Assembly: GCA_015228925.1 (NCBI GenBank)
Contig: JADGCQ010000015.1
Coordinates: 1-48,547 of the forward strand
DNA from: Magnetococcales bacterium
GTDB taxonomy: Bacteria > Pseudomonadota > Magnetococcia > Magnetococcales > UBA8363
DNA: 48,547 nucleotides
Reading direction: 5' to 3'
Made by a program: the position numbers and the translations under genes
Notes under the pieces: model-generated
The model's input: the letters and a program-made list of their open reading frames with translations, nothing else
Databases searched by the model: none
Told to the model about the DNA's origin: nothing
Shown here: piece by piece, positions 1-48,547 of the stretch
How the letters are laid out: each line of letters starts with the position of its first letter
Position numbering within the stretch: position 1 is the first letter of the stretch

Positions 1-11
1 AATCCCCCAGA

Positions 12-32
12 CCCCTTTTTTCTTTTAATAAT
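12..32. repeat. Left copy of terminal inverted repeat
   Basis: These 21 bases, beginning CCCCTTTTTTC, are the exact reverse complement of the last 21 bases of the window (48527-48547). Such a match at both contig ends usually marks a repeat at which assembly broke, rather than a transposon end; no transposase lies beside either copy. The first 130 bases are otherwise AT-rich and hold no gene. Confidence 0.6.
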
Positions 33-151
33 ATTTTTTATTGATACCAATAAAACAACGAATATCAATACGCTATGGTGCCAAGAAATTTTAAATGCAA
101 CTGCCCTGGTCAATCTCTCAGGGAGATGCGTCCCAATCCAATGATGGCAAG

Positions 152-182
152 GGGAAGGGGGGGGATTATCCCACCCCTTCCC
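152..182 (-). terminator. GC-rich hairpin downstream of ppdK
   Basis: A G-rich arm (152-164) pairs with a C-rich arm (170-182) over 12 base pairs with one G-A mismatch and a loop ATTAT. It sits about 25 bases after the ppdK stop in the direction of transcription. There is no T run on the minus strand, so it may be an RNA 3'-end stabiliser or a Rho-assisted stop rather than a classical intrinsic terminator. Confidence 0.4.
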
Positions 183-207
183 ATGGACTAAAGATCCAAC
201 GACAACC

Positions 208-2874
208 TCAACCATTCTTCAAAGCGGCCTGGGCAGCGGCCAAACGGGCAACAGGAACCCTGTAGGGGGAACAAGAAACATAATCCAACCCCACCGACTC
301 AAAAAAGGTGATGGATTCGGGATCACCACCATGCTCACCGCAGATGCCCAGTTTGATCCCAGGACGTTTCTCACGCCCTTTCATGGCCGCCATTTTGACC
401 AACAATCCCACCCCGAATTGATCGATACTGACAAAAGGATCCTTGGCAAGCAGATTTTTACGTACATATTCCTGTAGGAATGGACCCGCATCGTCGCGTG
501 AAATACCCATGGTGGTTTGGGTCAGGTCATTCGTGCCAAAAGAGAAAAACTCCGCATGAACCGCCAATTCGTCTGCCGTCAGGGCGGCCCTGGGCAACTC
601 AATCATGGTACCAATACGGTATTCCAACTGAACCCCGGTCTCTTGAATGACCCTCTCACAAACCGCAACCGCTCGATCTTTCAAATATTTGAGTTCGGTC
701 TCTATACCAACCAACGGAATCATGATTTCTGGAGTGATGAGAAAACCCTCGGATTTGATCAGATGGCAAGCCGCCTCCATCACCGCTTGCACCTGCATTT
801 CGTAGATTTCCGGGAAACTGATACCAAGACGGCAACCACGATGCCCCAGCATGGGATTGAATTCCTTCAGACCCTCAACCCGCTGCCTGACTTTTTCGAC
901 AGGCATACCGAAGACCAGTGCCACTTCGCTTTGCCCCTCCTCATCGTGAGGAATAAACTCGTGCAATGGTGGATCCAAGAGCCGAATGGTGACTGGGAAC
1001 CCGCGCATTTCACGGAACAATCCTTCAAAATCAGCACGCTGCAAAGGGAGAATCTTATCGATGGCCCGACGACGATCGGCATCGGTTTCGGAAAGGATCA
1101 AACCGCGCATATGAATGATACGGTCTGCGCCAAAAAACATGTGTTCGGTACGACACAACCCAATCCCACGCGCCCCAAAACCACGGGCGGTACGTGCATC
1201 ATCCGGGGTATCGGCGTTGGCACGGACCGTCATCCGGGTAAATCCATCCACCCACTCCATGAAGGTGGAAAAATCTCCAGATAGTTCAGGATTTTGCGTA
1301 GGAACCTGTCCCAACATCACCTCTCCGGTGGAACCGTCGATGGTCACCCAGTCACCTTTGTTGACCACGACGCCTCCCATGGTGAACAGTTCTTTTTCCA
1401 TATCAATGGAAAGACCAGAACAGCCCGAGACACAAGGGCGGCCCATCCCACGGGCTACCACCGCCGCATGGGAGGTCATGCCGCCGCGAGCGGTGATGAT
1501 CCCCTTGGCCGAATGCATGCCATGGATATCTTCGGGACTGGTTTCATCGCGCACCAACATGACCATTTGTCCTGCGGCAGCCCATTGTTCCGCTTCGTCT
1601 GCCTCAAATACCACCTTACCCGTTGCCGCCCCTGGAGAGGCTGCCAACCCTTTGCCCAGCACCTGCTTTTTGGCTTTTGGATCCAAGGTAGGGTGGAGCA
1701 ATTGATCCAGTGATTCCGGTGCCACACGGGATACCGCCTCACGGGTATTGATTAATCGCTCATGAACCATATGTACCGCAATTTTCAAGGCCGCCTTGGC
1801 GGTCCGTTTGCCATTGCGCGTTTGCAGTAACCAAAGTTTATTGCGTTGTATGGTAAACTCGATGTCCTGCATATCCCGGTAGTGTGTTTCCAGCCGCTTT
1901 TGGACGGCATAAAGTTCTTTGTACAATTCCGGCATCGATTCTTCCATGGCCGGTAGGTTGGAACCATTGAGGTTTTTCCCTTCAATGGTAATCTGCTGCG
2001 GGGTGCGAATACCGGCCACAACATCTTCCCCCTGGGCATTGATGAGGTACTCACCGAAAAACCTGTTATCCCCTGTGCTGGGATCCCGGGTAAAAGCGAC
2101 CCCGGTGGCGCAATCATTGCCCATGTTGCCAAACACCATGGCCTGTACATTGACGGCGGTACCCCAGGTTTCTGGGATGTCATTCAAACGGCGATAAGTG
2201 ACCGCCCGTGGAATGGTCCAGGAGTTGAACACCGCTCCGATGGCCCCCCACAATTGATCCTGGGGATCTTCTGGGAAAGGTTTTCCGGTCACTTCCAATA
2301 CTTTGGCCTTGTATTTTCCTACCAAGGTTTTCCATTCATCCGCCAGGACCGAGGTGTCTTCCGTTTTGCCCGCCTGTTCTTTCATGTGACGCAGCATATG
2401 TTCAAAATGGTGGTGGTCAACACCCAACACCACATTGGAGTACATCTGAACAAATCGCCGGTAGGAATCATAGGCAAAGCGGGAATCATTGGACCGTTTG
2501 ATCATCCCCTGGACGGTGATATCGTTAAGACCCAGGTTTAAAACGGTGTCCATCATCCCAGGCATGGAAACTCTGGCCCCGGAGCGGACGGAGACCAGCA
2601 GCGGATTGTCTGGATCACCGAACTTGGCCCCCATCACCTTTTCAACTTCCGATAACGCCGCTGCCACTTGTTCTTTGAGTCCGTTGGGATAATCACGAAG
2701 TTTCAGATACAAACCACAGACTTCGGTACTGATAGTAAACCCGGCGGGGACAGGGATACCCAGGCGCATCATCTCTGCCAGATTAGCCCCTTTGCCACCC
2801 AAAAGATTTTTCATTCCCGAATCACCTTCGGCCCGGCCATCACCGAAGAAATAAACAAATTTCTGCTCAAACAT
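208..2874 (-). CDS. ppdK: Pyruvate, phosphate dikinase
   Basis: This 888-residue cytoplasmic enzyme interconverts pyruvate, ATP and Pi with phosphoenolpyruvate, AMP and PPi; the length is normal for the family. The N-terminal nucleotide-grasp domain starts with GGKGANLAEM near residue 28. The swivelling phosphohistidine domain carries GGMTSHAAVVARG near residue 460, whose His is phosphorylated. The C-terminal PEP-utilising barrel ends with GICGEHGGDP. The ATG at 2874 is preceded by AGGAGGAAGG at good spacing, which fixes the start. It is transcribed alone; the next gene upstream on the same strand is at most a tiny peptide gene. It probably works in gluconeogenic or PPi-linked central metabolism. 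A PEP synthase is excluded by the overall PPDK arrangement. Confidence 0.97.
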   Translation of the reverse strand: MFEQKFVYFFGDGRAEGDSGMKNLLGGKGANLAEMMRLGIPVPAGFTISTEVCGLYLKLRDYPNGLKEQVAAALSEVEKVMGAKFGDPDNPLLVSVRSGARVSMPGMMDTVLNLGLNDITVQGMIKRSNDSRFAYDSYRRFVQMYSNVVLGVDHHHFEHMLRHMKEQAGKTEDTSVLADEWKTLVGKYKAKVLEVTGKPFPEDPQDQLWGAIGAVFNSWTIPRAVTYRRLNDIPETWGTAVNVQAMVFGNMGNDCATGVAFTRDPSTGDNRFFGEYLINAQGEDVVAGIRTPQQITIEGKNLNGSNLPAMEESMPELYKELYAVQKRLETHYRDMQDIEFTIQRNKLWLLQTRNGKRTAKAALKIAVHMVHERLINTREAVSRVAPESLDQLLHPTLDPKAKKQVLGKGLAASPGAATGKVVFEADEAEQWAAAGQMVMLVRDETSPEDIHGMHSAKGIITARGGMTSHAAVVARGMGRPCVSGCSGLSIDMEKELFTMGGVVVNKGDWVTIDGSTGEVMLGQVPTQNPELSGDFSTFMEWVDGFTRMTVRANADTPDDARTARGFGARGIGLCRTEHMFFGADRIIHMRGLILSETDADRRRAIDKILPLQRADFEGLFREMRGFPVTIRLLDPPLHEFIPHDEEGQSEVALVFGMPVEKVRQRVEGLKEFNPMLGHRGCRLGISFPEIYEMQVQAVMEAACHLIKSEGFLITPEIMIPLVGIETELKYLKDRAVAVCERVIQETGVQLEYRIGTMIELPRAALTADELAVHAEFFSFGTNDLTQTTMGISRDDAGPFLQEYVRKNLLAKDPFVSIDQFGVGLLVKMAAMKGREKRPGIKLGICGEHGGDPESITFFESVGLDYVSCSPYRVPVARLAAAQAALKNG

Positions 2875-3008
2875 AAACCTTCCTCCTCATTGAATGAATT
2901 GTCCGCAATACGCAACAACGACAGGGGGAATATAACGAGACACAACATCTCTTCGGCCTGGGAAATCAAAATGAAACCACGCACATATTTTCAACTGAAA
3001 TCGACCTT

Positions 3009-3089
3009 CTACGACAAAGCAAGACCGTTTATACATGACGGTGACGTACAAATCAAGTCACCATCACCGATGTATGTCGCCTTATCCAT
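3009..3089 (-). CDS. Possible 26-residue peptide upstream of ppdK
   Basis: A 27-codon frame (26 residues plus TAG) starts at ATG 3089 and is preceded by AAAGGAG seven bases upstream, one of the better ribosome sites in the window. It encodes MDKATYIGDGDLICTSPS followed by eight more residues, with two cysteines five residues apart. It lies 135 bases ahead of ppdK on the same strand, so it could be a leader peptide or a small independent protein. I do not recognise a family. Short length means it could be chance; the ribosome site is the main support. Confidence 0.35.
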   Translation of the reverse strand: MDKATYIGDGDLICTSPSCINGLALS

Positions 3090-3373
3090 CCGACTTCTCC
3101 TTTATGATTTGCCGTTACTCCAAGCCTGGTGCTTCGTGCCCGTTGACAATCCCATCTTCGGAAGAATCTTTTTAGTAAATTTATTATAAAGAAACATACT
3201 ATTAATAAATACTGATGCAAAATATTAACATCCTGCGGTCAGAGATGGAAAAAAATTAATTTTATATATGTGTTGCTCGTATTGTAGATACATGCCACCA
3301 TTGGGGATGATTCATTATCGTTCGCCGCTTATGAAGTAACCTGTTTTGACGCACATTTGCTAGGCTGCCTGCC
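3090..3373. other. AT-rich intergenic region
   Basis: No gene is evident here. The 3180-3290 part is very AT-rich with runs such as TTATTATAAAG and is a reasonable place for promoters of the divergent genes on either side, but I could not pick a convincing -35/-10 pair. Confidence 0.4.
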
Positions 3374-3790
3374 ATGATCCTACACCCTCAAAAAAAAACG
3401 ACCAGACCAACCTGTCATAACAACCCGGATTCCAATACCCATTCCACGGGCGGGCATCCCCGGAAAAAGCTGGAGTCGCACCTCTCTTTATGGATCAGCG
3501 TGATAACCTGGGGTTGTCTTTTCTGGCTTCTCGATAGGGTGAAATCGGCAATGCCCGAACCCAGTACCTTTTTTACCCGAGTGTTTGAATTGAATGTGCG
3601 ATCCACTTGGGATATGCAGCGGGTGTTGGAATCGACAACATGGATGCTGGTGTTGGCACTGGTTTCTTTGATCAATATGGTTATTGGCGTAGCCCGAAAT
3701 GGCGGAAAATACCGAACACCAGAGATAGCGTCCCTGATTTTGGCTGGAACTGCCTGCGCTCTTGCCTTATGGCTGATGCGTGTGGAATAA
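3374..3790 (+). CDS. Small membrane protein, unknown function
   Basis: This encodes 138 residues. A polar, Lys/Arg/His-rich head of about 38 residues is followed by a membrane segment (about 40-58, SLWISVITWGCLFWLL), a loop, then two further hydrophobic segments (about 88-106 and 117-134). The pattern is that of a small inner-membrane protein with three helices. No known family is recognised. The ATG at 3374 has no clear ribosome site, and a later start would remove the first helix, so the start is uncertain. It is followed by two hairpins and converges on the transporter gene. The hydrophobic pattern argues for a real gene rather than chance. Confidence 0.6.
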   Translation: MILHPQKKTTRPTCHNNPDSNTHSTGGHPRKKLESHLSLWISVITWGCLFWLLDRVKSAMPEPSTFFTRVFELNVRSTWDMQRVLESTTWMLVLALVSLINMVIGVARNGGKYRTPEIASLILAGTACALALWLMRVE

Positions 3791-3817
3791 CGGCGGGAAT
3801 TGCACAACCCCCGCAAA

Positions 3818-3853
3818 CAACCATCCCCCGGATAATCGTCTGGGGGATGGTTG
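3818..3853. terminator. Inverted repeat between convergent genes, 1
   Basis: CAACCATCCCCC (3818-3829) and GGGGGATGGTTG (3842-3853) form a perfect 12-base-pair stem with a 12-base loop. It lies between the stop codons of two convergent genes and could act in both directions. No T run follows on either side. Confidence 0.5.
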
Positions 3854-3860
3854 ACAACAG

Positions 3861-3894
3861 GCACCCTGCGAAGAATCCTCCCTTCGCAAGGTGC
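3861..3894 (+). terminator. Inverted repeat between convergent genes, 2
   Basis: Arms 3861-3873 and 3882-3894 pair over 12 of 13 positions around an 8-base loop, followed on the plus strand by TTTGCATCTT. It is the better terminator candidate for the small membrane protein gene and sits just ahead of the transporter stop codon. Confidence 0.5.
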
Positions 3895-3907
3895 TTTGCA
3901 TCTTCCA

Positions 3908-5275
3908 TCAATGGCTAGCCGGTGCCAGAGGGGTGGTCGGAACACCCATCTCCATTTGGACTGGCTGAACTTGTTCACTTTGGTTGCGTTCCGCCGTCGG
4001 ATGCCAACCGGCAATAGACATCATGAGAAAGAATCCAACGGTGTACGCCAGCGTGACATGCCAACCATGGCGGAGCCAGTTACCAACCGATTTGGCTTCG
4101 GGAAAGGTGTTGGAAAGGGCAACACCGGCGGAAGATCCAAACCAGATCATCGAACCACCAAATCCCACGGAATAGGCCAGAACCCCCCAATCATAGCCCC
4201 CTTGTTTGATGGCCAAGGCGGTCAAGGGGATGTTATCAAAAACAGCCGAAACATAACCCAACCCGAGAGCGGTCTGCCAGGAGGCCAGAGGGAGCTTTTC
4301 TACAGGCATCAAAGAGGCACAGACCACTAGGGAGAGGAGGAAAATAGTCCCTTTGAACGTTTCCGGCATGATTTTCCATTCGGGAGTCCGCACAAAAGCG
4401 GACAGCAGTAACGCGACCCATACCCCGACACCGATGAACGGGAACGTGTCGGAAATTTCGTTAAACTTGATATTGACGACCATGTTGACGGCAATGGCCA
4501 CAATCAGAATGAACGCGACGATGGCGACCCGTCCACCATCAACTTTGATGTTGATGGCGTGATCGGCCTTGATCGGAGAATGTTTATCCTGTTGCAAGGC
4601 GGCGGGAATGCCACAAATCAACAGCGCGAAAAATGCACCGGCATACGCATGGAGGACGGCTGAAGGGGCAATTCCGGCGATCCACATCATGGTCGTCGTG
4701 GTATCTCCCACCACACTCCCGGACCCCCCCGCATTGGATGCGGCGACGATCCCGGCCAGATAGCCAACGTGGACTTTGCCACGAAAAACCGCTTTGGCAA
4801 CCGTTCCACCAATGAGTGCCGCAGCAATATTATCCAAAAAGCTGGAAAGGACAAAAACCAAAGCCAACAAAACAAAGCCTCCCTTCCATCCTTCCGGCAG
4901 AAAACGGGGGAGAAGATCGGGCACCTTGCTGTGTTCAAAATGGTTGGAGAGCAAGGCAAATCCCATCAGCAAACAAAACAGGTTGGCCAGAATCACCCAT
5001 TCATGCTCAAAATGCTGCACCAACCCGGTTATCCCTGTCCCATGCTTGAACCCGGTAAAGATCAGCTTGTAGAGGACGATGGTTGCCACCCCTGTCAGGG
5101 CCACCTGCAAGGTGTTGTTGTGGAAAAGAGCCACCCCCAACAGCACCAGTGCAAATAGGATAAAATCCAGCGGAATGCCGAACAGCGACGGCCCATCAAC
5201 CCCAGTGGTGGAACTAGCCCAGGCGGTGGCTGGAGCAAGCACCGCCGCCAACAGAAAAAAGAGAAATCGTTTCAT
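3908..5275 (-). CDS. NhaD/CitMHS-type Na+/H+ antiporter-like transporter
   Basis: This 455-residue inner-membrane protein belongs to the ion-transporter superfamily that includes NhaD antiporters and citrate carriers. I start it at ATG 5275 because MKRFLFFLLAAVLAPATAWA is a typical signal peptide and AAGG lies upstream; a longer frame adds 20 unlikely residues. It has roughly 11-13 hydrophobic segments. The stretch NAGGSGSVVGDTTTTMMWIA closely resembles the NhaD signature with its ion-binding Asp and Thr residues, and SSFLDNIAAALIGG is the matching first half-repeat motif. Sodium/proton exchange is therefore the best guess, with citrate or another carboxylate as alternatives. It stands alone, with a 300-base AT-rich region upstream that probably holds its promoter. 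Confidence 0.82.
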   Translation of the reverse strand: MKRFLFFLLAAVLAPATAWASSTTGVDGPSLFGIPLDFILFALVLLGVALFHNNTLQVALTGVATIVLYKLIFTGFKHGTGITGLVQHFEHEWVILANLFCLLMGFALLSNHFEHSKVPDLLPRFLPEGWKGGFVLLALVFVLSSFLDNIAAALIGGTVAKAVFRGKVHVGYLAGIVAASNAGGSGSVVGDTTTTMMWIAGIAPSAVLHAYAGAFFALLICGIPAALQQDKHSPIKADHAINIKVDGGRVAIVAFILIVAIAVNMVVNIKFNEISDTFPFIGVGVWVALLLSAFVRTPEWKIMPETFKGTIFLLSLVVCASLMPVEKLPLASWQTALGLGYVSAVFDNIPLTALAIKQGGYDWGVLAYSVGFGGSMIWFGSSAGVALSNTFPEAKSVGNWLRHGWHVTLAYTVGFFLMMSIAGWHPTAERNQSEQVQPVQMEMGVPTTPLAPASH

Positions 5276-5576
5276 GCCATGTGACCTTATTGGAGTTGAA
5301 TGAAAAATATTGGGGAAATTCGGAAAGCACCGCATGTTCAGTAAAGTAGTGCTAAATCATTGATTTGTAAACATTAAAATAGTGTAAAACACGATTATGA
5401 TATTTTTTAAATATCTCCTATATATAATAAAATACACTATATATTTGTAATATTTACCGCTAAGAAGACATATAATTCATATTAATTTTATCTTTATGCA
5501 GAACGCCCATCTCAGGAGGTTCTGAACGGAAGTGATGGACTATCGACCCGTTTTGACCATCACAATCATGATCCGA
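5276..5576. other. AT-rich intergenic region upstream of the transporter
   Basis: No gene seen. The stretch 5340-5500 is far more AT-rich than its surroundings, with several TATA-like hexamers, and most likely contains the transporter promoter and the 3' end of the preceding operon transcript. No specific site could be assigned. Confidence 0.4.
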
Positions 5577-6278
5577 TCAACGGACAAGACGATAACCAAT
5601 GCCTGTTTCTGTCATAAGGTGTTTGGGGTTGGAAGAATTTTCCTCGATTTTTCGCCGAAGTCCTGCCATGAAAACCCTGAGATAATGCGGCCTTTCCACA
5701 TAGTCAGGCCCCCAAACCTTTTGCAAAATAAACCGATGGGTCAACACCAACCCCACGTTGGCTACCAGCAAAGTCAATATCTGATATTCGATCGGTGTCA
5801 AATGGACCGGAGTGCCACCACGACTGACCCGGCGATGTACCATATCGACCTGGACATCCCCAAACTCAAAAATTCCCCCCTCATTGTCCTCATGACCATC
5901 ACGGCGTGCCCGCCGCCGCAACACGGCACGGATGCGCGCATGTAATTCGGGGACTCCAAAAGGTTTGGTCAGATAATCATCCGCACCCGCATCCAAAGCC
6001 GCCACTTTCTGCATCTCCTCGGTACACACCGATAGCACCAAGATGGGAATTTCACACCAAAGTCTAAGCTCCCGGATGACATCGACCCCATCCCGGTCCG
6101 GCAAACCCAAATCCAGAATGATCAAATCGGGACGGCGTGAGGCGGTCTCCATCAGCCCCTGTTGCGCCGTTTCCGATTCCCATACTTTGAAGCCATTGGC
6201 CGATAAGGCCATGGCCACGTAGCGACGAATCATCTTTTCGTCTTCAATCAAGACCACACTCTGTTGCGGTTCGCTCAT
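5577..6278 (-). CDS. KdpE-like (OmpR-class) response regulator
   Basis: This 233-residue DNA-binding regulator has an N-terminal receiver domain (about 8-120) and a winged-helix output domain (about 135-230). The acidic pair is in LIEDE, the phosphoacceptor is Asp56 in LIILDLGLPD, and the conserved Lys is in YLTKPFG. Overall it resembles KdpE most. Its ATG overlaps the stop of the kinase gene by four bases (ATGA), so the two are translationally coupled and very likely form a pair. No kdpFABC potassium pump genes lie nearby, so the target genes are unknown and the kdpE symbol is withheld. Confidence 0.9.
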   Translation of the reverse strand: MSEPQQSVVLIEDEKMIRRYVAMALSANGFKVWESETAQQGLMETASRRPDLIILDLGLPDRDGVDVIRELRLWCEIPILVLSVCTEEMQKVAALDAGADDYLTKPFGVPELHARIRAVLRRRARRDGHEDNEGGIFEFGDVQVDMVHRRVSRGGTPVHLTPIEYQILTLLVANVGLVLTHRFILQKVWGPDYVERPHYLRVFMAGLRRKIEENSSNPKHLMTETGIGYRLVR

Positions 6279-7798
6279 GGACTCACCTCTGTATCACAAA
6301 TAACGGTGGGTGGTTTACCCAAGGGGAAAATAATCTCAAATTTTGCTCCGCCCTCTTTTCTATTTTCAGCACGGATGCTACCGCCATGCGCCCGTACCAC
6401 GGCGCGAACAATGGAAAGACCCAATCCGACGCCACCTGTGCCCGCAATGGTTTTCCCATGGACAAACTTGGAAAATATGGCCTCCTCCTGACCTTGGGGA
6501 ATCCCCGGGCCATTGTCCATGACATGCACCACCACCCCTTGCTCAGCGACATGGGCCGCCAGTTCAATACGACTGCCAACGGGTGTATGACGCGCCACAT
6601 TTTCCAACAAATTGCGGAAAACCCGCTCCACCATGGTGGCGTCCATCTCCAACAATGGAATATCACTCCCCATGGTGACATCAATGATATATCCCCGCAA
6701 AACATCGCCGCTGGTTTTGAGTGCCGATCCCACCACCTCTTCCAAGACCTGCCATTCCTTGTGCAAGGTGACACTATCTTGGTGAAGACGCGCCATATCC
6801 AGCAATTTATCGACATCCGACAAAATTAGGTGTATCTGATCCCTGATGCCACCCAACATGATCTGGTGCGTTTGGGGTAATGGGGGAAAACTCCATTGCA
6901 TCGCATCCGCCATCCCTGCCATGGCCGCAATCGGCGTGCGCAAATCGTGAGAAAGGCTTGCCAACAAGGCATTACGCAACCGTTCCGAATCAATCTCCAA
7001 CAAGGCCTTGCGTTCTCTGGCGGCATAACTCAACCGTTCCAAAACCAATCCCATAAACGTAACACACATGCGTAACAAAGATTCCTGTTCCCCAGACAAA
7101 ACCCCGTCTGTCTGTTTCAAGGTTAACACCATGATCCCTTGATTTTTTTCACTTCCCTGTAATGGAATATAGAGGGAACCGTCCATCAAACAGGTACGAA
7201 AATCGGGCAAGGTTCCCATATTTCCGTCGAAGATACGCTGTGCCCAAGGAAGGTTGACCCACGCGGACGGGTTTCCATCCACCGACAACTTGCCCGTGTC
7301 ATCGGGGAAAATTAACACACCATGCGCATCAAAATTATCCGAAACAAATCGGCGACATGGACGAATAATTTGATCCGGTGAGGCAATTCCCGTCAATTCC
7401 CCCGCCAATTCATAGAGTGAACGGATGCGTTGTTCCCGATTCTCGGCAATGACAACCTGATTCCGCAATCCAGACGCTAGATGGGTCGTAATCATGGCGA
7501 TCAGCAGCATCAAGGCAAGGGTCAGCAAATATTGAAGTTCGATGATCTCGAAGGATGAATGTGGCGGGACAAAAAAATAAAAATAGATCGCGATACTCAA
7601 AAAAGAGGCCAGAATCGAGGCCCTGCCATTGAGTTTGAGTGCCACCAAAAACACGAGAAACAGGTATACCATCAACACATTGACCATCAAAATATGGGCA
7701 TGCAATGGCAATAACAAAGCAGTGGTCATGCCGATCAGGGCAACCACCAACAACTCATCTTTCATCGCTGTGAGTATGGCGTACTGCGGATTTTCCAT
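6275..7798 (-). CDS. Sensor histidine kinase, short KdpD-like (DUF4118-GAF-HisKA-HATPase)
   Basis: I take ATG 7798 as the start (507 residues), with AAGGA upstream. Membrane helices between about residues 15 and 110 match the DUF4118 region of KdpD, including FFVPPHSSFE. A GAF-like region follows (about 130-255). The HisKA motif is SLSHDLRTPIAA with phosphorylated His284, and the ATPase domain shows DNGPGIPQG and GLGLSIVRAV. The large KdpD N-terminal part (nucleotide-binding and USP-like domains, several hundred residues) is absent, so it should not sense K+ the way KdpD does. It lies 17 bases after the larger kinase and overlaps the regulator gene by four bases. Confidence 0.88.
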   Translation of the reverse strand: MENPQYAILTAMKDELLVVALIGMTTALLLPLHAHILMVNVLMVYLFLVFLVALKLNGRASILASFLSIAIYFYFFVPPHSSFEIIELQYLLTLALMLLIAMITTHLASGLRNQVVIAENREQRIRSLYELAGELTGIASPDQIIRPCRRFVSDNFDAHGVLIFPDDTGKLSVDGNPSAWVNLPWAQRIFDGNMGTLPDFRTCLMDGSLYIPLQGSEKNQGIMVLTLKQTDGVLSGEQESLLRMCVTFMGLVLERLSYAARERKALLEIDSERLRNALLASLSHDLRTPIAAMAGMADAMQWSFPPLPQTHQIMLGGIRDQIHLILSDVDKLLDMARLHQDSVTLHKEWQVLEEVVGSALKTSGDVLRGYIIDVTMGSDIPLLEMDATMVERVFRNLLENVARHTPVGSRIELAAHVAEQGVVVHVMDNGPGIPQGQEEAIFSKFVHGKTIAGTGGVGLGLSIVRAVVRAHGGSIRAENRKEGGAKFEIIFPLGKPPTVICDTEVSP

Positions 7799-7815
7799 CA
7801 ATTTTAAGGAATCCT

Positions 7816-9771
7816 TTACCCGACAGGGAGGATGATCTCCAACACGGTCCCCCGCCCAGGATGACTTGAACACTGGATGGTCCCTCCCAGAGTTTGCGTC
7901 ACCAGATTATAAACAATATGCATCCCCAAACCGCTCCCTCCACGACTGCGCGCCGTTGTAAAAAAGGGTTCAAAAATGCGCAACCGATCTTCCTCCTCCA
8001 TACCACGACCGCTATCGGAGTATCGGAAAATAACGTTCCCTTCCACCTCTACAATCCTGAAAACGATATCCCCGGACACCATCTCATGAAAACCGTGCAG
8101 CAGGGAATTGATGACAAAGTTGGTGATAATCTGCGAAAAAGCACCCGGATAACTATCGATTTCCAAAGTTTCGGGACAATCCACGGTGACCTTGTGTTGC
8201 GTTTTCTTCAAGTGGGGACGCAAACTGACCAGCGTTTGTTGAATACATTCAGCCAAGTAAAAACGGCGTCGCTGCTCATGGGTACGATCCACGGCTACCT
8301 GTTTGAAACTGCGCACCAGTTCCGCAGCCCGGTTTAAGTTTTGCAAAATCATCTGCGTTGATTCAACCACATCCTTAAAATAAGCCTCCAATTCCGATTT
8401 ACGGAGTGTCCCTTGGGCAAAGTGATCGGCACATCGCACGCTTTGCTGTCGCAGGTAGGACGCCGCCGTCACCCCCGAACCTACCGGAGTATTGATTTCA
8501 TGGGCAACCCCGGCCACCAGGTTACCCAACGACGCCATCTTCTCCGACTCCACAAGCTTTCCTTGTGTACTTTTGACCACTTCGAGGGATTGCCGCAATG
8601 CTTCATTGGCTTTCTGCAACTCTTCCTGACGTGTTTGTTCCCGCTGTCGTGAATGGAGAATCTCCTGAATCATCCATTGAAACTGTTCCCCCATGATCAA
8701 AAGTTGATCACCAGCGGCCACTGTCTGTTTTTTGATCCCTAGTTGTCCGATGGCGGCATCGATCATCCCTTCAGTAAATATCTTTAATCTTCTTGTCAGA
8801 TAATAGACCAGAAGAAAAAATATAATCGTCAGTGCGCCATAGCCAATGGCAAGATGTGTTCGCTCACCGCGGACAATGGAATTGCTTAACCGATCCATTT
8901 CAGCCTTTTCAACCAGTGTGGCAAAATGAATGGGGATATCGATGGAAAAATCATAATCCAAAAATTTTTTTCCAAAAATGGCAAATTGAGGGGTTAATTC
9001 CTCCATTGTCATCCCCGTCGATATGCGGTCGGGACGACTGCTGGCAAAAACCCGGTTGGTTTCGCCGTTAATCAAGGCGACAACGTTGCTTGAATCGGAC
9101 CGTCTGTGAAACAACGATAAAAAATCATCATTTAAGGGAACCACAAAAACTAGGAAAGCCTTGGGATTTTCCGAGGCTTTGTGCCCAGAGATGCCGCTGA
9201 CATTGATCAGATAAATGATTCCCTCATGAGCGGCAATATGGGTGTGTCCAGCGGTATTGAGCAAACGGGGGAGAAAATACGCCAGAACGGTGTGGGGTAA
9301 AGGGGGCAGTTCGGTCCCCTGGAGATAAATCTCTCGCACCCGTTTGTGCGCGTCTAGCAATAGCACGTAGGGGGCGGCAATCAGGTTTCGTGTTACGGAC
9401 GGGGGGGGCAACCAGGATGGGCGATGATCGGTCAATAAAATCGGTTCTCGGTTGGGATGGGCTGCCCAATCTTCCTGCATCCATGCGACCCGATGAACCA
9501 ACGATGCCAGATAAGAGAGGAGCCGAACCGCTTGCTCCTGTCCCCGAAGATAGCCATCAAACAAAAGGCGATCACGTTGTGCCTGCGCCTCAAGATTGGC
9601 CAACTGTTCTTTCTGAAAGATTTCCCTGACCAGCACCGTCTGCCAAACATCGGCGATCAACCATAACAGCCCCCCCATGACCACCGAAACAACCAACGCT
9701 TTGGTTGTCAAGGTTGTTCGCCGCCACAGTCTATCCCAGACAAGGGGAAGATTGACCAACCCAGCCGCCAT
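7816..9771 (-). CDS. Membrane sensor histidine kinase with large periplasmic domain
   Basis: ATG 9771 (651 residues) shares one base with the TGA of the binding-protein gene, which indicates coupled translation. A membrane helix at about 25-47, a periplasmic region of about 260 residues with a Cache-like feel, and a second helix at about 306-327 are followed by a coiled coil. The HisKA segment AGVAHEINTPVG contains His424; the ATPase domain shows FVINSLLHG (N box), DSGRGMEEED and GSGLGMHIV. No receiver domain is attached. Its likely input is the co-encoded periplasmic binding protein. Since only one regulator follows two kinases, it may phosphorylate the KdpE-like regulator, modulate the second kinase, or act on a distant partner. 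Confidence 0.88.
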   Translation of the reverse strand: MAAGLVNLPLVWDRLWRRTTLTTKALVVSVVMGGLLWLIADVWQTVLVREIFQKEQLANLEAQAQRDRLLFDGYLRGQEQAVRLLSYLASLVHRVAWMQEDWAAHPNREPILLTDHRPSWLPPPSVTRNLIAAPYVLLLDAHKRVREIYLQGTELPPLPHTVLAYFLPRLLNTAGHTHIAAHEGIIYLINVSGISGHKASENPKAFLVFVVPLNDDFLSLFHRRSDSSNVVALINGETNRVFASSRPDRISTGMTMEELTPQFAIFGKKFLDYDFSIDIPIHFATLVEKAEMDRLSNSIVRGERTHLAIGYGALTIIFFLLVYYLTRRLKIFTEGMIDAAIGQLGIKKQTVAAGDQLLIMGEQFQWMIQEILHSRQREQTRQEELQKANEALRQSLEVVKSTQGKLVESEKMASLGNLVAGVAHEINTPVGSGVTAASYLRQQSVRCADHFAQGTLRKSELEAYFKDVVESTQMILQNLNRAAELVRSFKQVAVDRTHEQRRRFYLAECIQQTLVSLRPHLKKTQHKVTVDCPETLEIDSYPGAFSQIITNFVINSLLHGFHEMVSGDIVFRIVEVEGNVIFRYSDSGRGMEEEDRLRIFEPFFTTARSRGGSGLGMHIVYNLVTQTLGGTIQCSSHPGRGTVLEIILPVG

Positions 9772-10784
9772 CAAGGCTCTCCGATCAGCTCATCTTCCCG
9801 AAACTTCCAACCTGTTTTTTTCAACGCCGCCGCAGGGACCACATGATGGTCTGGGTCGATTCGTCCCGCGTTGTTCATCAGGAATTGGACCAATGCGTGG
9901 GCTTTTGGGTTGAACGTGTTGGCCGCCGTCCAGGTGGAGACATTATAAACCCAATAAAAGGGGTAGTGTCCTGAACTGACCGCGTTGGCATCCCTGGGAT
10001 CGACGCCATCGATTTTGATCACTTTGACCAAACGTTTGTATTGAGGTTCTTGGACAAGCTGCCAATTTTCTATATAACCGAGCGCACCTGGATTTTTCCC
10101 AACTTGGACAACCATATCAAGAATGGACCCCACTTCGTTGGTCTGCGGTCCAAACATATCTTCGTTATCCAAGATTAAACGCCAGTGTCCTGGTCGCGTT
10201 TTACAATGCAACCGCGTCACCGGACGGATCGGAATATCCTTGCCAAACAGTTTGCCAACCTCTGGAATTTGTGACCAACGGGTCAGTTTTCCCTGGAAAA
10301 TTTTTCGCACCTGTTCGGAAGTCAGGTGATCCACGGGGTCGGAAGCATTCACCAAGAGGGCCATGGGGGAAATTCCAATGGTATGCCAAGCCAATCCTGG
10401 TAGGCGATCCATCTCCCCGGCGGGACAACAGGAACCACCTACATCCACCTCTTTACGTACTACCCCCTCGGCGGCAGGACCGCAAGTGCCTTCACGAACC
10501 GACACCTTGATATGGTTTACTTTGGCAAATTCCTCCACCAGCGGCGTCAACCCAGGATAGATGTTTTGGTCCAATAAAAGTGCCACATCGACTCCGGCAT
10601 CTTTGTCCCTGTAACGAATAGGTCGATCAAGCCACTCCTGCGTTTGTTGGCTGATCTCTTCGGGATTGGAAAACGCCTGCCCCTTCAACACACTGGGCGC
10701 ATCCATTTCTCCCCACACTTGCGCTGGGGCAGTGATGACAAACCAGGAAAAAACTAATAAGATAAAACCAAAAGTACGATTCAT
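9771..10784 (-). CDS. PstS-like periplasmic substrate-binding protein
   Basis: ATG 10784 follows a G-rich ribosome site and begins a signal peptide (MNRTFGFILLVFSWFVITAP, likely cleaved near AQVWG). The 337-residue product resembles phosphate-type solute-binding proteins: LALLVN-type segments around GISPMALLVNASDPVDHLTS and the FQGKLTRWSQI motif are typical of the PstS/PBP-like group. Unusual are cysteines in GTCGPAA, GGSCCPAGE and RLHCKTR, which could form disulfides or bind a metal. There are no transporter permease or ATPase genes beside it; instead it is the first gene of an operon with two kinases and a regulator, so it is probably a sensing rather than a transport component. The ligand is unknown. 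Confidence 0.8.
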   Translation of the reverse strand: MNRTFGFILLVFSWFVITAPAQVWGEMDAPSVLKGQAFSNPEEISQQTQEWLDRPIRYRDKDAGVDVALLLDQNIYPGLTPLVEEFAKVNHIKVSVREGTCGPAAEGVVRKEVDVGGSCCPAGEMDRLPGLAWHTIGISPMALLVNASDPVDHLTSEQVRKIFQGKLTRWSQIPEVGKLFGKDIPIRPVTRLHCKTRPGHWRLILDNEDMFGPQTNEVGSILDMVVQVGKNPGALGYIENWQLVQEPQYKRLVKVIKIDGVDPRDANAVSSGHYPFYWVYNVSTWTAANTFNPKAHALVQFLMNNAGRIDPDHHVVPAAALKKTGWKFREDELIGEP

Positions 10785-10941
10785 GACACCCCCCCAACGG
10801 TCGAATTCACGAGACATCCATTGACCCTCGGCCTGAAATGATGAACCACTATGAATCAAAATGCACCAAAAACTTTGCATAGGATGGGGGGACTTGGAAT
10901 TTTTCTCCCATTTATTTTTCAAAATGGTCCCGTTTTCTTGT

Positions 10942-11556
10942 TCATCGTTGCGCAACACCTCGAAACAGAAAACTGAGAGGTCCCGCTCCGTTCATGGCAC
11001 CGGTCTCACAAGAAATCATTCGGAAACCAGCATTTAAAATAAGTTTGTCCATTGGACGGTTGAGATGGCACCCTCCCCCGATCTTTTTCCATAGCGGGTT
11101 CAGGGTATTTTGCACCATTTGGACGGTGCGGTCGGGCGAACGGCCATGTTCGATGAATAAAAACTGACCGTTGGGCTTTAATACCCGAAAAATCTCTGAT
11201 AAGGCTCTCCGAACATCGGGAACCGTACACAGAGTCCACGTAGAAATTACCGTATCCATGGATTGGCTTTCGAGTGGAATGTGTTCTGCCGTCATCCCTA
11301 TCCATGCAACGGGGAATGTAACAAAAGGTATTTTGTCGATGGCTTTCTGCTTCAGATGTTCGGCGGGTTCCAATCCAAATAGGTGTTCCACATGCGGTGA
11401 ATAATAAGGTAGGTTAAAGCCGGATCCCATACCGATCTCCAAAACCTTACCGGTGGCTTTTGGAACGATTCTGGCGCGTTCTGCCGCAAAGATGGCTTTT
11501 CCCATGATTCGGTTGATTGCCCAGGGGAGGATCCATTCGTTATAAAAGGCTATCAT
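10942..11556 (-). CDS. Class I SAM-dependent methyltransferase
   Basis: This 204-residue protein has the Rossmann methyltransferase signature VLEIGMGSGFNLPYY near residue 39 (SAM-binding motif I), an acidic motif II (LFGLEPAE), and STWTLCTVPDVRRAL/FRVLKPNGQFLFIEHG for motifs III-IV. It is close to UbiE/Methyltransf_11-type small-molecule or lipid methylases. The substrate cannot be told. It is separated by 158 bases from the binding-protein gene downstream, so it may have its own promoter or share a weak readthrough transcript. Confidence 0.85.
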   Translation of the reverse strand: MIAFYNEWILPWAINRIMGKAIFAAERARIVPKATGKVLEIGMGSGFNLPYYSPHVEHLFGLEPAEHLKQKAIDKIPFVTFPVAWIGMTAEHIPLESQSMDTVISTWTLCTVPDVRRALSEIFRVLKPNGQFLFIEHGRSPDRTVQMVQNTLNPLWKKIGGGCHLNRPMDKLILNAGFRMISCETGAMNGAGPLSFLFRGVAQR

Positions 11557-11620
11557 TCACATATCCATTGGAAACATGGTCAAAGTTGCAGAGTAACATC
11601 ATCATCATGGCCCCCCAAAA

Positions 11621-11648
11621 AAAAGGGCGCACCGAAGTGCGCCCTTTT
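11621..11648 (-). terminator. Intrinsic terminator of the lipoprotein gene
   Basis: On the minus strand AAAAGGGCGCAC, loop TTCG, and GTGCGCCCTTTT form a perfect 12-base-pair stem with a stable UUCG tetraloop, followed by further T residues. It lies 22 bases beyond the lipoprotein stop codon and insulates the methyltransferase gene from that transcript. This is the clearest intrinsic terminator in the window. Confidence 0.92.
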
Positions 11649-11669
11649 GAAACAAAAACTGACTGATAC

Positions 11670-13547
11670 TTACTTCGCCGTAAAGGTACCTTGAACACGG
11701 CTGAAGCTCGATGCCGTGCTGCTGTTCGCAGGGGTACCCGACAGGGAAATCCCGCTGAAGTCGATCGAATAGGCGTAGGAACCAGCACTGCTCGGACTCG
11801 TCAAGGCCGTAGCGAGAGTGGAACCACCTTTCGTCGTTGCTGTGTTAAACAACTCGGCGATTTGGAACTGCAAAGTACCCGCCTTGGAGGATTGGTTGGA
11901 GCCGGAAGAGGTCACCATCAAGCTACCCACCGAAGTGCTGGAAAGGGTCGCCGCCGAAGAGGACGTCGCCGTCGCACTGTAGTAGGTCACCGAGGCCCCA
12001 GTCGGTTGGGTCAGGGTCAAAGTCGTCCCATTGCTGCTCCAAGGTACGTTGAACGAAGCAGAGATAGCACGCTCACCAGAACTGCGGGTAGAGTCAGAGC
12101 CATCAATGAGAGACATGGTGATTCCCGCAGTACCCGACCCGGCAGGAACACTCTTCAGATTAAAGTTAACCACCGGCGGTGTGGCCGACGCACTGGTACT
12201 CGAACTTGCCAAAAGACTCAAGTTGGAGGCACTGACAGTGCTGGTCGAAGGCAACGACACAGTCAGGACGCTGGACGCAATGGATGGAGTCGAAGGGGTC
12301 AAAGTTGTTGCGGTATTGCTCGGATAGTCCGTCAACGTAATGGTGCTGAGCGTAACGTTGAAGGTGGAGGCATTCACGAACGCATTGTTGGCCGCAGAGA
12401 CATCCGCAGACAAGGCAGAAACCTTGCTGGAGTCAAAAGTCAACGGACGGCTGCTGACAGCGGTTGAAGTCGTAAGGTCCGAAGAAATACCCAACTGGGA
12501 AAGTGACGTTACATTGTAAAGGGCAAGAGTCGCCGTCTTGGCGTTATCCCACTGAGCCGTGGCAACCGTGCTGGCTTTTACGTTATCAAAGCTGGCGGTC
12601 GCATTCTTGTTGACCCCGGTAACGGAACTCTTGATGGCCGACAAGGCAGAGGTTGCGGTACCGCTCTGGTTGGTAACGTTCAAACCGCCGCTGGAGAAGA
12701 TTTCGTTAAGGACAAACAAGGCGTAAGACTGGGCGTAGGCACGGATACTGGCCATACTGAAGCCAGAGATGTCCGAACTGAGAGCCGTGGTACCCGAGTT
12801 GCCGTCCAGAGTGTTATCGGAAAGGTCTTTACCCAGGAGTTTGAAGATCGAGCCAATGTTGCTAGAGGAGACGCCACCAGCCTGCTTGGCGACGCGACGA
12901 ACGGTTTCCGAAAGGGATTCAGACGCTTGGATGAAGGTCGCGTAGTTGGTCGAACCCAACGTGGCGGTGATGGGGTTGAAGCTACTGGTCGTCGTCCCAT
13001 CGGTGTTGGAATCAATACCAAAGCCAAAGTTGCTAAGGACCGTGCTGGCACTGGTCGTGATGCTGCTGGCAACGTTGCTGGTGGTGATATTGGCAGCGGA
13101 CAAGCTAGCGGAATCCCCGACCAAAGCGTAGTAAATCAGGGTCGAGAAGGGCGAAATATTCGCAACCGACTGGCTGGTGGAACCAACGATGGAGCGCATG
13201 TTGGTCTGCGGAACCGTTACACCCATGGTGCTGTGTACGGAGTCGGTACCGCCCGAAAGCTCGATGGCCAGCGGCGGGGTACAGGTGCCAATGCTCAAGC
13301 TGAAGGTGGCGTCGGAACCTGTCGTCGTCCCAGCGGCAGAACATTTGGTGCCGTCAGCATTGTAGACGATGACGCTGGCACTGCCCACCGGGCCTTCAAC
13401 GGCCAGACCAGAGACAGAACCGGATGATGTGGAGGAAGAAGAGCTTCCACCACCGCCGCCGCAGGCAGCCACGCCAACGGTGAAGGCAGCAGCTAAGGTC
13501 AACATGGTTACTTTTTTGGACATGGTATTGAATCCCCAATGTTCCAT
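11670..13547 (-). CDS. Large Ser/Thr-rich lipoprotein, unknown function
   Basis: This encodes 625 residues. The ATG at 13547 has AAGGAG nine bases upstream; a second ATG eight codons later (MSKKVTML) would also give a signal peptide. LTLAAAFTVGVAAC is a lipobox, so Cys is lipidated, and the mature protein begins with GGGGG and a serine tract as a flexible tether. The remainder is very rich in Ser, Thr and Ala with many beta-strand-like stretches; the first part (about 45-130) resembles a carboxypeptidase-like or Ig-like beta fold. It has its own terminator and is well separated from neighbours, so it is monocistronic. It may be a surface-exposed structural or adhesion lipoprotein; no specific family is recognised. 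Confidence 0.8.
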   Translation of the reverse strand: MEHWGFNTMSKKVTMLTLAAAFTVGVAACGGGGGSSSSSTSSGSVSGLAVEGPVGSASVIVYNADGTKCSAAGTTTGSDATFSLSIGTCTPPLAIELSGGTDSVHSTMGVTVPQTNMRSIVGSTSQSVANISPFSTLIYYALVGDSASLSAANITTSNVASSITTSASTVLSNFGFGIDSNTDGTTTSSFNPITATLGSTNYATFIQASESLSETVRRVAKQAGGVSSSNIGSIFKLLGKDLSDNTLDGNSGTTALSSDISGFSMASIRAYAQSYALFVLNEIFSSGGLNVTNQSGTATSALSAIKSSVTGVNKNATASFDNVKASTVATAQWDNAKTATLALYNVTSLSQLGISSDLTTSTAVSSRPLTFDSSKVSALSADVSAANNAFVNASTFNVTLSTITLTDYPSNTATTLTPSTPSIASSVLTVSLPSTSTVSASNLSLLASSSTSASATPPVVNFNLKSVPAGSGTAGITMSLIDGSDSTRSSGERAISASFNVPWSSNGTTLTLTQPTGASVTYYSATATSSSAATLSSTSVGSLMVTSSGSNQSSKAGTLQFQIAELFNTATTKGGSTLATALTSPSSAGSYAYSIDFSGISLSGTPANSSTASSFSRVQGTFTAK

Positions 13548-14046
13548 GGCAGATCACTCCTTTTTAGGTTGAAGTCCCCATGAAGGGGATAGTCCGCAAT
13601 AATTGGATATTGTTAGTGACGGAAAGGTACAGGAAAGTTTTAAAAGTTCCAATGGTAAAAATACAAGCCCCCATTTCATGACACGACAAAAAAACACGAC
13701 AAAAAACCAAGGCACTCACCCCCAAACAGGCCCAAGACCGAGAGTGGTGGGGATTCTGCCAGATGATAAGATCCACTGTCAATAAAAAAATGTTGGCCAG
13801 CGGCAGAAAAAAACGACCGAACGACTAAACCATCCACAGAACAAGCCCCCATCGACTTTCCCGCCGTTAACCTTGAGAAAAAGTACTCGCCCACGGGAAG
13901 GATGTGCGCAAGGTAGCTGAGTCATCGCTGAAAGGGAAGGGTTCATGTTTGGCAATGAGCGGAATTTCTCGAAATTGAAGGGAAATCATGCAAATTTTCT
14001 TTAGAATACAAGAAACTTTACATTCATGAATCCTGGTGCCCCGGAG
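13548..14046. other. Intergenic region between lipoprotein gene and gltX
   Basis: About 500 bases with no convincing gene. The lipoprotein ribosome site lies at 13557-13562 and its promoter is presumably just beyond. Short frames of 13-19 codons on the plus strand near 13940-14030 have purine-rich leaders but are too short to support. No repeat of the accessory-region family is found here. Confidence 0.4.
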
Positions 14047-15477
14047 TCAATTCGCCTGTGTACGTAGCGCGTTGTGAAAAAAAATCAAACCAGCTTTTAG
14101 TCTTGAAACGGCTTTTGCTCTCCCCAAAAGCAGCAAGGTTTCGTGGATCCCTGGTGACGTTGTGGTCCCCGTAAGGGCCAGACGCACAGGTTGTGCCAAC
14201 TTGCCCATTTTTAGCTGGAACTCTTCGAGAACCGACTTGAATGTGTGTTCGATCGATGGGTGGTCCCATGTTGATTCATCCAATGCTTCCAGTTTTGTAC
14301 AGAGACTTTCCAAGGGGCGGTGCAAGTCGGGGGAAACATGGCGGCGAACCCCTTCCTCATCGTAGTGGTGGATCGTATCGATGAGAAGAAAGCGGCATTT
14401 TTCTGACATTTCCACCATGGTTTTACAACGTTCTTGAAAATGGGGAATGATGGTGCGGAGCCGTTCCTGGCCTGGGTTGGTGAGGCCCAGTCGATTGAGA
14501 TGCCAGGAGAGTTCGGATACAAGGTCATCCGGTTTTGCGGCGCGGATATGTTGCCCATTCAGCCACAGCAGTTTTTCCATGTTGAAAATGGTGGCCGAGC
14601 GTCCAAGCCGTCGCACGTCGAACAAAGATTCCAATTCCTGCATGGTGAAAATTTCCTGGTCGCCGTGGGACCAGCCCAACCGTACCAAGTAATTGTTGAC
14701 CGCCGCAGGGAGGAAACCACTTTCACGGTAATGCAAAACGCTGACCGCCCCATGACGTTTGGACAGTTTGGCACCATCGGCACCATGGAGCAGGGGCATA
14801 TGGGCATATTGGGGTCTCTGATAGCCCAAGGCTTCCAGCAGATGGATCTGACGGGGGGTGTTGGAGATGTGGTCCTCGCCGCGCAAAACCAGGGTGATCC
14901 CCATGTCGTGATCATCGACCACCACCGCCAGATTATAGGTCGGAGAATGATCGGAGCGAACCAGGATAAGATCATCCAATTCATTGTTGTCGAATCGTAT
15001 TGTCCCCTGGATCATGTCGTCCCAAGCCACTTCTCCGGTTTGTGGGGTCTTGAAGCGAATGACCGACGGTGCGGACCCTAACGCGGCGGGATCCCGGTCA
15101 CGGCACCGGCCATCATAGCGCGGTTTGATCCCTTTGTTGCGTTGTTCTTCACGCATGGCATCCAATTCTTCCACGCTACAGATGCAACGATACGCCTTTC
15201 CTTCCGCAAGAAGCCGGTGTGCCTCCTCCAGATGACGCGCATGATGGGCGGATTGGAAAAAGGGGCCTTCATCTGGGGTAAGCCCCATCCATCGCATCCC
15301 CTCCAAAATCGCATCGACCGCTTCCTGTGAGGAGCGTTGACGGTCGGTGTCTTCGATGCGCAAGACCGTGGTTCCGCCATGGGCACGGGCATGTAAATGG
15401 CAAAACAACGCGGTCCTGGCACCGCCAATATGTAAAAATCCGGTGGGAGAGGGGGCAAAACGGGTTCTGAGAGCCAT
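14047..15477 (-). CDS. gltX: Glutamyl-tRNA synthetase
   Basis: This class I aminoacyl-tRNA synthetase charges tRNA-Glu. ATG 15477 gives the usual start MALRTRFAPSPTGFLHIGGA (476 residues, normal length); thirteen extra codons upstream in frame are not typical. The ATP-binding HIGH motif appears as HIGG, as in many bacterial GluRS, and the KMSKS loop as KLSKRHGA near residue 240. The anticodon-binding helical domain fills the C-terminal third. It is divergent from the SEC-C gene; the 213 bases between them should hold both promoters. Confidence 0.96.
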   Translation of the reverse strand: MALRTRFAPSPTGFLHIGGARTALFCHLHARAHGGTTVLRIEDTDRQRSSQEAVDAILEGMRWMGLTPDEGPFFQSAHHARHLEEAHRLLAEGKAYRCICSVEELDAMREEQRNKGIKPRYDGRCRDRDPAALGSAPSVIRFKTPQTGEVAWDDMIQGTIRFDNNELDDLILVRSDHSPTYNLAVVVDDHDMGITLVLRGEDHISNTPRQIHLLEALGYQRPQYAHMPLLHGADGAKLSKRHGAVSVLHYRESGFLPAAVNNYLVRLGWSHGDQEIFTMQELESLFDVRRLGRSATIFNMEKLLWLNGQHIRAAKPDDLVSELSWHLNRLGLTNPGQERLRTIIPHFQERCKTMVEMSEKCRFLLIDTIHHYDEEGVRRHVSPDLHRPLESLCTKLEALDESTWDHPSIEHTFKSVLEEFQLKMGKLAQPVRLALTGTTTSPGIHETLLLLGRAKAVSRLKAGLIFFHNALRTQAN

Positions 15478-15690
15478 GGAAATCTTTAAACCTTTCGTTA
15501 AAATCTTGGGAGCCATTGAAAGAAACGCGAATAGACTACATCATGAGGGGGCTGTGTGTCATGTTCTTGTATCCTGGCTTCCTGGCCAGGGGTTGATTTA
15601 GAATCCACCACTTTACTTTAATAGAGATCCGATTATGGCCGTTTATGGGTCGAAAGCGTCTTCCAAGGAAAGGAAAAGGAGCCAGTTGCC

Positions 15691-16683
15691 GTGGGAACAC
15701 CAAAAGATTTGAATAATCCCGGAGTGTATGCCGAAGCCCTTTATCAGGCGGCCAGAATGGGGGATGCCGAAGATTTGGCGCGGTGGTTGGCCGATGATCC
15801 AGAGGCTCACCAGGGGCCGTTCTGGAAATGGTTCCTCCATTTTGCCGAACGGCTTATGGATATGGCACCGGATCCAGAACGTGGGTTTGTCGTGCGTGAT
15901 CGGCGTACCGCCCAGCCTCCAAGAATTGGCCGTAACGATGTGTGTCCCTGTGGATCGGGCAAAAAATTCAAGCAGTGCCATTTGGGCCAGGAAAGCACTG
16001 TCTCCTGGAAACTGGGTTCGCCGACACCGGCGATTCGGGCTATGGCGACCTCCCGTTTGATCCACGAATGCTCCCTGGAGACCCTGGACCGGGTTCCCCG
16101 TGACAAAGCCAGTGCTATGGTCTTGACGGAAATGGCGGCTACGTACCACGGTCATGGCCAGATTGAAAAGGCCCTCGAACTCCTTTCCGGCGTATTGCGC
16201 GACGAACGTGATGATCCCTACCTCTTGTGGGATTATTGGATTGCGCGCTATGCCGAATGGTTGGTGGAAGCGGCCCGGGAAAAAGAGGGCGAACAATTCC
16301 TGCTGGATGAATATGACCATCCGCGCAAGGTCACCCAATGGCAGGTGGCCCAAAAACTGGCGGCGTTCTACATCGACCTGGGCGATACCGAAAACGCCGA
16401 TACCTGGGTGAACGTCGCCATGGAAGGCAATCCTGGTAATCCGTTCAACCATTACCTCAAAGGGATGTTGCTGCACTATGTCGAATCCTGGGATGCGGCG
16501 GTGGCATCCTATACCCAGGCCGAGCAGTTGATGGCCGATTTCCGAGATGAAGAAAAAATTTATATGAACCAACTGGTTTCCGAATCATTGGAGCGGGCAA
16601 GAAACCATCAACCCCTGGAGGATGAACCCGATGATGCCCCCGATCAGGATGGCGATGATCGGGGGCAGGATCAGACACCATGA
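15691..16683 (+). CDS. SEC-C motif and TPR-like protein
   Basis: GTG 15691 is preceded by AAGGAG about ten bases upstream, giving a 330-residue protein. The SEC-C zinc motif RNDVCPCGSGKKFKQCH lies near residues 78-95 with the C-x-C...C-H ligands, as at the tail of SecA and in many stand-alone proteins. From about 130 onward helical repeats resemble TPR units (AATYHGHGQIEKALELL, AAFYIDLGDTENADTW, LHYVESWDAAVASYTQ). The C-terminus is strongly acidic. Its stop overlaps the aspS start by four bases (ATGA), implying translational coupling. It may be an adaptor in protein handling or translation; the precise role is unknown. Confidence 0.85.
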   Translation: MGTPKDLNNPGVYAEALYQAARMGDAEDLARWLADDPEAHQGPFWKWFLHFAERLMDMAPDPERGFVVRDRRTAQPPRIGRNDVCPCGSGKKFKQCHLGQESTVSWKLGSPTPAIRAMATSRLIHECSLETLDRVPRDKASAMVLTEMAATYHGHGQIEKALELLSGVLRDERDDPYLLWDYWIARYAEWLVEAAREKEGEQFLLDEYDHPRKVTQWQVAQKLAAFYIDLGDTENADTWVNVAMEGNPGNPFNHYLKGMLLHYVESWDAAVASYTQAEQLMADFRDEEKIYMNQLVSESLERARNHQPLEDEPDDAPDQDGDDRGQDQTP

Positions 16684-18500
16684 ACAGAACTCATTATTGC
16701 AACGATGTCCGCGACCACCAGATTGGCCAGAGCGTGTGTCTTTCGGGTTGGGTTCACCGACGCCGTGATCATGGTGGGGTGATCTTTGTCGATTTGCGTG
16801 ATCGGACCGGGTTGGTTCAGATCGTTTTCAGCCCTGGGCATGAGGGGGAAGTTCACCGCCGTGCCCACGAACTTCGAAGTGAATATGTCATCGAGGTCCA
16901 TGGGATTGTCGCTCCGCGCCCCAAGGAGACGGAAAATCGCAATCTTCCCACCGGAATGATCGAGGTCAATGTGACACGGCTGGAGATTCTCAACACCTCC
17001 AAGCCGCTTCCGTTTCAATTGGATGATGAGGATGTCGGCGAAGGGGTGCGGCTCCAATATCGCTACCTTGATCTACGCACCCAAAAGATGCAAAAAAATC
17101 TTCAATTCCGCCATCGTGCCAACCAGTTGGTGCGCCGTATCCTGGATGAGGCGGGATTTTTGGAGATTGAAACCCCCATGTTGACTCGCAGTACCCCGGA
17201 GGGGGCGCGTGATTATCTGGTCCCCAGCCGTGTCAATCCGGGTCAGTTTTATGCTTTGCCGCAAAGCCCGCAGCTTTTCAAACAATTGCTGATGATTTCC
17301 GGGTATGACCGTTATTTCCAGATCGTCCGTTGTTTTCGGGATGAGGATTTGCGTGCCGACCGGCAGCCGGAGTTTACCCAACTGGATTTGGAAATGTCCT
17401 TCGTTGGACCGGAAGATATCATGGCTTTGACCGAAAAAGTGGTGGCAGGAATTTTCCACGGTGCCCTTGGCCGAGAGATACCGTTGCCGATTCCTCGGAT
17501 GACCTATGCCGAGGCGATGGACCGTTACGGTCTGGATGCCCCGGATGTCCGCATCCCGATGGAATTAAAAGAGATTACCGGCATCATGGCCCAGACGGGG
17601 TTCAAGGTGTTTGCCGACCAGGTTCGGTTGGATGACAAGGGGAGGTCTCGCGGGGTGATCAAGGTGTTGCGCGTCCCGGGGGGTGGGCAGCGTTTAAGCC
17701 GCAAGCAGATCGATGATTATACGGGATTTGTCTCTGTTTATGGGGCCAAGGGGTTGGCGTGGATCAAGGTGAATGGGCCTTGGCGTGAGGAGGGGTGGCA
17801 ATCTCCCATTGTCAAACATTTTTCCGATGCGGAAAAAGATGCCATCCAGGGGATTACCGAGGCCCAAGCGGGGGATTTATTATTTTTTGGTGCCGATACC
17901 GTCAAAATTGTCAACGAATCTCTTGGGCGGTTGCGGGTTCGGTTGGCCCGTGATCTGGATATGATCGAGGATAAACCGTTTTCGTTGGTGTGGGTCACCG
18001 ACTTTCCGCTATTGGATTGGGATGCGGAGGCAAAGCGTCCGGTTTCTGTCCATCACCCTTTTACGGCCCCATCGGTGGAAGATTTGGCGTTGTTGGAATC
18101 GGAGGATGTCTATGACCTCCTGAAGGTCCGTTCCAGGGCGTATGATCTGGTTTTGAATGGGATCGAGGTGGGTGGGGGATCGATCCGTATCCACGATCCG
18201 GCCATGCAAAAGCGGGTTTTGTCGCTTTTGAACATTGGTGCGGAGGAGGCGGATCGTAAGTTTGGTTTTCTATTGCAGGCGTTGGAGTATGGTGCCCCAC
18301 CGCATGGTGGTTTGGCCTTGGGGATGGATCGGTTGATGGCTTTGATGTTGGGATCGGAATCGATCCGTGATGTCATTGCCTTTCCGAAAACCCAAAAGGC
18401 GGGTTGTGCCTTGACTCAGGCCCCTTCCGATGTGGATGAACGTCAGTTACAGGAATTGCAATTGCGCCGGGTGGTTCGTCCGAAAGTGGAACCGACCTGA
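16680..18500 (+). CDS. aspS: Aspartyl-tRNA synthetase (possibly non-discriminating)
   Basis: This 606-residue class II synthetase has the bacterial architecture: OB-fold anticodon-binding domain (about 1-110), catalytic domain with motif 2 around FRDEDLRADRQPEFTQLD, a bacterial GAD insertion (about 290-420), and motif 3 HGGLALGMDRLMALMLG near the end. Residue 31 is His in RRRDHGGVIF; in the well-studied Pseudomonas enzyme a His here accompanies relaxed specificity that also charges tRNA-Asn, whereas E. coli has Leu. That hints at Asp-tRNA-Asn formation and a GatCAB route, but the amidotransferase is not in this window. It is coupled to the upstream SEC-C gene. Confidence 0.96.
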   Translation: MNRTHYCNDVRDHQIGQSVCLSGWVHRRRDHGGVIFVDLRDRTGLVQIVFSPGHEGEVHRRAHELRSEYVIEVHGIVAPRPKETENRNLPTGMIEVNVTRLEILNTSKPLPFQLDDEDVGEGVRLQYRYLDLRTQKMQKNLQFRHRANQLVRRILDEAGFLEIETPMLTRSTPEGARDYLVPSRVNPGQFYALPQSPQLFKQLLMISGYDRYFQIVRCFRDEDLRADRQPEFTQLDLEMSFVGPEDIMALTEKVVAGIFHGALGREIPLPIPRMTYAEAMDRYGLDAPDVRIPMELKEITGIMAQTGFKVFADQVRLDDKGRSRGVIKVLRVPGGGQRLSRKQIDDYTGFVSVYGAKGLAWIKVNGPWREEGWQSPIVKHFSDAEKDAIQGITEAQAGDLLFFGADTVKIVNESLGRLRVRLARDLDMIEDKPFSLVWVTDFPLLDWDAEAKRPVSVHHPFTAPSVEDLALLESEDVYDLLKVRSRAYDLVLNGIEVGGGSIRIHDPAMQKRVLSLLNIGAEEADRKFGFLLQALEYGAPPHGGLALGMDRLMALMLGSESIRDVIAFPKTQKAGCALTQAPSDVDERQLQELQLRRVVRPKVEPT

Positions 18501-18513
18501 AACAAGGTTACGG

Positions 18514-18538
18514 AACCCTGGGGGATTGCCCCAGGGTT
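18514..18538 (+). terminator. Hairpin after aspS
   Basis: AACCCTGGGG (18514-18523) pairs with CCCCAGGGTT (18529-18538) around a five-base loop, 13 bases after the aspS stop. The downstream sequence becomes T-rich only after about 15 bases, so it is a moderate intrinsic terminator. It also lies between aspS and the convergent Rpn gene. Confidence 0.6.
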
Positions 18539-18588
18539 ATACCATACACCATTCTCTTTTTTACGCGAATTTTTCTCGGGAAACGGCG

Positions 18589-19521
18589 TTATCCTTTGTC
18601 CGAGAAAACATCGTCCAGCGACTGGGCATCCACAAACCGAAGGCTCCATTTCTCCAGGGAGGATGGCTCGGCTTTGGCGATCTTTTCGCTGGCCCATTCG
18701 GGGACAGCACCAAAGCGGTACTGTAATTGGCGAGTCAGGAGCGCGGCTTCTCCTTCCTGTCGTCCTTCCTGTCGTCCTTCCCATTTACCGGCACCATAAG
18801 TAGAGAGTACAAAGCTTGCTTGGTCATGCAATTCGTCCTGATAGCGTTCATAGGCCCTGCGTTCTATCTCTGGCAATTGCAGGACATCCAGCTTTTCTTT
18901 GGCCTTTTTCAGTCCACGAGCCGTGAAATCATCACGGATATCGGAGTTTTTTAAAAAATAGACCCACTCGTCCAGGGTGTCGCGGGCGACATCATCAAAA
19001 TTTCTCACCTTGATCAAGTAATGTTCTGGGAAAATAGCCGCTACCGAAGGGCGTTGAAACAATGCCTTCTGCCCTTCGTCCAAAGCCAGTTCTTCTTGGG
19101 TGTGCAACCCCCGGAAAGAGGTATTGCCGACATAAATATAATCGCTGCCATGCCCCAGATCAAAATAGAGAATGCTGATGGTGATGACCTTGATGACACT
19201 GGCGTAAGGTTTGCCTTGGGCCATGTGTTCGGTGATGGTCTTGGCGGTGCTGAAAAGTAACCGCTGTAGATAGTCCCACTCCCGTTCATATTGCAATTCA
19301 ACGATGATAATCTCATCCCGGGTGTTTTTGATCTTGAGATCGACACGGTTGAATTTATCGCTGCGGGTTTCCTGATTGCTTTCGCTCTCCAAGATTTCGA
19401 CGATGCGCACATCTTCGCGCAGCAGTTCGGAGAGGAACCCTTCCAGGATTTCAAAATTGGCCTTGCTGCGCAGCAGACGTTTCAAGGCCCAGTCAAAGCT
19501 GATCAACTGCCGTTGTTTCAT
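18589..19521 (-). CDS. Rpn-family PD-(D/E)XK nuclease/putative transposase
   Basis: This 310-residue protein fits the Rpn/PDDEXK_2 family (recombination-promoting nucleases, formerly putative transposases). The nuclease core at the N-terminus shows the expected NRVDLKIKNTRDEIIIVELQ, with Asp and Glu-x-Gln in place of the classic ExK. A middle helical region ends in an EGRQEGRQEGEAALL low-complexity charged hinge. The C-terminal about 55 residues (LTRQLQYRFGAVPEW ... FSDK) match a DUF4351-like tail that recurs in two other loci in this window. The ATG at 19521 has GGAGAGA upstream. It is convergent with aspS and intact; a decayed copy lies at 26904-27450. Role: mobile-DNA-associated nuclease, not proven to transpose. 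Confidence 0.85.
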   Translation of the reverse strand: MKQRQLISFDWALKRLLRSKANFEILEGFLSELLREDVRIVEILESESNQETRSDKFNRVDLKIKNTRDEIIIVELQYEREWDYLQRLLFSTAKTITEHMAQGKPYASVIKVITISILYFDLGHGSDYIYVGNTSFRGLHTQEELALDEGQKALFQRPSVAAIFPEHYLIKVRNFDDVARDTLDEWVYFLKNSDIRDDFTARGLKKAKEKLDVLQLPEIERRAYERYQDELHDQASFVLSTYGAGKWEGRQEGRQEGEAALLTRQLQYRFGAVPEWASEKIAKAEPSSLEKWSLRFVDAQSLDDVFSDKG

Positions 19522-19588
19522 TTTTGTTGTCTCTCCTTGAAACCCGATTAATCTTCAACCTGGGAAAATTGGACATCTATCAGAACTC

Positions 19589-19735
19589 CATGATAGCCTT
19601 TTTGCCGTGAGAAACAAGTCGAAGTCCTGGTTGAACACTTTCCAAACGGTGAATGCGATATCAGCGACCCATGTTATTCTTTAATACTACGTTGGCAAAG
19701 TGAGTTTGGTTGTCACGTAAGACCTGACCCCAGAT
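19589..19735. repeat. Dispersed repeats upstream of the Rpn gene
   Basis: Three repeated pieces sit in this gap. Bases 19589-19645 (CATGATAGCCTTTTTGCC and onward) recur at 27395-27450 beside the decayed Rpn copy. Bases 19658-19704 (ATATCAGCGACCCATGTTA and onward) recur in interrupted form at 22148-22260. Bases 19714-19731 hold one isolated copy of the GACCTGACCCCAGATA unit that forms arrays further on. No gene is present between 19522 and 19776. Confidence 0.6.
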
Positions 19736-19776
19736 AGGATAGTAGAGATTAGAGGAGGTAATAACCTCCCGCCACA

Positions 19777-20262
19777 TTACCCCTCCGGGACGGAGTGGAC
19801 CAATTTCTTGATCCCTCCCGTCTCCAGGCGGTAGGGCAACCAATCTTCGCGGGGGAAGAAACCCAGCGTTTCGTAGAAGGTGCGGGCCGTGGTGTTCCAC
19901 GCCAGCACGTTGACATCCACACGGCAGCATTCTCGTTCCATGGCCAGTCGGGCGACCGCCGCCATCAGTGCCTTGCCGAGGCCATGACCGCGCGCCTCCG
20001 CATCCACGTAAAGATCATGGACGATCATCGTCGGTGCCCCTGCCCAACTGGAATAGGTCTCAAGCAGGGTCACCAAGCCGCGCACGCACCCGTCTGCTTC
20101 GGCAAGCAGCACCCGGAAACGCGGCTGTTCTCCGAAACAATCCCGACGAACCATCTCCTCGGTCAGGACAACAGCATGCGAGGAGTGTTCAAATGCGGCC
20201 AGACGACGGATCAGGGCGACAATGTTGGCGACATCCTCGATCCTGGCGGGGCGAACGATCAA
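19777..20262 (-). CDS. GNAT-family N-acetyltransferase
   Basis: This is a cytoplasmic acetyl-CoA-dependent acyltransferase. I prefer TTG 20262 as the start (161 residues): AAGGAAGGGAAGG lies just upstream and the product then begins (M)IVRPARIEDVANIVALIR, the usual GNAT N-terminus. ATGs at 20295 and 20322 extend it by 11 and 20 unlikely residues and lack ribosome sites. The acetyl-CoA pyrophosphate loop is ARGHGLGKALMAAV (R-G-x-G-x-G/A pattern), and NVLAWNTTARTFYETLGF is the typical C-terminal motif. Similar enzymes acetylate diamines or small amines, but the substrate is not determined. It lies alone in the repeat-rich region. Confidence 0.88.
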   Translation of the reverse strand: MIVRPARIEDVANIVALIRRLAAFEHSSHAVVLTEEMVRRDCFGEQPRFRVLLAEADGCVRGLVTLLETYSSWAGAPTMIVHDLYVDAEARGHGLGKALMAAVARLAMERECCRVDVNVLAWNTTARTFYETLGFFPREDWLPYRLETGGIKKLVHSVPEG

Positions 20263-20320
20263 GCTACACCTTCCCTTCCTTTGAAATGGCGTCATGCAAT
20301 CCGAGCGATAATCGTCCCGC

Positions 20321-20390
20321 AAAATCTGGGGGACAGTATATCCATTTCCCTACTCTCTATGACCCCAGACCTTGTGACCCCTGACCTTGT
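20321..20390. repeat. REP-like repeat array 1
   Basis: This begins with AAAATCTGGGGGACAGTATA, continues through TCCATTTCCCTACT, then has GACCCCAGACCTTGTGACCC and a second GACCTTG unit. It borders the acetyltransferase gene and forms the 3' end of the clipped YhcG-like gene. The units match those in the arrays at 21044-21385 and 22337-22815. Confidence 0.75.
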
Positions 20391-21066
20391 AGTGGGCTTC
20401 AGCCGCGCCTTTCTCGGCGCAGAGGATTAGCCCCACGGGTGGATTCTCACTGGGTTTCATCCAGTGTTCACGGGCGAAATTCAGGTACAGGTGCATCTGC
20501 CCCGCGTCAGCGTAGCTGAATTTGCCAACCTTGAGGTCGATGACCAGCAGGCAACGCAACCGGCGATGGAAGAACAGCAGATCGACCCGGAACCAGTTAT
20601 CGTCGATGCGCAGTCGTCGCTGACGACCGACAAAGGCGAAATCATCGCCCAGTTCGAGGAGAAAATCAGCCAGGTGCTGGATCAGTGCATCTTCGAGATC
20701 GGAGTCGGAGTATTCGTCCTTGAGGTTGAGAAACTCCAGCACAAATGGGTCTTTGATGGTCTGCTCGGGGGTGAGCGTATCGTCTGGTTCGGCGAGTTCG
20801 GCCTTTTGCAACATCGCCGCCTTGTTGCGCGACAGCACCGTGCGTTCGTAGAACTGGCTGTTGATCTGGCGGTTGAGCTGACGCACCGACCAACCACATC
20901 TCAGGGCCTCGGTTGCGTAGAAACTGCGGGCCAGCTCATTTTTGACCGACAGCAGACGAACGTAGGCGGACCAGGGCAATGGAAAGGCTGCGGCAATGGC
21001 TGGCAAGTCTGTGGAAGTAATTGATAGTATTGGTAAATTTGCCTGAATGGAATCTGGGGACACCAT
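20350..21066 (-). pseudogene. YhcG-type PDDEXK nuclease, truncated at both ends by repeats
   Basis: The open frame encodes 238 residues and matches the YhcG/DUF1016 nuclease family, whose members are usually about 340-380 residues. The C-terminal PDDEXK core is present: RIDDNWFRVDLLFFHRRLRC, LLVIDLKVGKF and PVGLILCAEK. Most of the N-terminal DUF1016 domain is missing; only SVRQLNRQINSQFYERTVLS and nearby helices remain. The first codons (MVSPDS) are read from a repeat unit (ATGGTGTCCCCAGATTC), and the last residues (VRGHKVWGHRE) from another. The family tail after AEKGAAEAHY is lost. It was probably part of a defence or restriction-linked locus. Whether the fragment is still expressed is unknown. 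Confidence 0.75.
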
Positions 21067-21385
21067 ACCTATTTCCTTTATGAATCTGGGGACACCATAC
21101 CTATTTCCTTTATGGCTGTAAAATTAATCGGTATGGTGTCCCCAGATTTTGTGTCCCCAGATTTTCCAAAATCTGGGGACACCAAAATCTGGGGACAGTA
21201 TATCCATTTCCCTACTCCCTATGACCCCAGACCTTCGATTTTGATGTTTTAAATGTCGTAATGCAAGACCTGACCCCAGACCTTGTGACTGACTGACCCC
21301 AGACCTTGTGACCCCAGACACACACTGACCCCAGACACACGACCTGACCCCAGACACACCGGATTTGTATGGTGTCACCGGATTT
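21044..21385. repeat. REP-like repeat array 2
   Basis: This array of about 340 bases mixes two unit types. AATCTGGGGACACCATACC with CTATTTCC follows occurs twice in direct orientation and once inverted (21131-21149), so the centre can fold as a long hairpin. From 21230 the GACCCCAGACC/GACCTGACCCCAGA units recur at least six times, one of them preceded by AAATGTCGTAATGCAAGACC. Frames through the array are repeat-derived and not believable proteins. No transposase is nearby. Confidence 0.8.
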
Positions 21386-21408
21386 ACTTGACAAGGAACG
21401 CATCATGC

Positions 21409-21903
21409 CTATTCCGAGGTATCACCCAGCACCCCCGTCACAAGATGGACCCCCAACAGTACCATCCCGAGCAACAGCGCACCGACCCCAACACGGGTAA
21501 ACAATTCGGTAATGAGGGCGTGATGGGCGGCCTCCCTTCCCATGGATGGTGCCAGGAGGAACATGCTGAACCAGGACATTGGATAGAGGCATCCCAACCC
21601 GATCAACAGCGAGGTGACCGTTTTGATCTTCCGACGCATTCCAGTCAACGCAAGAATTCCCAACAAACCCGCCGCTGCCGCCGCGACCCCCATCGAATGG
21701 AAATGGGCCCGTTGGGCATAACGCCAGATCTTGGCAGTACTCTTGTCGTCGTGAAGGGTTGGATGCTGGGCAACCCCCTCCTTGATCCAATCCTGGACCC
21801 CATCCTCCGCGACACCAAAAACAACCCCCAGTCCCACGCCGAAAAACAAGGACAGCAGCACGATGTACAGCCCAAGTCGAATTGAGGCAACCTGCTGATT
21901 CAT
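21409..21903 (-). CDS. Small integral membrane protein, unknown function
   Basis: ATG 21903 has AGGGAGA seven bases upstream and gives 164 residues; an earlier in-frame start adds 12 residues without a ribosome site. Four hydrophobic segments are visible (about 8-28, 68-86, 92-112, 135-155). Polar loops contain a His-rich stretch (RAHFHSMGVAA) and HHALITELFTRVG, which could bind a metal or haem. No family is recognised with confidence. Repeat arrays flank it on both sides. Confidence 0.75.
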   Translation of the reverse strand: MNQQVASIRLGLYIVLLSLFFGVGLGVVFGVAEDGVQDWIKEGVAQHPTLHDDKSTAKIWRYAQRAHFHSMGVAAAAAGLLGILALTGMRRKIKTVTSLLIGLGCLYPMSWFSMFLLAPSMGREAAHHALITELFTRVGVGALLLGMVLLGVHLVTGVLGDTSE

Positions 21904-22147
21904 AAATATCTCCCTACATACAGTTGTGGCTAGATTCACGAATGGCCTTCAAAAATGGTCAGGATAACCATTCTTCAAGTCAGACAGGGCACGCCCTTCG
22001 GAATTCAGAGGACAGTATACCATTTCCCTACCGCAATCTGGATTCCATGGACGCTATACTCAATTCAGTCCTTTATCGTTCCCCCGGACCCAGGTTTGAC
22101 CGTTTCCCGACCCACGAGGCAATCAAGTTTACCCTCGAACGAGTCCA

Positions 22148-22260
22148 ATATCAGCGAACCATGTTAATCTTTGATATTACGCAGTAAAAATTATCCCTGT
22201 TTTGTCGGACTCACCAATGGGTGAGTCCAGAGCTTCTGGAAAATACTAGCAAAGTGAGAA
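22148..22260. repeat. Interrupted copy of a second dispersed repeat
   Basis: ATATCAGCGAACCATGTTA and the following bases match 19658-19690 at about 32 of 36 positions. The tail AATACTAGCAAAGTGAG, which directly follows in the first copy, appears only after about 60 extra bases. Those extra bases contain a perfect nine-base-pair hairpin, GGACTCACC/GGTGAGTCC (22207-22228). The gap from 21904 to 22336 otherwise has only a degraded TCTGGGGACA-type unit near 22010. Confidence 0.55.
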
Positions 22261-22336
22261 GGAAAAGGCAACTTCCAACTCTGGCGGGTCCGGCGGGGAA
22301 CTAAATTATTTCTCGAACAACCCGCTATAACCATTC

Positions 22337-22815
22337 ACAAAATCTGGGGACAGTATATCCATTTCCCTACTCCCTACTGCAATTTGGAACCTCTGTGACC
22401 CCAGACACGATTTTGATGTTTTAAATGTCGTAATGCAAGACCTGACCCCAGATAGTGTGTGTAAATGTCGTAATGCAAGACCTGACCCCAGATAGTGTGT
22501 GTAAATGTCGTAATGCAAGACCTGACCCCAGATAGTGTGCATGACCCCAGATAGTGTGCAGACCTTGCGTGACCCCAGACCTTCAGACCTTGATTTTGAT
22601 GTTTTAAATGTCGTAATGCAAGACCTGACCCCAGACCTTGTGACCCCAGACCTTGCGTAATGCAAGACCTGACCCCAGACCTTGTGACCCCAGACCTTGC
22701 ATGACCCCAGACCTATAATGCAAGACCTGACTCCAGATAGTGTACAAGACCTGACCCCAGATAGTGTGAGTGTGTGTGTGACCCCAGGTAGTGTGTGTGA
22801 CCCCAGATATGCAGA
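22337..22815. repeat. REP-like repeat array 3
   Basis: This is the largest array, about 480 bases. It starts with AAAATCTGGGGACAGTATAT, then has three near-identical direct copies of a 39-base unit (about 22425-22540) containing AAATGTCGTAATGCAAGACC and TGACCCCAGATAGTGTG, then a looser run of GACCCCAGACCTTG and GACCCCAGATA units with a TG-dinucleotide tract near 22770. It ends about 30 bases from the SIR2 stop codon. No credible gene lies in it. Confidence 0.85.
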
Positions 22816-22845
22816 TATGGGATGGGATTTTGGGTAGGGACAACC

Positions 22846-25800
22846 TCAGATCCCTCGGCTCCGCGAATACTCTCGGAGTTGCAGGTAACGGGGATCTTGT
22901 GCAGACTGTGGCATGGTCTGCACAATCTCGTCCAAACATTGCCCCAACTCTTCGGGCACCCACCGTGGTTCGTCAATCACGACATTCAGCAGACGCAGAG
23001 CATCCGCCGGGAATTGGATACACAAACCAGATTCCTTCAGTGGACACACGACATCGTGACAATCTTCAATGGGTTGAAGCCAACCTTCTATCGCAGCCAA
23101 AGCATCCGGGAACTTAGAGCGGGCAGCTATGATCAGCTGGATTAATGATTTGGCGATTCGCGAAGTGGCAATGTCGCGGGACTTGGGCCAAACGTTCTGC
23201 CAGAACGGCAGGACACGGTTTCTCCAATAATCCTCGTGCTGATCGGCGGCTCCTGCAAGAGCCTGAACGAGTGCCTCTGCGGATTCCTCCAGCCCTTTTT
23301 GAGGTAGCGACCCAATGGCGGATCGGAACTCGTCCTCGGTGTAGCCTTCGGTCGGCTCCAGTGCCGCATAGGTCAAGAAGGCTGCGAACTGCTGGTGGTG
23401 TTCAACCAAGTCGATGTAGTGATTCGCGCTCTCCAGGAACTGCGGTTTGAGCGCAATCAACAAGGGCTGGTACAAGCGTGGCGACCACAGGAAACCTTCC
23501 CATACAGCTTTTGCTTCTCTTGGATTGTTCCAACTGAACAGGGGCAACAAGTATTGCTCGGCCCACGGACGGTCCACGCGGAAAATCGCGATCAATTGCG
23601 AACCGAGCAGTACCCTGCCGTGACGAAACCAGTCCACCTGCACATCGCACAGTTTTGTGAAAAAGGGCTTGATGTCGTCTGGAAGGTGATCGTTGTCGTT
23701 CGGATTCCGTTTGAACCACAGATTGATCATCGCTTGCATGACATGTCCGACCGGATGGTTGATGGCCTCGGAAACAGGTCGGTCAATCGTTTTGTCATTG
23801 CGTGTCATTTCGGAGCCTGCTTTGAACGGCAAACCTAGAACACGGCGGCATAGGTCAAGCATAATCTCCTCGTGCCGATTGATCGACTTTGAAACGGTTT
23901 CGATCCAACTCGTCACATCGTGAGCAATCTCCTGGATGACGGTGTCGGGCATGGTTTGCACGAGAGGTGCTGCGTACTGCCAGGATTGCAACACCATTCC
24001 TTCTTGGCTCCAGGACATTAGTGCCGTGCGCCATCGTCCGGCTGGCCATACGCCATCCCGTGATAGGTCGCATAGCGCGTACAAACTGTGAAAGAAGCGG
24101 GTGCGGCAGACATCGCGCCATGTGTCTTCGTAGAACGGTGACCCTTCAGGTGGCGGCTTTGTAAGCCATTGAACGAGTTCACTCCGCTTTCGAGGTGCGT
24201 TCTCGACAACTCTGAGATCATCGAAGCCCGGTTCGCCGGTAACACTCATCCAGTGGGAAAACTCGTCACGCTCATTATCTGCCAACTGCCATTGCGGGTA
24301 TGCCTTAGACAATGCTGCCAAACGCACCGCTGCGTCTTTTCCCAACGCGATTGGCGAGGCTTCCAACTTGGCCAGATGCAGCCAAACCTCACGATCCACC
24401 GTTTTTTTTAGCGAATCAGGTTCCAGTCCATCCACGAACATCTCCTGTGGAGGACCGGCCAAGATAGTGGACTCCAGACATTCCTGAATGGCCCCTGCCA
24501 ATTGGCATCCCTTCAGAACCAATAGTCTGAACACCTCTCGTCTCGTCTCCGGGAACCACAGCCACCAGGCACCATCAGCCCTCAGCCAATCCACCCACTG
24601 TTTGGGTGCAATGCAATCATCCTGGCTGGCAGCAAAAAGGGCTAGTCGTTTGAAAGTGGGATACGGCAGATCAAACCACGTCTGGGCAATCCGCGTAGCG
24701 CGAACGCTGTCATTGCTGCGAACCGCCAGCCACGCATCACGCAGCAATTCGACCAAGATTACCCAGTCGCTAAGGCCCCGGTTCTGTCGGTGCGGAGTGA
24801 TAGACGGAAGATCCCAGTGAGACCCATCACGGCGGTCGTCGGCCTCACCCAACTCGCGCAACAAATCCAGCGCATCACGCAGCAGTAGCTGAAAATCCTC
24901 CAATAGCTGCGGCAAGGCAGACTTCCAGGCAGACTTCCAGTACTCGTCAGCAAGGTCGTGCAGGCTCGAATATACATGATCGGCAGCCAGCACCAATTCA
25001 CAGTTCACCAACTGGTTGATGTGCATGGGTTGGTTCTTACTATTGTGTTCTCTATCCCAAAGAGACCGTTCTTTCAGCAACACCTTAGGCGTGAGTAGTT
25101 CGCGCAACTCCAGGCGTAACGTAGTGGTCAGTCCCTCCCGCGTCAACCGATTTCTCCAGCGATAGAGAAGAAGGTCATCGTAGCCCTGCGGTGATCTCAC
25201 CCGCCCACTCAGCAGCAGGCCCCAAAGGGTACGCATCAAGGGGCTGGGGATGGCCTTAGGTGCGTGTGAGCGGATTTCATCCAATTCGACAGTCTTGTTG
25301 TCGCGTTCCAGTGAGGCAAAGCGGTTCAGTTCGTCATCGATCAGCCACGACCATCGGTCGTGCAACTGGCCGCCACGTTGCGCAATCCAGATGACCAGCC
25401 TTGGATCATCCAAGTGGCGCACCAACCAGCGAGCCAGATGCTCCATTACTTTGTCCCACCGGCTGCCGGTGATGTTGCCGGAGGCCAGCAGCATCGGTGA
25501 TGAGCGGTCGTAGGGTGCTGGACGGCGAATCAAGCTGAAACGCAATTTAGCGTCCACGGCGTCGCGTGGGGTCACGCCAAAGCGGGCCAAATCGCTGTGT
25601 TGATAGCGTTCATCCGAAAACGCATCCAGCAGCCAGTCCAGCGACGGAACGGGGTTGAAGTAGGCAAAGCGTTGGGCCGGCAGTCCTGACTTGTCCGACA
25701 AGGCCCACAACATCCGACCAACGAAATCGTCTTGCTGCGTGCTTGCCGATGGCCGCGCCAGGGCGTAACTGACGACGATGTGCTCCTTACCCAGTACGCC

Positions 25801-26688
25801 GTCGTGGTAGGTTTCCGCCCAAGCGTGCAAAGTTTTATGCAGCGATGAATGGTCATGTCCGCCGACGGGCACTTCGTAGAGGATGGGCGTGACGCCCTTG
25901 GCTTCCCACTCGATGACCTTGCGGCGTTTTTGTTCCGGTTCGCAATCTCCCAATGCCCATGCCTGCGGCGTGACTTCGCCCAGCATCCGGTCGGCGGCCA
26001 GCGCGTCCATCATGTAGCGCAGCACCGGATCGTTGATACCATAACCCACGAAGCATACTACGTAATTGCGGAACAGTTCGCCCACGAAGCGGGCTGCCCA
26101 GCGTTCGGTGAGGTAAGCCAGACCGAAATCGCCGCTGGTGACAACCAAGCGGTTCAACGCGGTGTCGTCCGCCTTTTTAGGCAACAGTCCGTGCAGATAG
26201 ACCAGCCCGTTCCAGCGGCTGTTTTTCGGGATCGGCAACATCGGCGCGGCATACTCTTGGAACGCTTGGTCTGTGCGTTTGGCCGCCGTATGAAACACAC
26301 GGTCGAAGTTGGTGGTGACCAGCCGTAGCGTACCCTCACGGCTGTGCGCCAACCGCAGCAGTGCTGCATGCGTATCGGTGGCACCCTTGCGGCGCAACTT
26401 GGGGCTCAGTGCCTGCACCAGCGCACGGCGGACGGCAAGACGCTTCCCCGGCAGACGCCGCTCCAACAGGTCGAGCGTGGCTCCGAATTGATCTTGAGAA
26501 TAGGCAGCATCTTCTTCAGGGGTGCGGGTGGTGCCAACCCGACGGTAAATCGCATCCACCAACCCCTGGAACCCAGGCAAGCCAGCCGGAACAGAAATTC
26601 CTGCGCCACAGAAGAATACGACCCGCCCACTCTCATGCTCTCGCAAAAGCAACTCTGGAATATCTGGACCATGATTAAAGAACTTCAT
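22846..26688 (-). CDS. SIR2-domain antiphage-type protein, defence-associated sirtuin-like
   Basis: This 1280-residue protein has an N-terminal SIR2 domain: FFCGAGISVPAGLPGF (residues 25-40) binds NAD, TTNFDRVF (125-132) carries the conserved Asn and Asp, His166 in YLHGLLPKK is the probable catalytic His, and VGYGINDPVLRYMM (214-227) closes the fold. About 900 further residues are helical, Trp-rich and without a familiar enzyme motif, as in the long sirtuins DSR1/DSR2 and SIR2-DUF4020 proteins that deplete NAD+ when a phage is sensed. It is a single-gene unit with repeat arrays at both ends and no partner gene. Defence by NADase activity is inferred from family and context; the phage trigger is unknown. 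Confidence 0.85.
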   Translation of the reverse strand: MKFFNHGPDIPELLLREHESGRVVFFCGAGISVPAGLPGFQGLVDAIYRRVGTTRTPEEDAAYSQDQFGATLDLLERRLPGKRLAVRRALVQALSPKLRRKGATDTHAALLRLAHSREGTLRLVTTNFDRVFHTAAKRTDQAFQEYAAPMLPIPKNSRWNGLVYLHGLLPKKADDTALNRLVVTSGDFGLAYLTERWAARFVGELFRNYVVCFVGYGINDPVLRYMMDALAADRMLGEVTPQAWALGDCEPEQKRRKVIEWEAKGVTPILYEVPVGGHDHSSLHKTLHAWAETYHDGVLGKEHIVVSYALARPSASTQQDDFVGRMLWALSDKSGLPAQRFAYFNPVPSLDWLLDAFSDERYQHSDLARFGVTPRDAVDAKLRFSLIRRPAPYDRSSPMLLASGNITGSRWDKVMEHLARWLVRHLDDPRLVIWIAQRGGQLHDRWSWLIDDELNRFASLERDNKTVELDEIRSHAPKAIPSPLMRTLWGLLLSGRVRSPQGYDDLLLYRWRNRLTREGLTTTLRLELRELLTPKVLLKERSLWDREHNSKNQPMHINQLVNCELVLAADHVYSSLHDLADEYWKSAWKSALPQLLEDFQLLLRDALDLLRELGEADDRRDGSHWDLPSITPHRQNRGLSDWVILVELLRDAWLAVRSNDSVRATRIAQTWFDLPYPTFKRLALFAASQDDCIAPKQWVDWLRADGAWWLWFPETRREVFRLLVLKGCQLAGAIQECLESTILAGPPQEMFVDGLEPDSLKKTVDREVWLHLAKLEASPIALGKDAAVRLAALSKAYPQWQLADNERDEFSHWMSVTGEPGFDDLRVVENAPRKRSELVQWLTKPPPEGSPFYEDTWRDVCRTRFFHSLYALCDLSRDGVWPAGRWRTALMSWSQEGMVLQSWQYAAPLVQTMPDTVIQEIAHDVTSWIETVSKSINRHEEIMLDLCRRVLGLPFKAGSEMTRNDKTIDRPVSEAINHPVGHVMQAMINLWFKRNPNDNDHLPDDIKPFFTKLCDVQVDWFRHGRVLLGSQLIAIFRVDRPWAEQYLLPLFSWNNPREAKAVWEGFLWSPRLYQPLLIALKPQFLESANHYIDLVEHHQQFAAFLTYAALEPTEGYTEDEFRSAIGSLPQKGLEESAEALVQALAGAADQHEDYWRNRVLPFWQNVWPKSRDIATSRIAKSLIQLIIAARSKFPDALAAIEGWLQPIEDCHDVVCPLKESGLCIQFPADALRLLNVVIDEPRWVPEELGQCLDEIVQTMPQSAQDPRYLQLREYSRSRGI

Positions 26689-26712
26689 AATAACCTATAT
26701 CAATATTATTCA

Positions 26713-26790
26713 TGAAAGGGTCATGGGGTCAGAAAGGGTCATGGGGTCAAGAAAGGGTCATGGGGTCAGGTCTTGCATTGCGATATTTCC
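26713..26790. repeat. REP-like repeat array 4
   Basis: Three tandem copies of an 18-19 base unit, GAAAGGGTCATGGGGTCA, are followed by TGGGGTCAGGTCTTGCATTG and CGATATTTCC. Orientation is opposite to the arrays at 21-23 kb. It lies immediately upstream of the SIR2 start codon (26688), so it could influence that gene's promoter. Confidence 0.8.
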
Positions 26791-26903
26791 TTTTCAAAAT
26801 GCTTTACTGCCCGGCTGACCATAGCGTAATGGACGTCAAAAAAGTCGGCAATCAGACATGCATTTTTTGACCCCGGGCATGCATTTTTGGGTAGCAAAAA
26901 AAG

Positions 26904-27450
26904 TTACACTTTGTCCGAAAAAACACCGCCCAGTGACTGGGCATCCACAAATCGAAGGCTCCATTTTTCCAAGGAGGATGGCTCGGCTTCGGCGATCTTT
27001 TCGCTGGCCCATTCGGGGACAGCACCAAAGCGATGCTGTAATTGGCGAGTCAGGAGCGCGGCTTCTCCTTCCGGTCGTCCTTCCCATTTACCAGCACCAT
27101 AGGTGGAGAGTACAAAGCTTGCTTGGTCATGCAGTTCTTCCTGATAGTGTTCATATGCGTTCCATCTCTGGCAATTGCAGGACATCCGGCTTTTCTTTGG
27201 CCTTTTTCAGTCCACGAGCTGTAAAATCTAAACATAATCGCTGCCGTGCCCCAGATCAAAATAGAGAATGCTGATGATGATGACCTTGATGACACTGGCG
27301 TAAGGTTTGCCTTGGGTCATGTGTTCGGTGATGGTCTTGGCGGTGCTGAAAAGTAACCGCTGTAGATCATCCCCCTCCCGTTCATAGTGCAATTCATGAT
27401 AGCCTTTTTGCCATGAGAAACAAGTCGCAAGTCCGGGTTGAACACCTTCC
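26904..27450 (-). pseudogene. Decayed Rpn-family nuclease copy
   Basis: This is a broken relative of the gene at 18589-19521. The C-terminal part is preserved (HDQASFVLSTYGAGKWEG through FSDK). The core segment LQRLLFSTAKTITEHM to FDLGHGSDY is also present, but about 90 residues between them are deleted, with a shift of frame at the junction near 27228, and the first about 75 residues are gone. The upstream bases 27395-27450 match those upstream of the intact gene, so the ancestor was copied with its flank. It cannot make a working nuclease. Confidence 0.85.
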
Positions 27451-27485
27451 CGACGGCCATACACCATTCCCTCCATTGTGAGCGA

Positions 27486-30400
27486 TCACGGAGTCGGGTG
27501 AGAAAAATGGGATCCATGGGGTACTTCCAGGGTTTCCTCGACCAGCGTCACCGCCTCCTTAAACCGGTATTTGCTCACCAAGCGGGTCACCTCCTCCAGG
27601 CGTGGACGGAGCGTGTCGGGCCATGTGTCGGGAGACTGCGTGGCAAGAATTTCACGACATTTCCGAGGATTGCGTTCCCGGAGAGGGGGGAGAAGCGTCT
27701 GCAAATGAGCGATGATCTCCTGAGTGGAAACATGGCGTATTGGCGATAAGATCACATCCTGCTCCCGTTCTTGAAGAACGACCAGACTATCCAGTCCCTG
27801 AAGTAATTTTTCGTGTATGCGTTCCAGAACCTGCAACGCTTCCAAGGATGCGGTGATATCCCCCTGGGCCATATAGGCTTCCAATTCTTGGGCAGCTTCA
27901 GCCAGGTTGGAGGCACCAATGGTTCCCGCCAACCCTTTGATGGTATGGGCCAACCTTTGGGCCGAAATCAGGTTATCCTCTTGGATCTGGGTGGCTATCA
28001 GGGTCGGGAGTTTTTCCTGATCGATCCTGAATTTCTTCAGAATGTTGACAAGAACATGTGGTTTGTTTGCACACTGACGGAGACCTCGAATAAGATCCAA
28101 ATCGGCGATGCCATGGCCTTCGATCCATTCCGGCATAGGCACCGATGACACATCCCAGGTATCAGGGCCAGGCTCATGGGGGAACTCTTTCCCGTCAGTG
28201 GGGGCGGTCTCCTGTTCCGTGAGCCATAATGCCAAACGTTGGTGCAGTTGGTAGGGATCGATCGGTTTGGGAATATGGTCGTTCATCCCCGCCTCAAGAC
28301 ACCTTTCCCGGTCGCCCTGCATCACATTGGCGGTCATGGCAATAATGGGCAGATGACGTAACGCAGACTCTTTACGGATTTCGCGCGTGGCCGCATAGCC
28401 ATCCATCTCCGGCATTTGAACATCCATGAGAATGGCATGGAAAGATCCCGTTTTTGCCTTTTCTATCCCGATGCGACCATTCTCGGCCACGGTCACAGAG
28501 ATACCCATCATGGCCAATAGCTCGCTGGCGACCTGCTGGTTGACCGCATTATCTTCAACCAACAAGATGCGTGATCCGCGAAAGGCGGCAAGTTCGGTCA
28601 GTTTAGGGCGTTGGCGCGGTGAAGATTCCAACATCCCCTTCCAGGATGTGATCCCGAACATCTCTTGGACGGCATCCATGAGGGAGGAGTTGGTGACCGG
28701 TTTGGCCAGGTAAGCATCGAAACATCCCTTGGATTGCCCGTTTCGGGATGATTTTTCCCACTCTTCGGTGCCTATCAACATGATCTTGGGGGGGGCGACC
28801 GTGACCACCGATTGAATGCGCCCGCAGGTTTCACGAGTATCCATATCCGGCAAATTTTCTTCTATCAGCACCAGATCGAATCCAGATCCTTGCCGCAGCC
28901 GTCGTTCAAGACATTCGATAGCCTCTGCGCCGCTGGCGGCGGTCTCGGTGGCAAAGGTCAGTCCGGTTGCAATCTCCCAGAGGACATCCCGCGCCGACTC
29001 ATTGGCATCGACCACCAGCAACGACAGTCCGTGCAGGCTGGATTGAGCTTCGGCGTGATCATCTCCCTGAAGACCCAGGACGATCGAAAAGTGGAAAGTG
29101 CTGCCCTGTCCTGGTTGACTTTCGACCCAAATGTCGCCGCCCATGAGTTCAGAAAGCCTTTGACTGATGGCCAACCCAAGACCCGTGCCACCATGCATGC
29201 GTGTCATCGAGGTGTCTGCTTGGTTGAAGGATTGAAACAGCCGTTCTTGCTGCGATGCCGTCATGCCGATTCCGGTATCTCGGATGGAAAACCTGAATAT
29301 GGCCCGATCCGGGGTGGCATCCACTTTCCAAACACCGACGACGACTTCCCCCGTTTGGGTAAACTTGACGGCGTTATTGGCCAAGTTCACGAGAATTTGC
29401 CTAAGCCTGAGGGGATCACCGATCACCGCATTCGGAACATCAGGCTTGGCACCTACCAGGAGATTCAGCCCTTTCTCGCGAGCTTTGAACGAGATCATAT
29501 TGGTCACCTCATCCAACACATCGCGAAGTTGGAAGGGGATCCACTCCATTTCCAGTTTTCCCGCCTCGATCTTCGAAAAATCAAGAATATCGTTCAGAAC
29601 GCCGAGCAGATTATTGGCGGCACCATGAATTTTACTGACATAATCGCGCTGTTTTTGACTCAGTTCGGTTTGCAGTGCCAAGTGGGTCATGCCGATGATA
29701 GCATTCATCGGTGTTCTGATTTCATGGCTCATATTGGCCAAAAATTCTGATTTGGCACGAGTGGCATCCTCTGCCGTTTGCCGGGCCGCGACCAGAGAAA
29801 GTTCCGCTTCTTTCCGTTCGATGATAATTGCCAGGGTTCCGCCGACCGACAATAATAATTCTCGCTCTTCGTCTTGGCTGATGTGACCGGCGGGAACATA
29901 GAGCGTCAGCACGCCGGCTGTCGCTGTACCGATGCGGATGGGGACACAATAATGGCCATGGTCGGTGATACCATCAAAACGGATATCGTGTCGTGCGTCC
30001 AGGTGGTTGACGAACAGAAACTTGCCGGAGATGGCCGTTTGGCCACATAGGCAACGTCCGGGTGGCAGGGTATGACAAGATTCAAGCAGCGAAGGATGCA
30101 AGCCGAATTGGGCACGCATCTGCAACCCGGTACTATCCTTATCCTTTAAAAAGATGGCTCCCCTTTTCTGTAGTTGTATAAACGAGATTTCCAGAATATG
30201 TTCCAGGGCCACGTTGAGCAATTGGTCCATGGAATATTCCTGAATGGGAATAGCCAGAAGGCTTTTGAGCAGCGTTTGGCTCTCAAAGGAAAATGAAAGT
30301 TTTTTTTCGGCCTGCTTGAGCCGGGTGATGTCGGTCTGGATGCTGATGAATTCCAAGGGTTTTCCATGTTCATCCAGAAAAGGGACCAGGGTGGCACTGA

Positions 30401-30728
30401 CCCAATACATCGATCCATCTTTGGCGCGATTGCACACTTCTCCGCGCCAAGTTTCCCCCCGAAGCATGGTATCCCAAAGGTGTGAAGCATCGGGAACCGA
30501 ATGTAATCCAGACATGGCAAGGGTATAGTGTTGTCCACACAGTTCCTCGGCGGAATACCCGGAAATTTGGCAAAACAAGTCGTTGACGTAGTGGATGATT
30601 CCCTGAGGATCCATGGCACTGATGATGGCGTGCCGATCCAGGGCATATTTTTGGAAATTGAGTTCCCGCAGCAATTTTTCGCGCATGATGTCGGTCGATG
30701 ATACGGTCGAACCAAGGGTCTTGATCAT
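27486..30728 (-). CDS. Hybrid histidine kinase PAS-GAF-HisKA-HATPase-REC*-REC-HPt
   Basis: This 1080-residue soluble kinase has a PAS/PAC sensor (about 25-140), a GAF domain (150-305), HisKA with His335 in [13 protein letters not shown], and an ATPase domain ([16 protein letters not shown]). The first receiver (about 567-690) is degenerate: the acidic pair is DA (574-575) and the phosphoacceptor position is Glu623 in [10 protein letters not shown]. The second receiver (720-840) is normal, with Asp769 in [13 protein letters not shown]. HPt carries His928 in [11 protein letters not shown]. The last about 80 residues match the tail of the 806-residue kinase. It is last in the FIST operon, 47 bases after the HD-GYP gene, and may relay phosphate to it. 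No membrane segment is present. Confidence 0.92.
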
Positions 30729-30775
30729 TTTGGGATACCGTATATTACGTAAGCCTTGCCTGTAAAAACATGTTG

Positions 30776-31873
30776 TTAGCGAACATCCAAGTTTTCTTCA
30801 GACTCGGGCGTTTCAGCCCACTTGTCCCGAATTTCCAGGATACTCTCCATAAGATTGATAAACACGGGTATGAGAACGGGATCAAAATGTTTGCCAGCTT
30901 CCGTTTTGAGCAATTCCACGGTACGTTCCACACTCCACGCCTGTTTGTAGGGGCGGTTGCTGGTCAGGGCGTCGAAAACGTCCGCAATGGCGACAATACG
31001 TCCTACCCGTGGAATCTCCTCACCCCGCAGGCGGTTGGGATAGCCGGTCCCATCCCATTTTTCATGATGCGTCATGGCCACGGTCCGTGCGTTCTGCAAC
31101 AGGGGGGTATCGTGCCAGCCGATGATACCACCGCCGATTTCTGGGTGACGGCGCATGATGGTCCACTCTTCTTCGTTTAACTGCATGGGCTTGAGGAGGA
31201 TCCGATCTGGAATCCCAATTTTGCCGATGTCATGCATGGGGGCGGCCTGGAGCAACAATTCGGCCTCTTCTTGTCCCATGCCAGCCGCCTGTGCCAGTAG
31301 GCGGGCGTAGTGGCTCATGCGAATGACATGCAGGCCGGTTTCATTATCCTTGAATTCCGCTGCTCGGCCTAAGCGGCGGATAATCTGTAGCCGGGTCCGT
31401 TCCAGTTCATCGTTTTTTTCCTGTAATTGGAGTGTCCGTTCCTGAACCTTTTGTTCCAAGATTTGGTTTTGAGTCGCCAGTTGTTTGCGGGCGTGTACCA
31501 ATTGTAGATGTGTGTTCACCCGCATCAGCACCACCGGAGGGCTGAATGGCTTGGTGATGTAGTCTACGGCGCCCACGGCAAACCCTCGGGTTTCGTCATC
31601 GGTCTCCTGTTTGGCGGTGATAAAAATCACGGGAATGTCGCGGGTTTCTGGAGATCGTTTGAGTTGTTCACACACCGCATAACCGTCGATGCCCGGCATC
31701 ATGATATCCAACAGGATCAGATCAGGATTGGTGTGGGTGACATCTTCCAAAAAGCTTTCACCATCCAATGCCACACTGACATCGTACTCTTCTCCCAACA
31801 ATTCCATGAGTACGTCTATGTTGGTATCCGTATCATCGACGATAAAAATTCGGAATCGTCCGTTATGGCTCAT
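30776..31873 (-). CDS. Response regulator with HD-GYP domain (c-di-GMP phosphodiesterase)
   Basis: This 365-residue RpfG-like protein should hydrolyse cyclic di-GMP. Start ATG 31873 lies two bases after the previous stop. The receiver (about 8-125) has the pair DD in IFIVDDTD, Asp56 in [10 protein letters not shown] and Lys in YITKPFS. A coiled-coil linker follows. The HD-GYP domain shows [13 protein letters not shown] (the HD pair), [14 protein letters not shown] (GYP), and [15 protein letters not shown]. All expected metal ligands appear to be present, so it should be active. It is third in an operon with FIST, kinase and hybrid kinase genes, which suggests that kinase activity sets c-di-GMP level. 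Confidence 0.94.
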
Positions 31874-31875
31874 GG

Positions 31876-34296
31876 TCAGGTTTCTTTCAGTCGTGTGAGT
31901 TCGATCCGTATTGCCTCCAGGACCACCATAGCGTCCTTGAGACGATATTTGTGGATCAGGGTCTTCAGATTGTCGAAGGGTGTCCGTATTTCGAGTGGCA
32001 AGGTGAGCTGGGTCAGTTGTTCCAAAATGGCCAAACTTTGGCGTGGCTGCCGTTCCAGGAGCGGTGCCTGAAGTTGCTCGAATTGGGAGATCAGATCTTC
32101 CAGATTGAGTATTTCGCCTGTAGGGGGCGTCGCAAGCTCTGCTCTGAACTGGGGTAGAGGCGCAGTCGGTGTGTTGACCTGATCGGACAGCGGATCCAGG
32201 GAAGATGGCAAGATGGTATGGTGGCTGTTTTCGTGATCTATGGTTTCTTCCATCTTTGGGTCGGGTCGTTCCGAAGACTGGGAGCCGAGGGTGCCGACAG
32301 GGATGGATCCATGGAGGGGGCATGGTTCCGGTGCGATTGTCGCGGCACGTTGGTGGTCGCAGGCCAGGGGGATGGTAAAACGGAACAAGCTGCCCACATC
32401 GGGGGTACTCTGGACGGTGATATCGCCACCCATGAGATTGACCAACCTTTTGCTGATGGCCAATCCCAGGCCGGTACCCCCAAAACGGCGTGTGGTGGAG
32501 GTATCGGCCTGGGTAAAGGCGGAGAACAGACTGGCGATTTGCGTTGGCGTTATGCCGATCCCGGTATCGGTGACGGAAAAGGTAAGCCGTATCGGGTCTG
32601 AGGTCATTTTGGACTCCTCTTTTTCGACCCGGAGGATCACTTTGCCGACTTCTGTGAATTTGACCGCATTACCGACCAAATTGAGAAGTACCTGATTGAG
32701 TCGTAGCGGATCGCCTTTCAGATGGGATGGAACCTCAGGATCTTTGATGATGACCAGTTCCAGTTGTTTTTCGTGTGCCCGAATCGATATCATGGCCGAG
32801 AGGGTGTGTAAAACCGCATCCAGGTCAAATGGAATCACCTCCATATCCAACCGTCCCGCCTCAATTTTGGAAAAATCAAGGATGTCGTTGACGATTCGCA
32901 GGAGAGATTGGCTGGAAGCGTGAATTTTGGCCAGGCAATCCATTTGCCGTGGGGATTCCGCTTTGGCCAGGGCCAAGTGACTCAACCCGATGATGGCGTT
33001 CATGGGGGTACGGATTTCGTGACTCATGTTGGCCAGGAAATCGCTTTTTGCCTGGTTGGCGGCTTCCGCCTGTTCCATGGCGGACTTTAATTCTTGTTCC
33101 ACACGTTTGCGCTCACTCACGTCGATATGGATACCTGTCATGCGGATAGGGTGACCTTCGGCATCACGTTCGGTCACTTTTCCGGTCGAGAAAATCCATT
33201 TCCACAGTTCCTGCCGGTGACGCATACGGAATTCCACCTGGTAGGTCGGAGTTTCGCCACGCATATGGATTTCGAGCCGTTTTTGCACCAATGCGACATC
33301 CTCAGGGTGGATCAACCCCAGCCATTCTTGCCCGTTTTCTTTGATTTCTCCCTTTTGGTAGCCCAACATATGCAGCCAATGTTCGCTGAAGTAGGCTTGG
33401 TCTGTCTGCGGGTTCCAATCCCACAACCCGGTATTGGAGGCATCCAGGGCGATTTGCAGCCTTTGTTCGCTCTCCCGCAGGGCATTTTCCATGACTCTCT
33501 GGGTGGTGATATCGGTGCGGATCGCAACAAATTGGAATGGTTGGCCATTGTCGCCAATGAATGGGACGATGGTTGCGGCAACCCAATAGAGGTTGCCGTT
33601 TTTTTTGCGGTTGCAGATTTCCCCGTGCCATACCTGACCTTGGGTAATCGTCTCCCACATGGTGCGGAAAAACTTTTTATCGTGCCAGCCGGAGTTGACA
33701 ATCTGGTGATCCTTTCCCAGGAGTTCTTCCCGTTGGTATCCGCTGACTAGGCAAAAATGGTCGTTGGCATAGGTAATTCGCCCCTGGGTGTCGGCAATGC
33801 TGACGATGGCATGTTGGTCCAGGGCGAATTTTTGCCGTTCCAAGTCGGCGAGGACGGTACTTAAGTTACGATGGATCGTTTCGTTTTCGTGTACCAGATC
33901 GATCAAGACACCGGTGAGTTGCTCCAGGCTTTCGACACCTTCACCCAGTGGTGGTCGGCCTGTGGAGGTCAGAAGATCATTGGATGTCTGGCGCAGGGCA
34001 TGAATGGCAATGGCCTGACGGTCGGCTTCTGCTCGCAGGCGACGATTGGCACTATCAAGTTCAGCGGAACTGATTTGTAGACTGCGGTTACGCAATTGCA
34101 GATCCCGTTCGCTTTGTTCGTAGGTCGCCTCCACGCGGTCGAAAAAGTCTTCCAGCCCCTCAGCCAGGGCAGAAACAGCCTTATCGCACGCCGTTCGTCG
34201 GATGATATCTCGCAGACCGATCATGGCCTGTTCAAACTCCCCAGGTTCCACAAACCCAAAGGCACGTCTGACTTGTCGTTTCAGCAGTCGGTTCAT
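31876..34296 (-). CDS. Sensor histidine kinase with two PAS domains
   Basis: ATG 34296 overlaps the FIST stop (ATGA), giving 806 residues. A coiled coil (about 45-110) is followed by PAS/PAC domains at about 150-275 and 280-405, then HisKA with His426 in [14 protein letters not shown], and an ATPase domain ([16 protein letters not shown]). Unlike the other two hybrid-type kinases here it has no receiver and no HPt; instead a linker of about 80 residues leads to a tail (about 720-806) that resembles the end of the 1080-residue kinase. There are no membrane helices. Its likely partners are the FIST protein as sensor upstream and the HD-GYP regulator downstream. Confidence 0.92.
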
Positions 34297-35444
34297 GGAA
34301 CAGATTTCTCGCCGATCCAGAGGATCGTCATGGTTTGGTTGTGCAGCTTGCATTCTCCGCTCGATGCTTGAGGGCTGATTTCTCCGTAGGAGTAGAAACC
34401 GGTCACCATGTTTTCTTTTCCCAATACGTCCAAAACGGCGTCTACCTCCTCATCAATGTTGTCGCCCATGACCAGTTTACGGCCTACACAGCTCACCAGG
34501 ATCGACAGACCTGTTTGTTCTCTTGTGATCCGTTCCAGTACGGCATGGGCGGCGGCCTCGGCCCCATCCACCAAACCGTCAATATTGGCGTGCATCAGAC
34601 GGAGATAGCCGTCGGGATTGATATCTCCCGCCAGGGTGAGACTGCCAACCTGGTCGTCAATACCCAGGATGGTACGGATCAATCCGGCATTGGATTGGTC
34701 GGAGTTGAGCATTTCGAACGGAAATAACAGACCAGAGGCAGGCAAATCTTTGGAATAGTCTCCCAGATAATTGCGGTAGATGGCGAGAGCTGGTCCGCCA
34801 TCCAATTCAAAGAGGATATTTCCCTGGCAGCGGGTCACCTTGCGGGCCGGTCCGAAAGGGATCCAACCGCCGAAGGAACCATAGCCGATATCGACGCCAT
34901 TGCCGTATAGTCCAAAAGCGACCAGCCCTCTGGGCAACACCCCTCCTGGAGTGACCGTCACGGTCTCCACGAAGGCACCGCTATCTCCAGCCAGCCCCCC
35001 GGAGATGGGAATATCTGCCCCAAGTTTTTCGACCATCCCGGCAATGATCTCAGAACCATTGATTTGAATGCCGGGACCGAAAACACAGACCCCCTTGAGA
35101 TCTTCTCCCTGAAGGATATGGCCGATCGCTCTACCCGCTTCCCGGCTCTCCTCCAAGTTTTGCACCTCGGTGCTGGCGACCCGGACGGTGATTTGTTCAA
35201 AGTGCAATCCGGTCAGTACCAGGGTATCGTCACTCACGCCGTCATTGGTAATTTCGCCGGCGGTGGAGCATCCCGCCAGCCATACTCCGGGAAGTTGATG
35301 GACCAGTTGTCGATAGATTTCCCCGTCGGCGAGCATGGATTTGGAGCCAAACACCAGGATAAGCTGGGGTTGGAGTTGAATCAACTTTGAGAGGTCTAAG
35401 GTTTTGTTGTCTTTTTTGGAAATTTTGATTTGATGAAGTTTCAT
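34293..35444 (-). CDS. FIST-domain sensor protein
   Basis: This 383-residue cytoplasmic protein has FIST_N (about 25-225) and FIST_C (230-365) domains. Recognisable pieces are [33 protein letters not shown] and FYSYGEI. FIST proteins are signal-input modules; a subgroup (NosP) binds haem and senses nitric oxide, and is typically encoded beside a histidine kinase that controls c-di-GMP. I start it at ATG 35444 because GGAGG lies nine bases upstream; a GTG six codons earlier overlaps that site. It is the first gene of the operon. Haem binding is inferred from context only; an amino-acid ligand is the other possibility. Confidence 0.9.
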
Positions 35445-35621
35445 TGTGATGGAATCCTCCACCTGTCAACGGGAATTGCGCATCGGAGATGAGAGGCACC
35501 CGCCCCTGGGCAATGACAGGGAATAAAATGATGGTCGAGAGAGATAAGTATAAATCAACATTCGTTTATTGTCAATCCGCGACTCCCATCCATCGGTTTT
35601 GACGCCGGGATGCCAACTGCC

Positions 35622-35815
35622 AAGAATGGGGTCATCAAGAATGGGGTCACAAGAATGGGGTCAGGTCTTGGGGGTCACAAGAATGGGGTCAGGTCACAAG
35701 AATGGGGTCAGGTCTTGCATTGCGACATTTCCCGCACACAAGAATGGGGTCAGGTCTTGCATTGCGACATTTCCCGGGAATTCCCGCAAGAATGGGGTCA
35801 GGTCTTGCGACCGGT
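35622..35815. repeat. REP-like repeat array 5
   Basis: About eight copies of CAAGAATGGGGTCA, several extended to TGGGGTCAGGTCTTGCATTG and CGACATTTCCCG. Spacing is irregular. It lies between the FIST operon and the next Rpn-like gene. A frame open through it on the plus strand is only repeat-coded and has no domain. Confidence 0.85.
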
Positions 35816-35852
35816 TACCGCAAGAACTCTCCGAAAAATCTCCCTGGTCGCA

Positions 35853-36698
35853 TCACACTTTGTCCGAGAAAACATCGTCCAGAGACTGGGCGTCGAAGAT
35901 GCGAAGGCTCCACTCCTCGATGGAGGGAAGCTCGGCCTTGGCTATCTTTTCTCTGGCCCATTCGGGTACAGTGCCAAAACGGCGTTGCAACTGGCGTGTC
36001 AGGATGTTTGCCTCTCCTTCCTGCCTACTATCCATCTGCGCCTTCATGATGATTGGCCGAAATACATCGTTTTCCATTAAATTGAAGGTAAGTGACATTT
36101 CTTCAGCCTCCGTTTTGACGACCGTTTCCAGTCTACGCAACCTGGATAAGATGAACAATTTCGTCAGGGCGTCCGCCCTAGCCTTGATTGGCAGTTCACT
36201 GATTCGATACAAGATTTCCCGGATCACCTCGTTCTGATTGTCGATCCGGCAAAGGATGGCCAGGATATTTTCCTCCAAAGATGGGCTGTCCAGCAACTCC
36301 CGACAGTCGATACTGCGGAAATCAACCACCTCGTAACGGAAGGATAAATTCGGCTCTTCAATGACCGACTCAGACTGCCACGCTTTCAGTCCGACATACA
36401 ACACTTTCTGAACCAAAATCCTGTTCGGATAACGCTGACGTATGAACGAGTAATACATCAGCATGCGCCAATCCATCCCCTCGGATCTGCTCTGTAACTC
36501 CAGATGAAATAGTGAATCATCCTTCAGCAAGAATAACAGATCGGGGAGACGCTTTTGGGTGGAAGCAAACTCCACTGACAAAAGCTCCACAGCTTCCCGT
36601 CCGATCAAAATGTGCAACAAACGCTGCGGCGGTTTCTCAAACAAGTCCTTGAGGGTGGTATCGTACTGGGACCGGTTCTTTTCTTTCTGATCTTCCAT
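35853..36698 (-). CDS. Rpn/DUF4351-type protein with transposase-like nuclease fold
   Basis: This 281-residue protein begins MEDQKEKNRSQYDTTLKDLF. LPDLLFLLKDDSLFHLELQ gives Asp and Glu-x-Gln, the pattern of the PD-(D/E)XK nuclease core seen in Rpn-type and related cyanobacterial-style putative transposases. Its N-terminal 220 residues are unlike the gene at 18589, but the last about 55 residues (ILTRQLQRRFGTVPEW to FSDKV) are nearly the same, so the tail is a shared module. The ATG at 36698 has no strong ribosome site close by. Upstream lies a repeat-free gap containing a gene remnant. Confidence 0.8.
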   Translation of the reverse strand: MEDQKEKNRSQYDTTLKDLFEKPPQRLLHILIGREAVELLSVEFASTQKRLPDLLFLLKDDSLFHLELQSRSEGMDWRMLMYYSFIRQRYPNRILVQKVLYVGLKAWQSESVIEEPNLSFRYEVVDFRSIDCRELLDSPSLEENILAILCRIDNQNEVIREILYRISELPIKARADALTKLFILSRLRRLETVVKTEAEEMSLTFNLMENDVFRPIIMKAQMDSRQEGEANILTRQLQRRFGTVPEWAREKIAKAELPSIEEWSLRIFDAQSLDDVFSDKV

Positions 36699-36736
36699 GA
36701 TTTTATTGGCCCCAAGCCGGCACTGGCACCCATTTC

Positions 36737-37030
36737 CTACGTCACCAGTTCATCCGTAAACACGACGCCTGAAACTTGATAATGAGGTGTTGGACCATGG
36801 TGAAACAACGCTTCCACAGTCGGATTATCCAGGATTTTACCTTTCCGGTCCACTAGAATTTGTCAAAGTCGGCTTCAAGATAGCGTGCAAAGCAGAACCG
36901 GGTCATGGGAAATTCAAGACAAACAGGCCCGATGCCGCCATTCCCGATCAAAAGTGAATTCCGACAGCAGGGCCTGAAAGATGGCAAGGGGGTGCTTTAA
37001 GAGGGTGACATCAACCGGAGCAATGACCAT
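36737..37030 (-). pseudogene. Three-frame gene remnant, family unknown
   Basis: Three short pieces in successive frames read like protein: MVIAPVDVTLLKHPLAIF and onward (37030 to stop at 36914), MTRFCFARYLEADFDKF (36906 to 36853), and QILVDRKGKILDNPTVEALF through TDELVT (about 36867 to stop at 36737). Together they suggest a gene of at least 90 codons broken by two frameshifts or by assembly errors. I do not recognise the family. It lies between the Rpn-like gene and the ABC-3C ATPase, in a 470-base gap that has no intact gene. Confidence 0.35.
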
Positions 37031-37168
37031 CTTAATGAACGCAATTTACGTGCCCTGAGACAATTGCAGATATTTTAATACAATAAACACTTAATCTTTG
37101 TATTTTTATGTCGCACCATCCCGTTACCACGGACAATCACACGACGCAAACTTTAGAGAGAACCGACT

Positions 37169-38911
37169 TCAGAACCGCACTCCCAGCAAGGAGCCTTTCA
37201 CATCGTCATCCGTCAACCGCAGCCGGATACATTGTGACAGATCAAAGTCCGATGACAACTCTTTCTCTGGGATCATATCGCTGTTCAGGGTACAAATGTA
37301 TTGAAAACCATGCGCTTGCGATTCTTGAGCAGCCAATTCAAGGGCGCGGGCGCGTTGACGTTCATCAACGCCATCAAAGATCACGCTGTCATGGATCAAA
37401 ACCCGAGGAGAAACCGATTGTTCCGCCCACAGACGGGCCAGCATCAGGTCATAGCAGAAGATCTTCATATGACCGACGCCACCGCTCCCCGATCGTTCAA
37501 TCTCGACATCAAACCTGAACCCATTGGGTCCGACATCAACGACCAGATTTCCAGGAGCCGAGTGTAAGTGCTGCGAATATTCGTTGAACAGGCTGATCGC
37601 CCTTTCCCGGATGGTTCTTCGTTCATCAAGATCCCGTCTGGCTTTCTGGTGTAACCGTTCTTGGGCGATTCTGACTTCGCTCATTCCCGATTCAAAAGCC
37701 CGATGATTTTTGATCATCAAAGTGACCGCGTTCAACTCGTTCACTGTTTCCAGATGGCGTTGTTGCAGCTTCGTATACTCTTCCAAAGCACCATGGGTTT
37801 TCAGGATATCCATGAGTACAGCACGTTCTTCGGTTTTTTCCCGAACCTGGGTTTCCCGACTTGTTATGACGCTTTTGATGCGTTCGACCTCATCAGCCAG
37901 GAAGGCATAGCGATTGGAAATGATGGTTTCGTGGAAATGACGCACCTCCTCGATTCTGCGCAGTACTGTCGTTGGCAAGGATACACCGACCTCCTGATAG
38001 ATTCGATCCAAGGAATCCACGGGTGGTGGTTGCTCTGCGGATAAATTCTGCCCGTAAAGTTCAAGCATCTTGCGATCCACGAGGTTGGCATCAATAAGTG
38101 AATGAATTTCCCCGGTCAATCGATTGGCATCGGTCTGGATCTGCTCATAGCGCGGATGGACCTTGAACGACTCCAATTCCGCTTGCCCTTTGGTGACCAA
38201 ATCTTTTAATCGGACTTGACGAGTTTCCAAATCACCAAGCTTTCCACCAAAACCGTCCAATACTCCGGCCTTGAGCGCGGTTTTTATGGATTCAAGATCT
38301 TTGCTGCGATCCTTGATTGTCAAAAATTCTGAGGCATCTTCCCAAGCCAGTCCAAGGAGAAACGCATTATTGATTTGAGCATCCAACGCTGTTTGCTTGC
38401 GGAACGATTCAAACGGTGTCGAGTAGGCGTCCTTACGACGGCGAATGAAGTAGGAAATCAAACTACGGAAGGATGGACCACGCAAAGAATTCCCATCGTT
38501 GTCATAAGGCAATCCGAACAAGAAATGTCCGAGGAGCAGAGTCCATTCCTTGGCGGTGAAGGCTTCGACTCCCTTCCGAACCGTCGATTGGATCGGCCAG
38601 TTGGATGGAACACCGGAAACCAGGACATTGGCTGGATTCTCCACCCCTCTGGTCACAGTCACCGGACGTGAGCCAACAGCCAATTCGAGGGAAAATTCCC
38701 AGCCGGGCAGGTACTCTTGGGGAAAAACATCCTTATCTGCATTGGCTCCCAGGCAGAAGTGAATGATCTCGATCAATGTTGACTTGCCAAGACCGTTCCG
38801 GGAATTCTTTTTGGTTTCTTCTTTTTTCCGGTCGGCCAACACCACGTTCAAGCCTTTGGTAAACACAACGCTTCGAAACGAGGATTGATTGGCCGTCATT
38901 CTCCTGATCAT
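37169..38911 (-). CDS. DUF2326 ABC-type ATPase of an ABC-3C system
   Basis: ATG 38911 overlaps the preceding stop (ATGA), giving 580 residues. The P-loop region RNGLGKSTLIEIIHFCLG follows NVVLADR near residue 30, as in SMC/RecN-like ATPases of the DUF2326 family. A long coiled coil occupies about 190-450. The C-terminal part has PRVLIHDSVIFDGVDERQ, with Asp residues at the Walker B position. In ABC-three-component conflict systems this ATPase pairs with a small middle component and a third protein bearing an effector or sensor domain. The middle component is present next to it, but the third gene is reduced to a tail, so the system is probably non-functional or needs a partner elsewhere. Confidence 0.85.
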   Translation of the reverse strand: MIRRMTANQSSFRSVVFTKGLNVVLADRKKEETKKNSRNGLGKSTLIEIIHFCLGANADKDVFPQEYLPGWEFSLELAVGSRPVTVTRGVENPANVLVSGVPSNWPIQSTVRKGVEAFTAKEWTLLLGHFLFGLPYDNDGNSLRGPSFRSLISYFIRRRKDAYSTPFESFRKQTALDAQINNAFLLGLAWEDASEFLTIKDRSKDLESIKTALKAGVLDGFGGKLGDLETRQVRLKDLVTKGQAELESFKVHPRYEQIQTDANRLTGEIHSLIDANLVDRKMLELYGQNLSAEQPPPVDSLDRIYQEVGVSLPTTVLRRIEEVRHFHETIISNRYAFLADEVERIKSVITSRETQVREKTEERAVLMDILKTHGALEEYTKLQQRHLETVNELNAVTLMIKNHRAFESGMSEVRIAQERLHQKARRDLDERRTIRERAISLFNEYSQHLHSAPGNLVVDVGPNGFRFDVEIERSGSGGVGHMKIFCYDLMLARLWAEQSVSPRVLIHDSVIFDGVDERQRARALELAAQESQAHGFQYICTLNSDMIPEKELSSDFDLSQCIRLRLTDDDVKGSLLGVRF

Positions 38912-39135
38912 GGCTTCCTCCGCACAAGCAGACCATCCACCCAATCAATCGCCTGAATGGCGAAAAGAAAATCCAGCACCAAGATAAAACGCCAATAAAC
39001 GCTAACCTCTGGATTGCCACGCACCCGTTCCCACAATGCCGTGACCGTTTGCGGGGACTGCATGTGCCGCAGCAAAGTGGCCCCAGCACCCAGAAGAGAG
39101 TGTCGCAGGTCAACATGCTTGGTCGGGAGAATCAT
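38908..39135 (-). CDS. ABC-3C middle component 6
   Basis: This 75-residue protein, MILPTKHVDLRHSLLGAG then LLRHMQSPQTVTALWERV, and ending WVDGLLVRRKP, matches the pattern of ABC-three-component system middle component 6: a small winged-helix-like protein with an ILPTKH start and an AIDWVDGLL end. It starts in the ATGA overlap of the lost upstream gene (stop at 39132-39134) and ends in the ATGA overlap with the ATPase gene, so it was made in a translationally coupled series. It probably bridges the ATPase and the effector protein. Confidence 0.85.
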   Translation of the reverse strand: MILPTKHVDLRHSLLGAGATLLRHMQSPQTVTALWERVRGNPEVSVYWRFILVLDFLFAIQAIDWVDGLLVRRKP

Positions 39136-39250
39136 TTCTCAAACACATCACAGCTTTCAAACAAGCGCAATACCGGAACCGTAGGTATTCTCGTCCAACC
39201 TTAACCGGATATGCAAGCCATTCCAGGCCGCTTTCTTCCAATACGCAATG
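39132..39250 (-). pseudogene. C-terminal remnant of the first ABC-3C gene
   Basis: The frame TVPVLRLFESCDVFEK ends in a TGA (39132-39134) that overlaps the ATG of middle component 6, the usual arrangement for the first gene of such a system. Upstream the same frame meets a stop, but another frame reads IAYWKKAAWNGLHIRLRLDE (about 39195-39250), which looks like the preceding part. The remaining gene, several hundred codons with the effector domain, is missing: the next sequence is the end of the HD-GYP gene. Assignment rests on gene order and this short match. Confidence 0.55.
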
Positions 39251-39257
39251 ATCACCC

Positions 39258-40316
39258 CTACTTATCCTGGAACTGCTCCATAATGATTCCGATCTCCGAC
39301 TTCAATCCCACAAATATAGCCACAAGAACCGGATCAAAATGTTCTCCGGCATCCCGGATAATCAATTCCAAAGCATCGTCTACCGACCAAGCTTTTTTAT
39401 AGGGCCGAGATGAGGTCAATGCATCAAAAACATCACCAATGGCAGTAATGCGCCCAGCAAGAGGGATCCCCGCCCCTTGAAGCTTTCTGGGATATCCATT
39501 CCCATTCCATTTTTCATGATGGGTGTGGGCAATCAAGGCCCCAAGGGTCAGTACTTCGGAACTTTGCTTGCCAATAATGTTTGATCCCATCTCTGGATGC
39601 TTTTTGATGATGGCAAACTCGTCTTCCGTGAGCTTCCCAGGTTTGAGGAGAATATGGTCGGGAATGCCGATCTTGCCAATATCATGCATCGGTGCCGCAT
39701 GCATCAAAAGGTCCGCCTCAGGCTCGCTCACACCGGACATGATGGCCAAAAGGTGCGTGTATCGACTCATCCGCATGATGTGCATACCGGTCTCATTATC
39801 CCGATATTCCGCAGCACGGCCCAATTGACGAATCACCTCAATGCGCGTCTCCTCCAGTTCCATGTTGCGCGCTTTGAGTTGCGCAGTTCGTATTTCCACC
39901 TGGTCTGCCAAAAGTTTCTTCTGATCGCTGATGGCCAAATGCGTCTTGATGCGTGCCAAAACAATCGGAGGGCTGACAGGCTTGGATAAATAATCCGCAG
40001 CCCCCAGATCAAATCCCCTGAGTTCATCTTCCACACTGGATTTGGAGCTGATAAACAGGATGGGGATATTCCGGGTTCGATCATCCTGTTTGAGTCGCCG
40101 GCACACATCATAGCCGTCTACCTCAGGCATCATCACATCCAACAAGATTAAATCCGGGGGAGGCTGCGAAAAAGCAATCTTAAACGCCAATCGACCACTG
40201 GTCGCCGCCTTGATCCGATAATGGGAATCTAGTATTCCCCTTAAGATGTCAATATTCTCAGGAACATCATCAACAATAAGAATGGACTTATCTAAAGTCT
40301 TTTTCCGAGAGGTCAT
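39258..40316 (-). CDS. Response regulator with HD-GYP domain, second copy
   Basis: This 352-residue protein has the same build as the one at 30776-31873: receiver (ILIVDDVPE; Asp60 in LILLDVMMPE; YLSKPVS), coiled-coil linker, then HD-GYP ([42 protein letters not shown]). It should hydrolyse c-di-GMP. The ATG at 40316 has GGGGAGTG about eight bases upstream and follows the big kinase stop by six bases, so the two are one operon. It is clearly a paralogue of the first regulator, diverged by enough to be an old duplication. Confidence 0.94.
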   Translation of the reverse strand: MTSRKKTLDKSILIVDDVPENIDILRGILDSHYRIKAATSGRLAFKIAFSQPPPDLILLDVMMPEVDGYDVCRRLKQDDRTRNIPILFISSKSSVEDELRGFDLGAADYLSKPVSPPIVLARIKTHLAISDQKKLLADQVEIRTAQLKARNMELEETRIEVIRQLGRAAEYRDNETGMHIMRMSRYTHLLAIMSGVSEPEADLLMHAAPMHDIGKIGIPDHILLKPGKLTEDEFAIIKKHPEMGSNIIGKQSSEVLTLGALIAHTHHEKWNGNGYPRKLQGAGIPLAGRITAIGDVFDALTSSRPYKKAWSVDDALELIIRDAGEHFDPVLVAIFVGLKSEIGIIMEQFQDK

Positions 40317-40322
40317 GATGGA

Positions 40323-43300
40323 TCACTCCCCAAGATGGATTTTTTCCTCTGTGGCCCAGGAATAAAAAAGCAATAAACAAGCCTCAAAATCGTAAGAATC
40401 AAGCGTCACCCGGACAGCATCCAACCTCTTCCTGCGACCCATGCTGAACGACAACATCGCAATCTCCTCCACAAGCTTGAACACAGAGGTGTCAAACGCA
40501 AGAAGCTTCGCAATCGTCTTCCGAAATAATGGAGCCAGTTCTTCCGAACTAGCATCAACCCCGGATGGCACATTGTCCTTGACCATACCCGGTTGCCCCA
40601 GCGTGGTTTCAATCACGGAGACGATACGTGCCAATTCACAGGATGCCGTGTCAATCAACTCCGGCAAATCTTCCAATTCTGCCGCAATTTTGGACTTTTC
40701 CTCAATTTCACCCGCCAATTCCGCCAATTCCAAAATGCCGAGAGTCGCAGCCACCCCCTTCAAGGCATGAGCCAAGTATTCCAATTTCTGAAGATCCCCA
40801 GAAACCAAACACCGATCCATCTCCTGGCAGCCACCCCCTTGATTGTGGGAAAATTTCCGAAGAACATCTCGATAAAGCGTTATTTTTCCCCCGACGTTAC
40901 GCAATCCCCTGGCAATATCAATCCCCGGCAGCAATGGAATGGGAGGTACCAGCTCCCCCAGTCCGTGCGGGGACAAAACAGAAGGGTGTGAAATGACACC
41001 GGATTTGGTCTGGATCCATTTTGCCAGAGTGGCATATAAATCATCAGGAACCACCGGTTTGGAAATATGATCACTCATCCCCGCCTCCAGACATCTCTCC
41101 CGATCACCATTCAAGGCATTGGCCGTCATGGCAATGATGGGCACTTTGGCCCCTTTTCCCAGCCGAATTTGCCGTGTGGCCGTCAATCCATCCATGACCG
41201 GCATCTGGAGATCCATCAAAATGGCGTCAAAAGAACCCTCCTGTACCAAAGCAACCGCTTCCTGGCCGTTATTGGCAATGACAACCTCGATGCCCGCCTG
41301 CTCCAACAACTCCCGCGCCACCTGCTGATTGATTTCGTTGTCCTCGACAAGAAGCAGTTTGGACCCTTCCAAACTAGCGCGATGACTGTCCAGATTGCCC
41401 CGCATCCGCCGTGTTGGGGTAACCCCAAAGGCGATCATGATGGCATCCAGAAGAGAGGTGATCGTAACCGGCTTCATCAAAAAACCATCGACAAGGTTCT
41501 TCTCCTCTGGTGAAGATAAGGCATACTCCAAACTATACGCAGTCACCATGATTATGTACGGATCTTTCTTCAGCGATAATCCCCTGCGGATACGCCCAAT
41601 CGTTTCCAAGCCATTCATGCCGGGCATTTGCCAATCCATAAGAACCAAATCAACAGGAACCCCATCCCGATCCGCCGTAGCCAGTGCCTCAAGGGCCATT
41701 TCTCCGCTTGCGACACAAATCGGACAGCAGACCAAAGATTCCAAATATCCAGCGGCGATATCCCGGGCACTTTTGTTGTCATCCACCACCAAAACGCGCA
41801 ATCCGCGAAGAACTTGTTCCAGATTTGGAACTTCCAAGACCAAGCCGTCAGCCTTGCCAAAACGGATGGTGAACAGAAAACGGCTGCCATACCCAGGTTT
41901 GTTCTCAACCCGGATCTCCCCCCCCATCATCTCGACCAGACGCTTGCTGATCGCCAATCCCAACCCGGTTCCACCAAATCTTCGGGTGATGGAGGCATCC
42001 CCCTGGTGAAACACCTGAAACAACGTACCCTCCTGTTCTGGCGTCATGCCGATGCCGGTATCTTGAACAGAAAATTGGAGAAGTATGTCGTCCTGGGTCT
42101 CTTCCAGCACTTCGGTCGTGATGTAAATCTCCCCCTTTTCGGTGAATTTGATGGCATTACCGACCAAGTTGATCAAAATCTGCCCAAGACGGTGGGAATC
42201 CCCTTTCAGGGTAATCGGGACATCTTGCTTGATATCCAACAACAGTTCCAATCTCTTTTCCTGACATTTAACGTCCAGGATAGACGCCACGCTACCCAAA
42301 ACCTCGTTCAGGAAAAAATCGGCATTTTCCACCACAAGCTTGCCCGCTTCAATCTTGGAAAAATCCAGAATATCATTGATCAGTTGCAGCAAAATGTTGG
42401 CACTGACGCTGACTTTGACCAGATAATCCCGCTGCTGTCCGGTCAATTCTGTCTGGAGACACAAATGCGTCAAACCAATCACGCCGTTCATGGGCGTGCG
42501 GATTTCATGGCTCATCGCAGCAAGAAACTCCGATTTGGCTTGATTGGCCTTTTCCGCGATAAGCTTGGCACTCTCCAATTCGGCGTTCTTATCTTGCAGC
42601 ACATGATCCAGACGTTGACGCTCCGTCAAATCACGAATCGTGGCAAACACACCCTGTAGCTTCCGGTCGCGGTTGTAAATGGTGGTCGCAGCCAGAGAAA
42701 CCGGCGTCTCCTTGCCATCCCGCGCACGCACGGTCAGTTCATAATCGATCACCTTTTTTTCTCTCAACACCTGATTGATGCCCAATTCGGCCAATTCCTG
42801 ATCTGTAAAATGATTCTTGAGTGGCGCTCCAATCAGTTCGTCACGGGTACAACCGGTAATCACCTCCATTTGCTTGTTGCAATCGGCAATAATGCCAGAT
42901 GGGTCGGTACTCACCAGTGCGTCAATGCTGGATTCGATGAGAGAGCGCGTATAAAATTGTTGATCACGCAGACGTTGATCCAGCTTTTTCTGCTCCGCCT
43001 CGACCTGTTTACGCGCCGTGTTATCTGTGCCAATCAACAGGTAGCCAATAATGGTGCGCTGTTCGTCACGCAGGGCTGTGACCGAGACAACTGCCGGAAA
43101 GCGGCTCCGATCTTTGCGGATATAGGTCAGCTCATAAATATCTTCTATGCCACGGGAAGCCTTGAACACTAACGCTTCAAAACCGGGTGTGATCGGCGTG
43201 CCAAGCTCGGAACTCAGTACCTTGGCGCGTTTGATCACCTCTCGCGGATCCGAAATATCGGCTGGTGTGATTTTGTTCATCACCTCAATGGCCGTATAAC

Positions 43301-43931
43301 CCAACATGCGCTCGGCACCCACATTGAAAATCTGAATGACCCCCTGGGCATCTGTGGCGATACTCGAAAAATTGGCACTGTTGAAAATGGCATTTTGCAA
43401 GGCTCCGGCCTTGAACAATGCTTCTTCCGCCTGCTTGCGTGCCGTATTATCCGTGCCGATCAGCAGGTAGCCGATAATGGTATCGTGATCATCACGCAAC
43501 GCCGTGACCGACACAACCGCAGGAAATCGGCTGCCATCCTTACGGATGTAGGTCAACTCGTAAATATCCTCAATGCCCCGTGAAGCTTTAAACACCAACG
43601 CCTCAAAGCCGGGTGTGATCAAAGTGCCAAGTTCGGTACTCAATGCCGCAGCACGCACGATCACTTCTTGTGGATCCGAAATGTCAGCCGGCGTAATCTT
43701 ATTCATCACTTCAATGGCCGTGTAGCCCAGCATCCGTTCGGCACCCACGTTGAAAATTTGAATAACCCCCTGGGCATCCGTGGCAATACTTGAAAAATTG
43801 GCACTGTTGAAAATGGCGTTCTGTAAATCCCCGGTTGAAAGTCGTGATCTGTAAGTCTCCGGCTTAAATAACGCTTTGCGATCATCGGTAGTAGAATCGG
43901 AAATGTTGGGACTATGATTTTTTTTGGGCAT
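40323..43931 (-). CDS. Hybrid histidine kinase, three PAS domains, REC-REC-HPt
   Basis: ATG 43931 has AGAGG six bases upstream, giving 1202 residues; a TTG two codons earlier is less likely. Residues 34-175 and 176-317 are two nearly identical PAS/PAC units, followed by a third, different PAS (about 325-440). HisKA carries His475 in [13 protein letters not shown]; the ATPase domain has DTGIGM and [10 protein letters not shown]. Both receivers look active, with Asp766 in DLVLMDWQMPG and Asp907 in AILMDLQMPVMDG. HPt has His1055 in YLAHALKGVAA. The tail (about 1120-1202) resembles that of the other two kinases only weakly. It precedes the second HD-GYP regulator by six bases and probably controls it. 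Confidence 0.93.
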   Translation of the reverse strand: MPKKNHSPNISDSTTDDRKALFKPETYRSRLSTGDLQNAIFNSANFSSIATDAQGVIQIFNVGAERMLGYTAIEVMNKITPADISDPQEVIVRAAALSTELGTLITPGFEALVFKASRGIEDIYELTYIRKDGSRFPAVVSVTALRDDHDTIIGYLLIGTDNTARKQAEEALFKAGALQNAIFNSANFSSIATDAQGVIQIFNVGAERMLGYTAIEVMNKITPADISDPREVIKRAKVLSSELGTPITPGFEALVFKASRGIEDIYELTYIRKDRSRFPAVVSVTALRDEQRTIIGYLLIGTDNTARKQVEAEQKKLDQRLRDQQFYTRSLIESSIDALVSTDPSGIIADCNKQMEVITGCTRDELIGAPLKNHFTDQELAELGINQVLREKKVIDYELTVRARDGKETPVSLAATTIYNRDRKLQGVFATIRDLTERQRLDHVLQDKNAELESAKLIAEKANQAKSEFLAAMSHEIRTPMNGVIGLTHLCLQTELTGQQRDYLVKVSVSANILLQLINDILDFSKIEAGKLVVENADFFLNEVLGSVASILDVKCQEKRLELLLDIKQDVPITLKGDSHRLGQILINLVGNAIKFTEKGEIYITTEVLEETQDDILLQFSVQDTGIGMTPEQEGTLFQVFHQGDASITRRFGGTGLGLAISKRLVEMMGGEIRVENKPGYGSRFLFTIRFGKADGLVLEVPNLEQVLRGLRVLVVDDNKSARDIAAGYLESLVCCPICVASGEMALEALATADRDGVPVDLVLMDWQMPGMNGLETIGRIRRGLSLKKDPYIIMVTAYSLEYALSSPEEKNLVDGFLMKPVTITSLLDAIMIAFGVTPTRRMRGNLDSHRASLEGSKLLLVEDNEINQQVARELLEQAGIEVVIANNGQEAVALVQEGSFDAILMDLQMPVMDGLTATRQIRLGKGAKVPIIAMTANALNGDRERCLEAGMSDHISKPVVPDDLYATLAKWIQTKSGVISHPSVLSPHGLGELVPPIPLLPGIDIARGLRNVGGKITLYRDVLRKFSHNQGGGCQEMDRCLVSGDLQKLEYLAHALKGVAATLGILELAELAGEIEEKSKIAAELEDLPELIDTASCELARIVSVIETTLGQPGMVKDNVPSGVDASSEELAPLFRKTIAKLLAFDTSVFKLVEEIAMLSFSMGRRKRLDAVRVTLDSYDFEACLLLFYSWATEEKIHLGE
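42981..43832 (-). repeat. Tandem internal duplication of a 142-residue PAS unit
   Basis: Two consecutive 426-base segments (43407-43832 and 42981-43406) of the large kinase gene code for units that are about 91% identical in protein but differ at many synonymous positions. Both begin with the same residues, QNAIFNSANFSSIATDAQ. This is an in-gene duplication that has had time to diverge silently. Confidence 0.9.
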
Positions 43932-43937
43932 AAACAA

Positions 43938-44690
43938 CCTCTTTTGATTGATATTAAAAATAAATGTTTTTCAAAAAGCAAAGACCATCCTCACGGAATC
44001 GTCCCAATGCATGGATTAAAAATATGAATGGGATATTGGATCATCATCCCCCCAGTGGAAATTTGGGGGCGTGCGTTCAAGATATCACGGAAAGTCCGGT
44101 TGCAATAAAAAGCTCACCCCGGGTATTGTCCGTTCACCCAAAAACCTGACGCCCTTCTTTCTGGGTAACGGGAAGTAAAAAGGTGTAAGCACCAAGAAAA
44201 ACGCCGTCCTTGGACGTGTTCCTGATTTTCTCAAAATTGTTTTGAGGCGTTCCAAAAGGGAGGGGGGCAGACGCAAGACCTTTGGGATCAAAGTCAAGGT
44301 CACAGATGGTGGAGGAAAATTTTTGTTCAAACCGTCAAGAGGAAACTGGAGGACGCGACACCAAAGCCCACCGGGGGGATGCCCTCGGCCCCCCCCCGCA
44401 ACCATGATTTCTCGCCAGCACATTGTCGTGGAGCAAACACGCCGCAGCAAACCCACCGCACGGCGAGCCAAGGCCCCACGTCCATACGACCGGGCGTCTT
44501 GGATCCAGAAATCTTGGACCCAAGAATTGTCCAGCTTCGGCAACCGTCCCCGATCCAGCTTCCCGTGATCCATGCGCCCTCTCCCCTGCTGGGAACAGGG
44601 AGCGCGATCAGCGGATCGGAACCCTGGGATTCATGCGGCCCCTATGGGGCAACGACAACCCGACACCGGAACAGGTACTTCCGAAAAAAC
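43938..44690. other. Long intergenic region between kinase operon and rpsU
   Basis: About 750 bases without a believable gene; open frames on both strands have biased composition and no domain. Notable are a G/C-run segment at 44370-44400 (CACCGGGGGGATGCCC then C-rich), and a partly repeated TTGGATCCAGAAATCTTGG. No tRNA, riboswitch or array unit was found. It presumably contains the promoter for the large kinase operon (near 43940-43990, AT-rich) and the rpsU terminator. Confidence 0.4.
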
Positions 44691-44891
44691 TTAAACGCCC
44701 GCAGTGACGGCCCGGCGAATTTTCTTACGCAGGCGTCGCACCGCTTCGGCTTTCTTTCTTCTTTTTTTCTCGGATGGTTTCTCAAAAAACTTCCGCTTTT
44801 TCATCTCCCGAAACATACCTTCGCGGATCATCTTTTTTTTCAGAACACGAATCGCTTGATCCACATTGTTTTCGTAAACATCAATCCTCAC
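44691..44891 (-). CDS. rpsU: 30S ribosomal protein S21
   Basis: This 66-residue, highly basic protein, with [15 protein letters not shown] near the start and [20 protein letters not shown] in the middle, is S21, a component of the small-subunit platform involved in initiation. It starts with GTG at 44891, preceded by AAAGGAG nine bases upstream; an ATG in a different frame just ahead closes after five codons. It is monocistronic. Length is typical. Confidence 0.95.
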
Positions 44892-45118
44892 GAAACATCA
44901 CTCCTTTTCATCATTGATGATCTCCCCATCCGTCCGATATGGTGGGATGATTGCTTTGGCGGAATAAAGAGCCGGGATGCTAGCTGTTTTGAGCGCAGAT
45001 TTCAAGCCTCTTTGCGCTTGGATGAAAGAACAGCCATCAGAAACCCGCATTTTTCGATTACCTTGAAGCACGCCCCCGAGTTTTCGCCAGGAGCCTAGCC
45101 CATGCCACCCCCCCCCGT

Positions 45119-45679
45119 CTACCCTAAGTCTTGCCGTCGTGGATGGAATTGAAGCGGAAACACCGTCCCCTCGGAAGTTGTCTCCTGCGGAGCCTCTTCG
45201 ATGATCGCCTTGAGGAGAGGTCGTCCCCCGCCTGCGACTTCCATTTGCCGGTTATGGCGTTTGAGCCACAGAAAAACCAACATGAGGCAGACCACCCCCG
45301 CCACCCCACCCAAAGTTTCGGCAGACTGCGACGACACCCCAACCATAAGCCCCAACTGCCGAAACAAAAAACCCCCGATAAACAAAGCCAGAACCGGGAC
45401 AATATAAGCCAGAAAAGAGGCCCGCAAAATGTGTCGTTCAGACATTTCCAGAAGAACCCGATCACCAACTCGGGCACCGACCCGATTTGCGACACGCAGA
45501 CGCACCTCCTTGTGACCACCTCCGAAGGAAAGGGTCGCGCAAGCCCCTTCCTGATGACAGGAACCGCAGCCACTCTGCCGCTGACCAACGACGACGGCAT
45601 GATCCCCATCCAAAGCGACAACCACCGCCTGCTCTTGTATCACAACCAGAAACCTCTCGCTGGATAAACTACGAAACAC
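45119..45679 (-). CDS. rseC: RseC/MucC-family membrane protein
   Basis: This 186-residue protein has a cytoplasmic N-terminal domain with a cysteine cluster (SGCGSCHQEGACATLSFG) that in this family may hold an iron-sulfur centre, then two membrane helices (about 85-107 and 122-142) and a polar tail. RseC proteins take part in SoxR reduction and in sigma-E control. The GTG start at 45679 overlaps the end of the anti-sigma gene by 11 bases, so the genes are coupled. It is third in the rpoE operon. Confidence 0.9.
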   Translation of the reverse strand: MFRSLSSERFLVVIQEQAVVVALDGDHAVVVGQRQSGCGSCHQEGACATLSFGGGHKEVRLRVANRVGARVGDRVLLEMSERHILRASFLAYIVPVLALFIGGFLFRQLGLMVGVSSQSAETLGGVAGVVCLMLVFLWLKRHNRQMEVAGGGRPLLKAIIEEAPQETTSEGTVFPLQFHPRRQDLG

Positions 45680-45941
45680 CTATTTTTTTCAGAAATGCCA
45701 TCATCCCCCCGCTTGGACTGCCCATCCGTTCATTGCTGATGGCACTCATGACAGAGCCTGTCAAATCTTCGGGATCTGGCAGAAAGAAACGGTCCGAAAT
45801 AGCACTCTTGACCACAGCGAGCTTATTCAAGAGACGAGCGCACTCCTCACACCGAAGGACATGATCCATCACCTCGGTCAGGATAACCGAGTCGAGTTCA
45901 CTATCAAGGAGAGCGGAAACCAGCTCTGGATTACATCCCAT
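45669..45941 (-). CDS. Short anti-sigma factor, zinc-finger type, without membrane segment
   Basis: ATG 45941, with AAAGGATC upstream, gives 90 residues. MGCNPELVSALLDSELD and HVLRCEECARLLNKL show the His-x3-Cys-x2-Cys pattern of zinc-binding anti-sigma domains (RseA/ZAS type). Classical RseA has a membrane helix and a periplasmic domain; this protein ends at MAFLKKIGVS without either. It may be a soluble zinc or redox-responsive anti-sigma factor, or an RseA that has lost its tail. It lies between rpoE and rseC. There is no rseB. Confidence 0.85.
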   Translation of the reverse strand: MGCNPELVSALLDSELDSVILTEVMDHVLRCEECARLLNKLAVVKSAISDRFFLPDPEDLTGSVMSAISNERMGSPSGGMMAFLKKIGVS

Positions 45942-46051
45942 GGCGATCCTTTGGAATAAACGACACAAAATCATCAGCCACAATACGTTTTTACTGAAGC
46001 TATACTCTGTTCACCAGGGAGCAAGCAAGCATTTTCCTCATACCATGAAAC

Positions 46052-46618
46052 TTATAACTTAATATATTCCTGCATATTATCCATAATTTCCTTTCTTGCC
46101 CGATAGATACGTGACCGGACTGTACCAATGGGACAGTTCAAAGCCTTTGCAATTTCCTCATAGGAATAACCATCGACATCCCGCATGACAATGGCCGATT
46201 TCATGGAGTCTGGAAGATCATTCAAGGCCCTGTCAAGATTGTTAAGCATTTCATCACGCAAAACAAGTTTTTCCGGGGTTTCATGATGCCGCAACTGGGG
46301 TGCCACCTGATCCACATCATCCAAGGCAACATCATTTTCCGTCGGGACTCTGCTGCGGGAGATTAGAAAATTCATGGCGGTATTGGCGGCGATACGGTAA
46401 AGCCATGTATAAAAAGCACTCTCACCGCGAAAATTTATCAAAGCACGATAAGCTTTGATGAACGTCTCCTGGGTCAAATCCCTCACCTTATCGGGGTCAC
46501 GAACATCGCGGGCAATGACAGCCGCTATTTTGGTCTGATAACGCCGCACCAATATCTCAAAGGCTTTTTGATCGCCCCGAACGGTACGCTGTACCAGAAT
46601 GGTATCGCCTTCGCTCAC
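46052..46618 (-). CDS. rpoE: ECF RNA polymerase sigma factor, RpoE type
   Basis: This 188-residue sigma-70-family protein has region 2 (YQTKIAAVIARDVRDPDKVR, DLTQETFIKAYRALINFRGE, FYTWLYRIAANTAMNFL) and region 4 (LPDSMKSAIVMRDVDGYSYE, GTVRSRIYRARKEI), the standard ECF layout. It closely follows the E. coli RpoE pattern, and lies beside an anti-sigma gene, rseC and divergent nadB, as in gamma-proteobacteria. It should direct an envelope-stress or redox-stress regulon. A 110-base gap separates it from the anti-sigma gene. Confidence 0.95.
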   Translation of the reverse strand: MSEGDTILVQRTVRGDQKAFEILVRRYQTKIAAVIARDVRDPDKVRDLTQETFIKAYRALINFRGESAFYTWLYRIAANTAMNFLISRSRVPTENDVALDDVDQVAPQLRHHETPEKLVLRDEMLNNLDRALNDLPDSMKSAIVMRDVDGYSYEEIAKALNCPIGTVRSRIYRARKEIMDNMQEYIKL

Positions 46619-46686
46619 ATTAACGTACCATTTTCATTGAAAAGTTGACCCATTAGACAGTAACAAGTGCATAAAGCATCCAACCC

Positions 46687-46715
46687 ATGATAAGCTATCC
46701 TGAGTGCGAAAGCAA
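46687..46715 (-). promoter_or_regulatory. Candidate housekeeping promoter for rpoE operon
   Basis: On the minus strand TTGCTT (46710-46715) and TATCAT (46687-46692) are separated by exactly 17 bases, a good match to a sigma-70 promoter. No clear autoregulatory ECF promoter (GAACTT/TCTGA type) was found upstream of rpoE. A weaker candidate for nadB on the plus strand has TTGACC at 46645-46650. Confidence 0.45.
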
Positions 46716-46768
46716 AAAACTTTTGTTACCCGCTTCCAAAAATCCAATTACAAGTTTATCGAGTGATC

Positions 46769-48409
46769 ATGACGGAAATCCACAACAAACCCCGGCACTA
46801 TGGTAACCGTATCATTTCAGACTTCCTGGTCATCGGTGGTGGCGTCGCCGGTTTGGACCTGTCATTGCGTCTGGCGGAACTCGGATCGGTACAACTGATT
46901 ACCAAAACCGATGCCAACGAATCCAACAGCAGCTATGCCCAAGGGGGCATCGCCGCCGTGTTAGACTCCAATGATTGCTTTGAACTGCACATGGAAGACA
47001 CCCATCGCGCCGGTGCCGGCCTCTGCCACGAAGCAACCGTGCGCCATGTGGTCGAAAACGGCACGCGGGCGGTAAACCGCCTGATCGAACTGGGTGTCCC
47101 CTTTACCCGCACCCCCGAAGGTCCATGCCATTTGACCCGGGAGGGGGGGCACTCCAATCGGCGCGTCGTCCACTCCGCCGACGCCACCGGCAAAGCACTC
47201 ATCCAGACCCTCCTCGAAAAGGTCCAGGGACATCCCGCGATTCAACTGTTTGAGAACTATCTGGCCATCGACCTCATCACCTCTCATAAAACGGGTCGCT
47301 TCGCCCCCGATAAGTCCAATCGCTGCCTGGGGTGTTACAGCCTCGATCTTAAAAACGATACCGTCATCACCCAGCAGGCCCGCTTCACCACCCTGGCCAC
47401 CGGCGGTGCGGGGAAGGTCTATCTTTACACCTCCAATCCCGACATTGCCACCGGGGATGGCATCGCCATGGCCTACCGCGCCGGGTGCCGGGTGGCCAAT
47501 ATGGAATTCATCCAGTTTCACCCCACCTGCCTTTATCACCCCAAAGCCAAATCCTTTCTTATCTCCGAAGCGGTCCGCGGAGAAGGGGGGATCTTGATCC
47601 TGGCCGATGGGGATCGTTTCATGGAACGCCATCATGAACGCCGGGAACTGGCACCCCGTGATATCGTCGCCAGGGCCATCGACTTTGAAATGAAACGGAC
47701 CGGTGACGATTGCGTGTTTCTCGACATCACCGCCAAGGGGGAGGCGTTCATCAAAAAACATTTTCCCAATATTCACGCCAAGTGCCTGGATCTGGGAATC
47801 GACATGGTGAAAGAACCCATCCCCGTCGTCCCTGCCGCCCATTACACCTGTGGCGGGGTTGTGACGCAACTGGATGGAACCACCGATATTGAAAATCTCT
47901 TTGCCGTGGGAGAGGTCAGTCACTCCGGCCTTCATGGTGCCAACCGCCTGGCATCCAACAGCCTTCTGGAATGTCTGGTCTTCGCCGAAGGGGTGGAAAC
48001 CACCATCCGCAATAAGCTCAAGGAAAACGATACGGCCCACCAAATTCCGCTCCCCCCATGGGATAGCTTCGATACCCACATGTGCGAAGAAGCGGTCCTC
48101 ATTTCCCACAACTGGGATGAAATTCGGCGTTTTATGAGCAATTATGTCGGCATCGTCCGTTCCGATTCCCGTTTGGCCCGCGCCCGCCGACGCATCGAAC
48201 TCTTGCAGCAAGAGATCAACGAATATTATTGGAACTGCCGCGTCAGCCGCGATCTTCTGGAATTACGCAACATCGCCCTGGTCGCTTCCTTGATCATCCG
48301 CAGTGCCATTCACCGCAAAGAGAGCCGGGGATTGCACTTCAACACCGACCATCCTGACCGCGACGACATCCTCTGGGCCAAGGATACCGTCCTCCCCATT
48401 CATCTTTAG
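46769..48409 (+). CDS. nadB: L-aspartate oxidase
   Basis: This FAD enzyme oxidises L-aspartate to iminoaspartate, the first step of de novo NAD synthesis. I choose ATG 46769 (546 residues) over the GTG two codons earlier. The FAD-binding motif is VIGGGVAGLDLSLRLAELG near the start; SSYAQGGIAAVL, HSADATGKAL, EFIQFHPTCLY, HYTCGGVVTQLDG and GANRLASNSLLECLVF are characteristic of NadB rather than SdhA. Full length. It is divergent from rpoE; the partner genes nadA and nadC are not in the window. Confidence 0.96.
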   Translation: MTEIHNKPRHYGNRIISDFLVIGGGVAGLDLSLRLAELGSVQLITKTDANESNSSYAQGGIAAVLDSNDCFELHMEDTHRAGAGLCHEATVRHVVENGTRAVNRLIELGVPFTRTPEGPCHLTREGGHSNRRVVHSADATGKALIQTLLEKVQGHPAIQLFENYLAIDLITSHKTGRFAPDKSNRCLGCYSLDLKNDTVITQQARFTTLATGGAGKVYLYTSNPDIATGDGIAMAYRAGCRVANMEFIQFHPTCLYHPKAKSFLISEAVRGEGGILILADGDRFMERHHERRELAPRDIVARAIDFEMKRTGDDCVFLDITAKGEAFIKKHFPNIHAKCLDLGIDMVKEPIPVVPAAHYTCGGVVTQLDGTTDIENLFAVGEVSHSGLHGANRLASNSLLECLVFAEGVETTIRNKLKENDTAHQIPLPPWDSFDTHMCEEAVLISHNWDEIRRFMSNYVGIVRSDSRLARARRRIELLQQEINEYYWNCRVSRDLLELRNIALVASLIIRSAIHRKESRGLHFNTDHPDRDDILWAKDTVLPIHL

Positions 48410-48434
48410 ACGACCTGTCCATGGATGAAAAAAA

Positions 48435-48464
48435 ACGGGTCTGGGAAATTGTCCCCAGACCCGT
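48435..48464. terminator. Terminator downstream of nadB
   Basis: ACGGGTCTGGG (48435-48445) pairs perfectly with CCCAGACCCGT (48454-48464) around an eight-base loop, 26 bases after the nadB stop. It is preceded by an A run, so on the minus strand the hairpin is followed by T residues; it could end transcription in both directions. Confidence 0.8.
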
Positions 48465-48526
48465 CTCTTCCCAATCCAGAGCAATCGCATTGGAAATTGG
48501 CACGTCCAAATTCCCGAAAATGATCA

Positions 48527-48547
48527 ATTATTAAAAGAAAAAAGGGG
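48527..48547. repeat. Right copy of terminal inverted repeat
   Basis: This is the exact reverse complement of bases 12-32. It is the very end of the window, and the sequence stops inside or at the edge of this repeat. Confidence 0.6.

Follow-up and report, generated by a model that had tools for sequence, protein, structure and literature searches.

We analyzed a window of 48,547 nucleotides from a Magnetococcales genome (G000), whose closest named relative is Magnetococcales bacterium DCbin2. Four consecutive genes in this window encode a periplasmic binding protein (PBP), two sensor histidine kinases (HKA and HKD), and a response regulator (RRE). These genes and the neighboring features discussed here are as follows.

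9771–10784, minus strand: PBP, a PstS-fold periplasmic protein with a signal peptide and conserved Cys101, Cys119, Cys120, Arg191, His193, Cys194, and His200
7816–9771, minus strand: HKA, a sensor histidine kinase with two transmembrane segments, a periplasmic domain of ~260 residues, and a HisKA and HATPase core
8820–9655, minus strand: periplasmic ectodomain of HKA (approximately residues 40–320), common to PBP-adjacent kinases
6275–7798, minus strand: HKD, a KdpD-like kinase with a DUF4118 membrane part and a kinase part, lacking the KdpD/USP N-terminus
5577–6278, minus strand: RRE, a KdpE-like response regulator with receiver and winged-helix domains
3908–5335, minus strand: NhaD-like Na+/H+ antiporter, 240 bp downstream of RRE
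3374–3790: gene for a 138-residue protein, near HKD-RRE
208–2874, minus strand: pyruvate phosphate dikinase (PPDK)

The layout of four overlapping minus-strand genes given in the initial annotation was confirmed base for base. PBP and HKA overlap by one base in TGATG, with HKA starting at the ATG at 9771 (an alternative in-frame TTG start lies one codon upstream, at 9774), 17 bases separate the end of HKA (7816) from the start of HKD (7798), and HKD and RRE share a 4-base ATGA overlap (6278–6275). Domain matches agreed with the gene identities assigned there (PstS-like, membrane kinase, KdpD-like, KdpE-like): PBP matched PBP_like_2 (E 1.2e-15), HKA matched HisKA and HATPase, HKD matched DUF4118, HisKA, and HATPase, and RRE matched Response_reg and Trans_reg_C. 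Catalytic motifs in both kinases and in the regulator appeared intact. Tight packing indicates that the four genes are probably co-transcribed, and they may therefore be functionally coupled. No PstB-like ABC ATPase gene was found within the window. Positions 11670–13547 encode a Ser/Thr-rich protein of 625 residues that has no Pfam match and in which glycines follow a lipobox-like cysteine; locus L073 encodes a weak relative at 17410–18000.

Genomic context bore out the proposal that the binding protein serves signaling, not transport. PBP adjoined a two-component gene in 49 of 49 informative loci: among 50 loci, a kinase gene lay directly downstream in 44 (in one of them after an inserted gene), a receiver gene lay directly upstream in five, and the remaining one was at a contig edge. 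A phmmer search for PstB-like ABC ATPases within 6 kb of PBP found none in the 49 loci tested, and the control found five elsewhere. Nor was an attached pst or kdp transporter, which the initial annotation had named as counting against its reading, found in relatives.

The AlphaFold model of PBP was confident (pLDDT 89.8), and the nearest solved fold in Foldseek searches was PstS (best match 4exl, E 2.9e-18, TM 0.82 by target). Against the PstS-family profile TIGR02136, PBP scored 72.6 bits, below the cut-off of 206.6. Cys101, Cys120, Arg191, His193, and Cys194 were invariant in 41 of 41 Magnetococcales PBPs, and Cys119 and His200 were present in 40 of 41. In two alignments, by profile with S. 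pneumoniae PstS1 and by MAFFT with E. coli PstS, Cys101 fell at PstS Ser38 and Cys119 at Asp56, both phosphate contacts; the Ser and Asp ligand positions are cysteines in 41 of 41 and 40 of 41 proteins, respectively. A third loop, containing Cys194, lies within the phosphate Arg135–Thr141 region, where the exact register varies between alignments. Judged from these residues, PBP most likely senses a thiol-reactive ligand or a soft metal(loid) and would do so via HKA. Among 398 sampled Pseudomonadota genomes, strong matches to PBP outside Magnetococcales came from only three, all of one genus, and literature searches found no published account of this cysteine-containing PBP (Cys-PBP) family. 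A shorter, divergent subfamily (L138–L140) has the same Cys/His set: the motifs GCG, CCP, and PHC..RPxHW are kept at L138 8085–8966, L139 8916–9725, and L140 6970–8001 (GCD in L140), and the L139 protein adjoins large hybrid kinases.

Searches with a profile built from HKA residues 40–320 found the HKA ectodomain in every kinase directly downstream of PBP, whatever its kinase core. These PBP-adjacent kinases were of the HKA type, GAF-containing (L050), PAS-containing (L060 and L067), or large hybrids (L065, L070, L072, and L145), and the ectodomain was also present in three PBP-adjacent hybrids from another Pseudomonadota family (L135–L137). Because one ectodomain stands beside PBP across such different cores, the conserved unit is PBP plus ectodomain. 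Adjacent binding-protein and kinase genes may encode proteins that do not interact, and such pairs have been reported (PMC11113362); since the ectodomain is common to different kinases, however, we infer that docking of PBP on HKA is likelier than adjacency alone would make it. Pfam gave only weak CHASE4 matches for this domain, in 5 of 22 members, and Foldseek matches were dominated by the kinase cores.

Four of the five loci with a receiver gene upstream encoded no HKA-type ectodomain next to PBP. In L068, L073, L147, and L149, PBP follows a ~440-residue REC protein and no HKA-type kinase adjoins; the one such protein checked, from L068, is REC-PAS-GGDEF. Additional ectodomain proteins, about one per genome, are hybrid kinases and were not near a Cys-PBP in the seven loci read. 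Across several genomes, hybrid kinases of this kind (L154–L160, ~890–960 residues) have dynamin-like GTPase genes nearby, and such a gene adjoined in all four Pfam-checked loci. At L039 9910–12332 (G042), the HKA gene is split over two frames (residues 12–108 and 122–650), by either a frameshift or an assembly error.

The third gene after PBP-HKA encoded a regulator of the REC-DUF3369-HD-GYP type in 14 loci (10 full length), whereas no regulator came after HKA in about ten further loci where the sequence was long enough to tell. Characterized HD-GYP domains act as c-di-GMP phosphodiesterases. Orthologs of this regulator are 80% identical between G002 and G006, and kinases that share only the core of HKA also adjoin HD-GYP regulators (for example, G004 C65, G007 C202, G002 C1, and G006 C28). 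The third component found in many relatives is absent at the window locus, where RRE looks like the partner of HKD. An ortholog of the HD-GYP partner was not found in G000, G004, G007, G001, or G005, in which the best matches were paralogs of 37–54% identity, some at contig ends. Neither an HD-GYP gene nor a KdpE-like gene lies beside HKA in G001 and G005. A second PBP-HKA pair (L054 5989–6966, contig C111 of G000; L055 6049–7182, G004) is followed by a REC-DUF3369 protein without HD-GYP, the full-length form of which is present in G005 and G007.

The four-gene order did not prove to be a conserved unit, an outcome that the initial annotation had itself named as speaking against its reading. 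In a survey in which 61 genomes were searched and 40 loci read, the order PBP-HKA-HKD-RRE occurred in three Magnetococcales genomes only (G000, G004, and G007), and its halves were separate in other relatives: PBP plus HKA was found order-wide in Magnetococcales, often in multiple copies, and HKD-RRE without PBP was found in ten relatives (G001, G002, G003, G005, G006, G010, G011, G026, G027, and G030). At the stand-alone HKD-RRE loci of G001 and G005, the genes for PPDK and for a 138- or 151-residue counterpart of the 138-residue protein adjoin HKD-RRE as they do in the window, which argues that PBP-HKA arrived at the HKD-RRE site. The four-gene order is therefore a derived state, and the PPDK neighborhood marks the ancestral HKD-RRE site. 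A single joining event is suggested by a DegT aminotransferase gene that G004 and G007 share ahead of PBP; gene trees neither resolved nor rejected a clade of the joined operons (p-AU 0.13 and 0.46). Between G000 and G004, the PBP-HKA pair is 88–89% identical with open frames.

HKD had been called a truncated KdpD-like kinase. Its alignment to positions 404–888 of the 895-position KdpD profile shows that the KdpD N-terminus is indeed missing, and the HKA-HKD interval has no room for it, but HKD is not a decayed KdpD gene: this form of 500–530 residues is stable and was found in 12 other genomes (13 in total). RRE scored 301.8 bits against the NCBIfam KdpE model, just under the cut-off of 325. 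The observation that no kdp pump lies beside the four genes was also confirmed; a complete kdp system, including KdpA and its own full-length KdpD and KdpE, is located elsewhere in the genome, on contig C153. HKD thus resembles KdpD in its membrane and kinase half, and RRE resembles KdpE, but HKD lacks the KdpD/USP N-terminus and no kdpFABC genes are attached. HKD-RRE is most likely a co-expressed, KdpDE-like paralog pair. We considered the NhaD-like antiporter as an ancestral target of RRE and rejected it: the gene adjoins RRE only in G000 and its nearest relative, G004 (the G007 contig ends before that point), and is missing at the same site in G001 and G005. A candidate KdpE-like site upstream of NhaD was also set aside, as the region is conserved with G004, a relative too close to be informative. 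Contig C153 also has a PstB-like ATPase gene (L114 15924–16763) close to the canonical kdp genes, and a more distant KdpDE-like pair in G002 (C112; L117 8009–12820) adjoins a TrkH potassium-uptake gene.

In two-component systems, known positions in helix 1 of the kinase DHp domain and in the first helix of the receiver determine partner choice. At offsets +7, +8, +11, and +12 from the phospho-histidine, the presumed specificity residues were G-S-T-A in HKA and A-A-G-M in HKD. The DHp segment of HKA matched those of HD-GYP-paired homologs, and HKD and RRE keep KdpD- and KdpE-type segments. The helix-1 segment of RRE, EDEKMIRRYVA, was identical in G000 and G004, where the modules are joined, and in G002 and G006, where they are apart; no presumed specificity residue changed after joining. 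These residues point, indirectly, to two insulated pairs.

We regard it as probable, and favor it as an explanation, that the locus combines two independent modules in one transcription unit, a PBP-HKA receptor pair and a KdpDE-like HKD-RRE pair. Secreted PBP would close on its ligand in a Cys/His-lined cleft at the place that phosphate occupies in PstS; loaded PBP would then dock on the HKA periplasmic domain and alter the activity of the kinase. For the majority of relatives with an adjoining regulator, the output would be the REC-DUF3369-HD-GYP protein and hence c-di-GMP. In the lineage of G000, the third gene was lost from the locus, and HKA therefore probably acts in trans on another HD-GYP-type regulator; the genome has HD-GYP-type receivers at C110, C111, C115, and C145. 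HKD and RRE, whatever signal HKD may sense, would retain their own partner specificity.

The initial annotation had proposed that two kinases feed one regulator. In such a dual-input circuit, HKA (via PBP) and HKD would both phosphorylate or dephosphorylate RRE, joining periplasmic chemical and KdpD-type ionic signals. Such a circuit would fit the persistence of a single overlapping cluster in three genomes that have diverged to different degrees, each without the HD-GYP regulator at the locus, but other relatives lack the order, the usual partner of HKA is an HD-GYP regulator, neither set of kinase specificity residues shifted in the joined lineages, RRE helix 1 is the same where the modules are apart, and G001 and G005 likewise lack HD-GYP beside HKA yet have no KdpE-like gene there. 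We consider this circuit unlikely. Slightly less likely again is that HKA has no present function and is carried beside HKD-RRE as an orphan or a kinase in decay, for although its usual partner gene has been lost and the regulator of the paralogous pair on C111 is shortened and lacks HD-GYP in both G000 and G004, every kinase motif is intact, as is the Cys/His set of PBP, and the pair remains open and highly similar to that of G004. Least probable, in our judgment, is that PBP is an ordinary phosphate sensor informing HKA, with structural cysteines. The PstS fold, and the arginine still present at one basic phosphate-ligand position in one alignment, would fit such a role, but replacement of the Ser and Asp ligands by cysteine, the profile score far under the PstS-family cut-off, and the presence of two better PstS candidates in the window genome argue against it.

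Several known systems resemble the PBP-HKA half of the two-module arrangement. TorT-TorS and LuxP-LuxQ likewise pair a soluble periplasmic protein with a membrane kinase, but they belong to other binding-protein and ectodomain families, and the usual third gene of PBP-HKA encodes a c-di-GMP-type response regulator. PBP resembles PstS in fold and profile similarity but differs in its cysteines at Ser38 and Asp56, in having no adjoining PstCAB, and in scoring under the NCBIfam cut-off. Together with other binding protein–kinase systems, the closest analogs are the three-component systems for arsenic oxyanions (AioX-AioS-AioR, ArxXSR, and ArrXSR), in which a binding-protein gene also lies beside a sensor-kinase gene, signaling occurs without a transporter, and a cysteine (C106 of AioX) lies in the ligand pocket (PMC5908839). 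AioX, however, is PhnD-like with one pocket cysteine, whereas PBP has a PstS fold (only PBP_like_2 in Pfam, with PstS matches in the PDB) and four conserved cysteines plus two histidines; the Aio output is a transcription factor, whereas that of PBP-HKA is usually an HD-GYP protein. No arsenic oxidoreductase genes were recognized among the domain-searched neighbors of PBP.

The sensor family defined by the cysteine site of PBP is a firmer finding than the four-gene circuit. We propose tentatively, at somewhat less than even confidence, that PBP represents an undescribed sensory family that has expanded in Magnetococcales and also occurs in another Pseudomonadota family. Its PstS site would have become a Cys/His site that detects either a soft metal(loid) or a reactive form of sulfur, with one conserved receptor ectodomain linked to interchangeable kinase and c-di-GMP outputs. 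The four-gene operon, for its part, shows two sensing modules becoming neighbors without evident rewiring. If the proposal is correct, a phosphate-binding fold would have been re-tooled for thiol chemistry and put to purely sensory use, raising the directly testable question of which soft ligand is bound. The pairing of PBP with its ectodomain would be a clean case of one conserved receptor plugged into many outputs. In magnetotactic-type bacteria of redox gradients, a genome would have as many as about five such copies, and these would feed c-di-GMP and two-component outputs.

What the first reader, a model, noticed from the sequence alone, without database searches (positions are those of the whole stretch)
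22846..26790. Stand-alone 1280-residue SIR2 defence protein inside a repeat frame
All SIR2 catalytic motifs are visible, and the long helical C-terminus resembles that of NAD-depleting antiphage sirtuins. It has no partner gene and array 4 lies directly at its promoter side. The C-terminal part, the probable phage sensor, shows no motif I can name, so its trigger may be new.
Basis: partly seen in the sequence, partly recalled or inferred. Interest (0 to 1): 0.58.

Follow-up and report, generated by a model that had tools for sequence, protein, structure and literature searches.

The report
Ordinary DSR1 phage-defence sirtuin gene
This gene is a complete, ordinary member of DSR1, an already catalogued family of bacterial phage-defence proteins thought to act by destroying the cell's NAD+, and it happens to sit among unrelated transposase-linked DNA repeats.

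Summary
In detail: one intact 1280-codon ORF at 22846-26688 (-), with all SIR2 active-site residues, no partner gene, and a repeat array just upstream of its ATG. It is not a new sirtuin. The whole protein is an equivalog of Dsr1 (NCBIfam NF041818, 1999.7 bits, cut-off 1400; PADLOC Dsr1, 2249 bits over 1-1280). DSR1 is widespread: 391 relatives in one scan of genome contigs, 74 of 5426 E. coli genomes, and 6 of 48 genomes of the window's class over the cut-off. Asn127 and His166 are kept in 72 of 72 non-redundant homologues. The C-terminal 1000 residues are conserved across the family and predicted as an alpha-solenoid. Likely mechanism: the solenoid binds an unknown phage trigger and releases the SIR2 NADase. 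The "repeat frame" is a separate matter: two dispersed repeat families (48 and 22 sites in the genome), each found at one of the genome's two Y1 transposase genes. One loose end: array 4 begins where homology to a sister genome's dsr1 leader ends, and may have replaced part of the promoter.

The parts
22846..26688 (-). dsr1, 1280 aa, anti-phage defence-associated sirtuin Dsr1
   Evidence: NCBIfam NF041818 1999.7 bits over residues 1-1276; PADLOC Dsr1 2249.1 bits over 1-1280
25879..26688 (-). SIR2 NADase domain, about residues 1-270
   Evidence: Pfam SIR2_2 over 123-269; predicted model aligns to DSR2, ThsA and KomC SIR2 domains with Z 21-22, 3.1-3.3 A over 256-260 residues
26593..26607 (-). 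GAGIS motif, residues 28-32 (NAD binding)
   Evidence: G28, A29, G30, S32 in 72 of 72 homologues; position 31 I/V/A
26308..26310 (-). Asn127 codon, predicted catalytic (TTNFD)
   Evidence: invariant 72 of 72; corresponds by motif to N133 of DSR2 (passages of PMC10973363 and PMC11087589)
26191..26193 (-). His166 codon, predicted catalytic
   Evidence: invariant 72 of 72; corresponds by motif to H171 of DSR2
22849..25878 (-). C-terminal region, about residues 271-1280: predicted alpha-solenoid, probable sensor
   Evidence: AlphaFold2 model of 262-1280, mean pLDDT 86.0; nearest folds are HEAT/ARM proteins
26705..26732 (-). promoter-like site CTGACC-16-AATAAT: first hexamer inside array 4, second in the native leader; at chance level
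   Evidence: 1 found against 0.8 expected; second hexamer lies where the G041 dsr1 remnant also has a promoter-like second hexamer
26710..26778 (+). array 4: about three units ending in GGGGTCAGGTCTTGCAT; dispersed transposase-associated repeat, not part of DSR1
   Evidence: homology to G041 stops at 26714
22336..22815 (-). repeat array downstream of the dsr1 stop, same family (TGACCCCAGA units)
21050..21200 (.). second repeat family (GGAAATAGGTATGGTGTCCCC)
   Evidence: 22 sites in the genome, up to 2 mismatches, against 1 for the control

Best explanation
The gene encodes an intact DSR1. It is a single-protein phage-defence system: the C-terminal alpha-solenoid holds the N-terminal SIR2 domain inactive and binds some phage component made during infection. 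Binding opens the SIR2 pocket, and the enzyme hydrolyses NAD+ (to ADP-ribose and nicotinamide), starving phage replication. Shown here: family membership, intact active site, purifying selection, a predicted solenoid, a stand-alone layout and a horizontal history. Inferred from DSR2 and other antiphage sirtuins: the trigger-release mechanism and NAD+ hydrolysis. The flanking repeats belong to Y1-transposase elements that are scattered through this genome and landed beside the gene.
For: Full-length equivalog hit above the curated cut-off and PADLOC Dsr1. Active-site residues 72 of 72. dN/dS 0.16-0.28 against four homologues over the whole gene, 0.16-0.32 over the C-terminal part. SIR2 fold Z 21-22 to DSR2, ThsA and KomC. 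Foldseek's best matches to the 1-1200 model are DSR2 chains, E 5e-9. No conserved partner: 8 of 80 loci. Defence-type company: E. coli dsr1 lies between an integrase and prophage genes, a plasmid copy beside restriction genes; in the sister genome G042 the DNA next to the same histidine kinase carries BrxHI and part of BrxD. DSR2 mechanism: passages of PMC10973363. Horizontal history: six proteins of the class need three changes on the tree.
Against: No activity was or could be measured. The trigger is unknown. A review passage reports that DSR1, unlike DSR2, stops phage without killing the cell (PMC10952713), so plain lethal NAD+ depletion may not be the whole story. The C-terminal solenoid searched alone is nearest to eukaryotic HEAT/ARM proteins, not to DSR2, so the gating geometry may differ from DSR2. 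pTM of both models is low (0.52, 0.55), so the arrangement of domains is uncertain. The native promoter may have been disrupted by array 4. Not all settings are defence-like: the Pantoea plasmid copy lies among metabolic and transport genes.
Confidence: 0.88

Rival explanations
1. A new sirtuin defence family whose C-terminal sensor is unlike any known.
For: Pfam names only the SIR2_2 domain and nothing in the 1000-residue C-terminus.
Against: NCBIfam and PADLOC match the whole length, C-terminus included, far above the cut-off; 391 relatives in genome contigs.
Confidence: 0.02
2. A SIR2 enzyme with a cellular, non-defence role, or one that makes a signal instead of depleting NAD+.
For: SIR2 domains also occur in deacetylases (one search lists several at weak scores), and no activity has been tested here.
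Against: Patchy presence (6 of 48 class genomes over the cut-off; 74 of 5426 E. coli genomes), prophage and plasmid settings and horizontal transfer fit defence; the closest folds are antiphage NADases.
Confidence: 0.06
3. The gene is intact but silent, because array 4 has replaced its promoter.
For: Homology to the G041 dsr1 leader stops at 26714, within the start of array 4; the promoter-like site that remains is no better than chance.
Against: dN/dS well below 1 and an unbroken frame show no decay, although a recent loss would not yet show; a hybrid -35/-10 is present.
Confidence: 0.2
4. The repeats and dsr1 form one functional unit, for example a transposon that carries defence cargo.
For: Arrays of one family lie on both sides of the gene.
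Against: 48 sites on 16 contigs, beside genes of many kinds; no more than one copy of any tested motif beside dsr1 in 93 of 94 other loci.
Confidence: 0.03

Closest known systems
DSR1 (Dsr1; NCBIfam NF041818, PADLOC Dsr1)
   Same: Full-length match 1-1280, same start and end, same active site, single gene
   Different: Nothing found in the protein; the only local peculiarity is a repeat array in place of upstream DNA
DSR2 (cryo-EM entries such as 8wyb, 8z18)
   Same: SIR2 domain fold (Z 21.9, 3.1 A over 257 residues against 8wyc_D), N and H active-site pair, helical C-terminus, single gene
   Different: No sequence similarity in the C-terminus: the profile of 10 DSR1s matches DSR2 over positions 17-51 only, E 0.5; DSR1 is about 275 residues longer
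ThsA of Thoeris
   Same: SIR2 domain fold (Z 22.1, 3.3 A over 259 residues against 8btp_A)
   Different: PADLOC ThsA match E 1.4e-5, confined to residues 17-231; no SLOG domain found by Pfam
Y1 transposase (RAYT) and REP repeats (for the flanking arrays only)
   Same: Each of the genome's two Y1_Tnp genes has copies of one window repeat family beside it
   Different: Window units are not clearly palindromic, and the pair at the C90 gene is direct, not inverted

Membership tests
DSR1 | score above the curated whole-protein cut-off of NF041818 (1400 bits) | tested here: met
   1999.7 bits, model 1-1263 of 1263
DSR1 | PADLOC Dsr1 over the full length | tested here: met
   2249.1 bits, 1-1280, model 1-1275 of 1275
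DSR1 | SIR2 active site (GAGxS, TTNxD, His) | tested here: met
   72 of 72 for G28, A29, G30, S32, T126, N127, D129, H166
DSR1 | single gene without a conserved partner | tested here: met
   8 of 80 loci with any close same-strand downstream ORF
DSR1 | phage protection and NADase activity | not testable with these tools
   needs experiment
DSR2 | full-length sequence similarity to DSR2 | tested here: not met
   profile of 10 DSR1s matches DSR2 chains over positions 17-51 only, E 0.53 or more; no family named Dsr2 among the 9 PADLOC hits
DSR2 | SIR2 domain fold with the N/H pair | tested here: met
SIR2-DUF4020 | DUF4020 domain | tested here: not met
   Pfam scan at E up to 1 finds SIR2_2 only
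Thoeris ThsA | C-terminal SLOG domain and a ThsB partner | tested here: not met
   no SLOG domain; no partner gene
RAYT/REP repeats (the flanking arrays) | repeat copies at a Y1_Tnp gene | tested here: met
RAYT/REP repeats (the flanking arrays) | palindromic unit | tested here: inconclusive
   DNA fold z-scores of four window units -1.16 to 0.59, of two C90 units -1.87 and -0.24
RAYT/REP repeats (the flanking arrays) | two copies in inverted orientation around the gene | tested here: inconclusive
   direct at C90 (both -), inverted at C151 (16384 - and 17799 +); C90 begins at a contig end

The most novel reading that the evidence does not exclude
A repeat array of a Y1-transposase element has replaced the native upstream DNA of a defence gene up to about 25 bp from its start codon and now supplies the -35 half (TGACC, part of every unit) of a hybrid promoter, so that a mobile repeat sets the expression of DSR1.
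Probability: 0.15. Interest if true: 0.3.

Novelty: new member of a known kind. Interest (0 to 1): 0.12.

Why it matters
It is mainly a calibration: a reader without tools saw a defence sirtuin correctly but could not see that the whole chain is a catalogued family. The useful by-products are that DSR1 is present, patchy and horizontally acquired in this class (Magnetococcales, inferred from matching contig lengths), that one genus member keeps only a broken N-terminal remnant and another carries BREX genes at the same flank, and that a repeat array can sit in place of a defence gene's upstream region. The DSR1 trigger is still open as far as I could find.

Tried and rejected
Rejected: (1) new sirtuin family, refuted. 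(2) SIR2-DUF4020 and DSR2, no sequence support outside SIR2. (3) Repeats as part of the defence unit, rejected because they are genome-wide and not a feature of other dsr1 loci. (4) DSR1 in isolated phages: no match in 50,697 phage records, although 21 loci in IMG/VR contigs and an E. coli prophage setting show it in prophages.

Led nowhere: the first genome-contig scan with the single protein found no relative, and the alignment query then gave 391. The C-terminal model searched alone did not list DSR2 among the rows shown; this is no proof that the folds differ. A paper search for RAYTs together with Magnetococcales found nothing, and one for sirtuins, magnetotactic bacteria and phage defence listed no paper on all three among the 8 shown.

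Dropped rows: 7 of 101 loci L071-L171 without a long unbroken frame; 9 further loci not covering both ends, leaving 85, then 13 near-copies, leaving 72. Four rows under 30% identity were left out of the reference lists for folding (68 of 72 kept), and 49 relatives of those 68 were used in each folding alignment. A1 holds L005 with a disturbed N-terminus at a contig end and L006 with unknown residues; they were kept.

Full report
What is there. The window holds one unbroken frame at 22846-26688 on the minus strand, ATG to stop, 1280 residues. The finding's right edge, 26790, adds a repeat array upstream of the start codon.

What it is. The whole protein matches NCBIfam's Dsr1 equivalog (NF041818) with 1999.7 bits against a cut-off of 1400, over residues 1-1276, and PADLOC's Dsr1 with 2249 bits over 1-1280. 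Pfam names only SIR2_2, which explains why the C-terminus looked nameless. Relatives are plentiful: 391 confirmed in one scan of genome contigs, of which the best 80 were kept; 21 loci in viral contigs; none in 50,697 phage records; 62 plasmid records, 11 with at least 80% of the query in one place. A homologue from a viral contig, used as DNA query, matches 74 of 5426 complete E. coli genomes, 71 over at least 80% of it. In the window's own class 14 of 48 genomes have some match and 6 of 48 exceed the cut-off.

Active site and selection. In 72 non-redundant homologues G28, A29, G30, S32, T126, N127, D129, H166, G215 and D220 never vary. The matching residues of DSR2, N133 and H171, are needed for NAD+ cleavage (passages of PMC10973363 and PMC11087589). 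dN/dS against four homologues is 0.16-0.28 for the whole gene, 0.14-0.18 for the SIR2 part and 0.16-0.32 for the rest: purifying selection throughout.

Structure. Models of residues 1-1200 and 262-1280 reach mean pLDDT 84 and 86 but pTM of only 0.52 and 0.55, so local folds are trustworthy and the overall arrangement is not. The SIR2 part aligns with DSR2, ThsA and KomC at Z 21-22, 3.1-3.3 A over 256-260 residues. The best Foldseek matches of the long model are DSR2 chains, E 5e-9, with very large rmsd, so the SIR2 part probably carries the match. The C-terminal region alone is nearly all helix and nearest to HEAT/ARM solenoids such as CAND1, importins and the PP2A scaffold, Z up to 12.8, a level that helical repeats can reach without kinship. 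A solenoid is a sensible phage-protein sensor, but that is inference.

How it probably works. By analogy with DSR2, where the C-terminal domain binds the phage tail tube protein and releases the SIR2 NADase (passages of PMC10973363), the DSR1 solenoid should sense a phage product and unleash NAD+ hydrolysis. A review passage says that DSR1, unlike DSR2, inhibits phage without killing the cell (PMC10952713). I found no reported DSR1 trigger in searches; the original paper is not held.

Partners and setting. Of 80 loci with enough downstream DNA, 8 have a close same-strand ORF, of varied length: DSR1 has no conserved partner. Settings elsewhere are often defence-like: between an integrase and prophage genes in E. 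coli, beside restriction genes on an E. coli plasmid; the Pantoea plasmid copy, by contrast, lies among metabolic and transport genes. On a tree of 81 proteins the window pairs with another Magnetococcales protein (SH-aLRT 98), but the six class members need three changes, and the closest proteins by path come from Thermodesulfobacteriota, Nitrospirota and Planctomycetota: the gene moves horizontally. In the sister genome G042 (93% identical DNA over 27510-35619) homology stops at the end of the histidine kinase beside dsr1, and BrxHI plus part of BrxD follow. Its other flank lies on a different contig ending at 18678, so a shared insertion site is likely but not shown. Genome G041 keeps only an N-terminal dsr1 remnant (166-codon frame, 87.5% identical DNA over 26327-26714), running into sequence that looks by eye like the end of a type I restriction specificity gene (the last name is recalled, not searched).

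The repeats. GGGGTCAGGTCTTGCAT has 48 sites on 16 contigs, up to one mismatch, 0 for the control; GGAAATRNGTATGGTGTCCC has 22, up to two mismatches, 1 for the control. The genome has two Y1_Tnp genes. One (C90, frame 21-560) has copies of the first repeat at 33-49 and 590-606. The other (C151, profile match 17401-17721) has copies of the second at 16384-16403 and 17799-17818; the latter lies in the open frame but upstream of the start codon that I would pick by eye. RAYT genes flanked by REPs are established (abstract and passages of PMC2817692), but the units here are not clearly palindromic and the C90 pair is direct, so I call them Y1-transposase-associated repeats rather than REPs. They lie beside genes of many kinds and are not a feature of other dsr1 loci.

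A small loose end. The G041 leader and the window's agree up to 26714, within the first bases of array 4. The only promoter-like site upstream takes its first hexamer from the array and its second from the old leader; about one such site is expected by chance. The array may have rewired or silenced the gene.

Verdict. A genuine, intact, ordinary DSR1: new member of a known kind, low interest.

Noticed in passing
window 20353-21066 (-): YhcG/DUF1016-type PD-(D/E)XK nuclease gene, lacking about 80 residues of the profile's N-terminal part, inside the repeat field left of dsr1.
   Followed up: partly
window 37169-38944 (-): DUF2326 protein matching PADLOC candidate PDC-M68B over its full length (652.9 bits) and, weakly, an ABC three-component domain: another possible defence gene in the window.
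   Followed up: no
window 18589-19521, 26903-26993 and 35853-36698: Copies or fragments of PD-(D/E)XK/DUF4351 (Rpn-like) genes; a 91-bp piece right of dsr1 resembles the end of the gene at 35853.
   Followed up: partly
L062:9832-12662: In sister genome G042, BrxHI and a partial BrxD next to the histidine kinase that borders dsr1 here.
   Followed up: partly
L068:764-1264: In same-genus genome G041, a dsr1 remnant of about 120 codons followed by unrelated sequence.
   Followed up: partly
L028 (G000:C133:27000-39000): A dense repeat field outside the window: 24 GGGGTCA sites within about 5 kb.
   Followed up: no
G000, many contigs: 123 matches to the histidine kinase at 27489-30728, and 112-135 in each of 7 same-genus genomes: a very large histidine kinase set.
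   Followed up: no
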